Source of the DNA: Prostheceraeus crozeri
Lineage: Eukaryota; Platyhelminthes; Polycladida; Euryleptidae
Direction: 5' to 3'
Length of the DNA stretch: 64,000 bases
Assembly (NCBI GenBank): GCA_907163375.1
Contig: CAJQUW010008641.1
Coordinates: 62,001 to 126,000 of the forward strand
This document shows, piece after piece, positions 1 through 64,000 of the stretch. Position numbers and translations under genes: made by a program. The notes beneath the pieces were generated by a model. That model was not told the origin of the DNA, did not search any database, and saw nothing but the letters and a program-made list of their open reading frames with translations. The stretch's first letter is position 1. Every line of letters begins with the position of its first letter.

Positions 1-1710
1 ATGGAATGATTTCCAATATTTAGTAGTTTAAAATTGAAAGATTGCAGATGAAGCTCTTATTTGCTGTATCACAGGAATTCTATGCGCATGTGATTGAGTT
101 TGACGATTCGTGCTATCAGTATTTAAAATTTTTTCGCGGTTGCGCGAAAAATGAAGGTGAGGAACAATTCGAAAGCACTTCCGCAAATTTTGGAAAGTTG
201 AATTTTATGTGCAATTTATCACTTAGAGTTTAATTACTTCAGTACCAGTAGAGCAATCTGATTTCATTCAGATGCTATACATATAAAAATCTGACTGAGT
301 CTTATTAATATGTTTGCATGTTTTTCAGGAAACTTTTTTTAAAAATATGATGCTAAAGGCCAACTTCGATACAAAGTCACATCATTGGTCGTCTAGCCTG
401 CTAGCAATTTACGACAATCATTTGAAAAAAATCCTCTCGCAAAAGTATGGCAATTTTGATATCAAAAGACTGACTACATGCATGTTCAAAATTGTAATTC
501 TTTTGTATGTTAAGGTCCATTTTTCGCTTATATAATTTAAATGTATGTAGGCCCATTTTTTCGATGGGGCACTGTCAGAGGATTTTGGCTCGATGTGGCC
601 TGATCTGTATTATAGTTTGTGCGGGACATGTTCAAATTAATTTCACTTCCCCTGAACGAACTGCGTTACTCGTGATAGGCATTGCAAATTGTTACAGCCA
701 CAAAAATGATGAATGACAGCATTAGTAGGTAAGTAGTTAATTGTAAAACGCCTTCAATTTCAGGCAAATGACATGATATACAATGAGAATGACCTTAATA
801 CTTATATATTACAAAATAAATTCCAGAGAAGCATGGCATAATTACATGTAAGTGCAGATGCTTTATGAAAATTGTGATCGTTGCTATAAACTTACATGCG
901 CAATTAAAGATTGGACATAAGTGAGCATGCTTGATATGCATATGTCATATTTGAGTGCTTGATGCATAGGTCCTATGTCAATTTGACGTTTTTTGCATCA
1001 ACTATCTTCAACTTCATCAATAATAATTTTAGTGCAGTTCATCGGTCTCATTTGATGGTGATATTTTATCTCTTTACATTTTTATAGAGAGTTTTAGTTG
1101 CCTCACACTTGCTTTGCTGCCATTGCTTGAAGCGCAACTTCTTTTCTTTGTCAGCGCTTTCCACTTCCGAATTCCACCATCAGGTCTCTCTTATGCCTGC
1201 CCAGCCTTTGCTGCGACCACACTCTTTTTCAGTACTGTGTATCCAAGCTGTCTTCATCTTGTTCCACTCCAAGTCAAATGTATTTTGGTCTGCAATATGT
1301 CCTTCATGGTTCATGACCTCCTCGTTAAAGTGCATGGTTAAAGTGCAACTCCACAATGAACTCAGAATGCCAACGCATGTACAATGTGCCATATATTTAC
1401 ATCGTGCTGAAAACGAAAGGTAAAACGTCTAGAAGGCTATTCCTTTTATTATCTAGTTCGATCACTGCCTGATGACGATTGACGCTGTTGGAGATTTGTG
1501 CGCAACAGTTTTTGCTTCATCTCTGAGATATAAAAGATTAATTGGATTGAATGATAAATTGATTATAATATTTATTTATTTCGTGTTTCCATGATTGCAT
1601 GTATTCATTGACTAAGGAGACATCGAAACCTTGCTCTATAATTCATCCAGGGTAGTTTGATTGATTTGTTTAAGTATCTGGATGTGTATTATAAATGGCT
1701 GCTGGGATGA
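1..1710 (-). repeat. Dispersed >=3.2-kb repeat, copy A, first part
   Basis: This stretch is the reverse complement of about 46,708-48,450 and is cut off by the window edge. Alignment by eye is continuous with scattered substitutions and small indels; for example, copy A has 15 extra bases near 1,240. The copy stops being collinear at 1,710, where the palindromic element begins, and resumes at 19,884. The short open frames near 1,109-1,423 are not consistently open in the other copy, so I do not call genes here. Confidence 0.9.
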
Positions 1711-1726
1711 GTAGTAGTAATAAAAC

Positions 1727-1975
1727 GGCGAACACCCGACCGGCGCGCCCCCCCTCTGGAACGTGAGCCAGAGGTTGCGCTCTCCAAGGTGTCGTGGTGT
1801 GCCGGCCAGGCTGCGCGGCCGCTCCCATCGTGTTTCTCGTCAAACGTTGGGTGAACACCCGACCGGCGCCCCCCCTCTGGAACGTGAGAGGTTGCGGTCT
1901 GTCGTGGTGTGCCGGCCAGGCTGGCGTGGTGTGCCGACCAGGTTGGCCGCTCCCATCGTTGACAGCAATCGGAGA
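1727..1975. repeat. Left terminal inverted repeat of the palindrome, duplicated end
   Basis: The terminal sequence cacccgaccggcg, followed by a C-run and ctctggaacgtgag, occurs twice (about 1,733 and 1,856). The second occurrence is preceded by the small hairpin gggtgaacaccc. The same block is inverted at 19,790-19,883, so it is the terminal inverted repeat. Only the left end carries it in duplicate. The first 20 bases after the junction (1,711-1,730) have no counterpart at the right end. The local base composition is much richer in GC than the rest of the window. Confidence 0.75.
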
Positions 1976-2109
1976 GAAGGAATGTTCGCTGACGTCCCCC
2001 CTCCCTTCGATAAACGACAGAGTGTCATGGTGGACTTGGGCGACCGCCAGGTTTTGACTTGGTGCTGTGTGAACATGAATTTTGGGGTGAAAATGGGATG
2101 TTTTGGGCT

Positions 2110-2730
2110 CTAACGTCTAAACGGCTGCTCCAATGGTAGATCTGAGACCAGATTTGGAATCAGCGTCAAATTCTGCATGAGTATGGTGAGTTTCAAGTCA
2201 ATCGCAGAGAAAAAATTTTCGCTGACGCCCCCCCTCGGCACCAAACTTCCAATTTTGCTTCTAGTGATCGTAGAAAGTCGTGCAATAGCTCGTTTGAAAG
2301 CTAAGAGTGAGACAAATTCAGTGAAAGAAACGGCTTGTTCATATCTCTCTTCGTTTAGGTGTGAGACGCCATTTAAGATTTTGGGACATTGGCGAAAAAC
2401 GACAGAGTTAGAATTTTGGACGTTTTGGGCTGTAGCTTCAAAACGAAGCATCGGATGGGAAAACGGATTTCAGATTTTGAATCAGCGTCAAATTCTCTAT
2501 CAACATGGTGAGTTTCAAGTCAATCGGAGAGAAAAAATTTTTCTTCACGAAATTTTTTCGAAAAAACGAGTTAGAATTTTTGCGATGGCTGTGGGCTGTA
2601 GAGCCAAAACGAAGCATCGGATGGGAAAACGGAGGACAGATTTGGATTCAGCGTCAAATTCTACATTGAAATGGTGTATTTCCAGCTCAATCGAACCTCC
2701 AGAATCGGTGATAGAAGCGTTTTAAGTTTT
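2110..2730. repeat. Left subterminal repeats
   Basis: The motif tcagcgtcaaattct recurs near 2,162, 2,483 and 2,651, and tggtgagtttcaagtcaatc near 2,184 and 2,505, each with an aatcggagagaaaaa-like tail. The mirrored right block (about 18,850-19,620) carries four occurrences instead of three. A 182-codon frame spans this block, but it repeats the same nucleotide motifs in different frames and is not a credible gene. Confidence 0.75.
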
Positions 2731-2743
2731 TGGATGATGGATA

Positions 2744-2830
2744 TTACGTCATCAGCTGATCGCCACACACTATATAAGCGGAAACCGACAGAGACTTTTC
2801 ATTTAGAGGAGAGCGATTGTCAAAGGTAGG
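2744..2830 (+). promoter_or_regulatory. Left outer inward-facing core promoter with 5' splice site
   Basis: A TATA box (tatataa, 2,771-2,777) faces the centre of the palindrome. Just upstream are a CRE-like site ttacgtca (2,744-2,751) and the E-box cagctg (2,753-2,758). About 55 bases downstream of the TATA box, caaag|gtaggt (intron from 2,826) is a good splice donor. Family knowledge: such spacing is normal for RNA polymerase II. Inference: it could make a leader spliced to genes further in. No acceptor is proven. Confidence 0.5.
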
Positions 2831-3239
2831 TCGTCTCTCTGAGCTCCGATGATAGCTTCGGACATTCCAAATTCCGGGTTTCTGTAAGAAACCGAGTTAG
2901 AAAATTTCTTTGCTGAAGTCAGCTAAGGCGTCAGACTTAGAGGTTCGTCAGGAGATGGCCTTCGTCTCCAGGCCATAAAAGACTCCAAAACTTTAATGGC
3001 TTGTAACTTTGCTTCTACAAGTCCGTTTGACTTGATTCAAAAAAGGTTCGGTCGCTATTGACCTGCCATAAGTGATAGACTACTGATAAAATTTCATAAG
3101 TAGTGCTAAAAAGTTGAAAAAATTAAATTCACTAGTTTTGGAGGTTTTCTGGGATTTTCGACCCTGCTGAAGTCAATGAAAGGATTTTTAATGATGTCTG
3201 AGCCAGTGTTCTCATGGTATAAGCGGCTTTTCACTGAAA
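2831..3239. other. Gene-free part of left arm
   Basis: No open frame of note and no recognisable repeat. The text is mirrored with few changes at about 18,343-18,751. If the donor at 2,826 is used, this is intron. Confidence 0.6.
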
Positions 3240-3790
3240 GCGAGCAAGACACGGAGAGTTTTGCTGTAATATTCCACTGACAGGGTGTTCCTTCGGGACG
3301 GCGGACGATGCCGTAGTGATAAGTGTGGCAAGGGAGTGTGTCATATTTTAGACCGAAACCGCTGGGAACAACTCATGTCTCATGTTGGGCGTATGACATA
3401 GTTCTCAACGTAGCACTTTGAACGCCAATCGGTTGAGTCTTAGCTATCTTGTCATGGGTGGCCTCTAAACATCTCCATTGCAAAACGCTGGTGAATCAAG
3501 CTCTCTACGGCTTGCTATCAAGCTGTCAAAGTCTGTGAACCTCTTACCAACTCTACAGGTTTTCATGTCTGGCGATCAAGTCATGGACGGTGCAAGTCAC
3601 GGAGATTTTCGGTGTGATACTTCCTGTGAGTGGGCGTTCTTTCAAGACAGCGGTGAAGTCCGTAGCGATGAGTACTGCACGGGACGTGGGCAATGGTAAT
3701 CCTTGTGAAACCTCTCTGCGTCATGGTTGCAAGTGGTTGCCTTTCGTCTCAACGTTGTACTCTGACCGCCAGGGCGACATTTAGCTATCT
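3240..3790. repeat. Diverged tandem duplication of about 280 bp (left arm)
   Basis: Two related blocks follow each other. Each holds a cacggaga motif, a cluster resembling gacggcggacgatgccgtag or cagcggtgaagtccgtagcg, then ttagctatct and atctccattgcac/a. The right arm holds the mirror image at about 17,792-18,342. Over the second block the arms differ visibly at one base (a V/E change in an incidental frame). Short frames of 64-73 codons here are not convincing as genes. Confidence 0.6.
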
Positions 3791-3984
3791 GCCACAGGTT
3801 ACCACATAAAATCTCCATTGCACTTGTCTCCCGATAGTTGACCAACCATGCGAGAATGAACCATCAGTTCTTTTAAGAACTGTCTCTATCACGGAGACGA
3901 AATGATGAAGGGATGAAACGGGAGGACATTCATGCGCCACACGCAACACATCACAGACTTCTCTCTTCGCTAGTGAACAAGCTC

Positions 3985-5380
3985 TTGTCAGTGTCGTCAG
4001 AAAGTGTATCATGGTTTGCAAAAGCAAAGTTTAGCAAAATAGTTTACTGCGACGCACGTTTGTGAAAATAAAGTTTAATCATCTAAGGTTTATTTCCAAG
4101 TTTAGTCAGAAACTTTATCATGTTGTACAAAAGTTTTACTGCAGCACAGCTTGATGTATAGTCAGAAAGTTTGATCATTGAAGTTGTATTGGTGAGTGTC
4201 GTCAGAAAGTGTATCATGGTTTGCAAAAGCAAAGTTTAGCCAAATAGTTTACTGCGACGAACGTTTGTAAAAATAAAGTTTAATCATCTAAGGTTTATTT
4301 CCAAGTTTAGTCAGAAAGTGTATCATGTTGTACAAAAGTTTTACTGCAGCACAGCTTGATGTATAGTCAGAAAGTTTGATCATTGAAGTTGTATTGGTGA
4401 GTGTCGTCAGAAAGTGTATCATGGTTTGCAAAAGCAAAGTTTAGTCAAATCGTTTACCGTGACACATGTTTGAGAAAATAAAGTTTGATCATGACGTTTA
4501 TTCGTGAGTGTCGTCAGAAAGTGTATCATGGTTTGCAAAAGTTTTACTGCTACACTGGTTGATGTATAGTTAGAAAGTTTGATCATGACGTTTATTCGTA
4601 AGTCTAGTCAGAAAGTGTATCATGTTGTACAAAAGTTTTACTCTAGCACAGGTTGATGTATAGTTAGAAAGTTTGATCATTGAAGTTGTATTCGTAAGTC
4701 TAGTCAGAAACTTTATCATGTCGTACAAAAGTTTTACTACAACACAGGTTGATGTATAGTTAGAAAGTTTAATCATCGAAGGTTTATTTGCAAGTTTAGT
4801 CAGAAAGTGTATCATGGTTTGCAAAACCAAAGTTTAATCAAATCGTTTACTGCGACGCACGTTTGTAAAAGTAAAGTTTGATCATTGAAGTTGTATTCGC
4901 AAGTCTAGTCAGAAAGTGTATCATGGTTTGCAAAGTTAGTGTAGTCAAATATTTTTACTGCGACACAGATTGATGTATAGTTAGAAAAGTTTGATCATGA
5001 CGTTTTATTTGCAAGTTTAGTCAGAAAGTGTATCATGGTTTGCAAAAGCAAAGTTTAGTCAAATCTTTTACCGTGACACATGTTTGAGAAAATAAAGGTT
5101 GATCATGACGTTTATTCGTGAGTGTCGTCAGAAAGTGTATCATGGTTTGTAAAAGTTTTACTGCTACACAGGTTGATGTATAGTTAGAAAAGTTTGATCA
5201 TGACGTTTTATGAAACACAAGTGTCATAAAATGTAAGCGTTAGTGTAGGCAACTAGTTTTGCCTCACACGTTTGTAAAGGTAAAGTTTGATCATTGAAGT
5301 TTTACGAAACACAAGTGTCATAAAATATAAGCGTTAGTGTAGTCAACTAGTTTTACACAGTGTAGATTGTCTTGTAACTT
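3985..5380. repeat. Left outer tandem array, type I (about 105 bp modules)
   Basis: Repeating modules contain gtcagaaagtgtatcatg, then tttgcaaaagcaaagttta or tgtacaaaagttttactgc, then gatgtatagttagaaagttt and gatcatgacgtttattcg. Module order varies, which gives a higher-order pattern. The mirrored right array (about 15,570-17,600) is longer. From the position sums, the type I plus type II block of the right arm is 824 bp longer than the left one. Confidence 0.85.
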
Positions 5381-5389
5381 ACTTTCAGA

Positions 5390-5880
5390 GTTAGAATGTT
5401 TATGAAAATCGCTCTGTTTTATCTGTTTGTATGTTAAAAGAAAGCTTCATCAGTTAACAAGTTAAAAATAAAGTTTCACCAGTGTACAAGTTAGAAACAA
5501 AGTTTCAATAGTGTGTACGTTAGAAATAAAGCTTTATCTGTTTGTATGTTAGAAACAAAATGAAGTTTCAACAATTTACAAGATAAAAAATAAAGTTTCA
5601 CCAGTTTACAAGTTAAAAAATGAAGTTTCAATAGTGTGTACGTTAGAAATAAAGTTTTAGCTGTTTGCAAGTTAAAAATAAAGTTTCAATAGTGTGTACG
5701 TTAGAAATAAAGTTTTAGCTGTTTGTATATCAAAATAAAGTTTCAAGAGTTTACAAGTTAGAAATAAAGTTTCAATAGTGTGAATGTTAGAAATGAAGGT
5801 ATGACTGTTTGTAAAAGTAAGATCGCAAGATTTACTAGTTTACAAGTTAGACTAAGTGTAAATTAAAATAAAATTATAAC
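5390..5880. repeat. Left type II tandem array (aataaagtttcaa modules)
   Basis: Degenerate modules of roughly 35-45 bp alternate between gttagaaataaagtttcaat and acaagttaaaaataaagttt. The same module family flanks the gene cassette on its inner side (8,450-9,660). On this strand nearly every module holds AATAAA, a polyadenylation-signal look-alike. Confidence 0.85.
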
Positions 5881-6112
5881 TGTTCACGAGTTAAAGCGTT
5901 GATGCAACGATGAACAATTAATAAGCTGAAAAGTTTTAGATTCACTTTAACATTGCCATATGTTTACAGATAGAAATGTATCACAGCAAAGCTACTTCAT
6001 GAGTTAGTTTGCCAGGAGTGTATCATCTCAAACTTTTACTCCGTCGTTGAAATTTCATGACGACTTTTTTGCTAAACGAAAGTTAACACCAGAGGAGCGT
6101 AGGGGTGGGTGG
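5881..6112 (+). other. Leader segment upstream of gene A
   Basis: A conserved segment (gttaaagcgttgatgcaacg ... ctacttcatgagttagtttg ... ttgaaatt) precedes the gene A TATA box. Its mirror is at about 14,646-14,880. A third copy in the same + orientation lies near the centre at 9,661-9,850. It is probably promoter-proximal sequence; I see no gene in it. Confidence 0.6.
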
Positions 6113-6119
6113 TATAAAA
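6113..6119 (+). promoter_or_regulatory. TATA box of left gene A
   Basis: tataaaa lies 38 bases before the first ATG at 6,151, preceded by a G-rich stretch (ggggtgggtgg). A start site near 6,143 would give a very short 5' leader. Confidence 0.6.
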
Positions 6120-6150
6120 TGCGCCTACAGCACTGAGAGAGTTGGAGTGG

Positions 6151-6592
6151 ATGAGCTATGTACATTCTTTTGACGACGAGAGGAGCGATTCAGCCGATGG
6201 CGCAGGTAGTTTCCCAGAGCATGGAGGACATTGTTTAGGTGACTCTAAGGACGTATGTCGAGCTGCCCTCAGTGATAGGCTTCCAACTCATGATGAATGA
6301 TGATATGCTTACGACCTACATTCAACCATTGGTGTATGCCCACACCCTTCCCCACAACGAGCTTGTCTGCTACATTGTATTCATGAGTGTGGCTCAAAGT
6401 AGGAAATTGATTGATGAGACTTTGCTGAAATATCCAAGGCGCGTATTCAAGCATGGTCGCCTACTGTTGGAGTATTATTATCAATGGCGCGACGACACAC
6501 AACATTTGCCCACCCGTGTTTTACCACACCTATCAACGGAAGAATACAATAGAGCTTTAGTCGAGACGGTGAAAGGAGACGATGAGCGCTAG
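6151..6592 (+). CDS. Gene A, left copy: hypothetical 120-aa protein, one 79-bp intron
   Basis: I read exon 1 as 6,151-6,159 (MSY), intron 6,160-6,238 (gtacat...ttgtttag) and exon 2 as 6,239-6,592. Reasons: the long frame beginning VTLRTYVEL has an in-frame TAG immediately upstream, and that TAG is exactly the AG of a plausible acceptor. The first ATG after the TATA box joins in phase, and gene B has the same layout of a start codon beside a short intron. The protein is soluble-looking, with several short hydrophobic segments (ELVCYIVFMSVAQ) and aromatic clusters (LLLEYYYQW). I recognise no family and no catalytic motif. The right copy is interrupted. The splice model is inference; a start at an unspliced internal ATG is the alternative. 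Confidence 0.5.
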
Positions 6593-6681
6593 TGGGCGAA
6601 TGAAGCATCCGTGAGAGTGGGAATCAACTTGATGCTATTCCCCAATGAGGATTGTTGTCTATTGAGAATCAAGCATTCCTT

Positions 6682-6690
6682 TATAAATAG
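6682..6690 (+). promoter_or_regulatory. TATA box of left gene B
   Basis: tataaatag sits about 106 bases before the gene B start codon and only 90 bases after the gene A stop. Gene B therefore appears to have its own promoter in a very compact layout. The mirror is at about 12,969-12,977. Confidence 0.55.
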
Positions 6691-6787
6691 AGAGCCTTCC
6701 ACAGTGAGAATCATTCCATCGTTGAATCGTACAAGTGACGGACGCACATTCTCTCTCTCTACATCCCTGTTATATTATCCAACTAAA

Positions 6788-7562
6788 ATGGTAAGTCGCT
6801 ACTTTCCTCCCTCTCCTCCCTTGAACGTAAACCTGATAGAATCTTTTTTATTTTCAGGCATCTTCTACATCTACTACAATGACAGGACAAAATGGTGGCC
6901 AGACGTTACAAGGTTCGCTACAATCAGATCATCTACAGCTGAGACCAGTGGAAGAAACAACAAAGGTGCATAATCCTACACCGCTACAGCGTAAATTTAA
7001 GCAAGTCTTGCGTCATGAGGAACACAGCGTAGTACTGCAAACGGGAATGCTCCCTTCCACTGATGTGAAGATATTGAGCAATCAGTATGGGGACTACATA
7101 CTCATCCCCGTGAGTCCGTACACTCGCCACCAACTTGACATTATTGAAGAGTACGTGACATTAAATATGGACATTCCTACTCCTCTTGCTCAAGAGTGGA
7201 AGGCGAGAGATGAAAAGGATACTCCCTATAGAAAGATTTGGGATGGCAATCAAATTTGCCTACCATTATCACATTGGTCTAGTTATTATAAAAAGGATGG
7301 AGATCAATCAATGCCCATCAGATGTGATGAGCTCGGAGAAGGTACTTGGGATATCATTTTCAAAGTGAATGGGCTATATTATGGTCAGCACAAGGATAAC
7401 AAAATAGCCTCTCTTTCGATACACACTGAATCCATCCTATATATTCCAAAGCCACCCAGCGTAGATGACATTATTGACGAAATCCTTAACGGGGGTGGTA
7501 CGAAGCGCAAGTCGGACAAGAATGCTGCATCAAAACGCAAATCAAAGAAGGAGAATTACTAG
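6788..7562 (+). CDS. Gene B, left copy: hypothetical 235-aa basic-tailed protein, one 67-bp intron
   Basis: Exon 1 ends with the start codon itself (ATG 6,788-6,790). The intron is 6,791-6,857 (gtaagt ... pyrimidine-rich ... ttttcag), and exon 2 (6,858-7,562) opens with ASSTSTT. Both splice sites are near consensus and the mirrored copy keeps them. The N-terminus is Ser/Thr/Gln rich and the middle is mixed alpha/beta-looking, with GTWDIIFKVNGLYYGQHK around residues 177-194. The last 20 or so residues are a lysine-rich tail (KRKSDK...KRKSKK) that looks like a bipartite nuclear localisation signal. I do not recognise the family. A nucleic-acid-binding role is suggested only by the tail and by the neighbouring nuclease-like gene. 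Confidence 0.65.
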
Positions 7563-7596
7563 TCCTTTCCTAACTCTACCCTATGACAATTCGCTT

Positions 7597-7722
7597 ATGT
7601 GCTTTGAGTGTCGTGGACGTGGTCTTATTAGATACATTTTACTTCTTCGTTGCCATCGTATCATATGTGTATTTTGTCGTGAAAAGCATCGATGTAATTC
7701 TTCATTTTGTGATATGTTATAG
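7597..7722 (+). CDS. Small RING-like zinc-binding ORF, left copy (41 aa)
   Basis: The frame carries eight possible metal ligands in RING order: C2-x2-C5, C19-H20, C24-x2-C27, C33-x4-C38 (RCHRIICVFC in the middle). The C-H spacing (zero residues) and the last pair (x4) deviate from the canonical C3HC4 RING. It begins 35 bases after the gene B stop and ends 13 bases before gene C, so all three could share one transcript ending at the AATAAA at 8,301. In the right copy the second half is replaced. The frame could also be an exon of gene C, but I could not find a phase-compatible donor. Confidence 0.4.
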   Translation: MCFECRGRGLIRYILLLRCHRIICVFCREKHRCNSSFCDML

Positions 7723-7735
7723 AACGTTTCCTTAG

Positions 7736-8278
7736 ATGTGTAAATTTATGGATTGTGAGGGTGAACCTGTACAGGAGCTCAGTGCTATTGCTATGAACAA
7801 TTGGACATATCAGATTGTTAGTGTCTATCCTCAACATGCCAACTGTGATCCCAATGTTGATCAATGGGCGAGAAAACACATTCATGGACTTAATCTGAAA
7901 TATTTGCAAGACTATGGCTTTTCTTGTGAGACTGCTCTTCTTATTGACTTTAAACGATGGTTAGCTGCTTTCAATGTTATACGCATCTTTTGTAATAATC
8001 CTGGTAAGGAGAGGAAAGTATTTCCCAATCTAGTCATTAATGATATTTTGCTCCCACCTTGGGATAGTAAAGTGAATCAACACTATCATGAAGTCACGAA
8101 ACGTTTTAAGGATTTGTGTGTTCCTATTTTGTCTGTTCGTTGTAGTAGCTACGTTCATGACCAATGCTTCTTTCCTCCTTACCTCAACACTGCCAAAGTC
8201 CTGTATGGTTATCATTGCTCGCTGTATGATAGTTACCAGCTGTATCTATTTTATCTGTTCCAAACCATTGATTTGTAA
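7736..8278 (+). CDS. Gene C, left copy: DEDDh-exonuclease-like protein (180 aa)
   Basis: The N-terminus FMDCEGEPVQELSAI (residues 4-18) resembles an Exo I motif with D6 and E8 after a hydrophobic strand. IHGLNLKYL (49-57) resembles the HG element found in DnaQ-type exonucleases. NNPGKE (87-92) sits where Exo II would be, and a Cys/His-containing segment VRCSSYVHDQC (134-144) sits where Exo III is expected. This is pattern recognition, not a proven homology. The C-terminal 30 residues are hydrophobic and aromatic. It lies downstream of gene B and the RING-like ORF, and AATAAA follows 22 bases after the stop. The right copy lacks MCKF and instead has a longer hydrophobic strand in frame (SIIIFMDCEG), which suggests that the left start has been rearranged. 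Confidence 0.5.
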   Translation: MCKFMDCEGEPVQELSAIAMNNWTYQIVSVYPQHANCDPNVDQWARKHIHGLNLKYLQDYGFSCETALLIDFKRWLAAFNVIRIFCNNPGKERKVFPNLVINDILLPPWDSKVNQHYHEVTKRFKDLCVPILSVRCSSYVHDQCFFPPYLNTAKVLYGYHCSLYDSYQLYLFYLFQTIDL

Positions 8279-8300
8279 TGCATGCTTGTTACAGTTATTC

Positions 8301-8306
8301 AATAAA
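8301..8306 (+). terminator. Polyadenylation signal of the left cassette
   Basis: aataaa 22 bases downstream of the gene C stop codon, followed by a T-rich stretch (gttgttgttttt). The mirror (tttatt) is at 11,397-11,402. Confidence 0.55.
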
Positions 8307-8449
8307 TGTTATCATGCGAAGAGTTGTTGTTTTTATGCAACGGATGGGTTAGATGAAGGGCGATCATATCTTTTTCAAATAACTGTGGAACATTGATTTC
8401 CATGATGAAGATTTAAGCAGTTAGATTCGATGACGAACAAGATTTACTA

Positions 8450-9660
8450 TTTTACAAGGCAAACTAAGCCTTCTATTATTTGTAAATGAAAGATATAGTT
8501 TCAACAGTTTACAGATTAAAAATAAAGTTTCAATAGTGTATGTGTTAGAAATAAAGTTTAAGCTGTTTGTATGTTAGAAATAAAATAAAGTTTCAAGAGT
8601 TTACAAGTTAAAAATAAAGTTTCAACAGTGTGTACGTTAGAAATAAAATTATATCTGTTTGTAAAATAAGATTGCGGGATTTAATAGTTTTTTAAGTTAG
8701 ACTAAGCGTTCTACTATTTGTAAATGAAAGATATAGTTTCAACAGTTTACAGATTAAAAAATAAAGTTTCAATAGTTTGTATGTTAAAAATAAAGTTTAA
8801 GCTGTTTGTGCGTTAGAAATAGAATAAAGTTTCAACAGTTTGTAGATAAAAAATAAAGTTTTAACAGTGTGTACGTTAGAAATAAAATTTTAGCTGTTTG
8901 TAAAATAAGATTGCGGGATTCAATAGTTTGCAAGTTAGACTAAGCGTTCTACTATTTGTAAACGAAAGATATAGTTTCAACAGTTTACAGATTAAAAATA
9001 AAGTTTCAACAGTGTGTACGTTAGAAATAAAGTTTTTTCGGTTTGTAAAGATAAGATTGCGGGATTCAATAAATTGTAAGTTATACTAGGCGTTCTACTA
9101 TTTGTAAATGAAAGATATAGTTTCAACAGTTTACAGATTAAAAAATAAAGTTTCAATAGTTTGCATGTTAAAAATAAAGTTTAAGCTGTTCGCGTGTTAG
9201 AAATAGAATAAAGTTTCAACAGTTTGTAGATTAAAAGTAAAGTTTCAACAGTGTGTACGTTAGAAATAAAGTTTTATCATTTTGTAAAATGAGATTGTAG
9301 GATTTACTAGTTTGCAAGTTAGACTAAGCGTTGTACTATTTGTAAACGAAAGATATAGTTTGAACAGTTTACAGATTAAAAATAAAGTTTCAACCGTTTA
9401 CAAGTTCAAAATAAAGTTTCAACAGTGTTCAATGAAGTTTTATCTGTTTACATGTTAGAAACAAAATGAAGTTTCAACAGTGTGTACGTTGGAAATAAAG
9501 TTTTATCTGTTTGTATGTTAGAAATAAAGTTTTAGCTGCTTGTATGTTAGAAATAAGGGTATAACAGTTTATATTCTAGAAAGAAAGGTATAACTGTTTG
9601 TAAAATAAGATCATAAGATTTACTAGTTTGCAAGTTAGACTAAGCGTTCTACTATTTGTA
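8450..9660. repeat. Inner type II tandem array, left of centre
   Basis: The same aataaagttt module family as 5,390-5,880. Here it forms a higher-order unit in which ataagattgcgggattcaat, gttagactaagcgttctact and aaatgaaagatatagtttca recur about every 190-250 bp. No coding potential. Confidence 0.85.
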
Positions 9661-10189
9661 AATTAAAAATAAAATTATAATTGTTTACAAGTTAAAGCGT
9701 TGATGCGATGATCAGCAATTAATAAGCTGAGAAGCTTTAGATTCACCTTAACATTACCACATGTCTACAGATAGAAATGTATCACAGCAAAGCTACTTCA
9801 TGAGTTAGTTTGCCAGGAGTGTATCATCTCAAACTCTTTCTCCGTTGTTGAAATTTTAGTTTTGTACACATTTGAAGTATCATCATTGCGGTTTGTTCTT
9901 GATGTGTTTACCATGGACGCACACATGAGTCTTATGACACTATGGTTGTATCTTAAACGTTTCGACAAAGACTTAGCGAAGTAAATAAAAATCCAAGTTG
10001 AACATCTCTTAGGTTGTATTATCAAATATCTTAGTATTATACAAAGTTGAGAATGTAAGTTGATCATTTTATCGGAATGTTGTTTTAAAATGAAAGTAAG
10101 AACTTCATCGTATGAGTATTCAAAGCATGTTTTGTAAATCAAATGTGTATAGTACTGACTTGATAGAATCAAACTTGACAAACGTTTTG
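9661..10189. other. Centre of the palindrome: third leader copy plus unique core
   Basis: Bases 9,661-9,850 repeat the leader of 5,881-6,060 in the same orientation (aagcgttgatgcgatgatca ... gagtgtatcatctcaaactc). From about 9,860 to 10,189 the sequence is unique in the window. A 127-codon minus-strand frame covers this area, but it reads through the leader copy, so I do not call it. Inference: a second gene unit once started here and was lost. Confidence 0.6.
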
Positions 10190-11260
10190 CAAACTAGTAA
10201 ATTCTACAATCTCATTTTACAAACAGATATAACTTTATTTCTAACGTACACACTGTTGAAATTTTATTTTTAATCTTCTAAAATCTAAAATCTTCTTAAT
10301 CTTCTAAAACACAAGCAGCTTAAACTTTATTTTTAACATACATACTATTGAGACTTTATTTTAATCTGTAAACTGTTGAAGCTATATCTTTCATTTACAA
10401 ATAGTAGAACGCTTAGTCTAACTTACAAACTATTGAATCCCGCAATCTTTTTTTGCAAACAGATATAACTTTATTTCTAACGTACACACTGTTGAAACTT
10501 TACTTTTAATCTGTAAACTGTTGAAAGTACATCTTTCATTTACAAATAGTGGAACGCTTAGTCTAACTTGCAAACTAGTAAATCTTATGATTTTAATTTA
10601 CAAACTAATAAAACTATATTTCTAACATACACACTGTTGAAACTTTATTTTAAACTTGTAAACGGTTGAAACTTTATTTTATTTCTAACGCGCAAACGAC
10701 TAAAACTTTATTTCTAACGTACACACTGCTGAAACTTTATTTTTAATCTGTAAACTGTTGAAACTATATCTTTCATTTACAAATAGTAGAACGCTTAGTC
10801 TAACTTGCAAACTAGTAAATCCTACAATCTCATTTTACAAACAGCTAAAACTTTATTTCCAACGTAAACACTGTTGAAACTTTATTTTTAACATACAAAC
10901 AGCCTAAACTTTATTTCTAACGTACACACTGTTGAAACTTTATTTTTTAATCTGTAAACTGTTGAAACTATATCTTTCGTTTACAAATAGTAGAACGCTT
11001 AGTCTAACTTACAAACTATTGAATCCCGCAATCTTATTTTACAAACAGATATAATTTTATTTCTAACGTACACACTGTTGAAACTTTATTTTTAACTTGT
11101 AAACTCTTGAAACTTTATTTTATTTCTAACAAGCAAACAGCTTAAACTTTATTTCTAACACGTACACTATTGAAACTTTATTTTTAATCTGTAGACTGTT
11201 GAAACTATATCTTTCATTTACAAATAATAGAAGGCTTAGTTTGACTTGCAAAATAGTAAA
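10190..11260. repeat. Inner type II tandem array, right of centre (inverted)
   Basis: Reverse-complement orientation of the 8,450-9,660 modules (aaactttatttctaacgtac, tgaaactatatctttcattt). Copy number and order differ from the left array. Confidence 0.85.
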
Positions 11261-11424
11261 TCTTGTTCGTCATCGAATCTAACTGTTTAAATCTTCATCA
11301 TGGAAATCAATGTTCCACAGTCATTTGAAAAAGATATGATCGCCCTTCATCTAACCCATCCGTTGCATGAAAACAACAACTCTTCGCATGATAACATTTA
11401 TTGAATAACTGTAACAAGCATGCA

Positions 11425-11973
11425 TTACAAATCAATGGTTTGAAACAGATAAAATAGATACAGCTGGTAACTGTCATATAGCAAGCAATGATAACCATAC
11501 AGGACTTTGGCAGTGTTGAGGTAAGGAGGAAAGAAGCATTGGTCATGAACGTAGCTACTACAACGAACAGACAAAATAGGAACACACAAATCCTTAAAAC
11601 GTTTCGTGACTTCATGATAGTGTTGATTCACTCTACTATCCCAAGGTGGGAGCAAAATATCATTAATGACTAGATTGGGAAATACTTTCCTCTCCTTACC
11701 AGGATTATTACAAAAGATGCGTATAACATTGAAAGCAGCTAACCATCGTTTAAAGTCAATAAGAAGAGCAGTCTCACAAGAAAAGCCATAGTCTTGCAAA
11801 TATTTCAGATTAAGTCCATGAATGTGTTTTCTCGCCCATTGATCAACATTGGGATCACAGTTGGCATGTTGATGATAGACACTAACAATCTGATATGTCC
11901 AATTGTTCATAGCAATAGCACTGAGCTCCTGTACAGGTTCACCCTCACAATCCATAAAAATGATGATAGAAGC
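11425..11973 (-). CDS. Gene C, right copy: DEDDh-exonuclease-like protein
   Basis: Identical to the left copy apart from three visible substitutions (P/H, K/R and S/L) over 176 shared residues. The 5' end differs: the frame is open upstream of MDCEG as ...SIIIF, directly after a plausible acceptor (ccgttttag, ending at 11,974). This fits an internal exon of a spliced gene better than a start at the ATG (11,955). A hydrophobic strand before D-x-E is what DnaQ-like folds normally show. No upstream donor in phase was found. The function is inferred as for the left copy. Confidence 0.5.
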   Translation of the reverse strand, partial: ASIIIFMDCEGEPVQELSAIAMNNWTYQIVSVYHQHANCDPNVDQWARKHIHGLNLKYLQDYGFSCETALLIDFKRWLAAFNVIRIFCNNPGKERKVFPNLVINDILLPPWDSRVNQHYHEVTKRFKDLCVPILSVRCSSYVHDQCFFPPYLNTAKVLYGYHCLLYDSYQLYLFYLFQTIDL

Positions 11974-12061
11974 CTAAAACGGAAATTACACATATGATAT
12001 GATGGCAACGAAGAAGTAAAATGTATCTAATAAGACCACGTCCACGACACTCAAAGCACAT
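11945..12061 (-). pseudogene. RING-like ORF, right copy, C-terminal half replaced
   Basis: The first 24 residues match the left ORF except one R/H change and keep C2, C5, C19, H20 and C24. After IIC the sequence becomes VISVLGFYHHFYGL and overlaps the start of gene C, so three of the eight ligands are lost. The replaced block is 43 bp shorter than in the left arm. Confidence 0.4.
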
Positions 12062-12095
12062 AAGCGAATTGTCATAGGGTAGAGTTAGGAAAGGA

Positions 12096-12870
12096 CTAGT
12101 AATTCTCCTTCTTTGATTTGCGTTTTGATGCAGCATTCTTGTCCGACTTGCGCTTCGTACCACCCCCGTTAAGGATTTCGTCAATAATGTCATCTACGCT
12201 GGGTGGCTTTGGAATATATAGGATGGATTCAGTGTGTATCGAAAGAGAGGCTATTTTGTTATCCTTGTGCTGACCATAATATAGCCCATTCACTTTGAAA
12301 ATGATATCCCAAGTACCTTCTCCGAGCTCATCACATCTGATGGGCATTGATTGATCTCCATCCTTTTTATAATAACTAGACCAATGTGATAATGGTAGGC
12401 AAATTTGATTGCCATCCCAAATCTTTCTATAGGGAGTATCCTTTTCATCTCTCGCCTTCCACTCTTGAGCAAGAGGAGTAGGAATGTCCATATTTAATGT
12501 CACGTACTCTTCAATAATGTCAAGTTGGTGGCGAGTGTACGGACTCACGGGGATGAGTATGTAGTCCCCATACTGATTGCTCAATATCTTCACATCAGTG
12601 GAAGGGAGCATTCCCGTTTGCAGTATTACGCTGTGGTCCTCATGACGCAAGACTTGCTTAAATTTACGCTGTAGCGGTGTAGGATTATGCACCTTTGTTG
12701 TTTCTTCCACTGGTCTCAGCTGTAGATGATCTGATTGTAGCGAACCTTGTAACGTCTGGCCACCATTTTGTCCTGTCAGTGTAGTAGATGTAGAAGATGC
12801 CTGAAAATAAAAAAGATTCTATCAAGTTTACGTTCAAGGGAGGAGAGGGAGGAAAGTAGCGACTTACCAT
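12096..12870 (-). CDS. Gene B, right copy (235 aa), one 67-bp intron
   Basis: The start codon is at 12,870-12,868, the intron is 12,867-12,801 with the same gtaagt and ttttcag sites, and exon 2 runs to 12,096. Visible residue changes from the left copy are M/L near residue 9, E/D and V/I in the HE(D)HSV(I)LQ region. The loss of that internal ATG supports initiation upstream of the intron: an unspliced start at the internal ATG would not be possible here. Confidence 0.65.
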
Positions 12871-12968
12871 TTTAGTTGGATAATATAACAGGATGTAGAG
12901 AGAGAGAGAATGTGCGTCCGTCACTTGTACGATTCAACGATGGAATGATTCTCACTGTGGAAGGCTCT

Positions 12969-12977
12969 CTATTTATA
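12969..12977 (-). promoter_or_regulatory. TATA box of right gene B
   Basis: The reverse complement reads tataaatag, in the same position relative to gene B as in the left arm. Confidence 0.5.
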
Positions 12978-13066
12978 AAGGAATGCTTGATTCTCAATAG
13001 ACAACAATACTCATTGGAGAATAGCATCAAGTTGATTCCCACTTTCACAGATGCTTCATTCGCCCG

Positions 13067-14607
13067 CTAGCGCTCATCGTCTGCTTTCACCGTCTCGACT
13101 AAAGCTCTATAGTATTCTTCCGTTGATAGGTGTGGTAAAACACGGGTAGTGATTTTTTCCAATTTTTTCAAAATTTTCCGGAAAATTTTCCACTGAAAAT
13201 TTTGAAATTTATTTTATGGTGATTGACGTTTTTGCCTTTGTTTTGGAGACTTATTATAGTCGTTTGAAAAGACTATGTAATATTCAAAGACCGGAAACTT
13301 CTCTATCATCCCTGTATGTAACTTTTGTAACCAACTGCACCTTTTTCATGTCTATTTCAGATCCTTCCAAATGAATTTCAGACATTGGATGGATTTCAGA
13401 TTTCTGTAGCTGAATTTCATATATCTGTCAGAAACTCAACTTTGAAAAGATCTTAAATTCAACTGCAGATCTGCAATTCATGTGGATCATATCTGAAATT
13501 CATTTGGGCAGATCTGAAATCGAATTGAAACTATGAACAGAAATGGAGGATGTGTATCCTCAGCGCGAAGATGTCGGAAAATAGACCAGAAATTAGAGGC
13601 TATCATAGATATTCTTTTACTCATCACAGATATCTTTAGTGACCAAATATCTAACGAGTTTACAGTCTTTATGTCTTCCAAAATGGTCGCTCATGAATGC
13701 TGCTTCGACTGTGTGCTTATGCTTCACTTGTTCATCAACACATGGACAATTTGCATCACTGATCAACGCTGCATAATAAAGCTTAACTTTCAAGCTAATA
13801 AGCAAACTCCAAAATGAAGTATATTATTTTTCCTGCCGATCTTTCACATTGCATGAAATTGTGCCGATTGTAAAGCAAGATTCCCAAACGGTGTCTGTGT
13901 GATAGTTAAAAATGCTAACAATTTATAGTACAAGCCACTGCGGTGGCAAAGGAATGTTCAAAAATCCGCGGACGGAACTCATGTTGCTAACGATCGCTCA
14001 ATCGAAATAATGATGAAATTAAGAGTTTTAGACCCAATTTATTGGTACGTGTAGCTGCTTCGGCAGTGGAAGCGCTCAAATTATAAGGCCTATCAAAAAA
14101 ATCAAAGCTTTCAAAATTTTCCAAAATTTTCCATAATTTTCCAATATTTTCCAAAATTTTCCAATATTTTCCAAAATTTTCCACAATTTTCCACGGAAAA
14201 TTTTGATTCAAAATTTTCCGGAAAATTTTCATCACTAAACACGGCTGGGCAAATGTTGTGTGTCGTCGCGCCATTGATAATAATACTCCAACAGTAGGCG
14301 ACCATGCTTGAATACGCGCCTTGGATATTTCAGCAAAGTCTCATCAATCAATTTCCTACTTTGAGCCACACTCATGAATACAATGTAGCAGACAAGCTCG
14401 TTGTGGGGAAGGGTGTGGGCATACACCAATGGTTGAATGTAGGTCGTAAGCATATCATCATTCATCATGAGTTGGAAGCCTATCACTGAGGGCAGCTCGA
14501 CATACGTCCTTAGAGTCACCTAAACAATGTCCTCCATGCTCTGGGAAACTACCTGCGCCATCGGCTGAATCGCTCCTCTCGTCGTCAAAAGAATGTACAT
14601 AGCTCAT
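13067..14607 (-). pseudogene. Gene A, right copy, interrupted by a hAT-type element
   Basis: Exon 1 (14,607-14,599), intron (14,598-14,520) and exon 2 from 14,519 match the left gene A. The frame is then broken inside the QHLP-RV segment by the insertion at 13,147-14,237 and resumes to the stop at 13,067-13,069. Flanking duplicated bases alter one residue (T/S). The left copy is uninterrupted, so only one functional copy of gene A remains. Confidence 0.7.
13147..14237. mobile_element. Non-autonomous hAT-type element (1,091 bp)
   Basis: The intact left gene A gives the empty site. The insert is flanked by the 8-bp direct repeat aacacggg (13,139-13,146) and aacacggc (14,238-14,245). Its ends are inverted: tagtgattttttcc at the left and, reverse-complemented, tagtgatgaaaattttcc at the right. 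An 8-bp duplication and TAG-type ends are typical of hAT transposons. The right end has a string of ccaaaattttcc/ccaatattttcc modules (14,108-14,230). No transposase frame is present. Confidence 0.8.
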
Positions 14608-14638
14608 GCACTCCAACTCTCTCAGCGCTGTAGGCGCA

Positions 14639-14645
14639 TTTTATA
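14639..14645 (-). promoter_or_regulatory. TATA box of right gene A
   Basis: Mirror of the 6,113 site (ttttata on this strand), 32 bases upstream of the right gene A start codon. Confidence 0.5.
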
Positions 14646-14879
14646 CCACCCACCCCTACGCTCCTCTGGTGTTAACTTTCGTTTAGCAAAAAAGTCGTCA
14701 TGAAATTTCAACGACGGAGTAAAAGTTTGAGATGATACACTCCTGGCAAACTAACTCATGAAGTAGCTTTGCTGTGATACATTTCTATCTGTAAACATAT
14801 GGCAATGTTAAAGTGAATCTAAAACTTTTCAGCTTATTAATTGTTCATCGTTGCATCAACGCTTTAACTCGTGAACAGT

Positions 14880-15560
14880 TATAATTTTATTTTAATTTAC
14901 ACTTAGTCTAACTTGTAAACTAGTAAATCTTGCGATCTTACTTTTACAAACAGTCATACCTTCATTTCTAACATTCACACTATTGAAACTTTATTTCTAA
15001 CTTGTAAACTCTTGAAACTTTATTTTGATATAAAAACAGCTAAAACTTTATTTCTAACGCATACACTATTGAAACTTCATTTTTAACTTGTAAACTGGTG
15101 AAACTTTATTTTTTATCTTGCAAACAGCTAAAACTTTATTTCTAACGTACACACTATTGAAACTTTAATTTTTATCTTGTAAACTGTTGAAACTTTATTT
15201 TGTTTCTAACATACAAACAGTTAACCTTTATTTCTAACATATACACTATTGAAACTTTGTTTCTAACTTGTACACTGGTGAAACTTTATTTTTTATCTTG
15301 CAAACAGCTAAAACTTTATTTCTAACGTACATACTATTGAAACTTTATTTTTAACTTGTAAACTGGTGAAACTTTATTTTTTATCTTGTAAATTGTTGAA
15401 ACTTCGTTTTGTTTCTAACATACAAACAGATAAAGCTTTATTTCTAACGTACACACTATTGAAACTTTGTTTCTAACTTGTACACTGGTGAAACTTTATT
15501 TTTAACTTGTTAACTGATGAAGCTTTCTTTTAACATACAAACAGATAAAACAGAGCGATT
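14880..15560. repeat. Right type II tandem array
   Basis: Inverted aataaagttt modules mirroring 5,390-5,880, with extra modules. Confidence 0.8.
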
Positions 15561-15569
15561 TTCATAAAC

Positions 15570-17600
15570 ATTCTAACTCTGAAAGTAAGTTACAAGACAA
15601 TCTACACTGTGTAAAACTAGTTGACTACACTAACGCTTATATTTTATGACACTTGTGTTTCGTAAAACTTCAATGATCAAACTTTACTTTTACAAACGTG
15701 TGAGGTAAAACTAGTTGCCTACACTAACGCTTACATTTTATGACACTTGTGTTTCATAAAACGTCATGACCAAACTTTTCTAACTATACATCCAGCTGTG
15801 TCGCAGTAAAAATATTTGACTACACTAACTTTGCAAACCATGATACACCTTCTGACTAGACTTACGAATACAACTTCAATGATCAAACTTTACTTTTACA
15901 AACGTGTGAGGTAAAACTAATTGACTACACTGACGCTTACATTTTATTACACTTGTGTTTCATAAAACGTCATGATCAAACTTTTCTAACTATACATCAA
16001 CCTGTGTAGCAGTAAAACTTTTACAAACCATGATACACTTTCTGACTACACTCACGAATAAACGTCATGATCAAACTTTATTTTCTCAAACATGTGTCAC
16101 CGTAAAAGATTTGACTAAACTTTGCTTTTGCAGACCATGATACACTTTCTGACTAAACTTGCAAATAAAACGTCATGATCAAACTTTTGTAACTATACAT
16201 CAATCTGTGTCGCAGTAAAAATATTTGACTACACTAACTTTGCAAACCATGATACACTTTCTGACTAGACTTACGAATAGAACTTCAATGATCAAACTTT
16301 CTAACTATACATCAACCTGTGCTAGAGTAAAACTTTTGTACAACATGATACACTTTCTGACTAGACTTACGAATAAACGTCATGATCAAACTTTCTAACT
16401 ATACATCAACCAGTGTAGCAGTAAAACTTTTGCAAACCATGATACACTTTCTGACGACACTCACGAATAAACGTCATGATCAAACTTTATTTTCTCAAAC
16501 ATGTGTCACGGTAAACGATTTGACTAAACTTTGCTTTTGCAGACCATGATACACTTTCTGACTAAACTTGCAAATAAAACGTCATGATCAAACTTTTGTA
16601 ACTATACATCAATCTGTGTCGCAGTAAAAATATTTGACTACACTAACTTTGCAAACCATGATACACTTTCTGACTAGACTTGCGAATACAACTTTAATGA
16701 TCAAACTTTACTTTTACAAACGTGCGTCGCAGTAAACGATTTGATTAAACTTTGGTTTTGCAAACCATGATACACTTTCTGACTAAACTTGCAAATAAAC
16801 CTTCGATGATTAAACTTTCTAACTATACATCAACCTGTGTTGTAGTAAAACTTTTGTACGACATGATAAAGTTTCTGACTAGACTTACGAATACAACTTC
16901 AATGATCAAACTTTCTAACTATACATCAACCTGTGCTAGAGTAAAACTTTTGTACAACATGATACACTTTCTGACTAGACTTACGAATAAACGTCATGAT
17001 CAAACTTTCTAACTATACATCAACCAGTGTAGCAGTAAAACTTTTGCAAACCATGATACACTTTCTGACGACACTCACGAATAAACGTCATGATCAAACT
17101 TTATTTTCTCAAACATGTGTCACGGTAAACGATTTGACTAAACTTTGCTTTTGCAAACCATGATACACTTTCTGACGACACTCACCAATACAACTTCAAT
17201 GATCAAACTTTCTGACTATACATCAAGCTGTGCTGCAGTAAAACTTTTGTACAACATGATACACTTTCTGACTAAACTTGGAAATAAACCTTAGATGATT
17301 AAACTTTATTTTTACAAACGTTCGTCGCAGTAAACTATTTGGCTAAACTTTGCTTTTGCAAACCATGATACACTTTCTGACGACACTCACCAATACAACT
17401 TCAATGATCAAACTTTCTGACTATACATCAAGCTGTGCTGCAGTAAAACTTTTGTACAACATGATAAAGTTTCTGACTAAACTTGGAAATAAACCTTAGA
17501 TGATTAAACTTTATTTTCACAAACGTGCGTCGCAGTAAACTATTTTGCTAAACTTTGCTTTTGCAAACCATGATACACTTTCTGACGACACTGACAAGAG
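15570..17600. repeat. Right outer type I tandem array
   Basis: Inverted modules mirroring 3,985-5,380 (catgatacactttctgac, aactatacatcaacctgtg, aacgtcatgatcaaacttt). It includes a stretch present in about two near-identical runs (16,020-16,440 and 16,440-16,700) that explains much of its greater length. Confidence 0.85.
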
Positions 17601-17791
17601 CTTGTTCACTAGCGAAGAGAGAAGTCTGTGATGTGTTGCGTGTGGCGCATGAATGTCCTCCCGTTTCATCCCTTCATCATTTCGTCTCCGTGATAGAGAC
17701 AGTTCTTAAAAGAACTGATGGTTCATTCTCGCATGGTTGGTCAACTATCGGGAGACAAGTGCAATGGAGATTTTATGTGGTAACCTGTGGC

Positions 17792-18342
17792 AGATAGCTA
17801 AATGTCGCCCTGGCGGTCAGAGTACAACGTTGAGACGAAAGGCAACCACTTGCAACCATGACGCAGAGAGGTTTCACAAGGATTACCATTGCCCACGTCC
17901 CGTGCAGTACTCATCGCTACGGACTTCTCCGCTGTCTTGAAAGAACGCCCACTCACAGGAAGTATCACACCGAAAATCTCCGTGACTTGCACCGTCCATG
18001 ACTTGATCGCCAGACATGAAAACCTGTAGAGTTGGTAAGAGGTTCACAGACTTTGACAGCTTGATGGCAAGCCGTAGAGAGCTTGATTCACCAGCGTTTT
18101 GCAATGGAGATGTTTAGAGGCCACCCATGACAAGATAGCTAAGACTCAACCGATTGGCGTTCAAAGTGCTACGTTGAGAACTATGTCATATGCCCAACAT
18201 GAGGCATGAGTTGTTCCCAGCGGTTTCGGTCTAAAATATGACACACTCCCTTGCCACACTTATCACTACGGCATCGTCCGCCGTCCCGAAGGAACACCCT
18301 GTCAGTGGAATATTACAGCAACATTCTCCGTGTCTTGCTCGC
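17792..18342. repeat. Diverged tandem duplication (right arm)
   Basis: Mirror of 3,240-3,790 with very few base changes. Confidence 0.6.
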
Positions 18343-18755
18343 TTTCAGTGAAAAGCCGCTTATACCATGAGAACACTGGCTCAGACATCATTAAAAATCC
18401 TTTCATTGACTTCAGCAGGGTCGAAAATCCCAGAAAACCTCCAAAACTAGTGAATTTAATTTTTTCAACTTTTTAGCACTACTTATGAAATTTTATCAGT
18501 AGTCTATCACTTATGGCAGGTCAATAGCGACCGAACCTTTTTTGAATCAAGTCAAACGGACTTGTAGAAGCAAAGTTACAAGCCATTAAAGTTTTGGAGT
18601 CTTTTATGGCCTGGAGACGAAGGCCATCTCCTGACGAACCTCTAAGTCTGACGCCTTAGCTGACTTCAGCAATGAAATTTTCTAAGTCGGTTTCTTACAG
18701 AAACCCGGAATTTGGAATGTCCGAAGCTATCATCGGAGCTCAGAGAGACGACCTA
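18343..18755. other. Gene-free part of right arm
   Basis: Mirror of 2,827-3,239. No coding potential or further repeat is seen. Confidence 0.55.
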
Positions 18756-18838
18756 CCTTTGACAATCGCTCTCCTCTAAATGAAAAGTCTCTGTCGGTTT
18801 CCGCTTATATAGTGTGTGGCGATCAGCTGATGACGTAA
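18756..18838 (-). promoter_or_regulatory. Right outer inward-facing core promoter with 5' splice site
   Basis: Mirror of 2,744-2,826: TATA box at 18,805-18,811, E-box and CRE-like tgacgtaa just upstream, and donor at 18,756/18,755. All three elements are conserved between the arms. Confidence 0.5.
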
Positions 18839-18849
18839 TACCTATCATC

Positions 18850-19620
18850 CAAAAACTTAAAACGCTTCTATCACCGATTCTGGAGGTTCGATTGAGCTGG
18901 AAATACACCACTTCAATGTAGAATTTGACGCTGAATCCAAATCTGTCCTCCGTTTTCCCATCCAATGCTTCGTTTTGGCTCTACAGCCCACAGCCATCGC
19001 AAAAATTCTAACTCGTTTTTTCGAAAAAATTTCGTGAAGAAAAATTTTTTCTCTCCGATTGACTTGAAACTCACCATGTTGATAGAGAATTTGACGCTGA
19101 TTCAAAATCTGAAATCCGTTTTCCCATCCGATGCTTCGTTTTGGCGCTACAGCCCAAAACGTCTAAAATTCTAACTATCGTTTTTCGCCAATCTCCCAAA
19201 ATCTTAAATGGCGTCTCACATCTAAACGAAGACAGATATGAACAAGCCGTTTCTTTCACTGAATTTGTCTCACTCCTAGCTTTCAAACGAGCTATTGCAC
19301 GACTTTCTACGATCACTAGAAGAAAATTGGAAGTTTGGTGCCGGGGGGGGGGGGCGTCAGCGAAAATTTTTTCTCTCCGATTGCTTTCAAATTCACCATA
19401 CAAATGCAGAATTTGACGCTGATTCCGAATCTGGCCTCCGTTTTCCCATCCGATGCTTCGTTTTGGCGCTACTGCCCAAAACCAACCCACATTTTCCGTT
19501 AACTCTGTCGTTTTCCCGAAAAATGTTGAAAATTTTTTCTCTCCGATTGACTTTAAACTCACCATACTGATGCAGAATTTGACGCTGATTCCAAATCTGG
19601 TCTCAGATCTACCATTGGAG
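18850..19620. repeat. Right subterminal repeats
   Basis: The motif agaatttgacgctgat recurs near 18,920, 19,087, 19,409 and 19,574, one more time than in the left arm. It includes a run of about 12 G (19,343-19,354). Confidence 0.7.
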
Positions 19621-19789
19621 TAGCCTTTTAGTCGCTAGAGCCCAAAACATCCCATTTTCACCCCAAAATTCATGTTCACACAGCACCAAGTCAAAACCTG
19701 GCGGTCGCCCAAGTCCACCACGGCACTCTGTCGTTTATCGAAGGGAGGGGGGGACGTCAGCGAACATTCCTTCTCTCCGATTGCTGTCA

Positions 19790-19883
19790 ACGATGGGAGC
19801 GGCCAACCTGGCCGGCACACCACGACAGACCGCAACCTCTCACGTTCCAGAGGGGGGGGCGCCGGTCGGATGTTTGCATCCGA
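19790..19883. repeat. Right terminal inverted repeat of the palindrome
   Basis: The reverse complement of the left terminus (ctcacgttccagag, G-run, gccggtcgg). The last bases form a small hairpin, cggatg-caaa-catccg on the minus strand, before flanking repeat DNA resumes at 19,884. Confidence 0.7.
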
Positions 19884-21348
19884 TTTTCATCATCGTGTGA
19901 GAATGTATAAATTCTTGATCAAATATCAGCATACCGATGGTGAGAAACCAAGGAAATCGTCGTTATTCACACGCATAAATTCTTGTGAATAACGGATCAG
20001 CAATAAAATTACTGTTGAGACGAATTTTTGCGTCGGAATAACCGCGCCATAGTGGCCCGGTAAGGAGCAGGAATCTGAGACAAAACTATTTACAACCCAT
20101 GAATGCGTCAATGGATCAGGAACGTGATCATTTTCATTTTCTATGTAAGACACAGTCAACAATGACCCAATTTCATTTCGCAGAAAATACGTGATCTAGC
20201 TAGACGTGTTTACTTGCTTCTGCTCGTGAATATCATAGTCAATATCGATTGTGATTTGTAATTCTAATTCTACTGTTGAAAGTAAACAATTAACATTATT
20301 CCTTTTTTCTTCAACAGGTCGTCTACGCTAACCCAAAGGATTTTCAGAAACTGTCAACGATGTGTCTTGGTGTTGGTCAGTGCAATGAATCAAATTTCAA
20401 AGCTGTTCAATGAGCAGAAGACTGCGGATTGATGAGCTGGAAAATGAAGTGCACTTCTCTTCTGTTTCACTTCAGTGTCCTGACGTCTTCAATGTAGTGG
20501 AAATTAGTGTAACTCATTGCGCAGAACGAATTTCAGCATGATGTGGCATTTTTGATGAATTGTGATATTCCTGTGTATGATAGTGGACAAATTGTATCTT
20601 TCATGTGAAAACCAGTCTGTTTTTGAAACTTTTCAGTGTTGTGAATTCCTAAATGAATAAAATGTGAAGTTAATGACTTGCTGTTATAATTTGTTAAGCG
20701 CATGGAAGGTAGTAGGCGAATGGGCAAGGCATGAGAAGCGGAAATCCAATAACAGTTAAATTTGTGTTTGAATATGCAGTCGGCTAGTGGGGTTAGGGTA
20801 AGGTTTGACGAACGGGCTAGTTTCCAGGGATGAGGGCTACGGATCTGGATTGTAGGTGAATAGAGGATCAATGCGAGTATAAGTTTGCCTAGGTTTCGGT
20901 GTTGGGTCGTGTCTTAAGAAAGAGTTAAAGTTTCACAATTATGACTTCTATATTTCATGCGCATAGGCCTGCATGTCATAGTGATGGTAGTTGGCATGCG
21001 TTAGGTAAGTTTGCATAGGTGATAGAGCATGCTCATATTAACCACAGGCATTGTCAGTAATGCTTGACAACAGATTAGGATAGTAGAAACATACTACGAA
21101 GGTGGCATGGTTATTATAGGCCGTTTGCAGTTGAACATAAATTTCAGCAATGAGTTGTATTGTAAGTGATGGATAGGCGCTAGGACTTCATGGAGGGAAG
21201 ACACTGAAGAGGTCTAAATATGTCCTCAAAAACTGACAGTTACGGAACTAAGTTATGCAAATTCCATGTACATGCAATTATTATGCAGGCTACACCCACA
21301 TGTGCCAATTGCAGCAGGTAAGAGGGGGCGCGTGAATTCAGCAGGAAC
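19884..21348 (-). repeat. Dispersed >=3.2-kb repeat, copy A, second part
   Basis: The reverse complement of 45,202 to about 46,707. Homology ends in both copies just past gcagcaggtaagagggggcg ... gaattca, which marks a shared repeat boundary at 21,348 and 45,202. Confidence 0.9.
20318..20413 (+). pseudogene. Possible terminal exon fragment inside the dispersed repeat, copy A
   Basis: A strong acceptor (ccttttttcttcaacag) is followed by an open frame of 31 codons, VVYANPKDFQKLS...FKAVQ, ending in TGA. The same frame and acceptor are kept in copy B (46,178-46,273, minus strand) with two substitutions (L/P, G/S). This may be a captured gene end or chance; no family is recognised. Confidence 0.25.
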
Positions 21349-21429
21349 TTTTTTCCTCTCGAGATCATTTCGAGGATATGCAAACTAGAATTCCTTCCCC
21401 AATCCATTCCTCTTCAAATAACGCGTAGC
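21349..21429. other. Short spacer
   Basis: Nothing recognisable lies between the end of the dispersed repeat and the tandem repeat that follows. Confidence 0.5.
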
Positions 21430-22080
21430 TACATGTACGTGGACTGTGTGCGTGGCTGCGGAGGAAAATCCGCATTTGTGCGGATTCTACGCAGACTTGA
21501 GGCTGTCTGAGGGGTGGCACAAGCTGGCACACTCCCAATAAGTGTATTGGGTGGGTTGATTCGAGTGGCACACGCAGTTTTCGGAGTTGGTACGGATGGG
21601 CTGTGGGCGTGGCTGCGGAGGAAAATCCGCATTTGTGCGTATTCTATGTAGAGTTGGGGCTGTTTGAGGGGTGGCACAAGCTGGCACACTCCCAATAAGT
21701 GTATTGGGTGGGTTGATTCGAGTGGCACACGCAGTTTTCGGAGGTGGTACGATGGGCTGTGGGCGTGGCTGCGGAGGAAAATCCGCATTTGTGCGTATTC
21801 TACGCAGAGCTACGCAGAGTTGAGGCTGTCTGAGGGGTGGCACAAGCTGGCACACTCCCAATAAGTGTATTGGGTGGGTTGATTCGAGTGGCACACGCGA
21901 TTTTCACAAGTGGTACGGATGGGCTGTGGGCGTGACTGCCGAGGAAAATCCGCATTTGTGCGTATTCTACGCAGAGTTGGGGCTGTCTGAGGGGTGGCAG
22001 AAGCTGGCACACTCCCAATAAGTGTATTGGGTGGGTTGATTCGAGTGGCACACGCGATTTTTACAAGTGGTACGGCTAAC
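21430..22080. repeat. 157-167 bp tandem repeat (four units)
   Basis: The word gaggaaaatccgcatttgtg occurs at 21,461, 21,618, 21,774 and 21,941. Each unit also has ggggtggcacaagctggcac and caataagtgtattgggtggg. The long frames on the minus strand arise from the repeat and change frame from unit to unit. Confidence 0.9.
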
Positions 22081-22506
22081 TTCACATCCGTACCACTTTG
22101 AGGTCATTTTGTCAATTTTCTCAGTAACTATTGTGAATTTTGGCAAAGTAGTGGGTGGCACATGCTTTAGACGTGTTATTTTAGACGTCCTTGTGGTTGA
22201 AAATTCATAAAGATCCGATTTAAGAATTTTTCTGTAAATTGGGACGGCTAACTTAATTCACATCTGTACCACCTAGAAGTTTTGATGGACGATTTCTCGC
22301 AAACTGCTGCATTATTTTGAAAAATTACTGGTGGCACAAGCTGGCACACTCTAAAATTATGTGTAAATGCTGTTTTCGAGAGTGGCACACGTGATTTTCG
22401 ATGTGGTACGGATATTGGTACGGCTAACTTCACACACGTATGCTCTATCGAGAGGGGTGGGCTGAACGTGAAATGTCGAGAGAGCTCGACATTGCTAGTG
22501 CCGGCG
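22081..22506. other. Degenerate continuation of the tandem repeat
   Basis: Contains gtggtacggctaacttcaca-like and gtggcacaagctggcacact words, loosely spaced. It is probably decayed units; no gene is seen. Confidence 0.5.
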
Positions 22507-23136
22507 GTGTCCAGTCAATTAGGCCCCACAAGAAATGGTCATTTAGGCCCCATGTTCTTATGTTATTTTAACTACAAGATTACAATGAAAACCAAGAAAA
22601 TGTTATGGTACATAGGAGCCATACATTACAGAAATATGCTTGGTTTTATCAAAGATGCCGCAGAATTGTCTGGGGAGTGGTATGTGGATTGTTCGAGAAT
22701 GTCAAAAACACCGGTTTATGATGTTATTTTAACCACGGCGAGTTGCAGCGTGTATGAGGTATCAAAAGACTGCAAATTTTCTGAAACCACCAGAAATGTC
22801 AATGGTTTTACAAGAAATTGTATTAGTTGTATTTAAATAGCAATAATTCAAAATTGGACATATTTCATTCACGTGATCATTATGTAATTTTTATCCTGCA
22901 AAAACATACAACAAACTTGATACCATTGGATAGAAAATTGTTCACTCTATCTAGAAATATCAACGCTTTTACAGAAAATGCTGACACAATGTCGGAAACT
23001 ACAGATTGATGTATTTTGTGCAAGAATGTTTCTGTCACAAATTCCTTCTAAATTTATGTTAGATTTTGTTTAAACGCTGCACGCATTTCTAAACGCACCA
23101 GCTGGACGTGGAATTTTGTGGTCTGCCGCTATTAAC
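22507..23136. repeat. 0.63-kb dispersed repeat, copy 1
   Basis: The reverse complement of 49,876-50,522. One end is marked by ggtgtccagtcaattaggcc, the other by accacaaaattccacgtcca on the opposite strand. Copy 2 has an additional taaatgtactggggcc near that first end. Coding frames are not conserved. Confidence 0.85.
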
Positions 23137-24170
23137 GTATTCGACTTTGAAAACGCATTTGCAAATGTTTAGAAAAATGTTCCATGATTGGTCCGTTTTT
23201 TAATCAGTAGTATAGTTTATTTACTGAATTGCAGTTATAGCTTACAAAACTTCAAACCTGATCTGATGAATTAAACAACTACCTCGTAATACAAGTAATT
23301 TTGCTACTTTATTCAAACAAAAGTACTAGCATAATAGGCACTAATTTTTGCAACATTTGAGTTCAGAGAGGCAATAAACTCAAATGATGGCACCAAAATG
23401 AAAAAATCAACCATCCATCCTCTTAATTGGCTTCAATGAATCGCCTGCAGCAGCTATGCCATGCTCCCGCCTTTTGTAAGCTTTTAACAGTAGCACAGCT
23501 AAATCCGGACAAGGGCTCGACAACAGGCAGGGAATGGAAATTGCTGAACATGCACCAACATCACCAATTCATTTTGCAACAGTTTCATTATAGTCAATTG
23601 CAGACATCTGAGCAGAATCAGCGAGCAGCTAATTAGTAAGGAAAAAATTCATTGCAGAATTTCAATTTTTTAGATGTGAATTTTCTTGATGTACCGGCTT
23701 TACCAGAAATTGCATCAGTGCAAAGCACAGTCACGCTCATCGGAGATAAACAGCAATTTAATATTAAGATGATATTCAGTTACATTAGGCAAGCTCAAGT
23801 ATATCGTGCAAACTCTACATTTTCTCTCAGACAAATTGCAACCGCAATTAATTACTATGAATGATGATCTACTGTAGTAACCATCGGATGCCTGAGCCAT
23901 GGCATTGAGGTACAAGAAAACGATTATATCCTTCCTACGATATTATTGCACTTTGTTTGGCTGTGTCAATAATCTAATTTCCCAGCAACCGCTCTTGTTG
24001 TATTTATAGTCTCAAGTTTGTAATTTCGCAGCACGTGGGAATAGAATTACATCGATTGCTCCATTTCAATTACAGTAAACATACACAGTACATAGTCTAA
24101 GCACCATTTTCTACTACAGAACGTGCGAGTTGGCATTTTTCTTCATTCTTTTTGACAATCCGATCTACAA
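23137..24170. other. Unassigned sequence
   Basis: AT-rich, with only short frames (at most 70 codons). No repeat, splice-bounded exon or domain that I can support. Confidence 0.5.
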
Positions 24171-24512
24171 TTTGCCATGCGCAAACGTCTCGTTTCTACC
24201 AAAAATGTGACATTTTCTGAATTCTCCTCTAAACTCTATGCGTTTGTCTTCCTATGCACCCTTAGATGACGCCTTTGTCAATGCTAAGCATCTTCACAAT
24301 AGTCACAGGTACCTCCATGTCAAATTTCATTGTTGTATCATGACATTTGCCATGCGCAAACGTATCGTTTGTACCAAAAATGTCACATTTTGTGACTTCT
24401 CCTCTAAACTCTATGCGTTTTTCATCCTATGCACCCTTAGATGATAAGTTTTTCAATGCTGAGCATCTACACAATAGTCACAGGTACCTCCATGTTAAAT
24501 TTCGTTGCATCT
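24171..24512. repeat. Inverted 175-bp monomers, left (about two copies)
   Basis: Two units in the orientation opposite to the array at 28,855-31,620. Key words: tttgccatgcgcaaacg, accaaaaatgt, cacaggtacctccatg. Confidence 0.85.
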
Positions 24513-27371
24513 GGACGATTCCATTCAGAGGCATCTCGTTCCGTCCCAAAAAAACGGCAGAAGTAAAAAAACAAAAAGATTGTGCTCCTATGCAGAAACA
24601 AAGCGATGAGTGCTCGGGTAGACAGATTTTGTATCCTTACTCCCGTAACACTGGAGAGAAGCATTACACTCCGATACAAGAGTTCTGACTACCGATTTAC
24701 GGCGAGTCTGAAACCTCTTTCGAATTTGATTGAAAGAGGCCCTGACTTGTCATTTTCAGCTTTGTGGTTGGAAAGAGCCAGTGGTATTTTAAGGTATTAC
24801 TATTATTATTGCTCTTATATACATGTACAAAATTTAATGTAGAAGTTTGAATGTATGAGATTAATTTGAAAATGATATTTGCTTGTTGATCTGAGCATGC
24901 GTTGTAATCAATAAATGTAACTCCTATTGATTGACTTATTCAGGACATTTCAAAAATTCAAATAATGCATGTCGACAGAAAGAGCTGCATATCCTCTAGA
25001 GCTTCCGTAACATGAAATATCTGAAATTTCTGTGCCACAAGAATAAAACGCATAATTTATAACATAAGACATTGTAACTGTTAATGAAAGCAGTATTTCA
25101 TTGGGGAATCAAGACACTCGAATGACTTGCTTATATCGGCTTATATTGTTGTCGACTTATCGTTTTTCATAGTAAATTTGTTGCCAAATAAGTCTGTGGA
25201 AGTAGCGACTCCTTCAACAATCTGAAGTGATACTCATATGAAGTAAAATGTGATAAATTACCTGTCTTTGAAGAGATAACTATTCCAAATCCAAAAAGAT
25301 GATCCAGAAAATGATGTAAATTCGGCGCAGTATTATGTATCTCAGTCACAAAGTGGCTAGTGCAGTTTTTAAAGTAGAATTCTGCATCACACTTTGCGAA
25401 AACGTACTTGGCAATAACGTACTTGCATGAATAGCTTGAGTGAAAATGACAACATAACATTGACCATGTCGACTATGTCGTCGCCAACTTCTTTAGCTCT
25501 GAGTACCATGGCATCAAAATATCTGTCAATAGCTACCCAGAAGCGTTTTTGGCATGTTTATGCTTTCTTATGATTTTTTTGATATCGTATTCACAAATGG
25601 CAGCTTTTGTTTACCAGTAGCTCGTCCACCGTCCACCAATCCGGTGATTGCAAGATTTTCCATCACACTTTTCCATAACAAAAGCACGTCATGCGGCGCA
25701 TTTTCTATTTTGATATTACAGGGTGTCGACAGACTTTCGATTTTTATTTTCCCGTATTTCTCCCGGGCTTTCCCAGATATCAGCAATATTTTTCAAGGGT
25801 ACTAAATTTGCCTTACAACTTTTTGAGAAATATTAGAAATAACGTATCTAATATATTCTCAAAACCTCTCTATTTACAATGGTACTGAGAAACTCTGTCA
25901 TCGATGTCCATAATCATGTTATCAAATTGGAAATCAGCTACATATATACTTAGGATAGTTTGGACTTCCCATGTGTAAATCACATGTTTGTTCCAATAAA
26001 ATCCTTAATACAGGACTGGGCTCAATTTCACGTAAAATCACATTTGTAATTTAACTGTTAACTATTCAAGTTCAACTTCAGTCAAGTTTGACTGTCAACT
26101 TCACCAATATTCCAGAATATCTAAAACATAAAATCCTCCAAGTCAAGAAACGGGCCTCCAAAATTATTGAAGTGATAATCGAGCCAAAATTTACGGACGC
26201 TGTCGGTAGCATGTGTAATTCATTATTGACAATAGTGATTGCCGATGAATCACATTCTCTGAGGGATTTGTTCTCTTCTAAGTTTCCGATATTATCCATC
26301 CGTAATAGCTGTATCCTGCATCCTTCTTTGTCTTGTAACATGTGTTATTGTGGAATTGTATTGCGCTTGCCGAATATCACATATGATTTATGAGCCAGGA
26401 TGATATTATTACTACAGTATCTAAAACAATAACACTATCATGATTCATACAAAAGATGAGGAATTTTGTTATTTCGATGATTTTATGTATTTCACCTTGT
26501 TTCAAAGGCTATTTTAGGATGAATTACTCCTAAAACCTCTAACTCCTCAAAAACAAGGATAAACATTTCTAACATTGCATAAATCAATAAATGATTGGTA
26601 ATTGCTCACTAAATTTAATTCATCATTCCAATCGACCCTCTTTGATCGATATGAAGAGCTTCTCTGAGGAAATCAATCACTTATAACAATCATTCTTTTG
26701 TTGATTTCATAAGAGACATCCAAATACCAAACTAATGTAGGCCGATATGGCACAGTTTCCTTAAAGATATCAGTAAAAATTGCATTCTACACTGAGCCAT
26801 TGTTCCAATCAGTTATCAGAAAATAACATTTCCGAATTTCAATAATTCAAAAAGTGCATGTTTAAAAATTCAAAACAATGATGAGTTTTACTATGCTTTC
26901 ATAAGAACCATGCTTCCTCCAAAAATAGAATTCACAAATATGGGGAAATAGTCACATAGAAGGAAAGTCCTCGTGCAGTTCCAATGATGACCTCGTATTG
27001 TTTCAATGAAATATCCATTCGACTGTAAAACCTTTTTGTACACCTCGATGTAAACCAACTGGAATAGCATTTGGAATGCAATGCCATCATCAGTAACTGT
27101 ATGTAATGTATCTGATTTTGAGTGAAACGAAGATGAGAGCACTATAACTTCAGATCAACCAAGGACTCCTTGATTGTACAGATCACTTTATGAACAAAGA
27201 TATATACAATCAAGAAGTGATTGGATCAACCCAAATGAATTTTGCCACCAAATTTATGTTAGATAATGAATGATATTTGACTCTACCGAACTAATTTTTT
27301 AAAAGTTACTAATTATGTGAGCGGTGGTTCTTAAATTTATATGAATTTAAAATATAATAATAATAAATTTT
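24513..27371. other. Unassigned interior of the 175-bp foldback unit
   Basis: AT-rich sequence with frames of up to 113 codons that overlap on both strands and show no domain. Nothing supportable is seen. Confidence 0.45.
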
Positions 27372-27815
27372 TTTTTTGTAGCAAATAAATAGCAAAATGA
27401 CCACTTTTCATCGAAAATTGTACTTAAATAATTTTGAATGTAAACCAAGGCCTTTCTGTAGGAACAACCTACCGTCATCAGGGAAACAATCTAACTGAAG
27501 GGTACATGCACATAAATTTCTACAAAAGATATTTAAAATTATCAAGCTATAGAGTACTATAAAACCAACCTAGGTAAATCTATGGTCAGCAAAGACTATG
27601 TTCAAAATACCAAAGAAATGATATAACTACTAAAGGCAAAAAAAAAAGAAGAGACATCAGAAAACTGAAAGATAAAATGAAGAGCCTGAATGAGAAAGTT
27701 GACTGTTTAAAATTGGGGACCTCTTCTTTATGAAGAGGGCCTCGGAAATACGAACTAAATGAGTTTTGTAAATTATAGAAACATTGTTCATGATGTCACG
27801 TCTGCTGCAGGTATT
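27372..27815 (-). repeat. Left arm of Penelope-like inverted repeat
   Basis: The reverse complement of 28,205-28,645. On the minus strand it encodes the end of the same GIY-YIG frame (ISEALFIKKRSPILNSQ, about 27,700-27,760) followed by the presumed 3' untranslated part, with ccctgatgacggtaggttg. Confidence 0.8.
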
Positions 27816-28363
27816 CATGCATGCGCAAATGGTCGAATAGACAATACAAATAGACAAGTGAACCAAGAAGACTCAATGAGTGAAGAAAGTAACATCAGAA
27901 GACAAACTTTTACTTTCAGATATTTTGACAAGGAAAGTATCATGTATTGCAAGCGTGTTAAAAGGCTGATACCTGTGAAAATAAGACCACATTGTGCTTT
28001 TTCTTTTCGTAGCACCAGACTGCGAGAGTTTTTTCCTCTGAAGTCTCCTACCCCGAGGTCTCTTGTCTCATCGGTGGTTTATGAATTTAAGTGTACTGGT
28101 GATCAGTATACCACATACATCGGTGAGACAACACGACATCTAGTAGAAGATTTCATGAACATGTGTCAAGACCTGGTCCAATTTTCGACCATTTGCTTGA
28201 ATGCAATACCTGCAGCAGACGTGACATCATGAACAATGTTTCTATCATTTACAAAACTCATTTTGTTCGTATTTCCGAGGCCCTCTTCATAAAGAAGAGG
28301 TCCCCAATTTTAAACAGTCAACTTTCTCATTCAGGCTCTTCATTTTATCTTTCAGTTTTCTGA
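27816..28363 (+). pseudogene. Penelope-like element, C-terminal GIY-YIG fragment
   Basis: The frame reads a linker (FRSTRLREFFPLKSPTPRS), then VVYEFKCTGDQYTTYIGET, which matches the VVY-C-YIGE core of GIY-YIG endonucleases in Penelope-like elements. A shift near 28,160-28,190 moves the frame, and the domain ends with RISEALFIKKRSPILNSQ, the usual final helix motif. The reverse transcriptase part is absent. It is a 5'-truncated, frameshifted copy, and it spans the spacer and right arm of the inverted repeat. Confidence 0.7.
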
Positions 28364-28645
28364 TGTCTCTTCTTTTTTTTTTTGCCTTTAGTAGTTATAT
28401 CATTTCTTTGGTATTTTGAACATAGTCTTTGCTGACCATAGATTTACCTAGGTTTTATAGTACTCTATAGCTTGATAATTTTGAATATCTTTTGTAGAAA
28501 TTTATGTGCATGTACCCTTCAGTTAGATTGTTTCCCTGATGACGGTAGGTTGTTCCTACAGAAAGGCCTTGGTTTACATTCAAAATTATTTAAGTACAAT
28601 TTTCGATGAAAAGTGGTCATTTTGCTATTTTATTTGCTACAAAAA
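28205..28645 (+). repeat. Right arm of Penelope-like inverted repeat
   Basis: About 440 bp matching 27,372-27,815 in inverse orientation. The arms are separated by about 390 bp. Differences are mostly in poly-A/T lengths. Confidence 0.8.
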
Positions 28646-28854
28646 TTTATAGTGGGCTTCCTGCTGGAAAATGTTTTCATTTAATTGCCACAGCCCCTGG
28701 TGTAAGTGTCGATGAAATCGGACAACTGGAAAATCTGAATTTACGCAAAGAAAAGCTACATCTTGATCTATCATTTCTTGAAAAATGCCGTGAAAATGAT
28801 GTTATTCCAAGATTTATTACCGACAATTGTCATGATGTCTCGTCACAGGTCATG
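28646..28854 (+). pseudogene. Possible Penelope-like N-terminal fragment
   Basis: The open frame includes LNLRKEKLHLDLSFLEKCR followed by ENDVIPRFI, resembling the Lys/Leu-rich stretch and iPkfl motif near the N-terminus of Penelope-like proteins. The fragment is short and the resemblance loose. Confidence 0.25.
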
Positions 28855-31620
28855 AGGTACCTGTGACTATTGTGAACCTGCCTGGCATAGACAAATGCGT
28901 CATCTCAAGGTGCATAGGATGAAAAACGCATAGAGTTTAGAGGAGAATTCAGAAAATGTCACATTTTTGGTACAAACGAGACGTTTGCGCATGGCAAATG
29001 TCATGATACAACAATGAAATTTGACATGGAGGTACCTGTGACTATTGTGAAGATGCTTACCATTGACAAACGCGTCATCTAAGGGTGAATAGGAAGACAA
29101 ACGCATAGAGTTTATAGGAGAATTCACAAAATGTCACATTTTTGGTACAAACGAGATGTTTGCGCATGGCAAATGTCATGATACAATGATGAAATTTGAC
29201 ATGGAGGTACCTGTGACTATTGTGAAGATGCTTAGCATTGACAAACGCGTCATGTAAGGGTGAATAGGAAGACAAACGCATAGAGTTTATAGGAGAATTC
29301 AGAAAATTTCACATTTTTGGTACAAACGAGACGTTTGCGCATGGCAAATGTCACGATACAACAATGAAATTTGACATGGAGGTACCTGTGACTATTGTGA
29401 ACCTGCCTGGCATAGACAAACGCGTCATCTCAAGGTGCATAGGATGAAAAACGCATTGAGTTTATAGGAGAATTCAGAAAATGTCACATTTTTGGTACAA
29501 ACGAGACGTTTGCGCATGGCAAATGTCACGATACGTCAATGAAATTTGACATGGAGGTACCTGTGACTATTGTGAAGATGCTTAGCATTGACAAACGCGT
29601 CATCTAAGGGTGCATAGGAAGACAAACGCATAGAGTTTAGAGAAGTCACAAAATGTCACATTTTTGGTACAAACGAGACGTTTGCGCATGGCAAAAGTCA
29701 TGATACAACAATGAAATTTGACATGGAGGTACCTGTGACTATTGTGAACCTGCCTGGCATAGACAAACGCGTCATCTCAAGGTGCATAGGATGAAAAACG
29801 CATAGAGTTTATAGGAGAATTCAGAAAATGTCACATTTTTGGTACAAACGAGACGTTTGCGCATTGCAAATGTCACGATACAACAATGAAATTTGACATG
29901 GAAGTACCTGTGACTATTGTGAAGATGCTTAGCATGGACAAACGCGTCATCTAAGGGTGCATAGGAAGACAAACGCATAGAGTTTAGAGGAGAATTCACA
30001 AAATGTCACATTTTTGGTACAAACGAGACGTTTGCGCATGGCAAATGTCACGATACAACAATGAAATTTGACATGGAGGTACCTGTGACTATTGTGAAGA
30101 TGCTTAGCATGGACAAACGCGTCATCTAAGGGTGCATAGGAAGACAAACGCATAGAGTTTAGAGGAGAATTCACAAAATGTCACATTTTTGGTACAAACG
30201 AGACGTTTGCGCATGGCAAATGTCACGATACAACAATGAAATTTGACATGGAAGTACCTGTGACTATTGTGAAGATGCTTAGCATGGACAAACGCGTCAT
30301 CTAAGGGTGAATAGGAAGACAAACGCATAGAGTTTAGAGGAGAATTCACAAAATGTCACATTTTTGGTACAAACGAGACGTTTGCGCATGGCAAATGTCA
30401 TGATACAACAATGAAATTTGACATGGAGGTACCTGTGACTATTGTGAAGATGCTTAGCATTGACAAACGCGTCATCTCAAGGTGCATAGGATGAAAAACG
30501 CATAGAGTTTAGAGGAGAATTCACAAAATGTCACATTTTTGGTACAAACGAGATGTTTGCGCATGGCAAATGTCATGATACAACAATGAAATTTGACATG
30601 GAGGTACCTGTGACTATTGTGAAGATGCTTAGCATTGACAAACGCGTCATGTAAGGGTGAATAGGAAGACAAACGCATAGAGTTTATAGGAGAATTCAGA
30701 AAATTTCACATTTTTGGTACAAACCAGACGTTTGCGCATGGCAAATGTCACGATACAACAATGAAATTTGACATGGAGGTACCTGTGACTATTGTGAAGA
30801 TGCTTAGCATAGACAAACGCGTCATGTAAGGGTGCATAGGAAGACAAACGCATAGAGTTTAGAGGAGAATTCACAAAATGTCACATTTTTGGTACAAACG
30901 AGACGTTTGCGCATGGCAAATGTCACGATACAACAATGAAATTTGACATGGAGGTACCTGTGACTATTGTGAACCTGCCTGGCATAGACAAACGCGTCAT
31001 CTCAAGGTGCATAGGATGAAAAACGCATAGAGTTTATAGGAGAATTCAGAAAATGTCACATTTTTGGTACAAACGAGATGTTTGCGCATGGCAAATGTCA
31101 TGATACAACAATGAAATTTGACATGGAGGTACCTGTGACTATTGTGAAGATGCTTAGCATTGACAAACGCGTCATGTAAGGGTGAATAGGAAGACAAACG
31201 CATAGAGTTTATAGGAGAATTCACAAAATGTCACATTTTTGGTACAAACGAGACGTTTGCGCATTGCAAATGTCACGATACAACAATGAAATTTGACATG
31301 GAGGTACCTGTGACTATTGTGAAGATGCTTAGCATAGACAAACGCGTCATCTCAAGGTGCATAGGATGAAAAACGCATAGAGTTTATAGGAGAATTCAGA
31401 AAATGTCACATTTTTGGTACAAACGAGATGTTTGCGCATGGCAAATGTCACGATACAACAATGAAATTTGACATGGAGGTACCTGTGACTATTGTGAACC
31501 TGCCTGGCATAGACAAACGCGTCATCTCAAGGTGCATAGGATGAAAAACGCATAGAGTTTAGAGGAGAATTCAGAAAATGTCACATTTTTGGTACGAACG
31601 AGACGTTTGCGCATGGCAAA
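28855..31620. repeat. 175-bp tandem array, about 15.8 units
   Basis: The monomer (ggtacctgtgactattgtga ... acaaacgcgtcat ... aggagaattcacaaaatgtc) recurs every 175 bp with little drift. Two monomer variants alternate irregularly: gaagatgcttagcattgac and gaacctgcctggcatagac. The period is not a multiple of 3, so the repeated 68-75 codon frames are artefacts. Confidence 0.95.
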
Positions 31621-33776
31621 CAGCTAGAGGGAGCAATGAATGTTGAAGTTGAGGCATCTGATAGTATAGGGTATGCGTTTGACATGGACAACCACTTCTC
31701 TTAGTCGGCTCACCAGGTTTGGGGTCGAATTTTTCGAATATGTCTGGTGTATGGTAGAGATCAACCAATTTTATCGTGCTTAACATTGCAATGAGCGTGC
31801 TGGATTGCCCACCGTGTTCTCTACTACAGGCATCTGGCAATATGATTGGATTGTGAGTCCATAATGTCAGACATAAAGGAATAATGACACATGATTTCGC
31901 TGAGCGCATTACATAAACAAAGTCACCGAAATGAGAGGAGGGCTGATTCAAATTTTGGCGCGAAACTATTTTAATGTTTTATCATTGTTATCTAAAATTA
32001 CAAGCTTGTCAAAGAAATTGATGAATTACAACAACTATGTTGTGGTTAATTCTTGTAAATTATTTTTTTTATCTCAAACAAAAATACTGCCGAACGAGCA
32101 TTGTTTTAGTGAACGCGAATTGGCCGGCGCGAATATGATAAGAGAGGTCACCTCTCTCGGTTATCTCAGCGAACTGTAGTAAATCTCGTGAGTTACTTCT
32201 ATAGAAGATTGCAGAGCTGCATTGTGTTACGTGAATCTCGCAAGAACGTGCTCTCAGCCAGAGCATAAGTAATGAATTATTTATGTTGAAGAAGTGTATC
32301 AGATATTTATGATTGTCCTATAACACGTCCTGTCGATTTCCAATTTTTGCGCGTATGTCTGGATGGAGTGTCGATATAAATAGGGAAATTTAATGCAAGC
32401 TTCAGGGAGGATATAATCAGTTTCAGTGGCTGTAAGAAATCTTTAATGTTAAAGGACTAGAGGGAAGGTAAATTTCTTGTATCTATTGAAGGACATCGCC
32501 GCTAATGGGGAATGTGAATTGAAATTCAATTTGAAAAATTAATGAATTAATACAGGGATCTCTAGTGCCATGAAATTTTAACTTGTGTACCATAATATCA
32601 TATCCCACAATGATCGATCGCTCAGAACCGGTTTGAAATTGGTAGTTTAGGTGCAATGCTCAGAATTCTGATGTCTGAAGTCCATGAATGTTGAAATAAT
32701 AGGGCTTGCTCTGACTGCGACCAGTGGACATAGCACTTCATTACTGAAAAATTACATGTTATTGCATGTATTTTCACATTATTACATAATCTGCCTTCAA
32801 GGTAAAATACATTTTGTGAAATGTAATTTTGTGAATGCTGAAACAAAGGGTTTTAAATAATTGATAACTAAAGCAAAACATTGCATGCATAGAATATTTT
32901 AAATTTGTATAATGTATGTCTGATGTCCACAATTATATACTTGTCATAGGATAACCCACTCACTCAATCATAGATGTGCGTCGCCATATACCATATTTTC
33001 TTATTCTCTTCATTGCTTTCATTAGCCTAAGTAGGCCTAAACACATTTTGCCTCTTGATATCTATGAAAATTTTGCCCTTCTCTACTCGACTCGAGGTTG
33101 AGAAAAGCCCGACTCGCAGGGCCCAGGTTTCTTTCCTTTTGATTTTGTTAACGGATTGTACGGGATTGCAAAATGCATGTGAATCAGTAGTAAGGAAATG
33201 CTTTCCGCTGCTGTTATGTGAACAAACTAATTGATCAGGCGAGTTAACTCATAAGAAGCTTATGCTCGATCATTCATTTAGTAAAAGCTGTCATTCCTCC
33301 ACGCTGTTGTTTTGCAATATGCGTCCAGCAACATATTTGCAATTTTGGTTTCTCCTTAACAATCTCTCCATCGGATATTAGTAATGTACTCAATGGTGAA
33401 TTGCTATATTTTAGGTCCATTTGCTGCTTTTGCTTTAACTACATACTTGTCTTATGGTTCGCGGTGACAACGACACTTCAGTTATCAGGAAATTCCAAAT
33501 GTTTTGCATTTAATGCATTCCCATTGATACTTGAATGTTCATCTTGATTTCCTCACTTGTTTAACCCGCTATATATATATGAGTAGACTAATCGACGCAT
33601 ACATCATTCTGGCTGATAGTGGCTAAACAATAATTTTCGGAGTCAATGAAGATAATTTTCATCAATAACTCATCTCTGACATCGCTATCATCACTGATTC
33701 GCTATGATGATCAGAACAAATCACACCACTTAATATTTCATTAATTACTGATGATAGAACTATCAGTTGCTTAATA
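31621..33776. other. Unassigned sequence
   Basis: A 126-codon minus frame at 31,571-31,951 partly reads the satellite end and has no recognisable domain. No other support for a gene. Confidence 0.45.
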
Positions 33777-34512
33777 GTCCGGGAGCTAGCGCGAAGTTGT
33801 GCAGGGAACGAGGTAGTACATAAAACTTTCACATGGCATAGTGCACCTCTAGCCTACTGCAACACTTCGCGTCTGCCGGATCAGATCATTTGCTTTTCAG
33901 AAATAGAGAGGATAACACAATCCTATGTATTTTGTGGTAAAATTGTGACATTTAAGGTGTTGACTCCATTTTTTCGAATTTTTGCTCATAAAAGTTACAC
34001 AAATTGGTATTTTGTTGAACTGGTTATCATAGAAATCATCTACAGATCATGATCTTTCAAATGAGCTGTCATTTTGTGACAGAGGATGAAGCAAAGTATA
34101 CAGACACTTTTCGCTAAAGTATATCAACAATTTTCCTGAAATTTCTATGTTAAAATTTGCAGTTACACCAACGAAAAGTGTCTGTTTGTACACTTTACTT
34201 CATCCTCTGTCACAAAATGACAGCTCATTTGAAAGATCATGATCTGTAGATGATTTCTATGATAACCAGTTCAACAAAATACCAATTTGTGTAACTTTTA
34301 TGAGCAAAAATTCGAAAAAATGGAGTCAACACCTTAAATGTCACAATTTTACCACAAAATACATAGGATTGTGTTATCCTCTCTATTTCTGAAAAGCAAA
34401 TGATCTGATCCGGCAGACGCGAAGTGTTGCAGTAGGTTAGAAGTGTACTATGCTATGTGAAAGTTTTATGTACTACCTCGTTCCCTGCACAACTTCGCGC
34501 TAGCTCCCGGAC
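33777..34512. mobile_element. Palindromic MITE (736 bp) at a TA site
   Basis: Arms of about 340 bp are near-perfect reverse complements (gtccgggagctagcgcgaag at the start) around a spacer of about 60 bp (34,112-34,170). TA flanks both ends (33,775-33,776 and 34,513-34,514), as for Tc1/mariner-type insertions. No coding capacity. Confidence 0.8.
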
Positions 34513-35554
34513 TATGATTATGATAGCGATATTGAATCTTCGAGTTTATCGCGAATCTCAAGTACTCTATTCATTTGATTTGTGTTTTGCATTGTCAAAT
34601 TCCAAACAGTTTTTGTATCAATCGCGCTTTGAAAAAGATAAATCAATTAGTACAAGATATCATTGAACAAACTTTACGTCGAGTATGGTAGATATACAGT
34701 GTACCTCATTTTTGACACAATGAAAATTAAAAATCATCAGCGCTCTGTTCGATTGATTGGAAACGCAGATGTAGCACTGATGACCTAAGATGACATTGCC
34801 AGCGTTCATGCTGAACGTATTGCATGCGACGAAGAAAGTGAAGATGGAGACATCTACGAAGAAGTGAAGGTTTTCCATTGCCTCTTGCTGTCCAGTCAAA
34901 TACGTTCCCAGACAATCCAGTGGTCCTCAACGCAGACCGAACACATAACATACCGGCATTCATCAGCGGACCACCATTTCCTTATTTGAACAATTGTTAA
35001 GCAACAAGATGTAATTTTCATAGGAAGCAGCTACATTGACAAGGCAAGCCTACTCTTTGCAATGTGGACTTGTGCTTTGACTATTTTCCGACTTCATCAG
35101 CAATGGATTCCAATGATCTGTATTGCTATGATACAGCCGTATGTCAATTTTAACGTATCTACCTGGGTCGACATTAAATTTGAATTTTGAATAAATTGAA
35201 TATTGCGGAAATCGGATTTCTATACGTTCTTCAAAGATTGAGAAGGTTATTTGATTAAGAAAAATTACGAAAATCAATGAATAAAAAATCTGAGAAATGA
35301 CGGGTTAATCTCATTACACACCGTGAATTTTAGTAATTATTCTTGATTTCCTAAATTACAGATATTTATTCGGTAAGTACTGATAGGGTCCTCATATACG
35401 GCTGCCTCCTTCCAGTTCCTTGCGGTGGCAACCTAGCATGTCCTCATTAATTATTGACGTAATTTACATCCGTCACATCTCCCTGTATCTATTATAATGA
35501 TTCCATGTCATGTTCACTTTCGAATCTTAATGGGCGTCCCATCTCTCTTTTCAG
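34513..35554. other. Unassigned sequence, possible upstream microexons
   Basis: Contains tyrosine-acidic reading frames on the + strand (GDIYEEVK near 34,850; SSYIDK at 35,026-35,043) and acceptor/donor pairs around 35,024-35,043 and 35,362-35,372. These could be small exons of the gene ending at 44,408, but the splice sites are weak. Confidence 0.25.
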
Positions 35555-35620
35555 ATGCATTTCAGTAAGTGCTATTTATAACGAGTTGCAGGGTGGATCT
35601 TACGATGAGCTAAGTCATAG
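35555..35620 (+). CDS. Penultimate exon of a putative host gene
   Basis: A 66-bp exon between ctctcttttcag and gtaagtg, both strong sites. The frame open through it reads CISVSAIYNELQGGSYDELS, then H, and ends with two bases (AG). These join the first base of the exon at 44,297 to make a codon (AGC) and continue in frame to a stop. The tyrosine motifs YNEL and YDEL are of the kind seen in cytoplasmic tails of receptors. The upstream exons are not identified, so the gene is unnamed. Confidence 0.5.
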
Positions 35621-36540
35621 GTAAGTGAACCTGTTTCTATTACGATAAGATGCCGGTATCGCATGACATGGGACCACATTGAAACACAAAGAGTTACATA
35701 CCGACACTTAGCGTACAGCCGCCAATCGGTTTTTAAAGAAGTCCTGATGGTAGTCCTGGAGCCTATTTCACTTATGACAAGAATTGACTTATACTTATCA
35801 TCTTATCTTATAATCTTATCGTCTTATATTCTAATGAGTGACTCATGCCCTAGTTCACTTAAGATCTTATGGACAAACTTAAGTAGAAAAGCCAAATCTT
35901 ATAATCTTATGAATATTTAAATCATAATCTTGCTTGTAAGACTACCCATTCGAAACGATAACGTAGATTTATCCAACAATGTTTTCATATATTGAATTGA
36001 ATTTTATGCACAAATGTAACTGAATCTTCAAATTAGAACACTCACATACATGTATTGTGTTTCTTCAGTAAGAGTTCTTTTTTCAGCAAATAGAATTCCT
36101 TTTTAGCATTTTGTGCTTCAGTCTTAACTTGAAGATATTTCATGTAACTTTCGTGTTGCAGCATAACTTGGGATCTTTCCGTTTCAATGTAGCTGGCGAA
36201 GGCGACTTGCGGAACACGATCAGCCGTTACAATTCTCGCTTTCTTGAACGGTGGAGAAGTCAGAAGACATCGTTGGATTCTGCGTCGGTGCTTCCGCTGT
36301 AGTCTCGAGTTCTTCAGTTAGCTGATCCATGAAAGAAGTGGACGACATGGCGAAGTCGGGTTTGAAATATTTGGGGTTATCTCTCCCCACGACGTCGAGA
36401 GCCCTTTCTAGCTCTTCGTTTTCTCGGAATGGTTCGCGGCCAGTAGAAGATTGATGTTTCTCTTTTGCCTTGATATACGTTAGTATCTTTTGAAGAATAT
36501 TTTCCCACTTCTTCAGCTTTTCATGCCCATATTCGTCGGC

Positions 36541-37737
36541 GTTTTTTTTTTTTTTTTTTTTTATTGAATTTTCACCCCTAGCACAGCTATGAGCCATGAA
36601 CGAAGCTAGGGGTTACTCAATGAAAAACTAATAAATTGTATTACTTTAAATAAATAAAAGAAAAAAAACAGATCTTCTAATCTGATTAAGCTGTCCCCAT
36701 CAGAAACCTATTCGCACGCCTCTTGAAAGTATCAAGATTGTATTGGTCAGGGAAAGTGGTCTGGGGAAGCTGATTCCAAAGCTGTGCCGTGCGAACAAAA
36801 AAGCTTTTCGAGCGACTCACAGTACGTGCGCGTTCTAAGCTCACATTATAGCATGTGAGTGCATTAGCTCTGCGTGTGCTTCTGGAGAAGATCTTAGGTT
36901 TGGGTACGCACTCATTTACTGCAGAGCTGCTTCTACCGAAATAGTACCTGTAAAAGAGACTGAGTGAAGCAACATCCCGTCTGACGGAGAGCGGCTGCAA
37001 CTTGCTAGCAAGTTTTTCACCCATGAGATTCTTGACACGTTTCTCAACCCGTTCAAGGAGGTTAAGATGCGTTTGTGGGGCGCCTGCCCACAGATGACAA
37101 CAATACTCCATCAGAGGACGAATAGTGGACTTGTAAAGATAGCAGACAGTCTGTGGTGGAAGATAGCTGCTGGCACGATAGAGACTACCAATGCGTTGAG
37201 CTGCCTGCTTGCTAATGGATTGGATGTACGGTTTCCATGACAAGTCTTTCGTAACCGCCAATCCAAGGAATGAGATGGAATCTTGTTCTCTGATCCTATT
37301 ATCTGACATCTTAATGCTATGATCATCATCTCCTTTAAGTCGTGAGTGCAGAATACTCTGAGTTTTTGAAGGATTGAAGGAAACAAGCCAATTGGCGCCC
37401 CATTCTGAGACCCTGCGTAAGTCTTCATTAAGAACGTCGCATAACTGCTGACATTGCTGAGTGTTTTTAGCGAGTCGCTCATTGGAATTGAAGAGTGTTG
37501 TGTCATCTGCATACATCACCAATTTACTCACTAGGCAGTCTGGGAGGTCGTTGATGTACAGCAGAAAAAGAGTGGGTCCCAAAATTGACCCTTGAGGAAC
37601 TCCTGCATTGACAAACTTGGTGGAAGACTTTTGGCCATCTAAGACGACAGATATCTGCCGGTCACTAAGGAAAGAAGCAAGAAGTTTGTGCAGTTGATCA
37701 GCAACTCCATAGGACTTTAGCTTCATAGGACTTTTTA
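36541..37737 (-). mobile_element. 5'-truncated non-LTR retrotransposon (LINE)
   Basis: About 1.2 kb with an A-tail (T-run at 36,542-36,562) and only the C-terminal half of a reverse transcriptase. It sits in the Harbinger Myb-like gene. The target duplication merges with the A-tail (at least AAAAC) and cannot be measured exactly. Confidence 0.8.
36686..37726 (-). pseudogene. LINE reverse transcriptase, C-terminal part (346 aa)
   Basis: The open frame has [11 protein letters not shown] (residues 41-51) and MYADDTTLF (71-79), the template-grip and catalytic motifs of a reverse transcriptase, then the thumb region ([17 protein letters not shown]) and a C-terminal WNQLPQ segment common in Jockey/I/CR1-type LINEs. 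The fingers with the first catalytic Asp and the endonuclease are missing because of 5' truncation. The rest is uninterrupted, which suggests a fairly recent insertion. Confidence 0.8.
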
Positions 37738-38168
37738 GTTTTGATTACTGAGTAATGAACATGTGAAAGTTTCCTCTATATAATTCCATGCACTAGTTTT
37801 GTCACTTTTCGAAATGTCTGCAGAAAATGAATCGTAGATGATATTATACCTCTCTTTAATGAGGCTGATCAAAAGAAGGGTTTGAGAGTCGGTAAATTTC
37901 TTTGCAACCATATTGCGCTCCGTGAATTATAACGACGGATCGTAGTTTGAAAGCGTGACTGGAAAACTTGTTACCAATCCCCAAACCTTAATAGAGAAGA
38001 CACACGTGACGTCAATATCTCAAGTATATAGATAACTGAAGCGCCGGTTAAATTTACGCTAGCGCGCACGGTTGTTTTGGGCCAATCACTGTATTATTCG
38101 AATGCCTTACACCCTTGTACGTCACCCAGTTATTCACAAACAATTCGCATTATTGGCAAGTCTTCACA

Positions 38169-39212
38169 ATGACGTTACTCACTTCATCAGACAAAATGAA
38201 TAGTCTACCGAGACTTATTCGTGCATCACGTGACTTCAGTGATCTTGGTATTTTACTTGAATTTGAAAGTAATGAAACAAGTGTACGTCTCATGCCGGAC
38301 TTGAGCGACCCACAGTTCTATGAAGAATTTCGATTTTCAAGACACCATGCTTCCATACTCATCAATCATTTAAAGGTCAATTTACGAGACTTCCATAATT
38401 TTAATCGTGGATTATCTAAAGAGACAGCCATCTTACTTACTCTTCAATGGCTTGGCACCGGAAACTATTTATGGAACGTACGTCGAGTTGGAGAATGTTC
38501 GACTACTACGGTTTGGCGGTGTGTTTGGGCAGTGATAGATGCCATCGCTTCTCCATCAATGATCAATGAGTGTTTATCGTGGCCTACAGGGCGTTCTGCT
38601 GAAAGACATACGAATTATTTCAATGAGAAGTACCATCTCGTTAACATACTTGGTGTTGTTGACGGAACTCACATTAGAATTCAGCGTCCAAAATCTCATC
38701 CACACGAACATGTTTTTGTTAACAGAAAACAATACCATTCTCTAAATGCGCAAGTTATTTGTGGTGCTAATTATTAAATAATTCACGCTGATGTATCCTG
38801 CGTTGGATCTACACACGGCGCTCGAATGTGGGAATATTCTGATGTTCCACAATTGATCAAAGAGGAAAACTTATCGCTTCTCGGTGACAGCGCTTATCCA
38901 TGTCGATGGTATCCACTTACTCCCTATGATTCTACATTCGCTAATATGTTGAGCGACAGGCAAAGAACTTTTCAGAGACGTATTCTCGCAGCACGTCAAA
39001 ATGTTGAGCAAACAATTGGTATCCTCAAACAGCGGTTTAACGTTCTTCGGCCAGCTCGATACGAACTAACAAAGGTGCCTAAAGTGGTTATTGCATGTTG
39101 TGTTCTGCACAACATCTGCAGGAAGTTGAAGATTCCCGTTCATCCTTCTCAGTTGTCAAACAGCGAAGATGATTCGCCTCGTCAAGAAACAGCCATCATC
39201 CACATCAAGTAG
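38169..39212 (+). pseudogene. Harbinger (DDE_Tnp_4, HARBI1-like) transposase with one stop
   Basis: ATG at 38,169. The catalytic triad is present: D in ILGVVDGTHI, D in LLGDSAYP, E in NVEQTIGILKQRF. The motif around RCVWAVIDAI and the C-terminal CCVLHNIC also fit. A single in-frame TAA at 38,776-38,778 (after VICGANY) splits the gene; the frame then continues through GSTHGARMW, where HDS would be usual. The length, about 347 codons, is normal. It is probably a recently inactivated copy. Confidence 0.8.
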
Positions 39213-39483
39213 GTAATACTGTGTGACAAAACTATATTGACCAATATATGTAATGTCCAGCCTTTTATTTTATTCATAAGGCAACATTTTCATTCCTAAT
39301 AACATTCTTAAGTTTTCTCTGGGTAACATAAGTAGTGAAATTAGAACATAAGATTATAAGTGGAAAGCTCAATAACTTAAGTGAACTTTATAAGATTATA
39401 AGCTAAAAACATAAGATCATAAGATAAGATCTGTAGCTAAAAGTATAAGATTTTAAGATAAGATGATAAGTGAAATAGGGTCC

Positions 39484-42400
39484 TGATTAGCAGGTGCTCC
39501 CATACTTATTCAGTTGGTACTATCTCAATTGCACCCTTCGGAAGCTACCATAATTACACTATTTCACAATAATCTGAGGTTTGAAGCGGGCTTCCAGATG
39601 AATGCAATACATTAATGCAGATGCCTTTTATCCGTTTTGGCAGATGATCTCTTTTTATTGTATGTATTTTACTTTGTAAGTCTCGTTGTGATTTCAAATA
39701 TTGTTGCAGGTTCACCGCTCATTGTGATCTGAATAAAAATACTTCCTTTCTTCATCGACACCATTGTCCGATTCCAGAGGGCATTCATCTTCAACTGGTG
39801 TCTGTTCATCACTCGCACAGGGCATGCATCGCACTGTATCGAGGACTAAGCCACACCTTGAAATAATCGAAAATCCCTAAACAAAGAGTTGAATTCCTAG
39901 TTCTTTTGCGCTCAGCTGGTATTTGGAATTAATACATAAAGATGAATCACTTAATTTATGTGTGAAAATGATGCGTTTTGGCACTAAAGCAACTGCTACA
40001 TGTAGGCCATTTATTCATTTTTGCTATACTTGCATGTTAACAATTGTGCTACTTTTTGGACAGGAAATGTACTACTTTGTACTACTTTTTGGGCTTGCAC
40101 ATTTGTTAGACATCCTGTATTAAGCATAATCCCGATTTCTTTCAACTCCTATATTTCGGAGCATTTCTAAATATGCTCCTGTCTCACGAATTTTCCTTGA
40201 AACATTAAAGAAAAATTGCACTCTTATTGAGTGACGGATAGCATTTTGTTCACGTGGTAGACGCGCATAACAACAATGAATATGAATTTAAAAATCCGTG
40301 TACAAAGCATTGCTGTTGCATAATTTGAATGCAGAGCTATCAGATAGTTTAATTCATGCAATTTTGTCTGAAAGTGCCCGGATAGTTTCTCTTAAATATA
40401 GGCTCCAACATGAATGCATCAGCAATTTTTTTAATTAATGCTGCATGACATGCTGGAAAAATGATTACTTATACTACAACTATGTATAGTTTCAAGTTGA
40501 CTTCTGTGATATCATAGCTTAGATTGTTGCAGTCATTCCTGGTGGTCTCGATACGAAGCTGAACTCCTTCATCCGTGTCAAAGGGTACCGTAACGCGGTT
40601 AGTTTAGCGCAGGTGGTCAGTATATCACTGATATCATCGCTATATATTTCGCTGTTCATCTTTCAGAGGAGGTCAGAGCGTTTTGACTAAATTTTTAAAT
40701 ATCTCCAGACTTACATCTAACTGATTGTAGGTATCAAGGTCGAACATGTACAATTTATAAACGTAAGATTGTTGAAGGTGGTCGAAGAACAATGTAACTG
40801 GAAGTAGGTATTTGGTAAAAATGCATGAAACTTTAATAGAAATCTCAACCAATTAAAAACATCCAATTTGCATGAGCAGCAGTGCTTTCATTATCAAACT
40901 TTTCAGGTGCTTAGATCTACAAAATTGACAGCTGTGTCATTCAAAGTTTAAAAGATAAAAGTATAGCAAAAGCATACAGACATAGCAATATTGTCATAGA
41001 ACTTGAGCTTGTGTTTAAGTCATTGACTCCTAGATATATAACACTTATGTTACATATCTAGGAGTCCATGTTTTAAGCATAGACTTCTAAATTTCTCTGG
41101 ACAGATAGGTTGAAATTGGCTTATACATGATCAGACATGGACTCCTAAATATTTATTCCCTTACAAATAGACTGTCAATAAGCATAATCAACATTTTGGG
41201 GAACAGGTTGCCTGCCAGCACAGCATGTATGTATATTTATGTACATTAGGAGTTAGGACGCATGAGCCTAAACATGCTTATGCGCTAAACGCATGTGCTA
41301 CACCTCCGCGTTATTTGCTAATTTTGCGATTTTTCTTCTAACAACTTCCTCAGAACTGAGGCATTTGAGATTTCATGAACAAATATCTTACACATGCTGT
41401 TGAAAAATTTTACGAAGTAATCGGAAATGTGATGATATTCAGCGATAGTCTGAGCATCGTCCTTTCATTTTTTAAAGAAAGATACTATTTTCTTAGACAA
41501 TTATTCGGTTTCAATTATAACGTGTATAACCTGGAAAGATAGTTTTTCTTCGCTATTCTCACAAATAAAGTTTTTATATGAACATTAATAAACTATTGTT
41601 TGATCTCATACAATACCCTCCAGCAAGGAATGTATAGTTGAAGCACAGATACGTTTGGTGGAAAAGACTTCCCATGATGAATTTGGTCAAAAGTTATAAA
41701 GCTTCAGGATGTGGAACATCGCTAACTCACTATTTGTGACATTACACTCACGACCAGTGTTGCCACTCGTGGCAATAATTATTGCTTGGCAATATATTCA
41801 CAATTTGTGGCAATATGCAATAATTATCTGATAGTTAATTGTAGTTGGCAATATTTTTCAGATTTATAACGATGATGATACTGTGAAAAGAAATTTTTGA
41901 TTTGATGGGCATGTTTTTGAGATAGTTAGATAGGTCTATTGAAAAGAATTACGCGAGTCACTGTTATATCGAATGTAAAACCTATTATTCACAATACTTG
42001 ATCGCTGGTCTCTGAGACTGTACCACATCAATACGAGACATCATTATACTCGAGTCCAATATTCCCACATTCTGGCTGTCAGAATAGCTAGATATGAGAG
42101 GAAGAAAGTCGGTATATTTCATTAACTTTTTAACTTCGGCTCCAGTAAAATTATGAGCTAAGTTTTGTCAAATGCGTGAAAATGAAATATGTTTATAAAC
42201 GCCAGCCGCTATTTTTATACTCGTACATAGTTTATGTCACCGGTATGTTTTTAAGAACTTCCTTCTAACGAAGTTAATCCCTTTTTAGTTGATCGCTCAG
42301 AACGATGGCGCAGATCGTTCAAAGAGATGTCTCACTTTGAAAGATCGGGAAATTAAGAAATCGTAGTCAAAATAGGGGGTAGCTGTCTCCCCGATATAAA

Positions 42401-42861
42401 TCCGAGACCTATTCATGAATCCTGGAAAATGGTTTTCCAGTTTCTGTAGAAACCCTGGTTACACCGTCATTGCATTTCGGTTCACAACCAGCAACGGTAT
42501 ACTGCATTTGCTTGCATTTTGCATTCAAATAAACTGCAAAATTCAATCTTTTGCAGCATAAATGTTGGTTGGCCTGAACATGTATAAAATGATCTCAAAT
42601 TTTACTCACCTATCTGTCCAGAGAAATTTTGAAGTCAATGGTTTAAGTATAGGACGGTATACTAGAAAAAACAGGTAATAGATTTGGCATAGTTTCTTAG
42701 GAATTTCATAGATAGATAGATGGTTTGTTATTAAGCATTCAATTTAGGAATAAAGGATTCAATGAAATATATTTTTTTTAGTTTTTCTTAAAATATTATT
42801 TCTGTCATTGATATTATAAAATGGAAAAATGATATATTACTTCATTCATCAATGTGCTTAC
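39484..42861. other. Unassigned intronic sequence
   Basis: No domain-bearing frame. It holds a small hairpin (41,027-41,068) and a run of tggcaataatt/tggcaatat words at 41,762-41,850. Confidence 0.5.
41027..41068. repeat. Short inverted repeat
   Basis: gactcctagatatataaca is followed three bases later by its near-perfect reverse complement; arms are 19 bp with one mismatch. Confidence 0.7.
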
Positions 42862-43389
42862 TTAATTCAATTTTAATTGTATACTGGGACTCTTTTCTCT
42901 AATACTATTTTTGGACTCGCCGATGTATGCAAGAACATAAAGAACATTTTGGTTTGCACAATTAATATTATGTTTTATATGGAATACTTCTCCGTTAAAA
43001 TTACATTTGGTTGCGGAAAATGTTGTTTTGTTTTTATCAAACTTTGATTTACGCAACAATCGTTTTAAATTCATTGGAGTTGCTGATGGGAGAAATATTG
43101 ACATTACTGGAGTTATAAGTATGAACAAAAGGTACAATACTTTCCGGAAAAATGTTTCAAGTATAGAGATCCCAACTTTTGAATGAAAAATCTGAAGTCG
43201 AACCCGAAAGCATTTTTTGTTCATACTGATCACCCTAGTAATGTCAATATTTCTCCTAAGATCAACTCCTCTGAATTGAAAGCGATTGTTATATAAATTA
43301 GTTGAACATAAACGAAACAACATTTTCCGTAACCAAATGTAATGATTTGAGGTGTGGTTCGTGCGATTACATACTTGAAGGACAAACAT
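42862..43389 (-). pseudogene. GIY-YIG (Penelope-like) fragment, minus copy
   Basis: Near its end the frame reads HNINCANQNVLYVLAYIGES then KNSIREKS, a GIY-YIG core. The rest of the 175-codon frame (Asn/Phe/Leu-rich) is not recognisable. Its core is the inverted copy of 43,405-43,500. Confidence 0.45.
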
Positions 43390-43404
43390 ATAATGTAAAC
43401 GGAA

Positions 43405-43660
43405 ACTATTCTATGTAAAACATAATATTAATTGTGTAACCAAAAATGTTACTTATGTACATCGGCGAGACCACAAACAGTATTCGAGAAAGAGTCCGAC
43501 TACACAAAGAGCATTTCAAGATTCCAGAATATCTTAAAATAAAATTAAGTAAACATATTGATGAATGTGTTGATAGATTTTTTCCCATTTCATAAAATCA
43601 ATGATGCAAATGATATTCTACTCCTCGAATCATGGATTGTACAAGCGAAATTGTTTTTAC
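43405..43660 (+). pseudogene. GIY-YIG (Penelope-like) fragment, plus copy
   Basis: After KHNINCVTKNVTYV a one-base shift leads to LMYIGETTNSIRERVRLHKE, then KIPEYLKIKLSKHIDEC and, after a further shift, KINDANDILLLESWIVQAK. These match the body and last helix of a GIY-YIG domain. It forms an inverted pair with the minus copy. It is decayed. Confidence 0.55.
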
Positions 43661-44296
43661 AGATTGGAAAGAGCCAAGTAAATTGTTAGAATTTATAGTT
43701 TCTTATTACTGCAATATCTTTCTCCTACTATCCGTAGGTATCATCAGGCAGTTAGTGAATGATTTACAGAACAAAATATTCCCAATACAAACGAAATGAA
43801 AGATCCCGGCGGGTGAAAGTTATCCCTGTTCCGCTGTGTTTTGTTTGTTGTGTCAGTAAATATGAATTAGAAGATATTAAGAGTTAGAAAATATGGAATT
43901 ATCGTTTCAAGAAGTTGGTCGTATCTAATATCTTAAAACCGTGGCCATTCTATGGCATTTTAAAACAGACAATCTTTTACTTCTTGTTTCATCACAGTTT
44001 CCAAATTCTGTATGTTCATTCCTGACGTTTTACCGTGTCCTATCTCAATGCTTACTTACTATTGCCAGTTCTCCAATTTTTTTAGCATATCATTCTTTTT
44101 TCCGATTAATGCATTATATATTTCCTGATGTTCCATTTAAATTCTGATACGTCGATGGAGGCCGAAACACCACGCCATCTCTTTTTAGCTTATGTAGATA
44201 TTTCACTCTTTTGGTTGTACATATAAGCATGTTCATACTTAATGATGCTGTCGTAGCTCTTCTGCTTGTTTCATAAGCATTGAGTTTCTTTTTCAG
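43661..44296. other. Unassigned end of the large intron
   Basis: AT-rich with only short frames. It ends in the acceptor gagtttctttttcag. Confidence 0.5.
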
Positions 44297-44408
44297 CTAC
44301 GTGATTGATACGCAGGAGAAAGCTGGACTGGACAGCAATATGATTGGGATGTCTCAATTGGAGCGAAGAAGTAACGCTTGCGTCGAACGCATCATAAATA
44401 GTCAGTGA
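44297..44408 (+). CDS. Terminal coding exon of a putative host gene
   Basis: After a strong acceptor (ttgagtttctttttcag), the phase set by the 35,555-35,620 exon gives S-YVIDTQEKAGLDSNMIGM, then SQLERRSNACVERIINSQ and TGA. The alternative phases contain stops. A tyrosine motif (SYVID) and a hydrophilic tail fit a cytoplasmic C-terminus. AATAAA follows 219 bases later. I do not recognise the protein. Confidence 0.5.
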
Positions 44409-44626
44409 ACTTCCAAACATCTGCAACGTGATTGCTCTTCTGACGAGACTGAGTAACTGGCGTATCCGATCTGTACACGATATGTATCCGATCGTACACT
44501 ATGTCATCAATCTTTTCTGTTTTTCTTATCTGATATGTCCATCACTAATTTGAGGTATTGTTTTTTAAGCTCATTTTGGCCATGTATTCCGTTGTAATTT
44601 TCTATTAAAAATTGTGCAGTCACCTA

Positions 44627-44632
44627 AATAAA
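44627..44632 (+). terminator. Polyadenylation signal after the putative host gene
   Basis: aataaa 219 bases downstream of the stop at 44,408. Confidence 0.4.
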
Positions 44633-45201
44633 GGAATATTGATAGAAAAAAATTACGCACAATGTTTCGAATATCTTTTTCATGGGATATTAACTCAATG
44701 AAATATAGGTTAATGGTCATAAGACATTTTGTGCTATGGATTTTCAACCATCTTTATATTTTTACATAATATTTAACTTGTAATTTTGTATTTGAAAGTT
44801 GAAGCTTCAGGATCATTGCACATGAATCGATGGTCGAAACGTTGTGCATGTAATTCTTATGTCGATATACCTCTGGTTAGGCATCTGCGCAATTTATAAT
44901 TAAAAATTACAATTGTAGTATATTTATAGTGTTTTTGTTCTAGAATCAAATGACTTATCTTTTTATGAGACGAAGTGATGATTGTACACGATATGTGATC
45001 AGTCTTTTTCTTCTACTTAATTGATATGTTTACTAATTCGAAGTATTCTGTATGAAATGATTGTTTTTATTTTTCCGACTTAAGGATATATCCGATTAAC
45101 GCAACTTCGTGTATTTTTGAAGTCAAAATTAAACGTTCAGAGGGCTGTAGAAACAAAAAGTGGATAGAGATTTTCTAGTCTTAGAATCGTCAGTAAGGTG
45201 G
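44633..45201. other. Unassigned sequence
   Basis: AT-rich, no supportable feature. Confidence 0.5.
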
Positions 45202-48200
45202 AATTCCTGTTGAATTCACGCGCCCCCTCTTACCTGCTGCAATTGGCACATGTAGCTACATGTGGGTATAGGCTTGCATAACTTAGTTCCGTGACTGTCA
45301 CAGTTTTTAAGGACATATTTAGACCTCTTCAGTGTCTTCCCTCCATGAAGTCCTAGCGCTTATCCATCACTTGCAATACAACTCATAACTAAAATTTATG
45401 TTCAACTGCAATTACGGCCTATAACCATGCCTCCTTCGTACTGTAGCATATTTCTACTGTCCTAATCTGTTGTCAAACATTCCTAGCAATGCCTGTGGGT
45501 AATATGAGCATGCTCTATCACCTATGCAAACTTACCTGACGCATGCCAACTACCACCACTATGACATGCAGGCCTATGCGCATGAAATATACAAGTCATC
45601 TTTGTGAAACTTCAACTCTTTCTTAAGACACGACCCAACACCGAAACCTAGGCAAACTTATGCTCGTATTGATCCTCTATTCACCTACAATCCAGATTCG
45701 AAGCCCTCATCCCTGGAAACTAGCCCGTTCGCCAAACCTTACCCTAACACTAGCCGATTGCATATTCAAACACAAATTTAACTGTTATTGGATTTGCGCT
45801 TCCCTTGCCTTGCCCATTCGCCTACTACCTTCCATACACTCAGCACATTATAAGAGCAAGTCATTAACTTCACATTTTATTCATATAGGAATTCACAACA
45901 CTGACAAGTTTCAAAAACAGACTGATTTCACATGAAAGATACAATTTGTCCAGCTTTAGCAAAACATATGTCAACAAAGTCGTGACACTGTCCCAGTCTA
46001 CATACCACTATCATACACAGGAATATCACAATTCACCAAAAATGCCACATCATGCTGAAACTCGTTCTGCACAACGATTTACACTAATTTCCACTATATT
46101 GAAGACTTCAGGACACTGAAGTGAAACAGAAGAGAAGTGCACTTCATTTTCCAGCTGATTAATCCACAATCTTCTGCTCATTGAACAGCTTTGAAATTTG
46201 ATTCATTGCACTGACCAACACTAAGACACATCGTTGACGGTTTCTGAAAATCCTTTGGGTTAGCGTAGACGACCTGTTGAAGAAAAAAGAAATAATATTT
46301 ACAAGATGTTAACTGTTTACTTGTAACAGTAGAACTAAGGACTGACTATCACAGTCAGATCCACAAATCACGATCGACATTGATATTCACGAGCAGAAGC
46401 AAGTAAACACGTCTAGCTAGATCACGTATTTTCTGCGAAATGAAATTGGGTCATTGTTGACTGTGTCTTACATAGAAAATGAAAATGATCACGTTCCTGA
46501 TCCATTGACGCATTCATGGGTTGCAAATCGTTTTGTCTCAGATTCCTGCTCCTTACCAGGCCACTGTGGCGCGGTTATTCCGACGCAAAAATTCGCAAGA
46601 ATTTGTGCGTGCGAATAACGATTTCCTTCGTTTCTCACCATCGGTATGCTGATATTTTATTTTATTTTTTTGACAAGAATTTATACATTCTGATACGATG
46701 ATGAAAATCATCCCAGCAGCCATTTATAATGCACATATAGATACTTAAACAAATCAATCAAACTACCCTGGATGAATTAAAGAGCAAGGTTTCAATGTCT
46801 CCTTAGTCAATGAATACATGCAATCATGGAAACACGAAATAAATAAATATCATAATCAATTTATCATTCAATCCAATTAATCTTTTATATTTCAGAGATG
46901 AAGCAAAAAATGTTGCGCACGAATCTCCAACAGCGTCAATCGTCATCATGCAGTGATCGAACTAGATAATAAAAGGAATAGCCTTCTAGACGTTTTATCT
47001 TTCGTTTTCAGCACGATGTAAATATATGGCCCATTGTACATGCGTTGGCATTCTGAGTTCATTGTAGAGTTTCACTTTAACCATACACTTTAACGAGGAA
47101 GATTATGAACCATGAAGGATATATTGCAGACCAAAATACATTTGACTTGGAGTGGAACAGGATGAAGACAGCTTGGTGCTGAAAAAGAGTGTGGTCGCAG
47201 CAAAGGCTGGGCAGGCATAAGAGAGACCTGATGGTGGAATTCGGAAGTGGAAAGCGCTGACAAAGAAAAGAAGTTGCGTTTCAAGCAATGGCAGCAAAGC
47301 AAGTGTGAGGCAACTAAAGCTCTCTATAAAAATGTAAAGAGATAAAGTATCACTATCAAATGAGACCGATGAACTGCAATAAAATTATTATTGATGAAGT
47401 TGAAGATAGTTGATGCAAAAAACGTCAAATTGACATAGGGCATATGCATCAAGCATTCAAATATGACATATGCATATCAAACATGCTCACTTATGTCCAA
47501 TCTTTAATTGCGCATGTAAGTTTATAGCAACGATCACAATTGGCATAAAGCATCTGCACTTACATGTAATTATGCCATGCCTCTCTGGAATTTATTTTGT
47601 AATATATAAGTATTAAGGTCATTATCATTGTATATCATGTCATTTGCCTGAAAATTGAAGGCGTTTTAAAATTAACTACTTAGCTACTAATGCTGTCATT
47701 CATTATTTTTGTGGCTGTAACAATTTGCAATACCTATCACGAGCAACGCAGTTCGTTCAGGGGAAGTGAAATTAATTTGAACATGTCCCGCACAAACTAT
47801 ATTACAGATCAAGCATAAACACATCAAGCCAAATCCTCTGACAGTGCCCCATCGAAAAAATGGGACTACATACATTTAAATTATATAAGCGAAAAATGGA
47901 CCTAAACATACAAAAGAATTACAATTTTGAACATGCATATAGTCAGTCTTTTGATATCAAAATTGCCATACTTTTGCGAGAGGATTTTTTCAAATGATTG
48001 TTTTTTTTTCGTCAATTGCTAGCAGGCTAGACGACCAATGATGTGACTTTGTATCGAAGTTGGCCTTTAGGATCATACTTTTCAAAAATTTTCCTGAAAA
48101 ACATGCAAACATATTAATGACTCAGTCAGATTTTTATATGTATAGCATCTGAATGAAATCAGATTGCTCTACTCGTACTGAAGTAATTAAACTCTAAGTG

Positions 48201-48450
48201 ATAAGTTGCACATAAAATTCAACTTTCCAAAATTTTGCGGAAAGTGCTTTCGAATTGTTCCTCACCTTCATTTTTCGCCTCTATACCGTACCGGCGCAAC
48301 CGCGAAAAAATTTTAAATACTGATAGCACGAATCGTCAAACTCGATCACATGTACATAGAATTCCTGTGATACAGCAAATAAGAGCTTCATCTGTAATAT
48401 TTTAAATTTTAAACTACTAAATATTGGAAAATCATTCCCTTATGGTTACT
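45202..48450 (+). repeat. Dispersed >=3.2-kb repeat, copy B (empty site)
   Basis: Continuous homology, inverted, to 1-1,710 plus 19,884-21,348. The position matching the palindrome insertion is near 46,707, where gatgaaaatcatcccagcag runs without interruption. It contains the exon-like frame at 46,178-46,273 (minus). The far end may extend past 48,450, because the other copy is cut by the window. Confidence 0.9.
46178..46273 (-). pseudogene. Possible terminal exon fragment inside the dispersed repeat, copy B
   Basis: The same acceptor and 31-codon frame as 20,318-20,413 (VVYANPKDFQKPS...FKAVQ), with two substitutions and the stop conserved. Confidence 0.25.
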
Positions 48451-49875
48451 CATGGTTACTTATTTCCTATAAAATTATCAGTGAATTTACATCATAGCCT
48501 CATGGCGCCTCTTTCAGAGCTGTGTCGGCTAGTGATAATCCAAGCGACAGCAACAAGCGACTTGCACTGAATCCTTTCTTGTCTTTCGCCATTGAACTAT
48601 GACTAATTGCATTTCCAGTCGCCCAGTGATAGACTTAGTATAGGCTAACGGATTATTCACTTCGACCACAATTGAGCTACAAGCTTGCTCTATGACTACA
48701 AAAGCATAAGAACCCAAAAAGAACCCGAGTCATTGAGTGGGTCACCGACTGGTGCCTTTGAACCAGTTTCATCACTGATATACACACCATCATGCTATAG
48801 CTTTTCACTTTGTCACCGATATTCCTAGACATTCCAAATGTAAAGAATGAATTTTAGAAGTGTTTAATATAATCGCAGCTACCCATCGCTGAAATTCATC
48901 CCCGGAGATATTATTTCAAAAGAGAACCGAAGCCTCTTGTATTGACGAACCAGGCTTCGAGGATTGCTGCAATCATCATGCCTGATTGTTCGAATCTCTG
49001 TCTTAGTAGCCATGTATCTGAGGGTTGTTTCGAGGAAACAAATCGAATTTCTCTGGTCGACCCGGCTTGCGAAGTTGTCGTGGAGATGTTCTTAGAATCT
49101 AATGATCTAGTTGTCATGGTGGTAGAAATCGATCACAGTATCTGATGCATGCAAAAAGAGTCTGACATGTGGATTGGATTTCCTAAAATTTGATGGAATC
49201 ATGACAATTTGAACACTCTAAAGGTATTCATGACTTAGATAAGTGCAAGCGATAGTTGCATTGGCATCCTCTGCCAGCTCATCAATATGTAGTTCTATAT
49301 CATTCATGTGCAACCAAAAGTCCGAGATCAATGTGTCAAGCTGAAAATTAGGCGGGCTGAGCTTTCCCTAGTCCCCTGTTCACGCGTGCCTGTAGGATGC
49401 AAAGCAGGACCAAGAAAGGTGAAGCAAGACAAACAAACAAATCAAGACACACACTCATTTCATTGAGGGATTTGGAGTCAGAAATTTCTGAGCAGCTAGA
49501 CACGACAACAAAAATGGAAGATTGCTGCAGCAGATAGCCGGTGTAATAGATGCGAGACCAAATATTTGCCGACTCAACCTATGCGGTAGCCATAGCCATT
49601 CCACCAACATCTGCTTCTTCATTACTCATTATTCATCTTCTGTATATATATGGTGCCCTACACATAGCACTCCCTTCTATTCTTTAGTAATCTATATAGG
49701 GTTGTTCCTAACTAAGCCAAACAATCATAAACTCCGTTCATCAGTCTGCAAGCCGATTCCACTGATCTAACCTCCTGCAATAAGACTAAACATTCATTGC
49801 AATGAAATAAAAGCTACCTACTTTCCCTGCTGCCTTGAAAACATGCCGTGTGCGTAGATATAGGCTGACAGCTTT
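48451..49875. other. Unassigned sequence
   Basis: Frames of 60-82 codons on both strands without a domain; no repeat found within the window. Confidence 0.5.
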
Positions 49876-50522
49876 GTTAATAGCGGCGGACCACAAAATT
49901 CCACGTCCAGCTGGTACGTTTAGAAATGCGTGCTGCGTTTAAACAAAATCTAACATAAATTTAGAAGGAATTTGTGACAGAAACATCCTTGCACAAAATA
50001 CATCAATCTGTAGTTTCCGACATTGTGTCAGCATTTTCTGTAAAAGCGTTGATATTTCTAGATAGAGTGAACAATTCTCTATCCAATGATATCAAGTTTG
50101 TTGTATGTTTTTGCAGGATAAAAATAACATAATGATCACGTGAATGAAATATGTCCAATTTTGAAATATTGCTATTTAAATACAACTACTACAATTTCTT
50201 GTAAAACCATTGACATTTCTGGTGGTTTCAGAAAATTTGCAGTCTTTTGATACCTCATACATGCTGCAACTCGCCGTGGTTAAAATAACATCATGAACCG
50301 GTGTTTTTGACATTCTCGAACAATCCACATACCACTCCCCAGACAATTCTGCGGCATCTTTGATAAAAACAAGCATATTTCTGTAATGTATGGCTCCTAT
50401 GTATCATAACATTTTCTTGGTTTTGACTGTTATCATGTAGTTAAGATAACATAAGAACATGGGGCCTAAATGACCATTTCTTGTGGGGCCTAAATGTACT
50501 GGGGCCTAATTGACTGGACACC
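49876..50522. repeat. 0.63-kb dispersed repeat, copy 2
   Basis: Inverted relative to 22,507-23,136; see that copy. Confidence 0.85.
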
Positions 50523-50857
50523 TATTTCATCAGTAGACACTGCACAACCTGCTCAAAAGAACAGTGACCGAGACCCCCAGGAAAAAATCACAAAGACACT
50601 CGATAACGTTGTCTCCAAAATTTGCGGCAAAAATAGGGTAGTGCTCGGCCTCTGGATAAGTATTCATAGCGGCACTTATCCGTTGATAGTAAAAAGAAAA
50701 ATTTCCTCCGTCAAATACGGAAATGCGTTGAGTGGAACACGCAACCATGTTGCCGTGTCTCTAGCGTACATCCCACCGCTGCCACCACTGAAACTGTTGT
50801 CTTGTGGTTTCACGCTAGGTATGTTTAGGCCTATACAGGCAGATGACAATTACTTAC
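50523..50857. other. Unassigned sequence
   Basis: Nothing supportable; it ends at the candidate splice donor described next. Confidence 0.4.
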
Positions 50858-51225
50858 CGAAAGCGTCGGAGTAGGTCCCAGGGATTGATCCTCTGCTTCA
50901 TCGACCCAACGAACGTAAGGCTTGCGCGGCGACGTCGTCTGGCGATCACGAGAAGACTGAGACGACTGAGTCGTGATTCTGGCAGGTGAACGAACTGGTG
51001 TTTCTCTCGACTTGCGTCGAGGTGAAAGCTGCTCGGATTGCTCCGGTTGTAAAACCAACTGTTCCAGCTCGTTTGAAATGTATCGTCGAATAGGTTAGAC
51101 ACATTCATAATAACTTGATGCTGCTGGTTGTTGTTCTCGCGAACCGCAACCAACACCCTCAAAACTAAGTTCTGCTCACCTAAACGTGGATGGGCGGTAC
51201 TAAGATCGTTTCCCGCCTCGAACAC
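50858..51225 (-). CDS. Candidate exon(s), unknown product
   Basis: On the minus strand the frame VLQPEQSEQLSPRRKSRE ... YVRWVDEAEDQSLGPTPTLS ends at a strong donor (gctttcg|gtaagtaattg, near 50,858). Upstream, in another frame, is a coding-looking stretch (NLVLRVLVAVRENNNQ ... NVSNLFDDTFQ). The composition (Ser/Arg/Gln/Pro-rich) suggests a disordered region. The two frames would need a shift or a short intron, so this may be a decayed exon. Confidence 0.25.
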
Positions 51226-51942
51226 AATGAAATAATAATTGAGGTATTAAAAGCGGAATAAAATTAGTCTACTTAAAGCTTTTACCTTACAATATATAAG
51301 AATTAGATCTGACTGATTACCAACAGTGCATGATTTTATGCAGGAAGTTCTGTAGATCCATAGGTTCATTTAGGCATTGCCTAATGAAGACTGTCGATAA
51401 TGACGTAGGTCGTGATCATTTAAAACAAATGGCTACGCGATAGATGTAGAAACGTGTCTTTGTAAGCCAATCAGTCAGATAGGTTCGTTTGCGGGCAAAA
51501 AATTCAGATTATTTTGTTTTAAATTACTGCTTTTTTAAAAGCATCTAAATCATATGTTTGACACCAGTCAGACTAAGCTTATTGCTACAGTAACGTAACC
51601 ATGGTGAGTAAACTTAGTTTTGCGAAACGCTGATTTTCTTCAGATTCATTCATTAGCTTTCGCAAACATTGCAAAAATTTAATTTTTTCACTGCTAATTT
51701 TCTAACAAGTGCATTTGGGTCAACGAATTAGTTATATCAGCGCAGTTTATTGACAGAACATGCATGATCATTAGATTTCTTTTTCCCGGGAGTTAAGACA
51801 AGATGAGAGGTCATTTTCGCGACAACAATGAAATTTAAAGTGCATATCCGCAAAAACCAAACCAGGTTTACCACTCGTCCAGTTCCTATTCATTTGGTCT
51901 TGAAAAACCCGCACACGCCTATTCTGATTGATTCTTCAGTTG
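51226..51942. other. Unassigned sequence
   Basis: AT-rich flank up to the Gypsy left end; no gene seen. Confidence 0.5.
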
Positions 51943-51986
51943 TGTGATGTCTATGACTTTTGCATTTAATGAAATTTATAGATGCA
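51943..51986 (+). repeat. Gypsy left LTR remnant (44 bp)
   Basis: tgtgatgtctatgacttttg ... tatagatgca, identical to the first 44 bp of the right LTR at 60,288. The sequence then passes straight into gag. The remaining LTR, primer-binding site and gag N-terminus have been deleted. Confidence 0.75.
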
Positions 51987-52278
51987 CAGAAATTGTTTCA
52001 AGCCAGAGAACTGTGGAAATTTTTCTAATCCACAAAATCACAGAACTCAGCACAAGCTGCAGAATTTTTCCAAACCTCAGCACAGATCTAATTCGCAAGG
52101 CGATGCGCTTGGTGCGTCTAATAGGCCTACATCTGCATCTAATCAGCGTCGTTGTTTTCGCTGCAATAACACGAATCATCTTGCAAATGACCGTAATTGC
52201 CCTGCTAGGACAGCCACATGTTTGACATGCAAGTCTAAGGTCACTATGCAGTTTGTTGCAAGAGCAACAAACAAGTGA
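51982..52278 (+). pseudogene. Gypsy gag fragment with zinc knuckle
   Basis: Basic, Asn/Gln-rich stretch followed by RCFRCNNTNHLANDRNCPA, a degenerate CCHC knuckle (C-x2-C-x4-H-x6-C), and CLTCKSK, the start of a second one that goes out of frame. The N-terminal capsid part is missing. Confidence 0.6.
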
Positions 52279-53312
52279 ATACTCTGTCTTCTTTCCCCGA
52301 TGCTTCCGAATCTGAAGCCAACATCGGTTATGGCAACTATGCATTTTCACTGAATTCTCCACATGAATCCATTGAGGCAGTTGTTGGGGGTCAGTCTTTG
52401 AAATTGGTAATTGATACTACTAGCAATGTTAATGTTGTGGACAGAAACACATGGGAAAAGTTGAAGTCCGCAAATGTCCAGTGTAAGTCTTGGCCTGTTC
52501 AGGAAAAACTCTACTCGTATGGTCATAAGAAAGGTTTCGATGTTTATAGCAAATTTCTGACTGAGATAAAAGTGCCATCTGGTCATTCATGCACCAGAGA
52601 ATTTATTGTCTTTGACGGTGAAGGTGATCCCATTATGAGCAAGCAAACTGCCATAGATTTGAAGTTGATTGAGATGAACGTCAATGTAATTGACAACAGG
52701 ACGTGTGTCCAGGACGAGTTAAAGCACGTTTTTTCAGGCCTAGGAAAGCTTCGTGAGTACCAGTTAAGGCTAACCCTTGACGAGAATGTTACTCCAGTCA
52801 CTCAGAAAGTGAGACCAATTCCTTTTTCGATGAGGGATAAAGTTAAAAAGGCCCTGGAAGAGCTTTCCGCGTCCGATGTCATTGAGGAAGTACACACCTC
52901 TTCAGACTGGGTCAGCCCAATAGTTGTCGTTCCAAAGAAAGACGGGTCCAATGTTCGTATTTGCGTTGATATGAGGCGTGCAAATGAAGCCGTGAAAAGA
53001 GTCAAGTATCCATTTCCAAACATTAATGAAATGCTGACAGAGGTCAGCACAGGAAAAAAGTTCTCTAGGCTTGACATGAACTGGGGTTTCCACCAGATCG
53101 AATTGCATCCTGATTCAAGACCGATTACTACCTTTTTTACTCCTTTTGGGCTCTTTCGGTACAAGCGCCTGATGTTCGGCATCAATGCAGCGCCTGAGAT
53201 ATACCATAATGTTATTAGTCAAACTCTCGCAGAATGTGAAGGTGCAATCAGTTACATGGATGACATCATTGTTTTTGGGAAAGACGAGCACGAGCATAAA
53301 CAGCGACCGTAA
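52275..53312 (+). pseudogene. Gypsy pol: protease and reverse transcriptase N-terminal part
   Basis: The protease region has LKLVIDTTSNVNVVDRNTW, in which the usual D-T/S-G is D-T-T, so catalysis is probably lost. The reverse transcriptase follows: VRICVDMRRANEA, FSRLDMNWGFHQIELHP (first Asp), LMFGINAAPEIY and SYMDDIIVFGKDEHEH (catalytic YMDD). The frame is lost near 53,300, and the domain continues in the next frame. Confidence 0.8.
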
Positions 53313-54282
53313 AGTTTTGAAGACGATCCAAGAGAGTGGTCTAACTTTGAATGAGAAGAAGTGTTGCTTCATGCAGGATTCCATTGATTTTCTTGGTCAG
53401 AGAATTTCCGGAAGCGGTATGACTGCCACGAAAGACAAGGTTTCGGCGATCGTTAACACGCGTGCACCCACAGACGTCAGTGAGCTAAGATCCTTCCTTG
53501 GTCTCGTAAGCTACTGTGGAAAGTTTATTCCACATCTGGCAACCATGTCAGAGCCACTTAGACAGCTCACGAGAAATGAACACAAATTTTTGTAGTGACC
53601 TGATCTGATAGCAGCATTCGAAGCGATTAAGAAAGAAATTGAGAAAGGTACCAAATTATTCGCCTTTGATGTCAACTTGTCTTCTGTTTTGATGACAGAC
53701 GCCAGTGATGTAGGTCTCGGTGGTGTTCTTTTGCAAGAGTGTGAAGATGGTTCTTCCTTGAGACCGATTGCTTTCGCCAGCAGAGAGTTGACGAAAATTG
53801 AGAAGAAATATTCCACGACTGAAAAAGAGGCTCCGGGTATAATTTGGGCATGCGAATACTTTCACACCTACTTATTTGGATGTCGATTCCGCTTGAAAAC
53901 GGACCACAGACCACTGTTGTAGCTATATTCAAGAAGATCTAAACCTTCTGCACAGATCGAACGTTGGGTTCTCCGTTTGCAATGCTATGACTTTACAGTC
54001 GAACATGTCCCAGGCCGTCTGAATATAGCGGATCCTTTGTCTCGCCTTTCGTTCACTGATGTTAATTGTCAAGACAAAACTGAGGGCATTGTTCGCTTTC
54101 TCACTGAGGCTCCTGTTCCAGTTGGATTGTCTGCCAGAGATATTGAAAGGTCATCCGAGTTTGATGAAGAATTAAAGATTGTGCGCGAAGCCATTAGGAC
54201 AAACGACTGGGAATCACGTGAAATTCCTCTCTCGTACAAAATCATAAAACACGAATTGTTTTTCCAAGTTTGGGTCACATAA
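53290..54282 (+). pseudogene. Gypsy pol: reverse transcriptase end and RNase H, with stops
   Basis: In this frame: LTLNEKKCCFMQDSIDFLGQ, RSFLGLVSYCGKFIPHLA (connection), then RNase H with MTDASDVGLGGVLLQ (first Asp), YSTTEKEAPGIIWACEYF (Glu) and TDHRPLL (Asp). Stops interrupt at 53,593 and 53,920, after which HVPGRLNIADPLSRL marks the end of RNase H. A further shift occurs near 54,275. Confidence 0.8.
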
Positions 54283-54907
54283 TCTTGCGAGGTACTAGAA
54301 TTGTTGTTCCTCAAGTTTTGCGCCAAAGAATCGTTGACTTAGGTCATGAGGGACACCAGGGTGTCGTCAAGACAAAGCAGAGACTACGCTCCAAAGTTTG
54401 GTGGCCTTGCATGGACAAAGATGTCGAAAGAAAATACCGAGCCTGCAAGGAATGTACATTAGTCACAGTTGAGAACCATAAGGAACCACTTGTTCGCACA
54501 CCATTACCAAGCCATCCATGGGAAGCTTTGAGCATGGACTTCTTAGGACCATTTCAAAATGGAAAGAAGATCCTCGTGGTCGTAGATTATTTTAGCCGTT
54601 GGGTGGAGGCCCGTGTGATGACGAATACTACATGTGAGGAATTGATAAAAGTTCTTGATGAAATTTGGGCAACACATGGATATCCTTTATTACTCACTTC
54701 TGACAATGGACCACCTTTTCAAGCTACAAAACTTTCCAGTTATTTCCAAGAGATTAATGTGAAGCACCATAGAATTACTCCATTGTGGCCACAGGCAAAT
54801 GGTGCAGTCGAACGACAAAACCAAACTCTTCTGAAATTCTTGAAAATTGTCACCGCCAAAGGTCTTTGTTGGGACTTTGAATTATCCAAGTTTTTGTTGG
54901 CCTATCG
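54270..54907 (+). pseudogene. Gypsy integrase, 5' part
   Basis: Zinc-binding HEGHQG...CKEC, then the DDE core: LSMDFLGPF (D), LLTSDNGPPFQA (D), PQANGAVERQNQTLLK (E). The frame stops being homologous after FLLAYR, where the Copia element enters (target bases 54,903-54,907). Confidence 0.8.
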
Positions 54908-55077
54908 TGTTCAACCTTTTTACATGCGAGTCATTCAAAACTCTTGTTTGGCATAGACTCAGATGTATTCTAAGCCCCACTCGGCAATATCTGAAACACA
55001 ATAGAAAACGTGTAAGAACACAGTACAAAACACAATATGAAATGCATCATGCAGAGAATATGAATACAAATATAACA
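54908..55077 (-). repeat. Copia LTR (3' with respect to transcription)
   Basis: 170 bp. Adjacent on its inner side is a polypurine tract (agagaagagagggaat on the minus strand, about 55,079-55,094). Confidence 0.85.
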
Positions 55078-55248
55078 AATTCCCTCTCTTCTCTATTTGA
55101 AGGAAAATACCTAAAAATAAGTCTCTTGAAAACTCACTACTAAAAAGAGCTATAAAAACTAAAAGAACAAAATGCACTGTGACTAGCGTAGAGAAAAAGC
55201 ACCAGAAGAATATGGAGAATTGACAAACTCAGTTTGCTTCAAGTTCGC

Positions 55249-55533
55249 TTAAAGAACGTTCAAAAGTTTCTCTCTGTTTGCGTCCCGTTTCGTCAGACAA
55301 TTAGCAAGTTGATGATCCGTCGGGATCCAACGCAACTTGATTTCGCCTCGATCGATCATCTCTCGAAGCATAGCGATGTCAATACGAAGTCTCTTATCTA
55401 GCACAGCCTTTGTCGATGCTAAAGATTCAACGAGCGATGCATTGTCTGTGAAGCACATTATTGCTGGAGCGAATGCATTGATTTCCTTCATTGTATGAGA
55501 TAGCAGGATCGCGGCTTCCGTCCGCTGCCTCAA
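55249..55533 (-). pseudogene. Copia RNase H, C-terminal part
   Basis: Frame with CFTDNASLVESL (a catalytic Asp), RLRIDIAMLREMI and KLRWIPTDHQLANCLTK, the standard end of Copia RNase H. A shift separates it from the upstream pol frame. Confidence 0.75.
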
Positions 55534-57331
55534 TGAGAGCCAATGTCTCTGCTGCGAGAGTTGATCGCACCACTCGACGAACTTTCCTGGATTGCCAAGA
55601 AACGAGAGTTGTCAGCTCAGCATCACCGAGAAAGATCACGAAACCTGCCTGTGAACCACCATCACTGAGATTTCCAAAAGAGGCATCCGCGTAAACATAC
55701 AATGTTGACTGTCCTTCCAACATGCGGTTGCACTCTATGGTCAAACCAACGCTCGACGATTTCAATTTACGAATGACCTTGTTGGCTCGGATAGCATCTT
55801 CTACTTGAGGATGTTTCAAGTGACTGCTCAACTTACACGCATCGAATGATAGATCTGGACGAGTTTGATTCGCAAGCCAATTCACAGATCCCACTGCTGC
55901 ACGAAATGACTTGCTCTCCTTATCCGACAACGGACGACCAGCATGCTTGTCCATGATGCCAACTTCATTCATTGAGTCCGCATAACGAGTTTGGTTCATA
56001 GTGATCCACCTTCCTGTCTGATGCAGCACGATGCCAAGATATTTGAATGCTCTGTCTTCTTCTTTGCTTATTCTGAATTTCTGCTTCAACGGTTCAACAA
56101 TTCGTTCCTGAAATGCCGTTGTTCCTCCCCAGCAAATATCATCAACTTGGATACACAGCACTCCCAGCAATTGACCTTCCTGGTCATGATGAAAGAAAAG
56201 TCCTGGATCAGTAGCTGACACACGAGCCCCTTTGCCTTCCAGGAATTCTCGCACCGTAAGGTACCATGATCTGGCAGCATCGTTCAATCCATAGACAGTC
56301 TTCTTTAGACGCCAATATGAGTCGGCATTCGCTTCTGCTGGGGGAATCACAAACACATGACGATCAATATCACTGCCTTGAAGAAAAGCCTCTTTGATGT
56401 CCAGTGATCTCAAGGTCCAATCGTTTGCAGAAATCGTAGCAAGTGCAAGGCGCATGTTCACCTTCGAGCAAGTAGGAGAATCACAGCGTTCATTCAGTCT
56501 CTCCTCGAATCCCCTTGCCACGAGGCGAGCCTTTACTGTACTTTGGCCCTCGACCTTTTTCTCAGTCAACACCCATCGAAGAGTAAGCGGTTCCTGGGAA
56601 ATATCCTGGCATTCTTCAAAGACATCGTCTCTCCAGGCTCTCAATTCCTGTTCTTTTGCTTTCTGCACATCCTCTTCTAAAGCGTGAATTATAAGAACTT
56701 CTTGATCATCCGAAATTTCGCTATATTCTGCCAGATCCATCAAATTGACACATTTCTTTGAACCATCACTAAACGAGAGATTGTAGTAATCTTTGTTGCG
56801 CCCAGTCGCTTTTCCCGCGCGATTGATCACCGTAGCTGTTTGGACGTCTTCTCCACCATCGAATTTGAATTCAACACGCTGTCCTACTCGTGGCCGTCTT
56901 GGATTTCCTTGACCTGAATCCTTTGGCATTGCAGACCCATGCAACCGTTGCGTCAAATCGTCTTGCACTTCATCGCCTTCCTCTATTGTGGGACTACATT
57001 TCTCCGTCACCACAGTTCGAGAGACTTCGTCTTCATCATCGCTAACATTGGAGTCACAGTCCATCTTCTCATCCACCGATCCTTCTTCGATGTCATCTTC
57101 CAATTCCTTGTTTGCGGATGGATTTTCACTCCTTTCTCGAACTGCTCGCAGGCGAGTTGGGTGCGCGCGCACAAATAGTCCACCATGCTTGATGATGACC
57201 TGCTGTCCGTCTTTGCCGATCACTTTGCCTGGTCCACGCCATTCATTTGAATCAATGCGCTTATAGTACACAGACTCTCCCGATTCCACATTGTCACTCC
57301 CTCGTATGTTGTGCTTCATGGCTCGGCGCAA
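55427..57331 (-). pseudogene. Copia reverse transcriptase and RNase H
   Basis: A 634-codon open frame. It starts with the integrase C-terminal GVQ-like region (YKRIDSNEWRGPGKVI), then an acidic linker. The reverse transcriptase follows: LRWVLTEKKVEGQSTVKAR, SLDIKEAFLQG (first Asp), GLNDAARSWYL, CIQVDDICWGG (catalytic VDD). RNase H motifs come next: YVYADASFGN (Asp) and STLAAETLALIEA (Glu). Most of the domain is intact; the end lies in the frame at 55,249-55,533. Confidence 0.85.
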
Positions 57332-57759
57332 CTTGTCGCATGACTCATTTGAATGAACAACTTCCTTGCCGCATGCATTGCATTGATATTTTGAGCCACC
57401 ATCTCGCTAACCGTCACTCCTTCAAGCGCAGGTGGTTCATCTTCGAGCACATTTGGAAGGACTGGGTTGCGTCCAAATACCATTTGATTAGGTGAGAACC
57501 CATGCGCATTTGTCAAAGCGTTCTTTGCCGCTACCGCCCAAGATAATGCAATTTGATGACTGCAGTTACTCTCTGACATGATTTTCCGAACACTTTCACC
57601 CAGCACGCCATTGTACCTTTCGACCAAGCCATTACTCCACGGACTTTCTGCTGCGGTAGTCAAAACGGTCACATTGTAGTTTTCTGCCATGCTGCGGAAA
57701 TTCTCGTTATTGAACTCTCCGCCATTGTCGGACAAAAACCGACGAGGTGCTCCTAACAC
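57316..57759 (-). pseudogene. Copia integrase core, second half
   Basis: FLSDNGGEFNNENF (second catalytic Asp) and SPWSNGLVERYNGVL (catalytic Glu), followed by NALTNAHGFSPNQMVFG. It is separated by a stop near 57,796 from the first half. Confidence 0.8.
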
Positions 57760-57795
57760 ACTTATCCAGATGCGAAATATGGCTTCAATGATGGT

Positions 57796-58150
57796 CTATG
57801 CTTTCTTATTCTGAACGATGGCTGCAGCACTGTACCTCGTAGCCATGTCAATCAGATGTAAGAACGCAAATCCTTCCACTTGCTTGAGATCCATTGCAAC
57901 TGCATCATTGAACGTAGTGGCTATTGGAAGACCAACCGTTGGTCTTGGTCTAGGTCTCTTGAACTTTAGGCAGGTGGAGCATTCCTCTTCAACACGCTGA
58001 ATGGCTTCGAAGAGTTCTGAATCATCTCGATTGGCCCGTTTCAAAAGATCTATCAACTTCGACGCACTGGCATGGCCGAACTGCTTGTGCAATTTTGATG
58101 CTTCATCTTTACGAGTCTTCCCGCGGTCCTCAAACGCAACCAGGCTATCT
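57796..58150 (-). pseudogene. Copia pre-integrase zinc domain and integrase start
   Basis: LHKQFGHASASKL...CSTCLKF is the HHCC zinc domain. AVAMDLKQVEG has the first catalytic Asp. A one-base shift near 58,140 separates it from the gag-protease frame. Confidence 0.75.
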
Positions 58151-59438
58151 TGAATGCCAGTGTAGGACCAAGATAGATGCAGTAGTGCCCAGCACTATTC
58201 TGGAAGGTTTCCACGCTTGATCCAAGCATGGTGACCTTATCTTCGGCGAAGTCAATTACAGTGCCTGCACGCTTCATTGCCATCTTGCTGAACAGAAGTG
58301 GGATGTCGGCCTTAACAACGTCAGTCGTGATGAAAACATCTTGTGAGGACATCCGACAGGGCAACTTAAGCGTTTTCGAAGACTTCATTCGTTTTCCATC
58401 ACCAAAACGAAACACGCTGTTTGACGACGTCTCATCCAATCCCAGCTTTTCCCTTTCTTCTAATCCATCGAGGAAGCATTCCAGCCATTTCTCTCCGCAG
58501 ACGGTCTTCGTGCAGCCTGTGTCCAAGATTGCCATGCCGAATGTGTCAGTCACGATCCCATCATTCTGAGTCATCAAGACGATGTGAACATCAGTATCGT
58601 TTTCTTTCTCATTTTCCTTTGGCAACTTATCCTGGCATTTAGCTGCCCAGTGGAAGATTGATCCACACACCTTGCATCTACTTGGCTGACCATCAGGTCC
58701 TGGTCTGTTAGTTTGGCGTCCTTGAGTCGATGAGTTCCGAGCGCCATTATTGTATCCTCGACCACGGCCATAGTTTGAATAACGACGATATGGACGACCA
58801 CGACCAGCGAATCCATTATTGGCATGCAAGACGGTTTCCTCAGTATCCGTTTTACTTGAGCTGCATTCCAGAGCTTCTTGCTTCACCGTCACACCCACGG
58901 GTGTATCTCCTGGAACCTTGAAATTTCCGGCTATCTTCTTTAGACAAGTAGCCATTCCCTTGTAGGTCAGACTATCCGTTGTTGCACGAGCCAGCTTATG
59001 TTCGTTTGCTGGGAGATTCGAAGACGCAAGCAGCCTGTACGCCAATACACCCTCCGGCAGCACCATACCGTGTTTCTTTACAACGTTGTACAAGTGATCG
59101 AAGGCCTGCAAATACTCGTCTATGGGCGTTTGTGGAGATCGCTTCATTGTTTCGAATCTCTCATACGCCTCATATGCCAGTTCGTCCTTGTCCTTTGCAA
59201 ACAGCGTGTCGAGCTTCATGATAATGAGATCCAAACCAGTTTCCTCCGAAAGATCCCTTATCTCCAATTCCAAAGCTGCCTCCCTTGCTCGACCTTTCAG
59301 CGACAGAAGAACTGCAGGTCCCTGCTTCTCCAAAGGCAAATCCGTGAATATTCTCCATACCTCAATCTCTTTCTTCCAATCTTCAAATGACGTTTCCTCT
59401 CTCATCACCGGTGGGGCTTTCACGTTGATTCCCGCCAT
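58120..59438 (-). pseudogene. Copia gag-protease
   Basis: Start ATG at 59,438 (MAGINVKAPPVM). Capsid-like helical region, Gly/Arg/Asn-rich linker, zinc knuckle CKVCGSIFHWAAKC (C-x2-C-x4-H-x4-C), then protease AILDTGCTKTVCGEKWL with an intact DTG. The frame is open throughout but shifts relative to the integrase part. The linked layout fits a single gag-pol in the ancestor. Confidence 0.8.
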
Positions 59439-59452
59439 GTTGCAGCACCAAC

Positions 59453-59467
59453 CACGCTCTGCTACCA
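59453..59467 (-). promoter_or_regulatory. Copia primer-binding site
   Basis: Right after the 5' LTR (minus strand) is tggtagcagagc, complementary to the 3' end of a methionine tRNA apart from about one base, the usual primer for this group. Confidence 0.6.
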
Positions 59468-59469
59468 AA

Positions 59470-59639
59470 TGTTAAACCTTTTTACATGCGAGTAATTCAA
59501 AACTCTTGTTTGGCATAGACTCAGATGTATTCTAAGCCCCACTCGGCAATATCTGAAACACAATAGAAAACGTGTAAGAGCACAGTACAAAACACAATAT
59601 AAAATGCATCATGCAGAGAATATGAATACAAATATAACA
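59470..59639 (-). repeat. Copia LTR (5' with respect to transcription)
   Basis: 170 bp; four substitutions from the other LTR, none an indel. Confidence 0.85.
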
Positions 59640-59644
59640 TATCG

Positions 59645-60173
59645 CACTACTCCACACAGTGTCACAGGCGTCGCTCCTGCTGACTTGATTTTTAAGAGGA
59701 CGTTGCGCACAAAGCTGCCAACGCTTTGCAGCTCTGACTTGCTTCTCGAAGAGGTTAGGGACACTGACAGGTTTTCTAAGGAATTAGGAAAGGTTCTAGC
59801 TGACAGGCGGAAGAATGTCCGACCGGTAGAGTGGAAGGAAGGTCAGAAAGTCCTAGTTAAGAATGAAGAAAGAGGCAAGTTAGCACCTGCTTAGGAGAAT
59901 ACTCAGTACACAGTCGTAGGAAGCAACGGATCACAAGTGATCGCACAGTCGGACTTAGGAAAGGTCAAGTGCAGAAATAGTTCTTTTTTTAAAGCTATCC
60001 CTCCTGAAGACTGTGATAGCGAACTGACGGAACCGATGGTAGAAAATTTGACCGATTGCGAGATTGGAGAAGATTGCGAGAATGGAGAAACCATGGAGAA
60101 GAGGGCGATGTCAGTGAAGCCACGACGGGATCGGAAGCGACCGACAAGATTCAAAGACTATGTCATGAAGTGA
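59645..60173 (+). pseudogene. Gypsy integrase, 3' part
   Basis: It continues from 54,907 as TTPHSVTGVAPADLIF and RTLRTKLPTL, then WKEGQKVLVKNEERGKLAPA, a stop at 59,892-59,894, and a C-terminal acidic/basic tail ending PRRDRKRPTRFKDYV, the usual end of this lineage. Confidence 0.75.
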
Positions 60174-60287
60174 CAAAGTGACAGCTGTTGATTTGTCGAA
60201 TGCCCTTCTACAAGCTCAACCTCTCCTCTTGTGCATGAACTTTGTCAAATACTGTACACACTAGCCTTCTTCAAAGAAGGGGGAGAG

Positions 60288-60331
60288 TGTGATGTCTATG
60301 ACTTTTGCATTTAATGAAATTTATAGATGCA
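60288..60331 (+). repeat. Gypsy right LTR, identifiable start
   Basis: Begins after the polypurine tract and matches the 44-bp left remnant. The LTR surely extends further, but its end is not identified. Confidence 0.6.
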
Positions 60332-61050
60332 TTCGATTAAATGTTTAAACACATTGCTTGTGTTTTAGTGTTATGACTTTTTGAAGATAATATACTACTT
60401 TCGTGAACGTGTAACTAGAAATACGCTTGTTTTCCATATCTCTCGAACGCCCATGTATTTCTAGGCTGCCGAACCAATACATGTGAGCAATTATATGTTC
60501 TCCGTATCTGACGGTCAAGTATAATGCTAGGTAAACGATCGGGAGTTGCTGCGCATCTCTTGGTTGAGTTTCCAAAACTCTTAGTTTAACATTGTGTAAA
60601 TCATCTTCTCGAATTAGCTGTCGGAGACTCCGTTGATGACGTGACTGCAGCTAATCATTTCAAATCCTCCATGCATTAAGTATGGGCTATAGTTAATAGT
60701 CAGTCATGTGGGAATGAGCGAGAACTTGATCTAAATTTTCATTGCATGAAAATAGGCAGAATTCCTGATTGATTCGCGATGGATATTGAGTAGCTTTTAG
60801 GACTGTCGAAGCTGTAAATAAATCCTATGGATCACTAAACAGGCACTTTGAGCAGAAAGAGATTCAGCACGAAATTCTCGTGAAAGATATATGTTTGCCG
60901 GATTACTGACAACTTAGTTCTAAGAATTTTTCATCAAATTTGGGATGAATGTATGACGCGTTGTACGAACTTTTGGTCCTGAGTCTTTAACCTCAGTCAC
61001 AATCGATGACGATCCCAAAAGCAGAGAATCTGATCTCCCGTGCGATTACA
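60332..61050. other. Probable Gypsy LTR continuation and flank
   Basis: No coding potential. An undetermined first part must be LTR. Confidence 0.4.
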
Positions 61051-61315
61051 GTTCTCCGATCATTTAAAGAGTGAGACTGTTGAAAAAATAAAGGAAGCTT
61101 TCAAGGCGTTTGACGATGGAGTATGTTACTTAGTGACCACTAAAGAAAAAGCAAAATTGACATCAATTAACAGGAATCGGTTTCTTCAAATAGTTGATAA
61201 CATGGGAAAGCGATTATATCCAAAAGAATCTGACGATCGCTTGAAGAATATCAAAATGATCAAGAAGGAAAATTGGCCTGAAAAAAGTAGCCACTTCGGC
61301 ATTTGTTGTGTCTAA
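61051..61315 (+). CDS. Possible terminal exon, unknown product
   Basis: After a modest acceptor (gtgcgattacag), an 87-codon frame reads FSDHLKSETVEKIKEAFKAF, then a Lys-rich region (RLKNIKMIKKENWPEKSSHF) and TAA. AATAAA follows at 61,388. Composition and the following signal favour a real or recently dead exon; no family is recognised and no upstream exon was found. Confidence 0.3.
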
Positions 61316-61387
61316 TGAGTTTAGATTCCTTTGAATGTAGAATATCAGTTTTAAAAAGCTGCTATAACTTGTGGACCATGTACGTGC

Positions 61388-61393
61388 AATAAA
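61388..61393 (+). terminator. Polyadenylation-like signal
   Basis: aataaa 73 bases after the possible terminal exon. Confidence 0.3.
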
Positions 61394-64000
61394 CATTAGA
61401 CTATTCTTTCACTGATTTGAAAACTGATTCTTTATTAATATACATGCTGACAGCCTACATGTCTACATACATTGTGTACCGGTACAGTGCATGCCTTTTC
61501 TTGTTCATGAAAATTCAATTACGATTAGCACGGTACTACATCATACATGCTATTAAAATGTATGTAAATGTATATAGGCCTACCTCAACAAGCCATTGAT
61601 TTTATCGTTACTTTTAGCATAGCTTTCTGAAATTTCAAAATTATGATATGACAAGACCACTAAAAACGATTACAAAAACATCGATATCGAGCGTTACCCT
61701 ACTGTAAATTTTGCTATGAACGGATGACTTAGTGCCTAATGCACTGTCAAAAGGGCAGAATTCGATCTTTGATGAACGAGATTCGATTCAATTTTGCTGC
61801 ATTTTTGCATTTTACTCGCATTTTGTTACAATATTCTTTTCTTATTTAACCATTTATCTGCTTTGATGCTTAGCTTTCACTCAATTGTTTCCTGTTATGT
61901 TTAGCCTAACCTTCCTAAAACTGAGTATCGCCACATCTTGTTGTAAACATGATTATGACATTGGAGTCCTGAAAACATAAAATATGCAATCATCTTCTCT
62001 TATCTTCTTATTCACTGTTGTCGATGCTCTCACGCTTTTCATCAGGATCAATCGTTTTTATCTGATGCTCCCTAATTTTTTGTTCACTATATAATGGCAC
62101 CTTTTCCAAACAGCTCCCACATGAAAGTACCGAAATTCAAGAAAAAATAACAATCCAGTCACTAAATATATGTACATATTTTTTCCCAATTATTTATGTT
62201 TGAGTGCATATCATAGCCGAGCAAAGCTCATTTACTAACAAAATAGCTTATACAATTTTCTTTACATGCAGTCCGACTCTACCAATCAGTGGTCCGATTC
62301 TCCTACATTTGAGAAAAACGGACCTTTTTTAAAAAAACCAAAAACATTGTATATTTGCATTCAATTTCAAACATCGATAAGTATTCCATCTTAACGCGCC
62401 TTCATGAAAGGATAGCGAAGAAGTGTTATCTAGGTTTTCGATCACACTTGAAATATGAAGTCTCTGATTTCTATACCGATTCTCCGATGCTATTTTAGGA
62501 AAATGTAAAGGATTGGCAGATAATTTTAATGGAAACGCTCCTAATGCCGCAGCAGAGTGGCAGTATCCTGGAGGAAAAAGCACGTTTGACGCCAGAAAAT
62601 ATTTAATTTTTAGACAACTGTTTTATCAGCGTTTTTCAAATTTTACATATCGATTTTCCAAATAGAATAATTGTTAGCTTGTAATTCATTTTCCTACTTG
62701 TCTGACTGTTTTGGAACGTTGTCTCTCAGTTATATTCGACCGGTCGTTATTGAAGAAAATGAAACTTAGATGAGAACATCTGCGAGTGACAAGTATTATT
62801 GCATTTGTAGAAGTAAATTGACAGAACTAATATAAGGATAAGCATAGTATATATCAAGCGTTAAAATCTGGATATTTGGTTTAAGATTGTTCTCCATCAC
62901 TCGCTTATTTGCATTTGTAGGCCTATTTCATTAGGTTTTGGATCTCAGATACATCTGATAAAATCTTCCACTTCTTAATGAGATGAAGTAGTCTTTATAT
63001 TCCATATGGAGGAAGTTTATTATCCTGTGGATAGGTTGCATTGTTCCAATACACCATTGATCATAAGGTTGTGATGTTCTTTGTTTCTGGTCTCCATGCA
63101 TTGAAGTGTTGGACATGCAACATTATGCATCACGTACGGACTCGATGTTGTCAAATTTGACTAAAATGTTTAGTCTTTCTTTCACGGAAGTGCAGATGTT
63201 GAAATACTCGTATGATTATTAATGGTCACACCTGGGGTGCAAATAGACACGTGTTTTAAACACTTAAACAGTCAAGGTTTTCATTATTTTTAAATTTCGA
63301 AATTGTGACATTCGATATAAGACTTTTCCATTCAACTTGATCAATATTGGCTCAAGTTCCCATCTTCTACACATAAGTGTTCCTTTTGGTGTCAAGATGA
63401 ATTTGATTGTCCTTAATTGTACATTTATGCAATAATCCTCAGTACCATATCCAATATACAGGTCGTTTCATAAGTAACCGTACATACTTGAGGGTGACAA
63501 CTTTCTGACTTTTTGCAACCTTAATTCCCTCCTGCTCCCCTCCGGAGTGCATATGTATTGCAGAGATGGTCCGCATGTGAGAAATGTGAAAAAACGTGAG
63601 AAATTTGGTTGGGTGTGAGAATTGCGAGAAAACGTGAGAAATTGTGAGAAACAGGGAAAGATGTGTGAGAAATGTATCTTTTTGAGAAAATTTGGCTTGA
63701 GTTCTATCCGACTAAACCATTGCATCTGATCTACACCTCTGCAATCGTCGTAAAGTGCTTGGTTGTAAGGTTTATGATCTACAAAATGCACAAATTTTTT
63801 CTTCCTTTGATCACATGTGTTGAGTATCGGTTTTCCTTCTACATGCAGCCTATATTAAGTTGCAGTATTTTTATTGTTGCAATTTTTGGATTATTGTTGC
63901 AATCCGCGTGCATCCTCTATTTGAGGGGCTATGATTAGGACACCCAGCTTTATTTGGACATATCACCTGAGAATAAAGCATACCTCACCAAAAATTCCTA
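61394..64000. other. Unassigned sequence
   Basis: AT-rich with short frames only. A run of gtgagaaa-type words (63,576-63,670) is a small degenerate repeat. No gene is supported. Confidence 0.5.

Follow-up and report, generated by a model that had tools for sequence, protein, structure and literature searches.

Self-complementary, gene-bearing mobile elements with Maverick-type termini in the genome of Prostheceraeus crozeri

What kind of mobile DNA carries its genes twice, in two mirrored arms, and by what means does it spread? The question is raised by a palindrome at approximately 1713-19880 of the window (the whole 64,000-nucleotide stretch of Prostheceraeus crozeri DNA analyzed here), with a symmetry axis near 10184. 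An earlier note on this DNA described inverted arms, each with terminal repeats, minisatellites and the genes A, B, RING-like and C, and this description is borne out by arm alignments and open reading frames (ORFs). Self-comparison of the window revealed inverted arm pairs at 2406-5190/16392-19176 (99% identity), 5647-6521/14237-15111 (99%), 6766-7675/11983-12892 (99%) and 7745-8690/11013-11958 (98%), with further pairs besides; gapped alignment of the arms gave 97.0% over 3,230 columns for 2089-5304 versus 19496-16278 and 91.0% over 3,024 columns for 6512-9515 versus 13147-10218. ORFs A, B, RING-like and C are present in both arms, as are minisatellite arrays, GC-rich terminal repeats and TATA-like boxes recognized by eye. 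The features of the window copy are as follows (strand in brackets where assigned):

1713..1720 (+), outer start of the copy and left outer terminus AGTAGTAA, a Maverick-type (AGT)2 end, by end reading
1728..1990, GC-rich terminal repeat; the motif that opens it is present twice in the left arm, at 1728 and 1851
1990..2800, subterminal repeat unit, with tandem copies in other elements
2771..2831 (+), TATA-like box followed by a candidate splice donor (putative leader exon), by sequence reading
3990..5850, left-arm minisatellite arrays, by repeat analysis
6290..6592 (+), gene A, a 100-codon ORF opening with MMNDD; its start is uncertain, with an in-frame TAG upstream
6788..7562 (+), gene B, candidate gp2.5-like ssDNA-binding protein, presumably spliced
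7597..7722 (+), Cys/His ORF of RING-like type, by ORF reading; may be spliced to C
7748..8278 (+), gene C, predicted DEDDh exonuclease with ECHC zinc residues
8463..9600, left-arm inner minisatellite array
9661..9856, geneless duplicate of the gene-A promoter region, by self-comparison
10174..10184, left-arm inner terminus and palindrome axis, CTTGACAAACG
11425..11955 (-), right-arm copy of gene C
12096..12870 (-), right-arm copy of gene B, its protein 99% identical
13147..14237, insertion of later date, bounded by hAT-like ends, that splits right-arm gene A
14960..17595, right-arm minisatellite arrays
19528..19880, terminal repeat of the right arm, which has lost its final ACTACT

The right arm is truncated at the inner end of the left arm (10184), its RING ORF lacks the 3' part, and its gene A is interrupted by the 1,091-bp insertion, which has the ends TAGTGA...TCACTA and the flanks AACACGGG/AACACGGC, alike at 7 of 8 positions. 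The window copy has no target duplication because the ACTACT of its right end is lost.

The window palindrome belongs to an abundant family of mobile DNA that has been active recently and carries its genes twice. A first look at the 2.05-Gb genome yielded 14,134 candidates for gene B, in line with the suggestion of the earlier note that the assembly be searched for further copies; the 150 candidates that were scored are 94-100% identical, and 139 of them have no inner stop. Among the 150 B matches listed there are 46 convergent pairs, no pair in another orientation and 58 unpaired genes. All six paired elements examined are palindromic, and each of their arms carries the same cassette; the four copies measured are 14-23 kb long. 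An assembly artefact of one locus is ruled out by the 46 convergent pairs together with the six palindromic elements.

The ends of these elements connect them with the Maverick (Polinton) transposons. Nine elements were tried in the end analysis, three of which have the right end outside the examined stretch; the other six all have the termini 5'-AGTAGT...ACTACT-3' and exact 6-bp target duplications, and AGTAGT opens all the other left ends examined besides that of the window copy. The same (AGT)2//(ACT)2 motif and 6-bp duplications are described for vertebrate Mavericks in PMC8097293. Mavericks are also common in the P. crozeri genome, which contains many Maverick polymerase frames, and one of them has the same end motif as the palindromes and a 6-bp duplication. 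The shared termini and duplications argue for a Maverick-type integrase and against a new foldback chemistry. The palindromes differ from Mavericks, however, in being wholly palindromic, and no polymerase, integrase, capsid or ATPase gene was found among the 15 window ORFs scanned, which agrees with the earlier statement that no transposase, integrase or polymerase is visible. P- and MULE-type transposases were also absent from these 15 ORFs, whose sole match was a weak one to DUF7774 (E 0.014) inside the later insertion. The Maverick loci examined contain nothing that matches genes B and C, and the terminal repeat of the palindromes has no significant match in the one Maverick family compared.

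Two of the genes were placed in known folds by the profile and structure searches that the earlier note had recommended. Searches of PHROGs and NCBIfam returned nothing below E 0.05, and the PDB sequence search no match below E 0.1. Gene B consists of an ATG at 6788-6790, a probable intron at 6791-6857 (gtaagt..ttttcag, by its sequence) and an exon at 6858-7562. Fold comparison shows an OB-type fold with matches to gp2.5-like ssDNA-binding proteins, the closest being those of giant viruses and African swine fever virus (ASFV), and on this basis the B product is a candidate gp2.5-like ssDNA-binding protein. It shares the OB-type fold with T7 gp2.5, Enc34, ASFV CP312R and the giant-virus proteins; however, sequence identity to them is 6-15% and its C-terminal tail is basic, whereas that of gp2.5 is acidic.

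Gene C has the DxE, motif II acid and HxxxxD of DEDDh (RNase_T) exonucleases. Among the alignment rows covering each position, D6 is conserved in 19 of 19, E8 in 21 of 21, and E92, H160 and D165 in 26 of 26; RNase_T matches at E<=10 were obtained for 5 of the 26 members (best 8.1e-5), P0027 lying under Pfam's cut-off. Together with the DEDDh fold, C has the ECHC zinc residues found in protist Maelstrom and in the nucleoprotein of arenaviruses; it is a predicted exonuclease of the DEDDh type. MAEL-domain proteins and the arenavirus nucleoprotein exonuclease share with C the DnaQ-type fold and the DEDDh and ECHC residues; C differs from them in standing alone, as a protein of about 180 aa. Pfam Maelstrom had no match in the 26 members scanned. 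No Maelstrom entry is among the 50 fold matches listed for C.

In eight of eight elements (20 arms compared) the partner arm is the nearest (five elements) or tied-nearest (three), which indicates that the palindrome is renewed or homogenized. Of the seven axes examined, one forms a nearly perfect palindrome. Both observations are compatible with passage through a hairpin. The head-to-head dimer of a hairpin-ended linear replicon proposed in the earlier note may be right; the note missed the high copy number of the family, its Maverick-type termini and its 6-bp target duplications.

We consider the family to be, probably, a self-complementary mobile satellite of Mavericks, which would replicate and integrate it. 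Since the element DNA is self-complementary, each single strand is able to fold into one long hairpin. In the proposed cycle, the protein-primed Maverick polymerase would start at the (AGT)2 ends, and the Maverick integrase would insert the product in trans. The B protein would cover the single strands released by strand-displacing replication; once freed, these strands would form hairpins, and through repair or through synthesis around the hairpin one arm would become a copy of the other, the palindrome being renewed in each round. Transcription of the convergent arms through the axis may produce dsRNA, and C, an RNA exonuclease if it acts like its relatives, might degrade it and blunt RNAi or piRNA silencing. 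That these elements represent a new class of eukaryotic mobile elements, i.e., obligately palindromic, gene-bearing Maverick satellites that spread as self-complementary DNA, are renewed by fold-back in each round and are equipped with their own suppressor of the dsRNA that a palindrome would inevitably form, can be suggested tentatively. The same layout of genes and arms was not found in the literature searched.

A somewhat doubtful variant retains the same satellite but has its arms homogenized by ordinary gene conversion after insertion rather than by hairpin renewal in replication. Gene conversion between palindromic arms occurs, for example, on sex chromosomes, and the window arms, with 11 differences in 1,421 bases, still group together. 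However, six elements have 0-3 inter-arm differences in ~1,520 bases versus up to 48 between elements, and within an element variants in the 60 bases at one end recur at the other, both of which speak against this variant.

It is unlikely that the family derives from an unseen DNA virus. In this reading a larger virus with (AGT)2 termini would carry A, B, RING and C among its genes, the palindrome would be a snap-back (symmetric, defective-type) version of one of its ends, and the family would spread with that virus and not with the Mavericks examined. The viral folds closest to B would fit, as would the geneless second gene-A promoter copy just before the axis, as would be left behind if genes beyond it were lost, and the relatives of B and C present on other contigs. 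Adenovirus symmetric recombinants are snap-back-type defective genomes, with a long palindrome arising from a doubled end. On the other hand, relatives of B and C are absent from IMG/VR and those of B also from GTDB genomes and phage records, no cassette gene follows C in six elements examined, and the centre of C11490 includes a 10-kb stretch without a 90-aa ORF, which also rejects a transposase concealed in the large centres. Snap-back genomes are known for AAV (PMC8235507). They likewise have one genome end doubled into a long palindrome, but they are by-products of virus growth, whereas the present family is inherited in high copy. Virophages, polinton-like viruses and transpovirons are similar as mobile DNA linked to a larger DNA virus, and differ in that no capsid or polymerase was found in the palindrome; they are not known to carry a gene set like A/B/RING/C.

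An autonomous foldback-type transposon, in which A, B, RING and C self-mobilize by an unknown chemistry and the ends are Maverick-like by convergence, is very improbable: the mostly intact B genes and the pN/pS values of B (0.27), C (0.43) and RING (0.37), which suggest that the gene products are of some importance to the element, would suit it, but the ends and duplications agree with Maverick insertions, the folds of B and C point to ssDNA-binding proteins and exonucleases and not to strand-transfer enzymes, and no transposase was found in the scanned window ORFs. The long inverted arms with tandem repeats do qualify the family as foldback-type, and the earlier note was right to see in it a foldback-like mobile element. 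Foldback/TU elements and Galileo share the very long inverted arms and internal repeats; here, however, a gene set lies in the arms, and no single-copy middle separates them. A P-type transposase is known from Galileo (PMC3573991).

If the satellite reading is true, a virus-like transposon has a gene-bearing parasite, for which a single 2-Gb genome yields many thousands of first-look candidates. It then becomes testable whether Mavericks act in trans in replicating and integrating other DNA, and by what means palindromes of such length are maintained and spread. Gene C might connect the Maelstrom-type nucleases that act in small-RNA silencing with parasite nucleases directed against dsRNA sensing.

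Gene A has one relative (98%) in a search with its open part as the query; its pN/pS is 1.87, and its coding status is unsure. Its reading through the upstream TAG was rejected, the TAG being present in the translations of 9 of 13 stretches (the translations of C11490 left and right do not cover this frame; L004 and L005 gave no match). The RING-like ORF shows no clear donor on ORF reading and is possibly spliced to C.

The palindrome of the window is a member of a family and no accident. Protein B, a gp2.5-like ssDNA-binding protein by its fold, was searched against the assembly from which the window comes (2.05 Gb, 14,165 contigs), which yielded 14,134 first-look candidates, a number of candidates rather than a copy count. 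The 150 scored places are 94–100% identical, and 139 of them encode B without an internal stop. Among these 150 places there are 46 pairs of B genes lying within 25 kb in plus-then-minus order (start-to-start distance 2.5–16.2 kb, median 6.6 kb), no pairs in any other orientation, and 58 places without a partner among the 150. The search for other copies, which the earlier note had called for, thus uncovered a large family. Six elements (C3790, C11490, C7295, C10735, C7058, and C12685) were picked since both B genes were listed, and were read in part; all six have the full cassette (A, B, RING-like, and C) on each arm. The left arms of C1175 and C13370 are without C, which is present in the right arm of C1175.

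Alignment of the two window arms upheld the earlier claim of inverted arms, which are real and long. The arms join near position 10184, where the left arm terminates in CTTGACAAACG and the right arm is truncated. From outside to inside, each arm is organized into a GC-rich terminal repeat, a subterminal repeat, minisatellites, a promoter-like region, the four ORFs (A, B, RING-like, and C), and lastly an inner minisatellite. Damage is evident in the right arm: its gene A is split by a 1,091-bp insertion (13147–14237), its RING ORF is shortened, and its terminal ACTACT is lost. The insertion has TAGTGA...TCACTA ends and a near-8-bp duplication, and, as judged by these features only, is putatively hAT-like.

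We read seven axes, those of the six elements and the window. The axis of C12685, the sole such case, is almost perfectly symmetric around ACAAACG/CGTTTGT; at five other axes this inner terminus is kept in one arm and the partner is truncated. The inner terminus of C11490 has one base changed, and the centre of C10735 differs from the other axes. Five of the seven centres (L010, L012, L015, L018, and L021) have CGCG at their joints, as if fold-back or joining favoured a self-complementary tetranucleotide.

Outer stretches were obtained for nine elements, with both ends in hand for six; the right ends of C3790, C11490, and C8745 lie outside the stretches examined. Exact 6-bp duplications stand directly outside 5'-AGTAGT...ACTACT-3' in all six, including C6325, in which one of the three candidate right ends under comparison fitted. 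The four elements measured are 14.4–22.8 kb long.

Target duplications (6 bp) of the elements with both ends
C12685: GTCATA
C10735: CCGAGA
C7058: GGCGCA
C7295: TTCGTC
C5048: TAAACC
C6325: AAGCTA

In a second end type, observed in C10735, C7295, C3790, C11490, C6325, and C5048, a GCGCAAGATGGCC-like stretch, putatively a YY1-like site, lies immediately inward of the terminus, in the place of the GC-rich repeat of the window.

Vertebrate Mavericks, which are virus-like transposons, are reported to have (AGT)2//(ACT)2 ends and 6-bp duplications (PMC8097293). The same flatworm genome contains 18,708 first-look candidates for Pfam DNA_pol_B_2; among the 88 scored, all matches listed are above the cut-off, many of them within uninterrupted reading frames some 1,200 aa long. 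One Maverick family was read, at C6120 and C8277. The C6120 copy encodes PolB, an A32-type ATPase, a double-jelly-roll-like domain, and an rve integrase. The ends of the C8277 copy are AAAGCT/AGTAGTTTATAG at the start and CTATAAACTACT/AAAGCT at the finish; its terminal repeat is 786 bp long (99.7%). This family and the palindromes have two features in common, (AGT)2 ends and a duplication of 6 bp, and thus Maverick-type integration of the palindromes is well supported. The terminal repeats of the two have no clear further likeness (best E 0.010), and no cassette matches were found in the C6120 and C8277 loci by DNA or protein. The two Maverick copies (L048–L053) are near-identical; the C6120 integrase ORF includes a phospholipase A2-like domain, and a small protein of this copy is weakly adenovirus-PX-like (E 0.0086). 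Within the Maverick, some kilobases from the right end, a short repeat contains four TTACTACT motifs (L049:8448-8690, L051:9153-9395).

From B to C (about 1,520 bases), the partner arms of six elements have 0, 1, 1, 2, 0, and 3 differences, and the window arms 11 in 1,421 bases; comparison of element with element gives 3–48 differing bases. C1175 and C13370 were left out, as the missing C distorts the result, and a B-only comparison was used instead, in which, with 20 arms compared, five of eight elements have the partner arm as their nearest and three have it as tied-nearest. In C13321, both arms have one TAG in B and an equal score. Given the proximity of partner arms and their few differences, the palindrome is renewed or homogenised element by element.

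The following scheme is the most likely one. The protein-primed polymerase of a putative helper would copy, in trans, a linear DNA that is self-complementary and has Maverick-type origins at both ends. Single strands set free would be coated by B and fold back; snap-back genomes are reported as a known by-product in AAV (PMC8235507). Copying or repair round the hairpin would keep the arms alike, and the integrase of the presumed Maverick helper would insert the product, giving the 6-bp duplication. Read-through of the convergent arms should give double-stranded RNA, and since C, a DEDDh exonuclease, is of RNA-degrading type, it may counter silencing. Among the open-licence papers listed, titles and abstract openings gave no description of a palindromic, gene-bearing Maverick derivative, which is no proof of absence.

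Elsewhere in the window, about 16 copies of a 175-bp unit are arrayed in tandem at 28854–31620, and an array of similar period lies at 24170–24507. ORFs at 36686–39212 and 52239–59471 resemble, by eye, non-LTR reverse transcriptase, Harbinger-type transposase, and Ty3- and Copia-type retroelement proteins.
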